From a virus, in IMG/VR virus record IMGVR_UViG_3300031227_004513, positions 1 through 40,341 of that record: DNA of 40,341 bases; one strand, written 5' to 3'. The notes under the pieces are model-generated. The model was not told where the DNA came from, searched no databases, and saw only the letters and a program-made list of their open reading frames with translations. Below, piece by piece: positions 1 to 40,341 of the stretch (positions are counted from its first letter, which is position 1; every line of letters begins with the position of its first letter). The position numbers and the translations under genes are program-made.

Positions 1-66
1 GCCCCTGCGGCGGCCCATGCGGCGTCCCCTGCGGCGGCCCCTGCGGCGGCCCTTGCGGCGGCCCTT
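1..66. repeat. 12-bp alanine-coding tandem repeat
   Basis: Five near-identical 12-bp units (consensus TGCGGCGGCCCN on the plus strand, units beginning at 6, 18, 30, 42 and 54) plus a partial unit run into the left edge. Read on the minus strand each unit encodes x-Ala-Ala-Ala, with x being Arg, Gly or Trp. One unit has a G-to-T change that turns an Ala into Asp. The array is the C-terminal part of the truncated gene at 1-452. Repeats of this kind break assemblies, which may explain why the sequence ends here. Confidence 0.85.
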
Positions 67-452
67 GTTTCATACACGCGCCACGATTCGCCCTCGGCCT
101 CTCCGTTCGAGAACCACGGAACGCTACCGATGGACTTCACAAACGCGCTGGTATCGTCAACCCACGGAACGGACACGCGCTTGACGAGTCGTGCCGAGTC
201 GAAGCGGGCCTTTCTGCTGTCCTCCCCAAGTAGCGTCGAGCCGTTGGCTGGCGCTGCTTCCCATATCGCACAAGGGAAGCCCGCCTTGATGAAAGTATCC
301 TCGACCGACTTGGCGAGGTGGACGCCGGGGCCACACGCCGCGCCATCTTCCGGCGCATTCTTCACGCGCACGATCTTCCCACTTGACGGCCAGATGAACG
401 ACGGATCATACCAGCTTCCGTTGTCTTCTCTCAGGCACTTGTAATACGCCAT
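1..452 (-). CDS. Ala-repeat phage protein, C-terminus cut by the window edge
   Basis: The frame is open from ATG at 452 to the left edge without a stop (at least 150 residues), with a GGAGG ribosome site a few bases upstream. It begins MAYYKCLREDNGSW, continues through a compact domain with a GPGVHLAKS stretch and an IWEAAP strand, and changes at about residue 130 into four-residue alanine repeats (RAAA, GAAA, WAAA). This resembles an uncharacterised protein type that I know from phages and metagenomes: a short N-terminal domain ending in a long Ala/Arg/Trp repeat tail. I know of no assigned function. It is the last visible gene of the leftward operon and follows the 37-residue zinc-finger gene by 2 bases. 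The true C-terminus and length are unknown. Confidence 0.7.
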   Translation of the reverse strand, partial: MAYYKCLREDNGSWYDPSFIWPSSGKIVRVKNAPEDGAACGPGVHLAKSVEDTFIKAGFPCAIWEAAPANGSTLLGEDSRKARFDSARLVKRVSVPWVDDTSAFVKSIGSVPWFSNGEAEGESWRVYETRAAARAAAGAAAGDAAWAAAG

Positions 453-454
453 CG

Positions 455-568
455 TCAATCCTCCCAATAGAGTGAACGGCAATTATCGCAGCAGCAGATT
501 TGGTTGAGATGATCCGGCGTGAATATCTTACCGCACCACTTACAGATTCGGTGTTGGGCGGGTTTCAT
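455..568 (-). CDS. 37-residue zinc-finger microprotein
   Basis: A short gene running from ATG (568) to TGA (455), with GGAAGG upstream. The product is 37 residues and contains two cysteine pairs: CKWCGKIF near the N-terminus and CCCDNC near the middle, the usual spacing of a treble-clef or zinc-ribbon knuckle (CxxC ... CxxC). It sits between the 57-residue gene (gap of 2 bases) and the Ala-repeat gene (gap of 2 bases), so the three are surely co-transcribed. The fold suggests zinc-dependent nucleic-acid or protein binding. The function is unknown. The tight spacing, good ribosome site and intact cysteine pattern argue that it is real despite its size. Confidence 0.72.
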   Translation of the reverse strand: MKPAQHRICKWCGKIFTPDHLNQICCCDNCRSLYWED

Positions 569-570
569 GG

Positions 571-744
571 TTACGCCTTCCGTGTCTGGAGTTGCACGTC
601 GAATTGTGCCATTTCCTCGGCCTCTGCGGCCCTGTCGGCCTTGGCTTGTGCGCGGGACTGTTCGAGCGCCCCGGCTGATGCGAGGGTGCAGTGCCCGTAG
701 CGTCTTAGCCGCTGGTGCATCGCGGCGCGTGTGTCCATGTCCAT
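571..744 (-). CDS. small hypothetical protein, Ala/Gln/Arg-rich
   Basis: A 57-residue product read from ATG at 744 (a second in-frame ATG lies at 738) to TAA at 571. An AGGGGG ribosome site overlaps the end of the upstream gene. The sequence is hydrophilic, and its second half is a probable amphipathic helix rich in Ala, Gln, Glu and Arg. No signal peptide or membrane segment is visible. It lies 2 bases after the 102-residue gene and 2 bases before the zinc-finger microprotein. I do not recognise a family. The evidence that it is real is positional: it fills the operon exactly between two genes with normal ribosome sites. Confidence 0.6.
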   Translation of the reverse strand: MDMDTRAAMHQRLRRYGHCTLASAGALEQSRAQAKADRAAEAEEMAQFDVQLQTRKA

Positions 745-746
745 GG

Positions 747-1055
747 CTACTTGCCCCCTGCTTTTGCGATTGCGGCGCGGGCCTTATCCATCACGTGGAC
801 TCTGTTCGGCCTGTCTTCCATGTGCGGGTACCGGCTCATGCGTTCTTCGTGATCTGCCGTGACCGCTTGCAACGCTCTCAGCAGTTCGGGCGCGGCGGCG
901 ATCAGGTGGGCGCGTTCCCACTGCTCCGGCGTGGCGTCGGCGCGCGTCTCGCTCGGATAACCGATTTCGCAGACGCCCAAACCATCCTCCGTGTCTTCGA
1001 TTACGGCAAGCGGCTGGTCTTCGGCATCGTCAATCTTCCATCGCTTCGCGTCCAT
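747..1055 (-). CDS. small conserved phage-type protein (AHLIAAAPELL motif)
   Basis: A 102-residue acidic protein with a GGGAGAAG ribosome site. The N-terminal half looks like short beta strands (KRWKIDD, QPLAVIEDTEDG). The C-terminal half is helical and carries the stretch AHLIAAAPELLRALQ followed by a final ARAAIAKAGGK. That pairing is very common in small phage and prophage proteins of unknown role, so I recognise the type but know no function. It is the second gene of the leftward operon, 15 bases after the 72-residue gene. No catalytic residues, zinc ligands or membrane segments can be seen. Confidence 0.78.
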   Translation of the reverse strand: MDAKRWKIDDAEDQPLAVIEDTEDGLGVCEIGYPSETRADATPEQWERAHLIAAAPELLRALQAVTADHEERMSRYPHMEDRPNRVHVMDKARAAIAKAGGK

Positions 1056-1070
1056 GACTTCTCCCTTGAT

Positions 1071-1289
1071 CTAGGACTGTGCGGCGGTCATTGCGGCGTC
1101 CGCGTCTTCATACGCGAACGTGAGCTTTCGGACACCGCGCAACACCGTGAGGGCGTCCTTGCGTGCCCGCTGGCATACCAGCTTGTCTTCGAGAGACAGG
1201 GGGAGCTTGCTGGCGGTCTTGAATGTCTCCGCCATTTCCAGCAGCGCCTTGACTGCCGTCTTGTGTGCGTCTCTCTGTGCCTTGCCCAT
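1071..1289 (-). CDS. first gene of the leftward operon, small helical protein
   Basis: A 72-residue, mostly alpha-helical, charged protein (MGKAQRDAHKTAVKALLEMAE at the start) with a GAGGAG ribosome site about 7 bases upstream of ATG 1289. It is the promoter-proximal gene of the leftward operon: a good sigma70-type promoter lies at 1333-1361, about 40 bases upstream. No known domain is recognised. Its size and helicity would fit a small regulator or host-takeover protein, but nothing in the sequence shows this. Confidence 0.72.
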   Translation of the reverse strand: MGKAQRDAHKTAVKALLEMAETFKTASKLPLSLEDKLVCQRARKDALTVLRGVRKLTFAYEDADAAMTAAQS

Positions 1290-1332
1290 CTCTTGCTCCT
1301 CTTGTCCCGAGTGTTATGGCAAACTATTGTCC

Positions 1333-1361
1333 ACTGTATCACGCCCTTTGTACTCTGTCAA
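1333..1361 (-). promoter_or_regulatory. sigma70-type promoter of the leftward operon
   Basis: On the minus strand a perfect -35 box TTGACA (1361-1356) is followed by a 17-base spacer and a -10 box TACAGT (1338-1333). The predicted start site is near 1326, leaving a leader of about 37 bases before the ATG at 1289. It is one of the two best promoter matches in the window. Confidence 0.75.
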
Positions 1362-1542
1362 GGAATAATCTTGAAGATAGCCAAAAATGGTACATCGACA
1401 ACGCTCTTTCCTCTCTGTTTCTGCACTCCTCGATCCCTCTTAAAGGCCTTTACAGCAACCGGGCCGCATTCGAACACACATAAAGACTTCTGGAAACCCG
1501 CAACCGCACACACCCACACAGCCAGCCTGTCATACAGTATAT

Positions 1543-1565
1543 GTAAACTTGTCGGTATTGTTTAC
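1543..1565. promoter_or_regulatory. GTAAAC/GTTTAC inverted repeat
   Basis: GTAAAC at 1543-1548 is repeated inverted as GTTTAC at 1560-1565, centre-to-centre distance 17 bases. Such a spacing places both half-sites on nearly the same face of DNA and fits a dimeric repressor. No coding or terminator role is seen. Confidence 0.35.
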
Positions 1566-1633
1566 GCCATGCCTCACCCAGCTAACATACAGACATGCAG
1601 CCAGCCAGTAGCGACGCCGCCACATGCCCGCGC

Positions 1634-1670
1634 GGTATCACTATGTGACAGTGGTATCACAATGTGACAC
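1634..1670. promoter_or_regulatory. tandem pair of operator-like palindromes
   Basis: Two 18-bp sites, GGTATCACTATGTGACAG (1634-1651) and GGTATCACAATGTGACAC (1653-1670), are 19 bp apart and differ only at one central base and the last base. Each contains an inverted repeat: TCAC-TAT-GTGA in the first, TCACA-A-TGTGA (palindromic around one base) in the second. Paired, evenly spaced palindromes in a divergent region are typical of cooperative repressor or replication-initiator binding. The protein that binds them is not obvious in the window. Confidence 0.6.
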
Positions 1671-1717
1671 CCCCTGAGAACCAACGGTGGCCTTGGTATC
1701 CTCTGAGTGGGCGTGTC

Positions 1718-2047
1718 CCGCCTTGCACAGAATGGGCTCAGTAGGCTATCAGGCGTGAAAGAGGCGCGTAGCAGGCCCGTAGGAGCGTCCCAATAGGCTC
1801 AGTGCATGATGGGAGGGGTATCGAATCCGCCTTGCACAGAATGGGCTCAGTAGGCTATCAGGCGTGAAAGAGGCGCGTAGCAGGCCCGTAGGAGCGTCCC
1901 AATAGGCTCAGTGCATGATGGGAGGGGTATCGAATCCGCCTTGCACAGAATGGGCTCAGTAGGCTATCAGGCGTGAAAGAGGCGCGTAGCAGGCCCGTAG
2001 GAGCGTCCCAATAGGCTCAGTGCATGATGGGAGGGGTATCGAATCCG
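1718..2047. repeat. three perfect 109-bp tandem copies
   Basis: The same 109-bp unit occurs three times without a difference, at 1718-1826, 1827-1935 and 1936-2044, with three further matching bases at 2045-2047. The unit length is not a multiple of three, so the array cannot encode a protein repeat. Each unit contains GGCTCAGT twice (in AATGGGCTCAGTAGGC and CAATAGGCTCAGTGCA), as well as GCGTAGCAGG beside CCGTAGGAGC. Perfect identity means recent amplification or active homogenisation. An iteron-like origin, a partition site or a multi-site regulatory array are all possible. Confidence 0.95.
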
Positions 2048-2264
2048 AACGTCTTAGAGGCCGCATATCTTGGTCGGCCCCCGGCCAGATCGCGCAATCG
2101 TGTATAGGTTATGAAGTGCGCTGCATTTCTTAGAATTGGCGAGTAATAGTGAGAGAGTGCAAGAAGGTGGTGTTCGAGCTTGAAGTGGAGCGGTATTCTC
2201 TGTTTTCCCCGATTGTTGAAAAATTCTGCTGAAAAGTGGTGGCTCTTGAGAGTAGCGCCACAAA

Positions 2265-2295
2265 GGGTGTGGCGTGCGCTACAGTGGGTGTGGCG
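2265..2295. repeat. direct repeat GGGTGTGGCG
   Basis: GGGTGTGGCG occurs at 2265-2274 and 2286-2295, a 21-bp period of about two helical turns, upstream of the GTGTCTCAT cluster. It may be a further protein-binding pair of the control region. Confidence 0.4.
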
Positions 2296-2324
2296 ATTTG
2301 AAAAAATTTCGTTACCGGTGCGGC

Positions 2325-2440
2325 GTGTCTCATTGCGGTGGGGCGGAGAGTGGCCGTTACCCCAAGGGATAGTGGTGCGTGTCTCATTCGTGTCTCGTGT
2401 GTCTCATTTTGGAAGTGGGGTATTGACACACGTGAGACAG
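2325..2440. promoter_or_regulatory. GTGTCTCAT operator-like cluster
   Basis: GTGTCTCAT occurs at 2325-2333, 2379-2387 and 2399-2407, with a variant GTGTCTCGT at 2390-2398 between the last two. A related inverted half-site, GTGAGACAG at 2432-2440, lies in the spacer of the promoter at 2423-2451. Repeated sites ending in one that overlaps a promoter suggest repression or activation of the rightward genes. Confidence 0.5.
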
Positions 2441-2451
2441 ATGTGGTAAAG
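2423..2451 (+). promoter_or_regulatory. rightward promoter
   Basis: A perfect -35 TTGACA at 2423-2428 is followed by a weak -10 around GGTAAAG (2445-2451, spacer 16-17 bases), preceded by a TG dinucleotide. A transcript would start about 35 bases before the first rightward ATG (2494). The weak -10 and the overlapping inverted GTGAGACAG suggest it needs or receives regulation. Confidence 0.5.
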
Positions 2452-2493
2452 GTGGGAGTCATTGCGGGACGTAGACCAGTTGAGGAGGACGCG

Positions 2494-2808
2494 ATGGGTT
2501 GGGCGGATTGCGGTCTGGACAGCAAGGGGCGTCCGATTGGCTATGCGTTTTCAGCGACGTGCGACCATCCCGGATGCGACAAGAAGATTGACCGTGGTCT
2601 TTCCTTTGCGTGCGGTGGGATGCACGGCGAGACTGAGTGGGGATGCGAGGGCTACTTCTGCGAGGAGCATCTTGAGATCACCGACAAGGAGCGGGATAGC
2701 CAGCTTTGCCCGAGTTGTGTGAAGAGGGTCGAGTTGAAGCTTGGCGCCGATTGGTACGAGAAGAGCCACAGTGACATGGTTGCAGAGGCGGTTGAGGATT
2801 CAGCGTAA
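2494..2808 (+). CDS. cysteine-rich, zinc-binding-type small protein
   Basis: A 104-residue protein starting at ATG 2494 behind GAGGAGG. A start at 2338 in the same frame would lie upstream of the promoter and is rejected. Cysteines and histidines come in clusters: CDHPGC (about residues 19-24), CGG...H, CEGYFCEEH and a CPSC near residue 75. This arrangement fits a structural zinc domain of the kind used to bind nucleic acid or protein. The last 25 residues are an acidic helix. It is the first gene behind the rightward promoter and is followed after 14 bases by another CxxC protein. I do not recognise the family; a regulatory or host-interaction role is a guess. Confidence 0.72.
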   Translation: MGWADCGLDSKGRPIGYAFSATCDHPGCDKKIDRGLSFACGGMHGETEWGCEGYFCEEHLEITDKERDSQLCPSCVKRVELKLGADWYEKSHSDMVAEAVEDSA

Positions 2809-2822
2809 CCGAGGAGGTAGGG

Positions 2823-3068
2823 ATGCCAGACGAGAAGGCGAAGTGCGAGGTCTGCGGCCGGGCGATTGTGGATGGGGCGCATGAAGACAGCGATGCTGCC
2901 GAGTACAGCTTCTACGATCCGCTGGTGACGAAGAACGCCACGATCTGCGGCGCTTGTGCGAAGAGGGCGAATACCGTCGACATGCTGAAGCGTCTGTACC
3001 GTCTTGACGATGAGGTGAAGCGTCTTCAGCAGCGGATCGTTCTGCTCAACCAGAAATCGGGAGGGTAG
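2823..3068 (+). CDS. CxxC small protein with C-terminal coiled coil
   Basis: An 81-residue protein. The N-terminus carries CEVCGR (residues 8-11) and, about 33 residues later, CGAC, together a probable zinc ribbon. The C-terminal third (RLYRLDDEVKRLQQRIVLL) has the heptad pattern of a coiled coil, so it probably forms a dimer. A zinc head plus coiled coil is common in small phage regulators, but no family is recognised. Its ribosome site and first five codons (MPDEK) are nearly identical in DNA to those of the next gene at 3071, showing that a start region was duplicated. Confidence 0.75.
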   Translation: MPDEKAKCEVCGRAIVDGAHEDSDAAEYSFYDPLVTKNATICGACAKRANTVDMLKRLYRLDDEVKRLQQRIVLLNQKSGG

Positions 3069-3070
3069 GG

Positions 3071-3235
3071 ATGCCAGACGAGAAGAGGAAGGTGCGTGAG
3101 CGCGGAAGGCTCAAGCAGAAGCGCGAGCAGGCGGAGGCGCAGTTCGTCGACGCAATCACGAGGGGGTGGCCTCCACGCCTCCGGAGCGCACTCCTTCCGG
3201 GGGTTGAGATGACGGAGGTTCCCCATGCCATATGA
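3071..3235 (+). CDS. small basic protein
   Basis: A 54-residue, strongly basic protein starting MPDEKRKVRERGRLKQKREQ, with a helical Arg/Lys/Gln-rich N-terminal half and a short C-terminal part. GGGAGGG provides the ribosome site. The start region copies that of the preceding gene, although the rest of the proteins differ. It overlaps the following membrane-protein gene by 11 bases. The basic helix could bind RNA or DNA. No family is recognised. Confidence 0.62.
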   Translation: MPDEKRKVRERGRLKQKREQAEAQFVDAITRGWPPRLRSALLPGVEMTEVPHAI

Positions 3236-3389
3236 GCGGCTGAAGCTCGGGAAGCTGGACATTGTCGGCATCGCGGTGATGATTGGGCTACTGAACACGT
3301 ACGCCTTGGTGAGGTTCCCGTTCGTGTGGTGCTGGTGGGCCGCGTTCGACGGGCGAGAGGCCGCGAAACCGAAACTGTGGAGCTGCTGA
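3225..3389 (+). CDS. small single-helix membrane protein
   Basis: A 54-residue protein with a short charged N-terminus (MPYERLKLGKLD), one long hydrophobic stretch (IVGIAVMIGLL and on through LVRFPFVWCWWAAF, residues 13-42), and a basic tail. This is one transmembrane helix or a helical hairpin. GGAGG ends 6 bases before the ATG. It overlaps the gene before by 11 bases, and its TGA overlaps the ATG of the next (TGATG). A small membrane protein just ahead of the terminase genes could be a holin or a host-membrane effector, but nothing decides this. Confidence 0.68.
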   Translation: MPYERLKLGKLDIVGIAVMIGLLNTYALVRFPFVWCWWAAFDGREAAKPKLWSC

Positions 3390-3973
3390 TGGCAGTCGAC
3401 ACCAAGGCATACCGCAAGGCGCTGTGGAACACCAGCAGAACCATGTATGCCGAGTTCAAGGCTCGGATGGAGGAGTGCCTTGAGTCGGGCATGGTGCAGC
3501 GCGTGGCCGAACTGACCGCGATGGAGGAATTCCCGCTGCCGGTCGGGGCGGAGAGCGCGATCAAGAAGCTGACCCCGGATCAGCAGGCGGCGCTCAGGAA
3601 GAGCGAGGCCAAGGCGTTCGTGGCGCCGGGGAAGATGGACGAGGAGTCTGTCGACGACATGGAATACGGCGATCAGGACTTCGTGGGGCGGAAGACAACG
3701 CTGCGCGATTGCGCCGAGTGGGTTGCCAGCAACATCTACAACAAGGACGCCAAGGTCGAGGATGCGCCGGACGCCGTGGCGTGGAACCTCCTGGCCGATG
3801 CGAGGGCGGACGCCGAGTTCCGCCGGCGGGTCTTCTGGGACAAGATCTACCTGAAGGTCGTCGGGGCCAATGAGGATGCAGACAAGAAACGGGACGATGG
3901 AAGTGAGCTCGTGAGTACGATTCGAGATCTGCTCCAGATTCGAGACTCCGTCAGCGCCAAAGAGGCCGGATGA
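3389..3973 (+). CDS. putative terminase small subunit
   Basis: A 194-residue protein starting at ATG 3389, which overlaps the stop of the membrane-protein gene; an earlier in-frame start would extend deep into that gene. The N-terminus is helical and charged, the middle contains TLRDCAEWVASNIYN, and the C-terminal part is again helical. No signature motif is visible. The call rests on size and position: it ends 4 bases inside the large-terminase gene (ATGA overlap), where small terminase subunits usually lie. Such subunits recognise the packaging site and load the large subunit. Another packaging accessory protein cannot be excluded. Confidence 0.55.
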   Translation: MAVDTKAYRKALWNTSRTMYAEFKARMEECLESGMVQRVAELTAMEEFPLPVGAESAIKKLTPDQQAALRKSEAKAFVAPGKMDEESVDDMEYGDQDFVGRKTTLRDCAEWVASNIYNKDAKVEDAPDAVAWNLLADARADAEFRRRVFWDKIYLKVVGANEDADKKRDDGSELVSTIRDLLQIRDSVSAKEAG

Positions 3974-5889
3974 CAGCCGCCACGCCACAAGTTGAGACGC
4001 TCCTCGCATTCGAAAGGCCCAGCGACGTTCGGCGCACCGTGCCGACGCCCTATCACCACCTGGTGCCCAAGGATCTCGACGACAACCTCAAGTGGCGACT
4101 GGAACTGCTGCGGTACGGCCAGAGCTCCAAGCGCGCGGCCGATGAGCTCTGGATGATGTGCTCGAGAGACCCGCTCTTCTGGGTGGACTCGTTCGTCTGG
4201 ACGTTCAACCCGCGTCTCTCCAAGGGGCAGCGAAAGCAGCCGTGGATCAGCTACCCCTTCCAAGAAAATGCGATCCTCACGATCATCGCCGCGTCCGGCA
4301 GCATCGACGGATGCGACCCGTTCGATTGCCTCTTCGAGAAGTCACGCGATATGGGCGCAACATGGCTGGCCATCATCTGCGACGCCTACCAGTCCAGCTT
4401 CGAGGAATTCTTCTCCGCCCTCTGGGTCTCCCGTAAGGAAGACCTCGTGGACAAGGCAGACGATCCCAAGTCGATGTTCTGGAAGCTCGACTTCCTGATC
4501 GAACACCTTCCCCCCTTCCTCAGCGACAGGTTCGAGCGGAAGAAGCTGCACTACAAGAACTTCGTCACCGACTCCACCATCGACGGCGAGTCCACCACAG
4601 GCGATCTGGCCACCGGCGACCGCCGCTCCCGGATCACCCTCGATGAGTTCGCCAAGTTCGAGCGCGCCAAACCCGGCATGGGCATGAGGGCACTCAGCTC
4701 CACCGCCGATGCCACCGACTGCAGACTGTTCAACTCGACGCACGACGGCACGGGCACCGCCTTCTACATGATGGCAAAGTCCGATGTCCACAAGATCCAG
4801 TTCCATTGGTCCGCTCACCTCGTGAAAGGCGCCGGCCTCTACAGCGTCAACGAGAACGGCACGGTCAATGTGATCGACGGCGAGTACCACGAGCGGCGGC
4901 CGGGCTACGAGTTCATCCACAAGGCCGGCGGTTTCAAGGGGCTCCGTTCGCCCTGGTACGATCGTGAATGCAGACGCCGGAAGTCGAAGCTGGAGGTCGC
5001 ACAGGAACTCGACATGGACGCCCATGCGTCGGGCGGTCAGTTCTACGACAAGGACACCATCGAAGTCATCGAGACCGGGCCCACACGAACGCTTCTCGCC
5101 CCCGTGGTTCGCGGTAATGTCAGCTTCGATCCGCTCACGGGAACCTTCCGCGGCTTCAATGAGAATCCGCACACGGGCACCCTGAAGCTCTGGATGCATC
5201 CCGACGCGATCAAGCGGAAGCGCGCTGGCGTTCGCTATGTGATCGGCGTCGACGTGGCCGGCGGGTCTGATGCCTCGAATGCCTGCCTGTGCGTGGCCGA
5301 CGCGACGACCGGCGAACAGGTCGCGGAGTTCGCCGATATCGAGACCACTCCCGACAAACTGGCCAAGATCGCCATGGCCGTCGGGCTCTGGTTCAAGGTG
5401 GGCACCACGCTCCCCGAGTTGATCTGGGAACGCAACGGGCCCGGCAGCGCGTTCGGCCTCTGCATCCGAGACCTCGGGTACGACAGTTTCTATCACCGAT
5501 CCGACGCCGACACGGGCGTTCGAGACCCGAAGCCCGGCTGGCCGTCGGCACCACAGAACAACCTCGATCTCATGGGCCTCTTCCGCCGATCACTGAGCAG
5601 CGGCTCGTTCGTGATCCGCTCCGATCAGGCGCTTGAGGAGCTGAAGGCATACGTCTACACCAAGACGGGGGGCGTCGCCCACCAGGCGTCGCTGTCCATC
5701 GAGGATCCGAGCGGCGCCAAGCGAAATCACGGAGACCGGGCACGGGCCGCGGCGCTGGCCTGCCTCTGCATGGGTCTCGAACCCTCGCTCGATGAGGATG
5801 ACAAGGTGCCCGACGAAATACCCGACAACTGTTTCTTCGCGCGTCGGCAAGCGTTCCGACGGCGGAAGATGATGGACGCAACACGATGA
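3970..5889 (+). CDS. terminase large subunit (packaging ATPase-nuclease)
   Basis: A 639-residue protein, normal for the family. It pumps DNA into the prohead at the portal and cuts it. The ATPase part shows a Walker A-like KSRDMGATW (residues 124-132, the deviant form usual in large terminases) and a Walker B ITLDEF (222-227). The C-terminal RNase H-like nuclease part shows VIGVDVAGG (metal-binding Asp428), WERNGPG (Glu487) and NHGDRARAAAL (Asp589), three acidic residues in the expected order. The start overlaps the putative small subunit by 4 bases. A lipoprotein gene rather than the portal gene comes next, a small departure from the usual order. Confidence 0.93.
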   Translation: MTAATPQVETLLAFERPSDVRRTVPTPYHHLVPKDLDDNLKWRLELLRYGQSSKRAADELWMMCSRDPLFWVDSFVWTFNPRLSKGQRKQPWISYPFQENAILTIIAASGSIDGCDPFDCLFEKSRDMGATWLAIICDAYQSSFEEFFSALWVSRKEDLVDKADDPKSMFWKLDFLIEHLPPFLSDRFERKKLHYKNFVTDSTIDGESTTGDLATGDRRSRITLDEFAKFERAKPGMGMRALSSTADATDCRLFNSTHDGTGTAFYMMAKSDVHKIQFHWSAHLVKGAGLYSVNENGTVNVIDGEYHERRPGYEFIHKAGGFKGLRSPWYDRECRRRKSKLEVAQELDMDAHASGGQFYDKDTIEVIETGPTRTLLAPVVRGNVSFDPLTGTFRGFNENPHTGTLKLWMHPDAIKRKRAGVRYVIGVDVAGGSDASNACLCVADATTGEQVAEFADIETTPDKLAKIAMAVGLWFKVGTTLPELIWERNGPGSAFGLCIRDLGYDSFYHRSDADTGVRDPKPGWPSAPQNNLDLMGLFRRSLSSGSFVIRSDQALEELKAYVYTKTGGVAHQASLSIEDPSGAKRNHGDRARAAALACLCMGLEPSLDEDDKVPDEIPDNCFFARRQAFRRRKMMDATR

Positions 5890-5899
5890 AAGGGATGCC

Positions 5900-6472
5900 A
5901 TGAGAGAGTTCATGCGGTACATGATGGTCGTCGCGCTGGTCGCCTGCCTTGGCATACTGGCCCTCGGAATCGCCGCTGGCTGCACCCCGGCGCAGATCGC
6001 GCACAGCCAACAGCAGATCTCCAACGCCGAGACGCAACTTGCCACATTGGAACAGCAGCTCGCCGCGGCAACCCCAGGCTCCGACGAACACAAGGAGCTG
6101 CTCGCCTCCATTACACGAATCAAGCTCGGCCTCGAAACGCTGAACAAGAACCTCGAAGGCGCGGAAGATGAATATGGCGTGGCTCAGGCCGTCGCCCAAA
6201 CGCTTTGCCTTTTCATCGCACCGCCCTGGGGCCCGATGGTCGCAGCGGCGCTCGGACTGACCATCGGCCTCGTGAAAGACCAGAGAAGCAAGCGGAAACT
6301 GGCCGTCAGCGACCGCGCGAATGCGATCATGGTGACATCCATCAAGGATGCGAATGCCACCGTCGCCGCCGGGATGGTCAAGAAACGCTCCAAGCCGGAC
6401 GCGGCCGTCTACGCAGCCATCAAGAGCAAGGTCAAGGCGCTCGACGCCAACATCCGACATACCGAGGGCTGA
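5900..6472 (+). CDS. membrane lipoprotein, possible lysis or virion protein
   Basis: A 190-residue protein with an N-terminal hydrophobic signal (residues 7-27) ending in a lipobox, IAAGC (Cys28), so it should be lipid-anchored after signal peptidase II cleavage. Next comes a helical, probably coiled-coil segment (about 35-95), then a second hydrophobic stretch (APPWGPMVAAALGLTIGLV, about 107-130) and a basic C-terminus. The ribosome site AAAGGG lies 6 bases from the ATG. It sits between the large terminase and the portal genes. A lipobox with a coiled coil recalls outer-membrane spanins, but the second membrane segment is unusual for those. A head-assembly or ejection role is also possible. 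Confidence 0.72.
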   Translation: MREFMRYMMVVALVACLGILALGIAAGCTPAQIAHSQQQISNAETQLATLEQQLAAATPGSDEHKELLASITRIKLGLETLNKNLEGAEDEYGVAQAVAQTLCLFIAPPWGPMVAAALGLTIGLVKDQRSKRKLAVSDRANAIMVTSIKDANATVAAGMVKKRSKPDAAVYAAIKSKVKALDANIRHTEG

Positions 6473-6475
6473 TCC

Positions 6476-15116: not shown

Positions 15117-15751
15117 TGGGAATGAACCTACTCGGCGTTGGCTCGATGCACGCGGCCCTTATGGGCGGCGGCGGCGCACCCGCAAGCCCTGACTATACGG
15201 TGGTCGGGGCTACTGGAGGCTCTGCGGGCGCAAACGGCGACTACTACGAGAACGGGACGCTCGACGGCAATCCGAAGTATGACAATGATGCCAGCGCCTA
15301 CTCCATCATGTTCGATAGCAGCTATGGCGCGTGGTTCATCCATACAAGCGATGATCCCGACAACAGCGCGTTCATCAACTGGTATTCTCCTGCCACGCCG
15401 CCCGAGGGACTGTTTGACGCGAATACCGGATCTGGCACACCGTTCGTAATACCGGGAACGATTACCGATGTTGCCGTGTCCGGTGCAGGGACGGTGGCGG
15501 TGAACGGCACATACTCCGAGTTCGGGACACAGAACAATCTGCCGACCTACAAGCACGCGACAGCGGCTATCTACTTGTGGAGCGACTTCGCGGGCTACTG
15601 GTACTTTGAACTCAACGGTATCGAATTGGGCGGGACAACGTACTATTATGGAGAGTACGTCGATTACCAAGCGTCCGTCCCGTGGGCGGGCGGCACCGTC
15701 TACATCGTGGCGGAAGGCGACGCAAATGCACCAACAGTCGTGGAGGCATGA
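15116..15751 (+). CDS. virion protein made of two related beta domains
   Basis: A 211-residue protein with a Gly-rich N-terminus (GVGSMHAALMGGGG) followed by two copies of a divergent domain of about 80 residues. The first has VVGATGGSAGANGDYYENG ... PKYDND. The second has VSGAGTVAVNGTYSEFG ... PTYKHA. Both continue with an aromatic strand pattern (GAWFIH / GYWYFE). This small beta module, with an NG(D/T)Y turn and a P-x-Y step, is frequent in phage tail and fibre proteins as a surface or sugar-binding unit. The start overlaps the stop of the repeat protein before it, so they are probably partners. No enzymatic residues are evident. Confidence 0.7.
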   Translation: MGMNLLGVGSMHAALMGGGGAPASPDYTVVGATGGSAGANGDYYENGTLDGNPKYDNDASAYSIMFDSSYGAWFIHTSDDPDNSAFINWYSPATPPEGLFDANTGSGTPFVIPGTITDVAVSGAGTVAVNGTYSEFGTQNNLPTYKHATAAIYLWSDFAGYWYFELNGIELGGTTYYYGEYVDYQASVPWAGGTVYIVAEGDANAPTVVEA

Positions 15752-15752
15752 C

Positions 15753-15944
15753 ATGAGTGTACTCGTATGGGTCAAGGTGAAAGATTGGGGCAAAACGCCT
15801 CCTCTGTTCCACAGTCGATACGAACCGGACATCGACCAATTCGGGCCAGACAGCGCGGGCGGTATCAAGATCGGACGTGTAATGATCCCAACCGTATTGG
15901 CTACCATGTCCCCGAACCGTGGAGAGCCGCGTCGAAAGCGATGA
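15753..15944 (+). CDS. 63-residue hypothetical protein
   Basis: A small gene at ATG 15753, 1 base after the stop of the preceding gene and with TGGAGG 6 bases upstream. The product is mixed: a beta-like N-terminus (MSVLVWVKVKDWGKTPPLF), a middle with HSRYEPDIDQFGPDSAGG, and a basic tail (NRGEPRRKR). No family is recognised. It is inside the virion operon and probably a minor structural or assembly protein. Confidence 0.55.
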   Translation: MSVLVWVKVKDWGKTPPLFHSRYEPDIDQFGPDSAGGIKIGRVMIPTVLATMSPNRGEPRRKR

Positions 15945-15984
15945 TGCACTGTCGATTGCCAGCTAAGCAGCACCTGAAATAACC

Positions 15985-16000
15985 GACGCCTGAAGGCGTC
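15985..16000 (+). other. short stable hairpin
   Basis: GACGCC (15985-15990) pairs perfectly with GGCGTC (15995-16000) around a TGAA tetraloop. No T-run follows and the next ribosome site (GAAGGAGAAGG) begins shortly after, so it is a possible mRNA-processing or pausing element rather than a terminator. Confidence 0.4.
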
Positions 16001-16020
16001 ACAGATGAAGGAGAAGGACA

Positions 16021-17043
16021 ATGGGACTGCACAATGCGTACGATCTTTACGCCAGAGGCGAGGCCCGCCTTCCGCAGAAGTTCGGCAACGCGGTCGAGGG
16101 CATCCTCACGGTCTACGCCGAAGGGGCGCCGACGGACGAGGGTTACGCGCCTGGCTGTCTTCGCGTTGACATCACCTCGAAGAAGACGTATCAGAACGTG
16201 GGCACGATCACCACGGCGGTGTGGGAACGTCTCGCGCCCGTCATCACCGAGGCCGCAACCCTGCACGTCAGCAAGGGCGGCAACGACACGACCGGCGACG
16301 GAAGCTCGTCCGATCCGTTCCTGACCCTGACCGCCGCATTCGCCGCCGTCGATGCCGACAACATGACGATCATCGTCCATCCGGGCGAGTACGACGAAGC
16401 CGCCGCCCTGGCCTTCCCCGTCGCGTACAACGGTCTGCGTGTCGCGGGTATGGTTGGCGAGGCGGATGCCACCGTGATCACCGCCGCCACCGGGCCCGTC
16501 ATCACCATCGATCCGGCCGCGAGGTCTGGCACGTATTGGTGCTCGTTCTCCGATCTGACCATCGAGGGCGATGCGACGGCGAACGTTGGACTCCACATCG
16601 ACAACGGAACCTGCACGAAGAAGGTGATCGTCAGCCTGCGGAACGTGAACATCGGCATGGACGACGACCAGACCGACGTGGCGATTCAGACCGTCCACTC
16701 CGACGACACCGCGAACGCGATCCGCATCTACCACAGCGGAGCGCCGAACCAGATCGAGGGCATCGTGGCCCTTGAGGTCGACAACAACGGCGACCGCTAC
16801 GAGTTCACCGGCATCAACTTCGAGGGCCCGATCCACTTCGGGAACGGCGCGGTGGCCGGCGAGAGCCGCTTCATGAACTGCATCGTGCAGAACGACGGCG
16901 CCGCCGGCGACGAGGGCAACGATGCCCAGTTCCTCGCGGCCATCAACTGCATCTCGCGCGATGGCACCACGTTCGCCATCGTCGACAAGGAAGACTTCGG
17001 AACCAACATCAGCACGAACTTCACCGCCCTTCCCGCCTCGTAA
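16021..17043 (+). CDS. beta-helix virion protein
   Basis: A 340-residue protein. After an N-terminal domain of about 75 residues comes HVSKGGNDTTGDGSSSDPFLTL (about 81-102), the opening of many right-handed parallel beta-helix (pectate-lyase-fold) proteins, followed by turns such as MTIIVHPGEYDE, DLTIEGDATANVGLHIDNG, RNVNIGMDDDQTD and ECRFMNCIVQNDG-like strands. In phages this fold is used for tailspikes, fibres and host-polysaccharide binding or cleavage. It is short for a tailspike and I see no clear catalytic pair, so attachment or a structural role is more likely. It precedes the tail-nozzle gene by 9 bases. Confidence 0.72.
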   Translation: MGLHNAYDLYARGEARLPQKFGNAVEGILTVYAEGAPTDEGYAPGCLRVDITSKKTYQNVGTITTAVWERLAPVITEAATLHVSKGGNDTTGDGSSSDPFLTLTAAFAAVDADNMTIIVHPGEYDEAAALAFPVAYNGLRVAGMVGEADATVITAATGPVITIDPAARSGTYWCSFSDLTIEGDATANVGLHIDNGTCTKKVIVSLRNVNIGMDDDQTDVAIQTVHSDDTANAIRIYHSGAPNQIEGIVALEVDNNGDRYEFTGINFEGPIHFGNGAVAGESRFMNCIVQNDGAAGDEGNDAQFLAAINCISRDGTTFAIVDKEDFGTNISTNFTALPAS

Positions 17044-17052
17044 GGAAGCCCA

Positions 17053-19416
17053 ATGGCAAAGGATCGAGCGATCCGATTGCAGTTTCCTCTCGCGGGCCTG
17101 GACAGGCGGTACAGCTATCGGCAGCAACCGCCCTTCACGACGCCCGACTGCCGGAATGTGCGCCCAAGCGCCACTCTGGAAGGCCGAGCACGTGGAGGGC
17201 AGCGGCCGGGGCTGGTGAAGGCATACCCCGAGCAGGTGTCCGGGGCCTCCAATCCCATCCGCATGGCCAGCAGCGTCACCGTGGTGCAACCCACGGGGAC
17301 GACGCACTGGGTCGAGAACTTCATCGGCGAAGAGTGGGAAGACGACGGGCTCGGTGGGGTATGGTCGACGGCATCGTGGGCGGTTGATTCACCCCATGTT
17401 GTTGGCACCCTGGCTGGCCCTTTCGACAATGTTCCAGAAGCCGCTGCAGTTCGGGATTTGATCGACATAGACACCGCGCAGAGCTACACGGTCGCAATGC
17501 ACGTCGTGCCCTACGAAGGCCAGTTTCACGGCAGTTATCGGCTCTATGCTCGGTTGAACGACACAACGCCGGACATTACCCAGGACGGTCTGATCGTCGA
17601 ATTGGTGTCGACAGGCTCAAGTGGGGATTACACGGGGAGCCTGACGGTTATCATCGCCGGAGTCAGCGCCACGATACCCTTCACGGCCGGCACGGGAGAC
17701 ATCACCTCGGGTTGGCTGGAAGTGCTGATCAACGGCGACGACATCACGTGCTACTGGCAGGACACGGTGGTTCTGACGAACACCATCGGGGCCCAGACCG
17801 GCAAGCGCGTGGGCTTCGGCTTTGAATGCACGGTTGACGGGGGTGTCACCACGTGCGACCAGTACCGGGTGATCTACTACTCCCTCGACTACGACTACGG
17901 TGCGCGCAGCGAGTTCGTGACCAGTGCCGACGGTGAGCTGTGGCACTCGAATGGGCTCGGGCACCTGGTTCAACTCACCACGGATCTGACGCTGAACGAC
18001 GACCGTCTCATTCTCGCGACAGAGCGCGAGCAGAAGCTGTATATCGCGGATCATGGCGATCCGGTGGCAGTGGGCGGCGACGGCGTGATGGGGGGGGCCG
18101 GGAACAATGTGCTGACCGCGGCGAGCATCACGGATTGGACGGCTCTGAGCTTCAACACGCTGGATTACGTGTGTGTGATCACGAACGGTCTTGGGGGCAC
18201 CACGGACGGCGTCTACGAGATCACCAGTATCGCGGCCGGCAGCATCGAACTCACGCTCGCGCCCGGCGATGGCACGTGCTCATACAGCGTGGAGCGGGGA
18301 CCGAAGATCTACGATCCGGTCGCGGGCACTCTCGAGCTGTGGATGGCCACGGCCGGGAAGGGATTCATTCCGGTCGGGTGTCCGAACATCGACCTCTACC
18401 GAGACCGGCTCACGCTCTCAGGGAAGCCAGCGCACCTCTGGTACATGAGCCGCCAGCAGGATCCACTGGACTTCGACTACTCCCAGACCGACGCGCAGCG
18501 GGCAGCGGCCGGAGATCAGGAGCGTGCAGGTCGCGTTGGCCAGCCGATTCGGGCGATGCGATCCCACACGGACGACTACCTTGTGTTCGGCGGCAAGTCT
18601 CAGACGTGGGTGATGAAGGGCGATCCGGCGTTCTCCGGGGATCTGATGGCTCTCTCGCGTCGCGTGGGATGCGTCGACCGTGGCGCGATGTGCTACGGGC
18701 CCGAGGGACAGTTGCTCTACCTGACGATGGACGGCCTGTACGAGATCGCCCCCGGCGCCCAAGCGTATCCCCAGAGCCGCAGCCGCGAGAAGTTGCCGCG
18801 GGAACTGCGCGACATCGACTACCTGACGCACACAACCCTGATGGCGTACGACACCCAGGATCGCGGGCTGCACATCTTCATCACGCGAGAGGACGAGGCG
18901 CAGATGACGCACTGGTGGTACGACTGGGAAGGGCGATCATTCTGGCCGATGGGGTATGCGTCTGCCCACGAGCCGACTGCCATCCATGCGTTCACCTCGC
19001 ACTTCACCGACATGAGCGCGGTTCTGCTCGGCTGCAGGGACGGGTACATTCGGAAGTTCTCGCCGGATGCCGGGAAGGATGATGATGAGGGGATCGACAG
19101 CTACGTCCTCTACGGGCCCATCGACCTCGGCGGAGATGACTACAACGACGGCATGGTGACTGAACTTCGCGCCGTGGTTGCCAAGGGCAGCGGTGACGTG
19201 GACTGGAGCACGCTGGTCGCAGACGACTTCGAGCAGGCGACCGACGAAGATGCCGACGCCAGCGGAACGTGGGAGGCGGGATCGAACGTGCCCGACTTCC
19301 CGAGATCGCGCGGCCCGGCGTTCATTCTCAAACTGGAGAACGGTGACCCGGCTCAGGCATGGGCTATGGAGCGCGTCACTGCCCGCATACGGCGTCTCGG
19401 GAGGCACAGGATGTAA
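17053..19416 (+). CDS. tail nozzle protein (T7 gp12-type) with inserted domain
   Basis: A 787-residue protein, the main candidate for the conical tail nozzle through which DNA leaves. The start (RLQFPLAGLDRRYSYRQQPPFTTPDCRNVRP) is the usual opening of such nozzle proteins, in which the first strand lists the residues that sit under the adaptor. A beta-propeller-like part follows later: YRDRLTLSGKPAHLWYMSRQQDPLDFDY and DDYLVFGGKSQTWVMKG are typical blade motifs. Residues about 90-290 form an extra beta-sandwich-like domain (WVENFIGEEWEDDGLGG...) that looks inserted; sugar binding is possible. The C-terminus also repeats a WSTL...DDFEQA element. Its stop overlaps the next start. Confidence 0.78.
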   Translation: MAKDRAIRLQFPLAGLDRRYSYRQQPPFTTPDCRNVRPSATLEGRARGGQRPGLVKAYPEQVSGASNPIRMASSVTVVQPTGTTHWVENFIGEEWEDDGLGGVWSTASWAVDSPHVVGTLAGPFDNVPEAAAVRDLIDIDTAQSYTVAMHVVPYEGQFHGSYRLYARLNDTTPDITQDGLIVELVSTGSSGDYTGSLTVIIAGVSATIPFTAGTGDITSGWLEVLINGDDITCYWQDTVVLTNTIGAQTGKRVGFGFECTVDGGVTTCDQYRVIYYSLDYDYGARSEFVTSADGELWHSNGLGHLVQLTTDLTLNDDRLILATEREQKLYIADHGDPVAVGGDGVMGGAGNNVLTAASITDWTALSFNTLDYVCVITNGLGGTTDGVYEITSIAAGSIELTLAPGDGTCSYSVERGPKIYDPVAGTLELWMATAGKGFIPVGCPNIDLYRDRLTLSGKPAHLWYMSRQQDPLDFDYSQTDAQRAAAGDQERAGRVGQPIRAMRSHTDDYLVFGGKSQTWVMKGDPAFSGDLMALSRRVGCVDRGAMCYGPEGQLLYLTMDGLYEIAPGAQAYPQSRSREKLPRELRDIDYLTHTTLMAYDTQDRGLHIFITREDEAQMTHWWYDWEGRSFWPMGYASAHEPTAIHAFTSHFTDMSAVLLGCRDGYIRKFSPDAGKDDDEGIDSYVLYGPIDLGGDDYNDGMVTELRAVVAKGSGDVDWSTLVADDFEQATDEDADASGTWEAGSNVPDFPRSRGPAFILKLENGDPAQAWAMERVTARIRRLGRHRM

Positions 19417-19646
19417 TGGCCACCATACGCATTGACATCATCGTGTCGAAGGGCTCGGATCCGAACGAGATTCGCAGGGCCTTTCAGTTCGTCAATGAAG
19501 CCTTCCAAAACCTTGACGGGGTTCAGATCAGCTACGACGACGACAACAGCATCTCGGACATGATCGCCGCCAATACCGCCAATCTGGCCACTGCTTTCGC
19601 TACGCTGGTCGACCACGAAGGGCGCCTTATTGCAGGAGGACTCTGA
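19416..19646 (+). CDS. 76-residue hypothetical protein
   Basis: Begins at ATG 19416, which shares a base with the stop of the tail-nozzle gene; a GGGAGG lies 11 bases upstream. The protein has a beta-alpha character (TIRIDIIVSKGSDPNEI, then a helix RRAFQFVNEAFQNL) and ends in an amphipathic helix. Its stop overlaps the next ATG in the same way (TGATG-type joints on both sides), so it is clearly translated in series. Possibly a small tail-fibre or tail-assembly protein. No family is recognised. Confidence 0.65.
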   Translation: MATIRIDIIVSKGSDPNEIRRAFQFVNEAFQNLDGVQISYDDDNSISDMIAANTANLATAFATLVDHEGRLIAGGL

Positions 19647-20884
19647 TGGCGTTTGCCTACTGTGCGAAACCTGGCATCATCCCGTCTCCCTCACCGGAGC
19701 CGACGGATACAGAGTCGCCGTCTGAAAGTACGCCCTCGACCCCCTCGACCCCCTCAAGCGCGAGCGAGATCAGCCCGAGCGGAACATCGGTCACGCCGGA
19801 GTGGCCGTCCAGCGCCAGCAGCCCAAGCCCCTCCGAGTTCGATCCCTGTGGCAACCCGAGCACCTTCCCGAATCTGCTCGGCTGGACGACGGAAGGAACC
19901 GTCACGAGCGACGGTCTAGATGCGATTCTCTTTGGGGAAGCCTCCAAGATCTACAAGACCAAGGGTCTCACGATTTGCGAAGAGGGCTATTCATTGACGG
20001 CCCTCTCTCTCGCGGTAGAGACCTGCATCAGCAACTACTCGACGCCCGACTCCGATCAGAAACCGTCACTCACGCTCTACGCGACGAGTGGAAGCTGGAC
20101 AGTGAGCATGCTGCGCGACTTTGATGGCACACTCCTGACCTATCGGGTTGAGGGCCCGGCCTACGACCAGAGCGTCACGCTGTTGGGGTTGGCCGACACC
20201 GAACACATCGGGCTCGGCTTCACTATGCAGCTCGTAACGGGCGGCGTTCGATTCGTGGTCTTCGAGAGCGGAGACGAACTGTACGACACGATTGGGCCGC
20301 TGCCGGCAGCCTTCCCGAGCCAGAGCAACTGGGAGTACGGAACCGAAATGGCGGGCATCGAGAACGCCTACGTCGAGGTGCGGCGCATCGTCGCGACGAG
20401 CGAGGAGACGTGCAGCGCGGATGCGTCTCCGTCGCCCTCGGAAGAATCGCCATCGCCGTCGCCGTCGCCATCGCCGTCGCCGAGCCCCGAGCCGCCGGAG
20501 AATGACTGCAACGACTGTGACGAGACAGAATATGGCGCAATCCCAGACACCCTGTACCTCACATTGGGAACCCTTGATGGAGCCTTCAACAGTTACGAAG
20601 GCAAGCACACGATGGAGTGGGTCTCTGGTTGCCTCTGGGTGAGCGAGGACGGCAAGTCGTACCTTGAGTATCTGCCAAATCCGGTTGGCTCATGGCGCAT
20701 CGTTCTGAATCCGCGGCTTCCGGGCTCTGGCTCATGCGCTATCGATTGGAGGCCAAGTGGCGAATCTGATTGCGAGCCATGGACACTGACGTTCGACAAC
20801 GTAGAGGACTGCCTTGATGGCGACTCTCCGTGTGGCGGGTCCGAATGCCCGAGCAGTGGAACCGCGTCGATAAGTACAACATAA
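19646..20884 (+). CDS. virion protein with Ser-Pro linkers, probable fibre or spike component
   Basis: A 412-residue protein. A Ser/Pro/Thr linker (SPSPEPTDTESPSESTPSTP, about residues 13-60) leads to a beta-rich domain (about 75-255). A second linker, a run of SPSPSP repeats (about 258-283), leads to a C-terminal domain rich in Cys (CNDCDETEYG, then pairs near DCEP and DCLDGDSPCGGSEC), which may be disulfide- or metal-stabilised. The layout of rigid linkers between globular beta domains is that of an extended surface protein. Its position after the tail nozzle fits a fibre or spike. The repeated codons TCGCCG/TCGCCC make a mutable DNA stretch at 20425-20480. Confidence 0.66.
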   Translation: MAFAYCAKPGIIPSPSPEPTDTESPSESTPSTPSTPSSASEISPSGTSVTPEWPSSASSPSPSEFDPCGNPSTFPNLLGWTTEGTVTSDGLDAILFGEASKIYKTKGLTICEEGYSLTALSLAVETCISNYSTPDSDQKPSLTLYATSGSWTVSMLRDFDGTLLTYRVEGPAYDQSVTLLGLADTEHIGLGFTMQLVTGGVRFVVFESGDELYDTIGPLPAAFPSQSNWEYGTEMAGIENAYVEVRRIVATSEETCSADASPSPSEESPSPSPSPSPSPSPEPPENDCNDCDETEYGAIPDTLYLTLGTLDGAFNSYEGKHTMEWVSGCLWVSEDGKSYLEYLPNPVGSWRIVLNPRLPGSGSCAIDWRPSGESDCEPWTLTFDNVEDCLDGDSPCGGSECPSSGTASISTT

Positions 20885-20901
20885 GCATAAGGGATGTAAC
20901 A

Positions 20902-21324
20902 ATGCCGAGCGGCGAACGCGATAAGTACGACAGCGCACTCAAGAAATGGACTTCAATGCCGAAGCTCAAAAAGTGCTGCCAGGGCGATCAGCGCGAGTGG
21001 CACATTAAGGTTGGCGTGTCCGCCACATCAGATGCAGGAACGCTTATTGAGACGCTGGCCTATGGAACATGCGGCGTGTCGTACATGAACCAACTCTTCT
21101 GCCGATACCACGAGGTCTTCATCAACCCGAGTGGTGTCGCATGCACACTCTGCGAGGCGCGTACCTGGCCGAAGCATGTCAACTCCCGCAGGCTCGTAGA
21201 GGAATGCCTTTCGCGGGACGGCAAGCAGGCCGCCGGAGAGCTGCTGATCGTGCTCGTGGAAAAGCAAGAGATAGACGCAGGCCGCGCATCGGAGATCGTT
21301 GATGCCCTCAACCTTGAAATCTAG
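20902..21324 (+). CDS. cysteine-rich hypothetical protein before the glycan cassette
   Basis: A 140-residue protein starting at ATG 20902 with AAGGG 8 bases upstream; longer in-frame readings overlap the previous gene and begin with a GTG lacking a ribosome site. The sequence is basic at the N-terminus (LKKWTSMPKLKKCCQG), has cysteines at several places including a CTLCEA pair near the middle, and ends with an acidic helix. A zinc or redox function is possible. The stop lies 23 bases inside the start of the four-domain enzyme, so translation of the two is coupled, which suggests (no more) that it helps that enzyme. Confidence 0.65.
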   Translation: MPSGERDKYDSALKKWTSMPKLKKCCQGDQREWHIKVGVSATSDAGTLIETLAYGTCGVSYMNQLFCRYHEVFINPSGVACTLCEARTWPKHVNSRRLVEECLSRDGKQAAGELLIVLVEKQEIDAGRASEIVDALNLEI

Positions 21325-24300
21325 AATTCGCGCTGCCGCCCGGCGTGTCGGCAAGACCGACCTCCGCGGATGCCTCTCGTGTAAGGGCAAGATGGTTCGG
21401 AAGATGGCAGCGACCGTCAGCGCCGGCCGAGCCCTCGTCGTGACGTGGGGCAAGAAGAGCGCCATGCCTGCACTGGCCGCGTCTCTGCACGTCCTCGGCT
21501 ATGACGTGGAGACCATCGAGCGTGGTGAAGGCGACTGGAAAGACGCCGTGATCGACAGCATCAGGAACGATCCCCCGGACATCTTCCTCTGTTGGCAGCG
21601 GCTCTACGATCACGGATGGTCGAAAGAGGTCAAGGGCGTTCTCGACGAGTACATGATTCCGCAGCTCTACGTGGACTTCGGGATCTGGCCGCACTACCGG
21701 AGCGTGATCTTCGACCCGATGGGCGAGAACGCGACGAGCCAGGTGGCGGGTGCGCTTCGCGGTCTTGATGCGTCTGAACCCTACAGGTCGGCGGCGAACA
21801 ATGGATCGGCCGAGATTCTGCGTGCCATGCGTCTCGGTCTGGCGGCACACGCGGCGAGGGCAGAGAACCAGCTTGCGAACCTCGGACTTGACGGGTTGCC
21901 GAAGCACTTCTCGCTGGCCATCCTTCAGCGCACAGGCGACCAGGTGCTGCGCTTCGACGCGGTCAAGAAGAGGCGGGAGCCGCTGAGACTCCTGAACGAC
22001 CTGATCGCGGAGGCAAAGAAGCAGCGACAATACATCGTGATCAAGGCGCACCCATTCGACAAGAAGATGGATCTCTCGGGCGTGAAGATGTCGGGGCGCT
22101 ACTGGCGCGTTCTCACGAAAGAGACCACGGGCGACAATGACGCCGCGATGGCCTGGCTCGTACGCGAAGCGGATTACGCGATCATGGTCAACTCGACGAG
22201 CCACCTGACGTGCCTCGCAATGGGCACGCCCGTGGTGACACTTGGCAAGGGATGGTTCACCGGCAACGAAGTCACGAGCGAGTTCAAGACGATCCGGGGT
22301 GCGGTCGCGGGCCCCAAAGATCATGATGAGCAACTGCGCGAGCGATATCTCCTGCACATGCTGTCGAGGCAACTGCCGCTGCCGGCGTGCAAGGAGGCCC
22401 CACGAATCGCATCAACCATCGACATGCTGACCAATCGCAAGGCCAGCACGCGCGACATCACCACGATCACCACCATCTACGCCGACAAGGACGCGGAAGA
22501 GGGCGTCCGCGAGACCCTTGTGTCCATCATGAAGTCGCTTCCGGGCATGGATCACATTGCTGCGGTCGACAAGGCGAGGCCGAACTTCATGCGCGAGATC
22601 GAGGCGCTCGGATTCCGCCTGATTACCATGGACGAGGGGAGCCCGCCGAGGATGATCTCCCTGCTGAAGAAAGCGCTCGATGGTGTGACCACGCGCTACG
22701 CACTGACCGTCGAGCAGGACGTGATCATCAACAAGGACACCGTCGCGGGTCTGTTGGCCCGGATGAGGGCGGTCGGTGCCGACATTGCAGGCGTCGAATC
22801 CACCTACGAAACCCGAGAGGGCAAACTCACGTTTCCGACCACGAGCCATTTCCGCAACCAGCTTCCCACGGGACAGGCGCATGTCTTCACAGACAAGAGC
22901 CACATCTGCTGGGCCTGCACACTGTGGCGAGCAGACGCGCTGAGAAGCGTGTCGTGGAATCGCGTTCCAGTGCTCGGGCACAGTGACGTGGAGATTGGCC
23001 GGCGTCTGCGCGCGAAAGGCTACCGCCTGATCCGTGATCATTCCGTGCGCTGCATTCATCTCGTTCACCAGGGCATCCGGGCGTACCAGCGTGACGCGGC
23101 CAGAGCCAAAGATCCGCTGCCGACAGTCCTGAAGCGGAGCAGTGCCCGCGGAGACGTGGTGATGGCCACGGCGGCCATGCGCGCCGTCGCCCTGCTGAAT
23201 GACACGGGCACGGTGTCCGTCGAAACCCAATGCCCTGATGTGCTTCGGAACAATCCAGACGTGATTCCGGGGAGGGGACGGGGGAGAGTTGCTTCGCTGG
23301 ACTGGTCGTATGAAGAAGGCCCGTGGGATCATGCGATACTCAGCTACTTCCAGGCGGCCGGGGTGAGCGCACGGTTGACGCCCGAGCTCATGTCCCTCTG
23401 CCGTCCGAAGGTCTACCCGAGCCGCCACATGCGACACGTAGCTGCCAAGGCGCTTCCTGACGATCAGCAATGGGCAGTCCTGCATCCGGGGCCCTGTCGC
23501 TGGCCGGAGCGCACTTGGAATCGGCTTCGCTGGCACAAGCTCGCCGACGACTTGCGGTCCCGCGGCTACGCGATCTGCGTGCTGTACGACAAGGCGGTCT
23601 CTTCCATGGTTAGCGCCGACGTGTTCAGGGACGACAGCGACACGCTCCAGTGCGCGGCCATCATTGAGCGCGCGGCTCTGTTCGTCGGTATCGACAGCGG
23701 CCCCTCGCACCTTGCGCAAGCCATGAAGCGGCCGAGCGTGATTCTGTTCGGGCCGATCACGCCGAAGACACGTCTCCACTCCCTTGTGGATCCGTCCATG
23801 TCCGGCACAGCCATCGGGGTTGAGCCCGAGGGGGTTGAGTGCGCCGGATGCGGGGAAGAGCAGCCGCGTCGGAACGGTCGAATCTTCTGCTATCGTCGGA
23901 AGCGGCCGAGCGAGTGCATGGAAGGGATCACGCTGGCCTCTGTGGTCGCCGCCGTGGATCGCGCCGAAGCACTGAAGCCCACCGAGCCGAGCGAATCCAG
24001 CAAGGTTCGAGAGAAGGTGCTGCCCTACTTGAGAGGCCGAGGGCTGGACGTAGGCTCGGGGCAACATCCGATTCTGCCGGAGGCCATTTCCATCGATGTG
24101 CGCCAGCTTCCGCAGGTCGATCTTGCGTGGGCCCACATGGACGCCCTTCCAATTCCGGACGATTGGTGCGATTATGTCTTCAGCAGCCACTGCCTTGAGC
24201 ACCTCAAAGATCCAGAGGCGGCGATTGCTGAATGGCGACGGGTTCTCAAGCCGGGCGGATACTTGGCGCTCTATCTTCCAGACCAGCCGTACACGGAAGA

Positions 24301-24433
24301 GAATGCCGAGCACCTGCACAAACTCTCGATGGAGGCGATCATGCCGTGGCTGACCGGCTTTGATCTGGTTCATCAGGCATACTGCTTCGACTATTCGTTC
24401 ATGGTCGTGGCGAAGAAACTGAAAAGCACATGA
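21302..24433 (+). CDS. four-domain glycosyltransferase-methyltransferase
   Basis: A 1043-residue protein starting at ATG 21302 (GGAG 7 bases upstream). Four enzyme domains are readable. First (about 40-375), a capsule-synthesis/Kdo-transferase-like GT-B domain: IVIKAHPFD at 245-253 and MVNSTSHLTCLAMGTPVVTLG at 295-315. Second (386-600), a GT-A glycosyltransferase: EQDV at 471-474 in the DxD place and HSDVEIGRRL at 560-569. Third (608-890), a GT9 heptosyltransferase-like domain: GDVVMATAAMRAV, HPGPCRWPERTW (728-739), GIDSGPSHLAQAM, LFGP. Fourth (905-1043), a SAM methyltransferase: GLDVGSG (914-920), DALPIPDDWCDYVFSSHCLEH, VLKPGGYL. It probably builds and methylates a surface glycan. Such fusions are rare in phages. 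The next gene overlaps by 4 bases and encodes a sulfotransferase. Confidence 0.87.
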   Translation: MPSTLKSRIRAAARRVGKTDLRGCLSCKGKMVRKMAATVSAGRALVVTWGKKSAMPALAASLHVLGYDVETIERGEGDWKDAVIDSIRNDPPDIFLCWQRLYDHGWSKEVKGVLDEYMIPQLYVDFGIWPHYRSVIFDPMGENATSQVAGALRGLDASEPYRSAANNGSAEILRAMRLGLAAHAARAENQLANLGLDGLPKHFSLAILQRTGDQVLRFDAVKKRREPLRLLNDLIAEAKKQRQYIVIKAHPFDKKMDLSGVKMSGRYWRVLTKETTGDNDAAMAWLVREADYAIMVNSTSHLTCLAMGTPVVTLGKGWFTGNEVTSEFKTIRGAVAGPKDHDEQLRERYLLHMLSRQLPLPACKEAPRIASTIDMLTNRKASTRDITTITTIYADKDAEEGVRETLVSIMKSLPGMDHIAAVDKARPNFMREIEALGFRLITMDEGSPPRMISLLKKALDGVTTRYALTVEQDVIINKDTVAGLLARMRAVGADIAGVESTYETREGKLTFPTTSHFRNQLPTGQAHVFTDKSHICWACTLWRADALRSVSWNRVPVLGHSDVEIGRRLRAKGYRLIRDHSVRCIHLVHQGIRAYQRDAARAKDPLPTVLKRSSARGDVVMATAAMRAVALLNDTGTVSVETQCPDVLRNNPDVIPGRGRGRVASLDWSYEEGPWDHAILSYFQAAGVSARLTPELMSLCRPKVYPSRHMRHVAAKALPDDQQWAVLHPGPCRWPERTWNRLRWHKLADDLRSRGYAICVLYDKAVSSMVSADVFRDDSDTLQCAAIIERAALFVGIDSGPSHLAQAMKRPSVILFGPITPKTRLHSLVDPSMSGTAIGVEPEGVECAGCGEEQPRRNGRIFCYRRKRPSECMEGITLASVVAAVDRAEALKPTEPSESSKVREKVLPYLRGRGLDVGSGQHPILPEAISIDVRQLPQVDLAWAHMDALPIPDDWCDYVFSSHCLEHLKDPEAAIAEWRRVLKPGGYLALYLPDQPYTEENAEHLHKLSMEAIMPWLTGFDLVHQAYCFDYSFMVVAKKLKST

Positions 24434-25146
24434 CGCCCATTGAACACAAATGCGCGCGCTGCGGACGCACGTTCGAGGATGACGAGGAGTGTCTGATTCA
24501 CAACGAAGACCACACGCGATGCCTTTGCGACGATTGCGCGCCCACGGCTGAGGCCCGAAAGGTCTTGATCATTGGTACGGGGCGTTGCGGAACGCACTAT
24601 TTGTCTCGGATTCTTCGACGGATCGGATGCGAGGTGCCGCATGAACGGATCGGGCATGACGGCGGAATTGGTTGGTTCTTTGCCACCGACACGCCGTGGA
24701 ACGACCATGACCGTTCGCGATTCGCATTCGGGCAGATCTGGACAGTGACGCGCGAACCGCTGGCGACGATCAGTTCACAGCATACCCACGTTCGCAAGAT
24801 GTGGAAGTTCATCGGACGAGTACAGAACTGGACGTTCCCAAAGAACAAGACACTCAGGGCTGCGTGGCACTACGTCAAGTGGAACACGCTCTGCCTTGAT
24901 CAGTCTGATTGGCATTTTCGCGTAGAGGATATTCATCGCGATAGTGCAGTCTACAGGGAGATGCGATCCCGCTTGGGACTCAGAAGACGAAAGTGTCCGA
25001 TATTGCCGACCGACATTAACACACGCAAGCACCGTCGCTCGTATAAAAGCGTCACTCTCGATGATCTGAGAGCATTGGGAGATGCTGAACTGATCTCTGC
25101 GCTGCGCGATGTATCTGCGCGATGCGGATACGTGCTAAACGACTAG
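24430..25146 (+). CDS. zinc-finger sulfotransferase
   Basis: A 238-residue protein. Residues 8-36 form a compact zinc knuckle (CARC at 8-11, CLCDDC at 31-36). Then comes the PAPS 5'-phosphosulfate loop VLIIGTGRCGTHYLSRIL (loop 49-55), and later WTVTREPLATISSQ (104-117), the place of the 3'-phosphate-binding Arg and Ser. These two elements in this order are diagnostic of the P-loop sulfotransferase fold, which moves sulfate from PAPS to a hydroxyl or amino group, usually on sugars. The N-terminal zinc finger is an unusual addition. Overlapping the four-domain enzyme by ATGA, it most likely sulfates the same glycan. By eye it is less GC-rich than its neighbours, hinting at acquisition. Confidence 0.82.
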   Translation: MTPIEHKCARCGRTFEDDEECLIHNEDHTRCLCDDCAPTAEARKVLIIGTGRCGTHYLSRILRRIGCEVPHERIGHDGGIGWFFATDTPWNDHDRSRFAFGQIWTVTREPLATISSQHTHVRKMWKFIGRVQNWTFPKNKTLRAAWHYVKWNTLCLDQSDWHFRVEDIHRDSAVYREMRSRLGLRRRKCPILPTDINTRKHRRSYKSVTLDDLRALGDAELISALRDVSARCGYVLND

Positions 25147-25155
25147 GAGACCACC

Positions 25156-26349
25156 ATGGCATACGGAAGGCGACCGCGAATTCAGGCCGGGCTCTCTGGC
25201 GGCATCGCAGGCCATCAGGCAGCCATGCGCTCCCAGTACAGTCAGGGCATCGCCGCGGGGGGCAGTAATGTGACCATCGATGCGTCCGGCAACCGCGTCA
25301 CGGGAACACATAACGTGACCAGCGCGTCTCCGCGACGTGCTGTTGGCGGTGGGCTCGCTGGCTCCTATCAGGCGGCCTACGACCAGGCGCGGAGGGCGAA
25401 TGAGGCGCGCTATCAGCAGATCCTTCAGGGGTACGGTGCCCGACGTCAAGAGGCCGAGACTCTTCTGGCCGATCTTGGGCAGCGCGAACGTGCTGATCTT
25501 CAAGAGCGACATTTCGAGAGTTCCGCTGCACTCGCCCAGCAGGGCCTCGCGTGGCAGGGCTCGACCATTGAGCCCACCATGCAGATGGGCCTTGACCGTG
25601 AGCAGAACGCGCAGCTCCAGCGATACGATGAGGGGCAGGCCAGAATGAGGCTTGAGACGCTCGGCGGGATCGATCAGCAGCGGCTCGCCTTTATGGAGCG
25701 GCGCACGGACGCCTACCCGGATCAGGGCCAGTTCATTCAGCTCGCACAGGCCGAGGGGCGATATGACCGCGATCTTCCTGGCGGACGAAGCGCACAGGTT
25801 GACATTGATCGCGCGGAGCGACCGGAGCGTAGGTCGCTACAACTGCCACAAGCATCAAGCAGAGCCCAAGGGCAGGCGCTCGCAGTGCCAACGCCACAGG
25901 GGGCAGTCTTCAAATACGGTGGCAAGACCGGACAGGCGGCGATCAACGCAGCGGCGGCCGCGTCGAAGCGCGGAAGGACAAAGGCTATCCGCGAGAATGC
26001 GGCGAAGCTCCTTCAGCAGGAAGCAGAGCAATTCGGATCATCGCTGCCGGACAGCCCCGAAAGAGGATTGGGCGAAATGCCGCTGAAGGAGTTGGACTTC
26101 AATACGCTGACCAAGGAACAGCAGGAGCCTCTGAAGAAACTCGCCCAGAGCGGCACCACTCACATCGGGATCGGCGAGGGCAACATGCTGACCCTGAATC
26201 AGATGTGGCAATACCTGATCGTCCGCCCGAGGGTGTTTTACAAGTTCGTGGACGCATACAAAGCCGCCGACAATCCAACCGGAGTAGAGGTTGCAGGCAT
26301 TCTTAGCGGTATCCTCAAAGACAGCGATATTCTGACAGCGACGTTCTAA
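25156..26349 (+). CDS. internal virion protein (helical, Gln-rich)
   Basis: A 397-residue protein. After a flexible Gly/Ser start (GLSGGIAGHQAAMRSQY) comes a long Gln/Arg/Glu helix with coiled-coil features (about 80-230: AYDQARRANEARYQQILQG, QRERADLQERHFESSAALA), then a basic stretch, then a C-terminal helical domain (about 330-397). Long Gln/Arg-rich helices in proteins placed directly before a giant virion protein are typical of the inner-core or ejection proteins of podoviruses, which leave the head with the DNA and form a channel. No enzymatic motif is seen. Confidence 0.65.
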   Translation: MAYGRRPRIQAGLSGGIAGHQAAMRSQYSQGIAAGGSNVTIDASGNRVTGTHNVTSASPRRAVGGGLAGSYQAAYDQARRANEARYQQILQGYGARRQEAETLLADLGQRERADLQERHFESSAALAQQGLAWQGSTIEPTMQMGLDREQNAQLQRYDEGQARMRLETLGGIDQQRLAFMERRTDAYPDQGQFIQLAQAEGRYDRDLPGGRSAQVDIDRAERPERRSLQLPQASSRAQGQALAVPTPQGAVFKYGGKTGQAAINAAAAASKRGRTKAIRENAAKLLQQEAEQFGSSLPDSPERGLGEMPLKELDFNTLTKEQQEPLKKLAQSGTTHIGIGEGNMLTLNQMWQYLIVRPRVFYKFVDAYKAADNPTGVEVAGILSGILKDSDILTATF

Positions 26350-26373
26350 CATCACGACTCGAAAGGGCTACCC

Positions 26374-27450
26374 ATGCCGATCATATCCGAGAATCAGCCA
26401 CGATACGGTGCGATTGGCCGCGCTGCACGACGCATCGGCCAAGGCCAGCAGCTTGAGGCTGATCGCGCTGTGGCCCTCAAGGGCAAGATGTTCTACGACC
26501 AGATGGACGAGACCACGCGCCGCGGCATGGAGCAGCAGGATCAACAGCTTGAGCTTGCCGAGCTGCGCGATCTTCAGATTCAGGAGCAGATGCAGGCCGA
26601 TCTCCTGGAGCGTGGTGAGCGCGAGCAGACCGAACGCATGAAGGCGATGATGGAGGTCACGCGCACGCAGCGGCTTCAAGAGTCACGAACCATCGGGAGC
26701 CTCACCGAGAAGGCGATGTCCTACCTGCAGGTCCCCGAGAACCACACGCTGTCGCCGACGGACAACAAGGCGCTCCAAGAGGTAGCGGACACCATCGGCA
26801 AAGCGGCCGGGAATGGGAACCTGACATTCGCAGAGAGACAGCAGGCGATCATCTCGGAAGTTGCCAGAGGGCAGGTCATTATCCGACGCGCCACCAAGAC
26901 AGGCGCGACCATCGACGAGATGATCGAGAAGGATAGGCGCCCCGTTCTCTCTGGGGATGGCAGCAAGGAACGAACCGGATGGAACTACCGAGACCCGAAG
27001 ACTGGGGGCCTCGAATTCGTGAAGGACCCCGCCTATGAATCCCGCATGGCCACCGAGCGTGAGCGGATCAAGTTCGCGGCGACCACAGAGGCCGCGTTGG
27101 CGAAAGAGGAGCGTGCGACACAGGCCAAAATCCGCGCTGAGGCGTGGAAGCAGGCGTTCTTGGAGGCAAAGCCGCCGCCGGGCGGAACAAAGTCGACATG
27201 GAGTGCGGAAAAAGTCCGCGCCCGCGCTGAAGAGTTGTACCAGCAGATGTCGGCCGGCACGAAGAGTCAGGAGCCAATCCCCGACATCCCCGCGATGCCA
27301 GACGCCGACCAGATACAGGCCGCGCAGGCCGCCGTTGTGCAGAAGGTCGAAGAGGCCATCAAGGGCGGCATGTCGCGGCAGGCCGCTCTCGCGACGCTAA
27401 CTTCGGAGGAAATCATGGCTCTCATGGCCGCCCAAGCGGAGAACGGCTAA
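26374..27450 (+). CDS. internal virion protein (coiled-coil)
   Basis: A 358-residue, almost wholly helical protein rich in Gln, Glu, Arg and Lys. Coiled-coil pattern is clear at 40-100 (EQQDQQLELAELRDLQIQEQ, LLERGEREQTERMKAMMEV) and at 215-260 (RERIKFAATTEAALAKEE). The end is an amphipathic helix (MSRQAALATLTSEEIMALM). Its TAA shares a base with the ATG of the following 1753-residue gene, so both are made in step. Together with the gene before it, this forms the usual trio of podovirus ejection proteins. No catalytic site is visible. Confidence 0.68.
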   Translation: MPIISENQPRYGAIGRAARRIGQGQQLEADRAVALKGKMFYDQMDETTRRGMEQQDQQLELAELRDLQIQEQMQADLLERGEREQTERMKAMMEVTRTQRLQESRTIGSLTEKAMSYLQVPENHTLSPTDNKALQEVADTIGKAAGNGNLTFAERQQAIISEVARGQVIIRRATKTGATIDEMIEKDRRPVLSGDGSKERTGWNYRDPKTGGLEFVKDPAYESRMATERERIKFAATTEAALAKEERATQAKIRAEAWKQAFLEAKPPPGGTKSTWSAEKVRARAEELYQQMSAGTKSQEPIPDIPAMPDADQIQAAQAAVVQKVEEAIKGGMSRQAALATLTSEEIMALMAAQAENG

Positions 27451-30400
27451 TGGCTTTGTTCACGAGGGAGGAGTTGCAGGCCGAACTTGATCGGAAGATG
27501 CGCGACGAGCCTATCGCGCAACCGACTCCCGAGCCTCCGATGTTCAGCATGGACGAACTTGAGGCGGCGCTTGAGGCCAAGGGCATTGAGCCTTCCGAGC
27601 CGGAGAGGCTGTACCCCGATGAGCCTGAAGGCGAGATCGAGCGGCCGCAACATGGGATTGTAGACGAGGCCGCTTTCGCGATTGGCCGGGGGACGCTCAG
27701 GCTTGGCAGTTCCGGGATGGCGTCAGCACACGCACTCAAGACGCTTCTGCGAGGCGGTGCGCCAGAAGTAATCGGCGGCGCAAGGGGCCGCATGCTGACG
27801 GGCCTGACCAAGTTCGACCATTCGCCGACGCTGACCGAGGAATCCGAGCGTCTACTGGCGATTGCCGAGCATCCCGATGTGCAGGCGAGCGGGGACTGGG
27901 TTGGCAAGCCGCTGTCCGAGCAAATCAGTTATCCGGGGTTCTATGCTGTCAATCTCTTGGAGATGGTGCCGCAACTGTTGGGCGCAACCGTGGCTGCTGC
28001 CGCTGGTGGCCCGGCGGCGTCGCTGCTGTTCTTGACCGCGAGTGAGGGTGGCGCACACTACAACGAAGCGCGGAAGGCGGGCGCCAGCGACGAGCGCGCG
28101 GCTGTCGAGTCAGTGTTTGTGGGCGGCATCAATGCGATTCTGGAGTACATCCCGATTGCCGCGTGGTTGGATAAGGGCCCGGCGGCCGCACTCAAGAAGA
28201 AGGCCATCAGCGCTGGATTGCGTATGCTCGGAAAGGCAGGAAAATTTGCGAAGAAGGCTGCGTCGACCAAGGCCGGCCGGAAAGCCATCGGCGCACTGTC
28301 GCAGGCCGGCATGGAAGCTGTGACGGAGGCGCTTCAGGAGGCTACAGGGATAGCCGCCAACGATATTGCCGACCGCGCAGGGGCCGACTTCTTCAGTTGG
28401 GCCACGTCAGAGGAGATGGCGAGGGCCGGTATTCTTGGTGGCGTGATGGGTGGCATAATGGGGGCGGCACCTGGCGGTCAGTCCGATGTGCAGGAGCAGG
28501 CCCCTGAAGCCCAGAAACCCCCTGTTGCAGCCGCCTCAGAGGCCGCGGATGCCGAAGCGGGGGTAACACCCCTTTCTGAGTCCGAGCAAGCCACAGAGGC
28601 TCCTACGGCACCTATTGAAGACAGTCTCGCGCCGAAAAAGGCCGATGGGGAACTCGACTACGATAATATGTCGGATGATGAATTCTTGGCCCGAATAAGA
28701 AGAGGCGACCGGCCGACGATTGCCGACACCGAGCGAAGCCCGAAGAAAACAGCGAGTTTCCCGAGTGTCCTCGCGGCAGTCGATTTTGAGGGGGGTGTCA
28801 CAGCAAAGGAAGCGGGAAAGAACGCAAGCAATCTGGAGCGTAGTGACGGCATTGACGCCGCGAAAACGTACCAGCTTGAATTCGAGAGATTGAGAAACGA
28901 GGCGAGATCAGCGGAGAAGGCATCGCAAGAGTCTGAGCTTACAGAGGCTCCTACGGCACCTATTGCGGAGGCTGAGGTGGCCCCGAAGGTGGGCGATACC
29001 ACGTCCGTCATGGGCAATGACGCCAAACTCGCCCGCATGGAGACAGACGAGAACGGGATCCGGCATGAGTTGTACGAGTACCCAAGCAAGCCGGGGCAGC
29101 CATATCAAGGTGCTGCCATTCGCTCGGTTGACGTAGACTCCGGCGAAGTTGTGAGCCTGACGCGCTACCCGAAGATGGCCGACGCGCTGGCAAAGCTGCC
29201 TGATGGGGTAAAGCCCGTCTCGGAGCCCAAGCCAAAGGCATCGCTGACGAAGCCCAAGGCCGAGGCGATAACCGTCTACCACGGCACGTCGGAGTCATAC
29301 CAAGGCCCGCCAAGCACCGTTCGGCACAAGCGAGGAGACTACGTTGGGACGTATTTCTCGCAAACGCGCAAGGGTGCAGACTTGTGGGCCACCGACCCGA
29401 ACAGGCCCGCTGCCGGACGAGTTATCAAGGCGCAAGTGAGGCTTGAGAATCCAGCGAGTCGCGCCGATGTTGACGCGGCAATGGCGAAGCTGAACAAAGA
29501 GGATGGCGGATGGGATTCGGCAACGCTGACAGAGGAACTGAAAGAGCGGGGCTTCGACGGCGTCATAGACAGCGAAGTTCGGAATGAGATCGTGGTGTTC
29601 GACGATTCCCAAATCGCACAAGGGCCAGCCAAGCCCGCAGGGCTTCCGAGCTTTGTGGACAGCACTGGCACTCGGTACGTGATGGACAACAAGGGCCGGT
29701 GGAACACTGAGGCAGGCGAGCGCGTCACAAGCCCTGCCGTCGCGGCGCGTGTCGATGCCGAATACGCGAAGCAGCAGGCGAAACCGAAGGAGCCTCTGGC
29801 CCAATACGGCGAGTCCAACAAGATCGTCACCACCGAGTCCAAGGACGCCGCGCTCAAGAGCATCGCCGACAAGATGAAGCGGCTCCACACGGGGCTGCCG
29901 GTTGACATGGTCGCTCCGCTGGTGACGATCGGCGTGTACCACTTCGAGGCTGGGGCCCGGACGTTCAAGGACTGGTCGGCCAAGATGATTGCCGAGGTCG
30001 GCGAGAACATCAAGCCGCACCTGAAGGCGATCTGGGATCGGACGCAGACCAGTCGCAAGGCTCTTGATCAAGATGGTGTCAATGCGCAGGCTGGGAAGGA
30101 TATGACGATTCCGCCGCCCGACAGTCCCATCCCGGCAGAGGCGGCGCCAGCCGAGGCCCAGATGCCCGACGTGCGCGAGGTCGGAGATCACGGGCTCACC
30201 GAGACCATCGACAAGTGGCAGGGCGACAGGGATGTTGCGGCATTCGACCACGACGTGAATATGCGAACCCATCGTGACGAGATCGCCGAGATGGTTGGCG
30301 AGAAGCGTTACGGGAAGAAGGCTCGGATGCTGGACGAGGCGATCCACCGCTACATTGACCTCAAGGGCAAGGCGGCGGAAGAGATTGCCAAGTACGGTGA

Positions 30401-32711
30401 TAAGGTCTCGGATGCCTCAAGGGCCGTCGTAAACCGATCTCAGAACCTCACCAAGAAAGAAACCGCCTACGCAGAACGAATGATCGCTGAAAACGCAGAG
30501 ATTGGGGCGCGGGCGAAGGATGCCGGAGTCATCCGGAATGTCCATGAGAACTACACGGCACGGATCTACCGCTTCTCGAAGAAGTCGATGAAGCGCGTCA
30601 TGCCGAAGTTCAGCCAGACAACCGCCCGAGCCAAGCAGCGGACACTCACCTCGATTCTTGAGGCGGAGTCGAAGGGGTATGAGCTGGCCGTCCCCACCGC
30701 GACAGAAGCCCAGAGGGTTGCGGCCGACCAGACGACGCAGGCCATGCTGGATCGGAATCTCGTCAAGATGGCGCTGAAGTCCGGCATCTTCAAGCGGTCA
30801 CAAGAGGCCGGCTACGAGCCGCTCAAACATCCCGGCCTGCATACGTGGGTTCCTCGAGCGAACATCAAGGAAGAGGATGCGAGTGGCCTGAACTTCTTCA
30901 CGGCAGAGGACGGCACCGTGTGGGAGAGAATCCCACTCTATGCGCTTCCGCACATCGCGAAGCACCTGAACAACGCCCTCGGCACGTCGATGTTCGAGGA
31001 CGTAGGGACGCTTAAGAAGGCCGCGGAGGTATCGGACGCGCTCAAGCGCATGATCTTCGTCCAGAGTTTCTTCCACCACCAAGCGTTCTTCCGCTCTGCC
31101 GCACTCGCCGGCCGTGGCTTCAATCTCGTGAAGGGATACGAGATGGGCCGCGAGGCCATCATGCAGAAGAACCCGAGGCTGCGCGAGCTTATCCACGCGG
31201 AACTGACCATCGGCCTGGCTCAGGACTTCGAGAGCATCAAAACGTCGGAGAAGTCCCGGATCGAGGCCCTCATCAACGACAATGCCGTCGGTCACGTCCG
31301 CGACTTCATGCGGGACATGCGCGATCGGCACATGGAACACCTCTTCGGGAAGATCGGCCCCTACCTAAAGGCGTGGACTGCCCTGCTGGAATACGATCAC
31401 CTGCTGGCGAAATATGCGCCAAAGATCGAGGCGGGAACGATGACGCGCCAACAGGTTGCCACGATTGTCGCCAAGAGGGTGAACGATGACTTCGGCGGGC
31501 TGAACCTGGCTCGCATGGGGCGGAACAAGACCATCCAGAGTTTCTTGAGGACGTTCCTTCTCGCGCCTGACTGGACGGAATCGAACGTGAGGTCGATGGT
31601 CAAGGCGCTGGTGAAGGTGAAGCCGCAGGACTTCGACAACCCGACGAACGTGTTCAGGCGGCTCAGGCTTGCCACGGGCCCCGAGGGCGCTGCCTACAGG
31701 GCGATGTGGAGCCGCGTGGCCCTCAAGGGCGGTGCCATAACGCTTGCGGCGAACCTGCTGATGGCATCCATTGATGACGAGGACTTCTTCGAGAGGTACA
31801 AGAGGGCGTGGGCAGAAGGCAATCTTCGATGGCTGGATGTCGATGTGACGCCCATCTATCGGTTCTTCACGTCGCTGCTCGGCGGCACACCAGACGCGCA
31901 GAGGAAATACTTCTCGATCTTCGGCCACACCCGAGACCCGATCAAGTTCGCCGTCAACCCCGTGCGCTCGCTCAAGCACAAGCTGCATCCGTTTGGCCCT
32001 GGCCTTGCGCTTGAGGCAATGACCGGCGAGGACTACGCGCAGCGTCCATTCACCACGAATGCCGAGTTCTTTGGGCTTGACCCCAAGGGGAAACTCGCCG
32101 GGAAGACCGTGAAGAGCCCCTTCAAAAAGGGCGGGCCAGTCACCATCTCTAAAGCGGTGCCGTTCGGCATCCATTCGGCGCGACGCTTCCTGCCGATACC
32201 GGCACAGCAGTTGGTGGCCTTCCTCGCAGGCGAAGTAGATGCGTTCGATGCCATCACCAAGGCGGCGGGCCTGATGACTTCTACGACCTACGCCAAGGGC
32301 GCTGCGTGGGGGAACATGGACCCGGAGATGCAGACCGTCGAGGCGTCCGTTGCTCTGAATGACCTCTTCTCGGCGCACAAGAAGCTGAAGGAAGCGAAGA
32401 GGGAATACGCGGATCGTGACGCACCGATGCCGGCGGATCGTGCGCGACTCCTGGCCGTGATCGAGCCTGCAGCCAAGGGCATAATGCTGATGCGTCGGGC
32501 GATAGACAAGGGGCTTGCCCGAGAGGGCGAGGCGAAGATCACCGAAGAGCAGATATCCGAGATTACAGCGAACGTGATGAGCGTAGTTCAGGAGGCGACG
32601 GCCGCCATGAAGAAGGAGACCTCTGACCGAGGCCGGAGCTTCGATGGCGCTCGGAAGCAATCCCCCCAGAAGCGCAGAAAGCTCACGCTCCCGAAGGCGA
32701 ATCCCAAGTAG
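27450..32711 (+). CDS. giant internal virion protein, polyvalent type with ART-like domain
   Basis: A 1753-residue protein, the largest in the window. The N-terminal 340 residues contain amphipathic helices and a membrane-active part (AFAIGRGTLRLGSSGMAS; LLGATVAAAAGGPAASLLFL at 177-195; GILGGVMGGIMGAA). A linker with TEAPTAPI twice follows. Residues 607-723 resemble the ADP-ribosyltransferase-like domain of phage polyvalent proteins: VYHGTS (609-614), GTYFS (633-637), ERGFDGVI (699-706), EIVVFDDSQIA (713-723). A GVYHFEAGARTFKDWSAKM segment (828-846) and a C-terminal part with LRTFLLAPDWTESNVR match the large-polyvalent-protein C-terminal region. These proteins are packed in the virion and injected; the ART-like part may modify host proteins. 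Ribosyltransferase activity is inferred only. Confidence 0.8.
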   Translation: MALFTREELQAELDRKMRDEPIAQPTPEPPMFSMDELEAALEAKGIEPSEPERLYPDEPEGEIERPQHGIVDEAAFAIGRGTLRLGSSGMASAHALKTLLRGGAPEVIGGARGRMLTGLTKFDHSPTLTEESERLLAIAEHPDVQASGDWVGKPLSEQISYPGFYAVNLLEMVPQLLGATVAAAAGGPAASLLFLTASEGGAHYNEARKAGASDERAAVESVFVGGINAILEYIPIAAWLDKGPAAALKKKAISAGLRMLGKAGKFAKKAASTKAGRKAIGALSQAGMEAVTEALQEATGIAANDIADRAGADFFSWATSEEMARAGILGGVMGGIMGAAPGGQSDVQEQAPEAQKPPVAAASEAADAEAGVTPLSESEQATEAPTAPIEDSLAPKKADGELDYDNMSDDEFLARIRRGDRPTIADTERSPKKTASFPSVLAAVDFEGGVTAKEAGKNASNLERSDGIDAAKTYQLEFERLRNEARSAEKASQESELTEAPTAPIAEAEVAPKVGDTTSVMGNDAKLARMETDENGIRHELYEYPSKPGQPYQGAAIRSVDVDSGEVVSLTRYPKMADALAKLPDGVKPVSEPKPKASLTKPKAEAITVYHGTSESYQGPPSTVRHKRGDYVGTYFSQTRKGADLWATDPNRPAAGRVIKAQVRLENPASRADVDAAMAKLNKEDGGWDSATLTEELKERGFDGVIDSEVRNEIVVFDDSQIAQGPAKPAGLPSFVDSTGTRYVMDNKGRWNTEAGERVTSPAVAARVDAEYAKQQAKPKEPLAQYGESNKIVTTESKDAALKSIADKMKRLHTGLPVDMVAPLVTIGVYHFEAGARTFKDWSAKMIAEVGENIKPHLKAIWDRTQTSRKALDQDGVNAQAGKDMTIPPPDSPIPAEAAPAEAQMPDVREVGDHGLTETIDKWQGDRDVAAFDHDVNMRTHRDEIAEMVGEKRYGKKARMLDEAIHRYIDLKGKAAEEIAKYGDKVSDASRAVVNRSQNLTKKETAYAERMIAENAEIGARAKDAGVIRNVHENYTARIYRFSKKSMKRVMPKFSQTTARAKQRTLTSILEAESKGYELAVPTATEAQRVAADQTTQAMLDRNLVKMALKSGIFKRSQEAGYEPLKHPGLHTWVPRANIKEEDASGLNFFTAEDGTVWERIPLYALPHIAKHLNNALGTSMFEDVGTLKKAAEVSDALKRMIFVQSFFHHQAFFRSAALAGRGFNLVKGYEMGREAIMQKNPRLRELIHAELTIGLAQDFESIKTSEKSRIEALINDNAVGHVRDFMRDMRDRHMEHLFGKIGPYLKAWTALLEYDHLLAKYAPKIEAGTMTRQQVATIVAKRVNDDFGGLNLARMGRNKTIQSFLRTFLLAPDWTESNVRSMVKALVKVKPQDFDNPTNVFRRLRLATGPEGAAYRAMWSRVALKGGAITLAANLLMASIDDEDFFERYKRAWAEGNLRWLDVDVTPIYRFFTSLLGGTPDAQRKYFSIFGHTRDPIKFAVNPVRSLKHKLHPFGPGLALEAMTGEDYAQRPFTTNAEFFGLDPKGKLAGKTVKSPFKKGGPVTISKAVPFGIHSARRFLPIPAQQLVAFLAGEVDAFDAITKAAGLMTSTTYAKGAAWGNMDPEMQTVEASVALNDLFSAHKKLKEAKREYADRDAPMPADRARLLAVIEPAAKGIMLMRRAIDKGLAREGEAKITEEQISEITANVMSVVQEATAAMKKETSDRGRSFDGARKQSPQKRRKLTLPKANPK
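28593..28965 (+). repeat. exact 25-bp direct repeat inside the giant virion gene
   Basis: A 25-bp sequence is repeated without change at 28593-28617 and 28941-28965. Both copies are in the same frame and encode TEAPTAPI in the two linkers around a small helical domain (about residues 390-495). The repeat would allow recombination that deletes or duplicates that domain exactly. Confidence 0.9.
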
Positions 32712-32793
32712 ACACCCCAATTCCCGGTTCCGGACAACATCGCGTCGAGACAACCACTACCAAATAAAGCGACGACGATCCGGGGCCGGGATA

Positions 32794-32832
32794 ATTCTTT
32801 TCGAGAATCCGCTTGACAGCGCATGGGCCATG
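32794..32832. promoter_or_regulatory. two palindromes around the promoter
   Basis: CATGGGCCATG (32822-32832), palindromic around a single central base, lies in the -35/-10 spacer of the promoter. Upstream of the -35 box, ATTCT (32794-32798) is mirrored by AGAAT (32804-32808). Because the first gene after the promoter encodes a ribbon-helix-helix-like protein, these are candidate autoregulation sites. Confidence 0.5.
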
Positions 32833-32841
32833 GTGTACTAT
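32813..32841 (+). promoter_or_regulatory. strong sigma70 promoter of the recombination-replication block
   Basis: TTGACA (32813-32818), a 17-base spacer and TACTAT (32836-32841) make the best promoter in the window. It lies in the 171-base gap between the giant virion gene and the ribbon-helix-helix gene, with a predicted leader of about 35 bases. I see no terminator ahead of it, so late transcripts may read through from the left. Confidence 0.85.
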
Positions 32842-32882
32842 GTCCATTGACTGACCACCACCCTTCAGATCAGGAGCTCGGG

Positions 32883-33068
32883 ATGCCAGAATGTTTTCGC
32901 TTCTTGATCCCCGCCGACAAGAAACAGAGGCTCGCAAAGGCCGCTAAGGAATCTGGCCATTCCTCGCTGGCTTCGTTCGTCCGCTCCGCCGCGTATGATA
33001 GGGCGGACGACATCCTCCGAAAGAAGAAAAAGGAGCAGAAGAAACATGGGGCACTGCCCACACTGTAG
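32883..33068 (+). CDS. ribbon-helix-helix-type small regulator
   Basis: A 61-residue protein starting at ATG 32883 with AGGAG 6 bases upstream. An in-frame ATG at 32823 would lie inside the promoter and is rejected. The N-terminal strand FRFLIPADKKQRL, helix AKAAKESG and helix SSLASFVRSAAYDRADDIL follow the ribbon-helix-helix layout of small DNA-binding proteins (Arc/MetJ, antitoxin and MobC-type families), ending in a run of Lys. It is the first gene of the strong promoter, and palindromes lie in that promoter, so it may repress its own operon. A role in DNA replication or nicking is another possibility, because MobC-type proteins share the fold. Confidence 0.72.
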   Translation: MPECFRFLIPADKKQRLAKAAKESGHSSLASFVRSAAYDRADDILRKKKKEQKKHGALPTL

Positions 33069-33300
33069 GCGCCATTTCAGCGAACCCGACGACGAGCAGG
33101 GCGACCACGGATGCCCACGTTGCGGGTTGTCTCGGGACGATATCCTGTTTATCTGCCCTTCCTGCACACGCGAGCTCGAAGATCCCGAAGAGCTCATTCA
33201 GTGCCCCACCTGCCACTTCCAATGCTGCGTTCACTGCGCAGATCCCAATGACAAGTGCCCGGAGTGCAGCGATCCGGCGAACCCCAACTTGGAGAGATGA
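33046..33300 (+). CDS. multi-zinc-ribbon protein
   Basis: An 84-residue protein with six CxxC knuckles (CPHC, CPRC, CPSC, CPTC, CVHC, CPEC) along with several His residues, so it should bind two or three zinc ions. The order (pairs about 18-25 residues apart) resembles tandem zinc ribbons or a small RING-like fold. GGAG is 10 bases upstream of ATG 33046, and the gene overlaps the regulator before it by 23 bases. It may bind nucleic acid or act as an adaptor to host proteins; no specific function can be assigned. Confidence 0.75.
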   Translation: MGHCPHCRRHFSEPDDEQGDHGCPRCGLSRDDILFICPSCTRELEDPEELIQCPTCHFQCCVHCADPNDKCPECSDPANPNLER

Positions 33301-33301
33301 G

Positions 33302-33607
33302 ATGACGCAAGAGCAAGAGCAGAAGATTCGGAGGGCCGTGAGTAAAGAGACTGAGCAGGGCGACGACCCCTTCATCGTAGATCACATCATCGCCGCGCTG
33401 CGCGAGAACAACCGCCAGCGTGACGAGGAATTGAGTGTCTTGAAGGACATTGGGCAAGAGAAGTTCGGCGCTCTCGCTTGTCGCGTCGCCGCGTTGGAAG
33501 ACTACGTGGACGCGAATGTGCTGCGGCCCCAAGCAAAAACCAACAAGCAACTGCTGGACAAACTCGATGCACTCGACCAGCGCATCACCGAGAATCAGAA
33601 AGGCTGA
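33302..33607 (+). CDS. small helical protein, hypothetical
   Basis: A 101-residue, highly charged helical protein starting at ATG 33302, 1 base after the stop of the zinc-ribbon gene. It contains an amphipathic pattern throughout (FIVDHIIAALRENNRQRDE, KLDALDQRITENQ) and no Cys-rich or membrane element. The last base of its TGA starts the next gene. Its position ahead of the recombination genes suggests early expression. No family is recognised. Confidence 0.65.
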   Translation: MTQEQEQKIRRAVSKETEQGDDPFIVDHIIAALRENNRQRDEELSVLKDIGQEKFGALACRVAALEDYVDANVLRPQAKTNKQLLDKLDALDQRITENQKG

Positions 33608-34203
33608 TGATGGAAGACAAACCCCTGATCGCATCGATAGCCGACCTCTTCCTGGCGCACGGCTACAAGGACATGGCCGACAAGCCCGCAGTGACCATCA
33701 AGGTTGCTGGTGTGGACGGCGGCGAGTGGGCCGTCACATTCGACGGCACGGGGACGTTCAGTTTCAGCATCGCATGGAACGGATTTCCTGCTGGCGAGAT
33801 CGATCCGGGCGGCGGCGTGATATGCGCTGGCGAACTGGCAAACGAAGAGACACTACAGGCCGCGCTTGAAGCTGAGATAGAGCGCAAGAAAAGGCACCCC
33901 ATGAGCGATTTCACCGATTGGCTGGATGCCGTCATGAGCAGGCTGCACATCGTCACCGGCGATCCGCGAAGTGCCCCCATCGGCACCGCTACTATGCTGA
34001 TGGAAGTCGACCTTTACCGCGCCTTGGACAGGCTGCGGAAGCTGCATGAGAAGCTGACGGCCGACCATTACGCCGACAACATCGCCATGGATGGCTGCTG
34101 CGACCTGGAGGCCGAGTTCGTCTGCGACTCTTGCGCATTCGCGGCAAATGCCTGCAATCGTCTGGCCGCCGCCCTGCTCAAGATATTGGAGGAATCCGAA
34201 TGA
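33607..34203 (+). CDS. hypothetical protein with C-terminal Cys cluster
   Basis: A 198-residue protein. The start is at ATG 33607 (overlapping the previous stop) or at the next codon ATG 33610. The first 85 residues form a beta-rich unit (VTIKVAGVDGGEWAVTFDGTG). After a helical, charged joint comes a second unit beginning near MSDFTDWLDAVMSRLH (about 100) and ending with a cysteine cluster (GCCDLEAEFVCDSCAF, about 165-180). The two units look like a fusion of separate small proteins; an ATG at 33901 could also start the second alone. It overlaps the next small gene by 4 bases. Confidence 0.62.
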   Translation: MMEDKPLIASIADLFLAHGYKDMADKPAVTIKVAGVDGGEWAVTFDGTGTFSFSIAWNGFPAGEIDPGGGVICAGELANEETLQAALEAEIERKKRHPMSDFTDWLDAVMSRLHIVTGDPRSAPIGTATMLMEVDLYRALDRLRKLHEKLTADHYADNIAMDGCCDLEAEFVCDSCAFAANACNRLAAALLKILEESE

Positions 34204-34292
34204 CCGACAAGCAGCTTGCGCGGTACATGACGTGGTTCTGGGCAGGCGTCCTGCTGGGCGTTCTGCTGACGTTGCTTATCAGAGTCTGCTAA
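34200..34292 (+). CDS. 30-residue membrane microprotein
   Basis: ATG 34200 overlaps the previous stop (ATGA) and TAA lies at 34290-34292. The product has a short polar start (MTDKQLARYMT) and then one hydrophobic helix, WFWAGVLLGVLLTLLI, followed by a short basic end. A single-pass membrane peptide of this size could be a holin-like or host-inhibitory peptide, but size and position alone support it. Translational coupling and the clean helix argue that it is real. Confidence 0.55.
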   Translation: MTDKQLARYMTWFWAGVLLGVLLTLLIRVC

Positions 34293-34305
34293 GAGGAGAA
34301 TGACG

Positions 34306-35316
34306 ATGCCTGACTACACGGACCCGGAATATCGCAAGACGATCATCGGCGGAAGCGACATTGGGACCATCATGGGCCTCAACAAGTGGCAGACGCCGAT
34401 CAACCTGTGGGAGGTCAAGAGCGGCCGAGTTCCTCCGTTCGAGGGGAATCAGAAGACCAAATACGGACTCCTGCTCGAACCCGTGGTCGCCAAAGACTAC
34501 GCCGACCTCAACGACGTGCAGATCCGCGACACGAACCACGACTACACGCTGCCCAGCTTCCCGTGGGCCGTCGCGCACCCGGATCGCCTGATCGTGAGGG
34601 GAGATCACCCGGCCCATCGCGGCGTCGAGATCAAGTGCTCCGATCAGCGCATGGCGGACCAGTGGGGCGAGAGCGGAGAGTCCGACGACGTGCCGGCCAT
34701 GTACCAGGCTCAGGTTCACTGGTACATGATGATCCTGGACGCCGAGTGGTGGGACGTGGCGACGCTGATCGGCGGATGGGACTATCGCCAGTATCGGTTC
34801 GAGCGCGACAAGGCGCTTGAGGCCGACATGCTCGAGGCGGCGCAGAAGTTCTACGTTGATGCCATGATCAATGACCAGCAGCCCGACGTGATCGGCACCG
34901 AGGCGGAGAAGGAGAACCTGAAGCGCATGTTCCCGGACAGCAGCGAAGTCATGCTGCAGGCGGATCCGACGATTGATCTCCTGTCTTCGGCACTTCGGGC
35001 CACGCGGTTCGACGAGAAGAAGCTCGGGGCACAGAAGCTGAAGGTCGAGAACGAGATCAAGGCGTTCCTCGGGGATGCTCGTGGCGTGGAAACGTCCGAG
35101 GGTGCTCTCACGTGGACGAAGAACAAGGACAGCGAGAAGATCGACTGGAAGGGAGCGTATGCTGAGGCCATCGCTCTGGCATCAACAGGCACCGGATTCA
35201 TTGGCTTGCCGCCTCAGAAGATATGCGATCTGCTATTCGGCGTCGCAGAAAAGCACACCACCACCAAGGAAGGCGCGCGGGTGTTCCGTGTGCCGAGAAG
35301 CTGGAACAAGGACTGA
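34306..35316 (+). CDS. yqaJ: YqaJ-type viral exonuclease
   Basis: A 336-residue protein. The start ATG 34306 is preferred to ATG 34300 because AGGAG then lies 7 bases away. It degrades one strand of double-stranded DNA ends and so feeds the RecT annealing protein encoded further on. The N-terminal GGSDIGTIMGLNKWQTP (15-31) is the family signature. The PD-(D/E)XK core follows, with Glu58 (GLLLEPV), AHPDRLI (Asp93), GVEIKCS (Glu108, Lys110) and YQAQVHWY (Gln136). The C-terminal third extends past the core with a helical domain. Its length is usual. Together with RecT it forms a standard phage recombination pair, here separated by about 2 kb. Confidence 0.88.
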   Translation: MPDYTDPEYRKTIIGGSDIGTIMGLNKWQTPINLWEVKSGRVPPFEGNQKTKYGLLLEPVVAKDYADLNDVQIRDTNHDYTLPSFPWAVAHPDRLIVRGDHPAHRGVEIKCSDQRMADQWGESGESDDVPAMYQAQVHWYMMILDAEWWDVATLIGGWDYRQYRFERDKALEADMLEAAQKFYVDAMINDQQPDVIGTEAEKENLKRMFPDSSEVMLQADPTIDLLSSALRATRFDEKKLGAQKLKVENEIKAFLGDARGVETSEGALTWTKNKDSEKIDWKGAYAEAIALASTGTGFIGLPPQKICDLLFGVAEKHTTTKEGARVFRVPRSWNKD

Positions 35317-35332
35317 GCCAAGGAGCAGGATG

Positions 35333-36571
35333 ATGAGCAGAATCATTACGCTGAACGTGAAGGACTTCAAGCGCGTGCGCGAGGTACATATCGAAGCGCA
35401 TCCGCACGTGAACACCATCGGGGGCCGCAACGCCCAAGGCAAGACCAGCGTGCTCGACGCGATCGCAGTCGCTCTGGGCGGGAAGAAGCTCATGCCCAAG
35501 GAGCCCATAAGGGCAGGCAGCGACAAGAGCGAGATCACGGTGAAGCTTGATGATCTGGTGGTTACCCGAGTGACCACGGCGAAGACAGACCGGCTGGTCG
35601 TCACCAACGCCGAGGGTGACCAGAAGCGGGGCCCGCAGGATCTGCTCGACTCGCTGTGGGGCAGCCGCACCATCGACCCGGCCGAGTTCATCCGCATGAC
35701 CTCGCGGCAGCAGGTGGACACCATCAAGCGGGTGCTCGGGTTGGACTTCAGCGAGCAGGACGAGAAGCGCAAGGGGCTGTATGACGAACGGACGCTGATC
35801 AACCGCACGGTCAAGACGTTGGACGGGCAGCTCGCCGGGATGGTGAAGCACGACGACGCGCCCGAGGCCGAAGTGAGCGTGCGTGACATCGCGGCGGCAT
35901 TGCAGAAGACGCGGGAACATAACCAACGGCTGGAAGACTTCACGCGCGACCGCGACCGCCTCTCAACAAACGTGAAGGGAAGCAAGGAGCAGATTGCGTC
36001 CCTTGAGGATTCGCTCAAAGACGTTCGCGCGATGTTGGACTCCGACAAGGCGGACTTGGCCGCCCAAGACGAGCGGATCGCCAATTTCAAGCTGATGGCC
36101 ACCTCCGGCCTCCAAGAGCAGCTTGACAACGCAGAGGGCCTGAACCAACAGGTTCGCGGGAACGCCCGCCGCGCTGAAACGGCTCAGGAACTCGATGGCA
36201 GCCGCAAGCAGAGCGCCGAATTGACGGAAGCAATCGACGAAATCGACGAGGCCAAGAAGATGGTGCTGGCCGACGCGGACTTCCCCGTGGAGGGCCTCAC
36301 CTTCGACGAGACTGGCCTGCGCGTCAATGATGTCCCCTTCGAGCAGGCCAGCGGGGCCGAGAAGTGGCGCCTGTCAGTGGCCATGGGACTCGCGATGCAC
36401 CCCGGCATCAGCGTACTTCTGGTGCGAGAGGGTGAGAAGCTGGACGAGGACAGTCGTAAGCTGCTGGCCGACATGGCCGTGGAGCAGGACGCGCAACTCT
36501 GGATCGAGGACTGCCGCGCCGCGGACGGTGAGGCAACGGTCGTGATCGAGGACGGGCAGGTAAAGGACTGA
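35333..36571 (+). CDS. SMC/RecF-like ATPase of recombination
   Basis: A 412-residue protein starting at ATG 35333 (an ATG 3 bases earlier is also possible). N-terminal GRNAQGKTSVLDAI (31-44) is a Walker A with the N-terminal layout of RecF, Rad50 and SMC proteins. A coiled coil spans about 140-310. The C-terminal signature ASGAEKWRLSVAMGL (339-353) is the ABC-type motif. The Walker B-like strand reads ISVLLVREGEKLDED, so the usual D-E pair is replaced. The protein is short, a mini-SMC. Between YqaJ and RecT it probably helps process DNA ends, like phage gp46/47-type proteins. No nuclease partner of SbcD type is encoded beside it except YqaJ. Confidence 0.8.
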   Translation: MSRIITLNVKDFKRVREVHIEAHPHVNTIGGRNAQGKTSVLDAIAVALGGKKLMPKEPIRAGSDKSEITVKLDDLVVTRVTTAKTDRLVVTNAEGDQKRGPQDLLDSLWGSRTIDPAEFIRMTSRQQVDTIKRVLGLDFSEQDEKRKGLYDERTLINRTVKTLDGQLAGMVKHDDAPEAEVSVRDIAAALQKTREHNQRLEDFTRDRDRLSTNVKGSKEQIASLEDSLKDVRAMLDSDKADLAAQDERIANFKLMATSGLQEQLDNAEGLNQQVRGNARRAETAQELDGSRKQSAELTEAIDEIDEAKKMVLADADFPVEGLTFDETGLRVNDVPFEQASGAEKWRLSVAMGLAMHPGISVLLVREGEKLDEDSRKLLADMAVEQDAQLWIEDCRAADGEATVVIEDGQVKD

Positions 36572-36589
36572 CAACAGAAAGGGATGCTG

Positions 36590-36934
36590 ATGGACACCAC
36601 GAAGTTCGAAAAACTGGTACGAGCTCGCGCCAATGAGCGCGTTCAGGCTCGCATCAAGACGCTCAAGAAGGATGTCAACGCGGCGATACAGAAGTACGCC
36701 GGGCCTTCATATACAACATTCGTCGGTGAGATCACCACGAACGAACACGCCATCCCGATTCTGACGCTGCTGGCGCGACCACGCAACGACGCAGACTGGC
36801 CGCAGGAGCTCTGGCACAGGGAGGCCGACAAGGTACGCGAGGAGCTCTTCGGCGTGATGGACGAGATGCAGAAGTCCATCCTCGCGGCGGACCGTTCCGC
36901 CGACAGCACCAACACGCCCGCGAAGGCAGACTGA
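36590..36934 (+). CDS. small hypothetical protein in the recombination operon
   Basis: A 114-residue protein starting at ATG 36590 (GAAAGGG 6 bases before; an ATG at 36584 is too close to it). It is mostly helical with charged heptads at the start (FEKLVRARANERVQARIKTLKK), then a short beta part (YTTFVGEITTNEHAIPIL) and a helical end. It has no Cys cluster or membrane segment. It follows the SMC-like gene and could be a partner of the ATPase or YqaJ, but no known family is seen. Confidence 0.65.
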   Translation: MDTTKFEKLVRARANERVQARIKTLKKDVNAAIQKYAGPSYTTFVGEITTNEHAIPILTLLARPRNDADWPQELWHREADKVREELFGVMDEMQKSILAADRSADSTNTPAKAD

Positions 36935-36966
36935 ACAGTACCTCAGCACCCACAGAAAGGGATGCG

Positions 36967-37095
36967 ATGCCAGACAGGAAGCCGAAGACAGTGACGGCCG
37001 AGGAACGTGCCTTGGCCGCAGCGGAGAAGAAGGCGGAGGCAGACAAGAAGCGCGAGGAGGCCGCCACTGGCAAGGTCGTTCTGAGAACGGCCTGA
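36967..37095 (+). CDS. 42-residue charged microprotein
   Basis: Begins at ATG 36967 behind AAAGGG. An earlier ATG (36962) in another frame stops after ten codons. The product is Lys/Glu/Ala-rich, with a single helix (TAEERALAAAEKKAEADKKREE). It closely resembles many small disordered phage peptides and has no recognisable fold. The ribosome site is shared in sequence with the gene before it. It may be genuine, but evidence is limited to frame and ribosome site. Confidence 0.45.
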   Translation: MPDRKPKTVTAEERALAAAEKKAEADKKREEAATGKVVLRTA

Positions 37096-37183
37096 TATGA
37101 ACCGGCTTTGATCATTGACAATTTGCGGGCGGCTGCGGCGTGGAAGGACACGCACGGCGATAATAGGTTACTGGGTAAAAGAT

Positions 37184-37197
37184 GAGCGTTACCGCTC
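37184..37197 (+). other. small hairpin in the 37096-37284 gap
   Basis: The 189-base gap between the 42-residue and 43-residue genes holds a perfect GAGCG-TTAC-CGCTC hairpin and a TTGACA (37115-37120) without a convincing -10 box at the right distance. An open frame from 37182 to 37460 crosses the gap and the next gene, but has no ribosome site. I see no other feature. Confidence 0.3.
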
Positions 37198-37284
37198 ACG
37201 CTGAAAAACCAGAGGCTGCAACTCCTCGAAAACCAGAGCCGGAATCAAGCCCGGCCAGCCGCCCGCACTTCAAAGGAGAAGGAC

Positions 37285-37416
37285 ATGAAGCAGACAGCAG
37301 AAGACCACCTTCGGCGCATCTTGCAGTGGTTCGACAAGCGATCCGACGGGTTCCGACAGCGCACCGCGCAGAAGATCTTCGAGGACGCGAGGGCCTTTCT
37401 GGAGAAGAAGGCATGA
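37285..37416 (+). CDS. 43-residue helical microprotein
   Basis: ATG 37285 follows AAAGGAGAAGG, a strong ribosome site. The product (MKQTAEDHLRRILQWFDKRS at the start) is a basic, amphipathic helical peptide with DARAFLEKKA at the end. It precedes the RecT gene by 71 bases. It is preferred to the overlapping frame at 37182 because of its ribosome site. The function is unknown. Confidence 0.5.
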   Translation: MKQTAEDHLRRILQWFDKRSDGFRQRTAQKIFEDARAFLEKKA

Positions 37417-37487
37417 GCAGCAACAACGACAAGGCGCACGTGGCGCATGGACCTGGATGAAACACTAACCATCAGCAGGAGAAGATC

Positions 37488-38756
37488 ATGCCGCAGAAGA
37501 ACATGAGTACCGCATTGGCGCCCACGATCCCCGCCGCCAAGGAGCTGCTGACAAAAGCTGCGACCGAGTTCGCCTCACGCATCCCGGCAAGCGTGCCGCT
37601 GGCACCCGACCAGTTCGTCTCAAGCGCCATCACCACATTCGCCAAGAACCCGGCGCTGCTGCGATGCACCAAAGAGAGCGTGTTTCAGGCGCTCTACTCC
37701 GTGGCGGCGCTCGGGCTGGACTTTCAGTTGAACCGGGCCCATCTGGTTCCCTTCGGTAACGTCTGCACCCCGATCATCGGGTACGCCGGCCTTCGGGAAC
37801 TGGCGATCCGCTCCGGCTTCGTGTTGGATGCCTACGCCTTCCCGGTGTACGAGAACGATGCGTGTGACTTCGGCCTGGGCGACGAGCCGTTCGTGAGACA
37901 CAAGCCCTCGCCGCCCGCGGTTCGTGGCAACCTCATCGCCTGCTACATGGTCGTTCACCAATCGAACGGAAGGATGTTCCTCGACTGGATGTGGAGGGAG
38001 GAAATAGACGCCATCCGCCACCGCAGCCGCGCGTCGAAGAAGGGGCCGTGGGTGACCGACTACGTGGAAATGGCAAAGAAGACGGTGCTTCGCCGCGGCC
38101 TGAAGCAAATGCCGCTGACGCCCGAGCTGTCCAAGGCCATGGAGATGGACATCGCCGCTATGGACGAATTCCGGGGTCCACCGACCCTCCCCGGCGACGC
38201 AACCCCCGCGCCGACCGGAAGGACTCAGGCCGAAAAGCTCCGCAACGCCGCCGCCCCGAAGCCGGACACCCCTCCGGAAGGGCCCAACACGGACGCAGGA
38301 AGCGTCCCGGAGGGTGAAGTGGGGGAAAGCCCCATCGAGGAGCCCGAAGCAGCCACAGGCGAAGATACGGGCGCTGACGGGGCACCTGAGACCATCACCT
38401 GTCCCGAATGCGAGAAGGAAGTCAAGCCCGGACAGCTCAGATCGGAAGCCGCTGGTGTGATCTTCCACGCCAAGTGCCGGAAGGCCCTGCTCAAGAAGAA
38501 CGAGCAGGAAGCGGAGGCCCCGGAAGAGGAGCCCGAGGCCGAAGACGTGCTCTCGCATGAGAATCTGGTCGATCTCCAGAAGGACATGGAGGAAACGGAT
38601 GTGACCGAAGCGATGGTTCAGAGACGCTACGGCAAGACTCTGGACGCGCTGACGGACACAGAAGCAGGCGAACTGGGCCAGACGCTTCAGAACATCTACA
38701 ACGGGCAGGACACCATCGAGGCAGCATTCGGAGTGTCGGCCGGCGACGAGGAATAA
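37488..38756 (+). CDS. recT: RecT-type single-strand annealing protein with C-terminal zinc domain
   Basis: A 422-residue protein with GGAGAAG upstream of ATG 37488. The first 245 residues match the RecT family: FVSSAITTFAKNPALLRCTKESVFQAL, LGLDFQLNRAHLVPFGNVCTPIIGYAGLRELAIRSG and VVHQSNGRMFLDW are its hallmark stretches. RecT binds single strands and pairs them after exonuclease action. The C-terminal part differs from ordinary RecT (about 270 residues): a Pro/Glu-rich linker, a zinc-finger-like ITCPECEKEVKPGQLRSE...FHAKC segment (about 305-330), and a helical end (KDMEETDVTEAMVQRRYG). The added zinc part may load the protein onto DNA or a partner. Confidence 0.9.
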   Translation: MPQKNMSTALAPTIPAAKELLTKAATEFASRIPASVPLAPDQFVSSAITTFAKNPALLRCTKESVFQALYSVAALGLDFQLNRAHLVPFGNVCTPIIGYAGLRELAIRSGFVLDAYAFPVYENDACDFGLGDEPFVRHKPSPPAVRGNLIACYMVVHQSNGRMFLDWMWREEIDAIRHRSRASKKGPWVTDYVEMAKKTVLRRGLKQMPLTPELSKAMEMDIAAMDEFRGPPTLPGDATPAPTGRTQAEKLRNAAAPKPDTPPEGPNTDAGSVPEGEVGESPIEEPEAATGEDTGADGAPETITCPECEKEVKPGQLRSEAAGVIFHAKCRKALLKKNEQEAEAPEEEPEAEDVLSHENLVDLQKDMEETDVTEAMVQRRYGKTLDALTDTEAGELGQTLQNIYNGQDTIEAAFGVSAGDEE

Positions 38757-38765
38757 CGCGGGATC

Positions 38766-38839
38766 AGCACCCTGGGTGTCAGGGACTGTCTCCACTCGTG
38801 TTCTCCGAGCCTGTGAGCCACACCGAGAACCAGGGTGCT
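38766..38839 (+). promoter_or_regulatory. 74-base structured element between RecT and initiator genes
   Basis: AGCACCCTGG (38766-38775) is perfectly mirrored by CCAGGGTGCT (38830-38839). Inside, GTGT at 38776-38779 can pair with ACAC at 38820-38823, and GTTCTC (38800-38805) with GAGAAC (38825-38830) as an alternative. The region lies in the 111-base gap before the initiator gene. It could act as an RNA control element with mutually exclusive folds, a rho-independent-like stop lacking T, or a DNA origin. Confidence 0.55.
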
Positions 38840-38867
38840 CCCCGATTCACTGGGAAGGGTGACAAGA

Positions 38868-39692
38868 ATGTACGCCCGAATCTTCGAGCAGATCTTAGAC
38901 TCGAGTATCGCGGACGACTACGAGGTTCGCCACCTGATGATGGATCTCCTCTTGCTGGCTGACGAAGACGGCATAATCGACATGACTCACCAAGCGATTG
39001 TTCGCCGAACGAACGTGCCGATCAAAGTTGTCATGAGATGTATTGGCGTCTTGTCACAACCTGACAAGCGCAGCAGAACACCCGACAAGGAGGGCAGACG
39101 GCTTGTCAAGATTGACGAAAATCGGGACTGGGGATGGCGCATTGTAAACTATGACAAGTTTCGGAAGATCAGAAACAAGAGGGATCGTAAAGAGTACCAA
39201 CGCAACTACATGCGGGGATATCGACAGCGCCAGAAGGCCGAACATGTCGAAAATGTAAGCGCTCCGTTAGGCGGTAAGCCCCATGAAGATGTAAATGTAG
39301 CTGTAGATGTAGACAAGAAAAAGAAACGTCGGTCTGTGTCTGTGGCTGAAGTTCGGGTCATCGTCGACCAGTGGAACACGTGGGTGGAGAAGGTCGGTCT
39401 CATCGGCACGCTCAGGAAGCTCCCCAAGACAGGGAGCCCACGACACCGATCACTCCTCAGCAGGATGCAGGACTTGGAATGGATCCGAGATCTCCCACTC
39501 GCGCTGATGAAGGCAGAGAAGAGCGACTTCCTCATGGGTAGGGCGACGAACTGGAAGATCACGTTCGACTTCCTTGTCACAACCGAGGGTGTCGAGAAAA
39601 TCATGGAGGGGAAGTATGAGAACGCAGGCGGCAAAGCCGGGCCTGCAGGACGCCAGTTCGATCAAGGAAGGGACCCCAGTGACTATAAGTGA
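38868..39692 (+). CDS. DnaD-like replication initiator
   Basis: A 274-residue protein starting at ATG 38868 (a GTG 33 bases earlier has no ribosome site). The N-terminal 100 residues form a winged-helix-like unit (YARIFEQILDSSIADDYEVR, TNVPIKVVMRCIGVLSQ, DENRDWGWRIVNYDKFRKI), followed by a very basic helix (RNKRDRKEYQRNYMRGYRQR) and a linker. The C-terminal domain (about 160-260) resembles DnaD/phage replisome-organiser domains. Such proteins bind the phage origin and help load the helicase. The next gene encodes a DnaC-like loader, as in many phages. Origin sites may lie in the basic-helix coding region or in the inverted repeat upstream. Confidence 0.75.
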   Translation: MYARIFEQILDSSIADDYEVRHLMMDLLLLADEDGIIDMTHQAIVRRTNVPIKVVMRCIGVLSQPDKRSRTPDKEGRRLVKIDENRDWGWRIVNYDKFRKIRNKRDRKEYQRNYMRGYRQRQKAEHVENVSAPLGGKPHEDVNVAVDVDKKKKRRSVSVAEVRVIVDQWNTWVEKVGLIGTLRKLPKTGSPRHRSLLSRMQDLEWIRDLPLALMKAEKSDFLMGRATNWKITFDFLVTTEGVEKIMEGKYENAGGKAGPAGRQFDQGRDPSDYK

Positions 39693-40341
39693 TCTCGACA
39701 GGCGCACGAAGCTCTGCACGGAGGACTGGCTGCGTCACCGCGGCGTGCCTGAGCGATTCGTCGGTGCCACCCCGAACCTGTTCGATGCGATGCAGATGCG
39801 AGAGATTCTTCCCCTGGTGGAGCAGCTTGACCTGAACGGCGTGTTCATCAGCGGGGCTGTCGGCACCGGCAAGACATTCGTGGCCGCGGCATTGTTCCTC
39901 GAATGGGCAAGGCGAGGGCTCGCGGACGAAGTGTGGAAGCAAGCATACGTGGTTCGCGGAGACCCCATGCGCCGGCGCTTCTGCGCCTCGGCCCGATTCA
40001 TCAACGTGCCAGACATGCTGATCAAGGTCAGGGGCGACTTCTCCCGGAAGACCAAGAGCAACCCCGAGCCGGAGGTGGTGCGTCACCTGAGTAGGATGGG
40101 GTTGCTGGTTCTCGACGACCTCGGTGCGGAGCAGGGGACGGACTGGGCATTCTCGTTCCTCTACAGCGTGGTAAACAACCGCTACAACGCGGAGAAGCCG
40201 ACGATCATCACGAGCAATCTGACGCTGCCGGAGTTGATGAAGGTCGACCAGAGACTCGGCTCGCGCATGGCGAGCTACGTGCCTGTGAAGTTGGAAGGAA
40301 AAGATCGCCGCTTGGATGAGCGGCTGAACAGGGAGAGATGA
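39679..40341 (+). CDS. DnaC-like helicase loader
   Basis: An AAA+ ATPase that loads the replicative helicase. GTG 39679 with AAGGAAGGG 6 bases upstream gives 220 residues and a 14-base overlap with the initiator gene. ATG 39616 (GGAGGGG, 4 bases upstream) would give 241 residues, nearer to DnaC size, but an overlap of 77 bases. In GTG numbering the motifs are GAVGTGKT (Walker A, 59-66), LLVLDDLGAE (Walker B, 142-151), TIITSNL (sensor 1, 175-181) and RLGSRM (Arg-finger region, 192-197). The gene ends exactly at the window's last base. With the initiator it suggests theta-type replication using host helicase and polymerase. Confidence 0.85.
   Translation: MTISDLDRRTKLCTEDWLRHRGVPERFVGATPNLFDAMQMREILPLVEQLDLNGVFISGAVGTGKTFVAAALFLEWARRGLADEVWKQAYVVRGDPMRRRFCASARFINVPDMLIKVRGDFSRKTKSNPEPEVVRHLSRMGLLVLDDLGAEQGTDWAFSFLYSVVNNRYNAEKPTIITSNLTLPELMKVDQRLGSRMASYVPVKLEGKDRRLDERLNRER

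Follow-up and report, generated by a model that had tools for sequence, protein, structure and literature searches.

A predicted glycan-building, methylating and sulfating gene cassette among the virion genes of an uncultured podovirus-like phage

What do three overlapping genes, two of them encoding predicted glycan enzymes, do inside a run of phage virion genes? The question is raised by the window analyzed here, the whole 40,341-nucleotide stretch of IMG/VR virus record IMGVR_UViG_3300031227_004513, from an uncultured podovirus-like phage. The genes stand in tandem on the + strand: g1 (20902..21324, a 140-aa open frame with an ATG start), g2 (21302..24433, an open frame for a single polypeptide of 1043 aa) and g3 (24430..25146, an open frame of 238 aa). 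As the original prediction had it, they are collinear and overlap in series, by exactly 23 bases (g1/g2) and 4 bases (g2/g3, ATGA). Their position between tail and internal-virion genes likewise agrees with the matches to portal, SU10 adaptor and podoviral capsid families and with the large protein encoded downstream, most of the neighbors being without a family match. This late structural block had been taken as a ground for virion decoration or late host-surface change over early takeover; the setting is confirmed, but since virion genes occupy most of the record, location in the block is by itself weak evidence for this one genome. A 19-residue hydropathy scan detected no transmembrane segments in the three products (highest value 1.22, as compared with 2.55 for a control membrane-type segment of the window), which suggests that they act in the cytoplasm. 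Promoter and terminator scans gave results near chance level.

The g2 product appears to be a soluble four-domain glycan enzyme, in which three of the four domains pass the curated Pfam cut-off. The first is a Capsule_synth (KpsC/KpsS-like, GT-B) domain at 21899..22363 on the + strand (aa 200-354; PF05159, E 1.8e-8), with the motifs HPF and NSTSHL..G.PVV.LG; its score of 34.7 bits against a cut-off of 20 comes from profile positions 144-300 of 310 only, and the NCBIfam KpsS model also matches g2 (E 9.7e-4). The second, at 22496..23065 (+ strand, about aa 399-588), has an acidic EQD motif at aa 471 and resembles the GT2 (GT-A) enzymes, with E values of 0.0021 for PF13632 and 0.0094 for PF00535 (1.2e-5 in a record-size search); both fall below their curated cut-offs (18.4 against 27 bits and 16-20 against 23.3 bits, respectively). 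The third, a GT9 (heptosyltransferase-like) domain at 23132..23942 (+ strand, about aa 610-880, the ends placed by inspection), displays the motifs RGD (616), HPGP (728) and DSGPSHLA (798). It is recovered by PF01075 over aa 668-822 (E 4.2e-14; 52.9 bits against a cut-off of 22, and 54.3 bits in a record-size search) and by TIGR02201 of NCBIfam (E 1.1e-10), while the heptosyltransferases I and II of the PDB match it with E values of 0.015-0.023. The C-terminal domain, at 24032..24334 (+ strand, aa 911-1011), is of the class I SAM-dependent methyltransferase type (PF08241, Methyltransf_11, E 3.6e-13, 50.4 against 21.2 bits; PF13489, E 1.1e-9). Hence, the earlier description of g2 as a four-domain transferase holds for Capsule_synth, Glyco_transf_9 and Methyltransf_11, but its second domain stays GT2-like.

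The third gene is predicted to combine a Cys/His-rich N-terminus with a PAPS-sulfotransferase fold and the corresponding activity. On its own g3 passes no Pfam cut-off, and Foldseek comparison of its structure model (pLDDT 71.5) with the PDB gave a best E value of 0.02 and none below 0.001; the assignment therefore relies on VIA-align re-scoring, family matches and motifs rather than on Foldseek. On re-scoring against the PDB, sulfotransferases made up 50 of 50 among the matches listed, the best Z being 12.0 over 165 residues (4gox), followed by 4gbm (11.9) and TPST2 (11.1). Its family was collected by active-site patterns, blind to genomic context. In the 10-row family alignment, which includes g3, the phosphosulfate loop GTGRCGT (of the type G-x-G-R-[CS]-G-T), the R108 and S116 of the 3' phosphate motif (R...S) and H71 are all invariant, and a 17-row alignment keeps the loop, the Arg/Ser pair and a His-Glu pair. 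Sulfotransfer_3 matches are found in six of the 10 family members, with E values of up to 1, and one member (L017) exceeds the cut-offs of both Sulfotransfer_4 (44.7 against 22.8 bits) and Sulfotransfer_3 (30.6 against 27). The C-terminal half of this L017 fusion was read by eye as a GT-A enzyme; searches gave that reading no support, so this half is left out of the glycosyltransferase counts below.

Compared with the PAPS-dependent P-loop sulfotransferases (Sulfotransfer_1/3/4; CurM, the Ols domains, TPST2, StaL/Teg), with which it shares the fold, the phosphosulfate loop and the R...S motif, g3 is smaller and divergent (26-28% identity to its kin), and it has the distinctive N-terminus. There a possible zinc-binding stretch (24451..24537, + strand; C8, C11, C21, H24, H28, C31, C33, C36) follows the pattern CxxC-x9-C-x2-H-x3-H-x2-C-x-C-x2-C and is missing from the other family members. 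Of the earlier label, zinc-finger sulfotransferase, the second word is backed by the family and the modeled fold, but the first amounts to this residue pattern and a Zn_ribbon_8 match with an E value of 0.91.

The product of g1, preceded by a ribosome-binding-like AAGGG upstream of its ATG, is a soluble protein with 5.0% Cys, as against 0-2% in most other genes of the window, in keeping with its earlier description as Cys-rich. No relatives of it were found in phages, viral contigs or Pfam, and a single-sequence structure model was discarded as too poor (pLDDT 41). By its position alone, g1 might encode an accessory protein.

The enzyme content originally proposed, namely the making, methylation and sulfation of a glycan, is thus supported by the domain and fold evidence. 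A candidate acceptor is the 412-aa protein encoded just upstream (19646..20884, + strand), with Ser/Thr/Pro-rich tracts at about aa 11-70 and 256-292. Such mucin-like tracts are confined in this genome to that gene: windows of 30 residues with at least 60% S/T/P number 62 of 383 in its product and 0 of 10,014 in 25 other genes. No comparable Ser/Thr/Pro-rich protein was seen adjoining the relatives, a point against a virion acceptor.

We consider it somewhat better than an even chance that the cassette assembles and sulfates a glycan on a virion protein of this phage, a gene-level reading in which the soluble, cytoplasmic g2 would build and methylate a short glycan, and g3 would sulfate it with host PAPS as the donor. 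The two would act in one pathway. The glycan would be joined at a late stage to one of the proteins that make up the phage particle, the likeliest being the upstream Ser/Thr/Pro-rich protein or another tail or head protein, and might serve there in shielding, receptor binding or solubility.

Evidence bearing on this reading comes from the gene neighborhoods of relatives, which had been named originally as a check on the cassette. Against it, the collections searched yielded no close kin of the complete cassette, nor any whole g2 or g3 relative in phage records (by DNA and protein) or viral contigs (by exact peptides); cyanophage matches to g2 are at the level of the methyltransferase only, and a strict, narrow GT9 motif scan of viral contigs returned nothing. 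A terminase search for kin of the phage recovered one contig only (12.6-kb, 100% identical), and searches by major capsid protein (MCP) and portal recovered none. The nearest relatives of the g2 methyltransferase (41-44% identity) are methyltransferase-GT9 fusions in the capsid modules of two proviruses (L038, L039). These share enzyme types with g2 and are encoded between capsid and tail-adaptor genes, but their domain order is reversed, KpsC/S-like and GT2-like domains are missing from them, and no adjoining sulfotransferase was seen. The capsid families of the window and of these proviruses did not match each other at that place; hence, these proviruses are not near relatives of this phage.

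For the sulfotransferase (ST) family, nine of 13 viral or proviral lineages have the family member in a head/tail gene block, and in 10 it lies beside, is fused to, or shares a module with a glycosyltransferase (GT), as raw counts with no formal P value attached. The arrangements include MCP>ST>GT4 (L007), MCP>ST>glucosyltransferase (L008; phrog_854, 3.5e-35), MCP>ST>GT-A in cultured Salinibacter ruber phages (L024), a major tail gene and ST>GT4 ahead of the tape measure (L013), MCP with a GT4-ST fusion (L019), and MCP followed by GT>NTP-transferase-like>ST and then tail genes in a provirus (L020). In the unrelated virus L035, the order is MuF>ST>protease>MCP, followed by a 1001-aa GT4-methyltransferase-GT2 protein, so that the pair is set around the head genes. 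The anticipated linkage is thus found for the sulfotransferase family with glycosyltransferases in head/tail blocks, but is absent in two related viruses, L014, where no glycosyltransferase adjoins the sulfotransferase, and L009 (see below). Two cellular relatives, L032 among exopolysaccharide genes and L033 fused to a GT2, add to the support for a link with glycan synthesis. Because of this recurrent linkage, decoration of the virion, the first of the options originally offered, is favored, but modification of the host envelope stands as an alternative.

According to that alternative, which is unlikely on balance while still a substantial contender, the enzymes would act on a glycan of the host envelope, be it LPS core, capsule or exopolysaccharide, either at a late stage of infection or during lysogeny, blocking superinfection or aiding release, and the virion would not be the target. 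It draws on the types of the g2 domains, two of which pass the cut-offs of the KpsC/KpsS capsule transferase and GT9 heptosyltransferase families of Gram-negative envelopes; the normal substrates of such enzymes are lipid-linked envelope glycans, which counts against the virion reading. The g2 gene fuses both types in one soluble phage protein with GT2-like and methyltransferase domains. Also in favor of the envelope reading, the exopolysaccharide cluster that holds the cellular sulfotransferase relative L032 includes a sugar transferase, a GT4 and a methyltransferase, and a jumbo-phage member (L016) is accompanied by a GT2 and a UDP-galactopyranose mutase. Against this, unrelated phages repeatedly place the family beside capsid and head-tail joining genes. 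Further, the Gtr proteins of serotype-converting phages are polytopic, whereas the cassette is devoid of any membrane-spanning protein.

The remaining explanations carry little weight. That the sulfotransferase and the glycosyltransferase fusion are unrelated acquired cargo, adjacent by chance and with no joint function, would accord with the GC3 of g3, which at 0.64 is the lowest of those measured, most other genes lying at 0.7-0.9, and with the want of relatives sharing gene order for g1 and g2; it is nonetheless improbable, given that the genes overlap in one run and that the functional pairing recurs, extending to sulfotransferase-glycosyltransferase fusions in the virus L019 and in a cell (L033, with a GT2). 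The divergence of g3 and its failure to pass a Pfam cut-off could also indicate a sulfotransferase-like P-loop fold with another activity, or an inactive glycan- or nucleotide-binding protein, which the retained loop, Arg/Ser and His-Glu pairs and the uniformly sulfotransferase matches among those listed render very improbable. Finally, hypermodification of phage DNA bases, rather than of a protein or envelope glycan, is brought to mind by L009, in which the sulfotransferase gene shares bases with one for HMUDK_hel (PF18723, E 1.8e-46) and has a thymidylate-synthase-type gene (E 5.9e-23) nearby. Both PF18723 and PF00303 (thymidylate-synthase-type) are absent from the window record, and PF18723 is absent from the other virus records searched with that profile, making this explanation barely plausible here.

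Returning to virion decoration, a parallel is provided by the mycobacteriophages Che8, Corndog and Myrna, whose phage-encoded glycosyltransferases modify capsid and tail-tube subunits (Freeman et al. 2023, as cited in the accessible portions of PMC12363180 and PMC12619734). The presence of glycosyltransferase genes among virion genes is common to the window and its relatives; a decorated particle is established in those mycobacteriophages and predicted here, no sulfotransferase is reported for them in those portions, and here a single polypeptide unites three GT-like domains with a methyltransferase. Cyanophages and OM43 phages encode Sulfotransfer_3 proteins which, like g3, belong to the sulfotransferase superfamily but represent other subfamilies; in the accessible part of PMC10580990 such phage proteins are often annotated, their function is called unclear, and no association with virion or glycosyltransferase genes is mentioned. 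A literature search found no description of such cassettes, most subscription papers being outside its reach.

The recurrence of a sulfotransferase-glycosyltransferase pair beside capsid genes turns these often-annotated enzymes into a testable hypothesis of sulfated virion glycans, for which the Salinibacter ruber phages offer a cultured system. Tentatively, and at rather less than even chance, several unrelated phage lineages might carry dedicated virion-sulfation modules, in which a glycosyltransferase/methyltransferase enzyme and a sulfotransferase, encoded among capsid or tail genes, would give the particle a sulfated glycan of negative charge, the acceptor here being the neighboring mucin-like protein. 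If so, sulfate would join glycosylation as a means by which phages alter particle charge, adsorption and recognition. In a tree of 17 sulfotransferases no inner branch is strongly supported, and a single origin of the virion-linked versions would go beyond these data; they do appear to cluster, the virion-block label requiring three changes on the tree as compared with a shuffled mean of 6.0.

The three genes of the cassette, g1 (20902-21324), g2 (21302-24433) and g3 (24430-25146), occur in tandem with open frames and, as predicted, overlap by exactly 23 and then 4 bases. An AAGGG resembling a ribosome-binding site lies 5' of g1 and a GGAG 5' of g2, while g3 starts within the stop of g2 (ATGA), a start-in-stop overlap that is the usual layout for coupled translation. 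With GC at 0.55 and GC3 at 0.64, g3 ranks below every other gene measured, which hints that it was acquired recently. The 40,341-base linear virus record carries YqaJ exonuclease and RecT genes at its far end, and its portal and adaptor, which resemble those of SU10, together with a capsid protein resembling podoviral capsids, identify the phage at the sequence level as short-tailed-type.

No relative of g1 was found, and none of the three proteins has a predicted membrane segment. The g2 gene encodes a single 1043-residue protein with, in Pfam terms, successive Capsule_synth (KpsC/KpsS-like), weak glycosyltransferase (GT) 2-like, GT9 heptosyltransferase-like and SAM methyltransferase domains; three of the four reach the curated cut-offs, GT2 falling below, and family-typical motifs were found in the domains. 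By itself g3 has no Pfam match; its relatives in viral contigs were recovered with a DNA pattern for the active-site loop that is blind to gene context. Across this family GTGRCGT, His71, Arg108 and Ser116 are invariant and Glu72 nearly so, and six of ten members match Sulfotransfer_3, with one clearly above the Sulfotransfer_4 cut-off. The AlphaFold2 model of g3 (pLDDT 71.5) retrieved sulfotransferases (STs) in all 50 of the 50 structure matches listed (Z 12.0 for the Ols domain, 11.1 for TPST2), the Foldseek E-values being weak. Hence, of the predicted zinc-finger sulfotransferase, motifs, family matches and fold uphold the enzyme, whereas the finger reduces to a Cys/His pattern (residues 8-36) absent from the relatives. 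Among viral structures g3 has its best fold match in BFVD A0A5J6VJR2, a Megaviridae protein of 1202 aa from an environmental sample that is named 'capsular polysaccharide synthesis protein'; giant viruses may therefore have a comparable fusion.

Among 13 viral or proviral lineages, the window included, the ST lies inside the head/tail gene block in nine (the window again among them), and a GT adjoins it, is fused to it or (L020, L035) lies a few genes away in ten, several neighbours being called by weak matches or position alone. The major capsid protein (MCP) gene is followed by the ST and then a GT4 in L007 or a glucosyltransferase (phrog_854) in L008, and by neck genes and a GT4-ST fusion in L019. 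In L013 a major tail protein lies upstream of ST, GT4, tail completion and tape measure genes; in the Microbispora provirus L020 the order is MCP, connectors, GT, NTP-transferase-like, ST, gp17, major tail and tape measure. In cultured Salinibacter ruber M8 phages (L024, 7604-10745) MCP, ST and GT-A genes, all annotated hypothetical, stand in tandem; the ST homologue is present in 184 Salinibacter ruber phage records, and the GT-A enzyme matches B4GALNT1 (E 3.9e-5). A TnpB-like gene (PF07282) lies upstream there at 2327-3571. The uncultured virus L035 carries MuF, ST, head protease and major head protein genes and then a 1001-aa GT4-methyltransferase-GT2 protein (4469-7474) that is an independent analogue of g2. 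Outside proven virion blocks, the ST has GT2 neighbours in L015 and L016, the latter also with a UDP-galactopyranose mutase. Linkage of the cassette in related phages thus holds in part: in L014 no GT adjoins the ST, in L009 the ST overlaps an HMUDK_hel gene instead, and in L017, one of the nine head/tail cases, the ST belongs to a 535-aa fusion, immediately 3' of tail-completion gp17, with an unassigned partner. In the collections searched, no near relative of the phage carries this cassette, and its analysis as a whole covers one genome.

The relatives of g2 lead to the same place. Among 398 Pseudomonadota genomes its nearest matches are two, both to the methyltransferase domain alone (41-44% identity), and each carries a fused GT9-like domain, recognised from its sequence, in the order opposite to that of g2 (L038, 5023-6624; L039, reverse strand, rc 5555-7108). 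Both fusions, which have no homologues in cultured phages, lie in proviruses between tail-adaptor-like genes and an MCP-like gene whose product shares 55% identity with a conserved Vibrio podovirus protein. Hence two parts of the cassette, g3 and the methyltransferase of g2, lead independently to capsid modules.

A candidate acceptor lies directly 5' of the cassette. The protein of 19646-20884 has two mucin-like Ser/Thr/Pro tracts, the sole such tracts in the genome: 62 of its 383 30-residue windows contain at least 60% S/T/P, versus none of 10,014 windows across 25 other genes. O-glycosylated linkers typically have tracts of this kind. No equivalent neighbour was seen beside the ST relatives.

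Gene layout, domains, fold and linkage are established here and agree with the original prediction that the cassette could make, methylate and sulfate a surface glycan, of which we infer the pathway, acceptor and use. Most likely, g2 would transfer two or three sugars one after another and methylate one of them, g3 would add sulfate from host PAPS, and a virion protein would carry the product. The main rival, modification of the host envelope, is possible if rather doubtful; the KpsC/S and GT9 domains of g2 fit it, such enzymes being classic for envelope modification. Few cellular genomes encode a member of the ST family (3/396 and 2/398, in sets taken from the phyla to which two known carriers belong, those carriers included). 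One cellular ST (L032) lies in an exopolysaccharide-type cluster with a methyltransferase, GT4 and sugar transferase, and an Actinomycetota genome (L033, 6787-9525) encodes a 912-aa GT2-ST fusion, whose middle part appears TPR-like by eye. Together these support a glycan acceptor and also keep the envelope reading alive. In one virus, L009 (5991-9569), a family member overlaps a gene for HMUDK_hel (5-hmdU DNA kinase helical domain) near a thymidylate-synthase-type gene, possibly connecting the ST fold with hypermodification of DNA bases; for the cassette this role is unlikely because both genes are absent from the window record.

Che8, Corndog and Myrna are known to have their virions glycosylated by phage GTs (PMC12363180), and phage sulfotransferases are already known, their function being called unclear in PMC10580990. 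A search for 'phage-encoded sulfotransferase', covering neither most subscription journals nor any preprints, found no paper. Elsewhere in the window, a 1753-aa putative internal virion protein (27450-32711) matches DarB-like antirestriction proteins (phrog_10089, E 4.3e-13), and a tail-type protein (16021-17043) matches DUF1565 and an LIC10774-type surface protein model.
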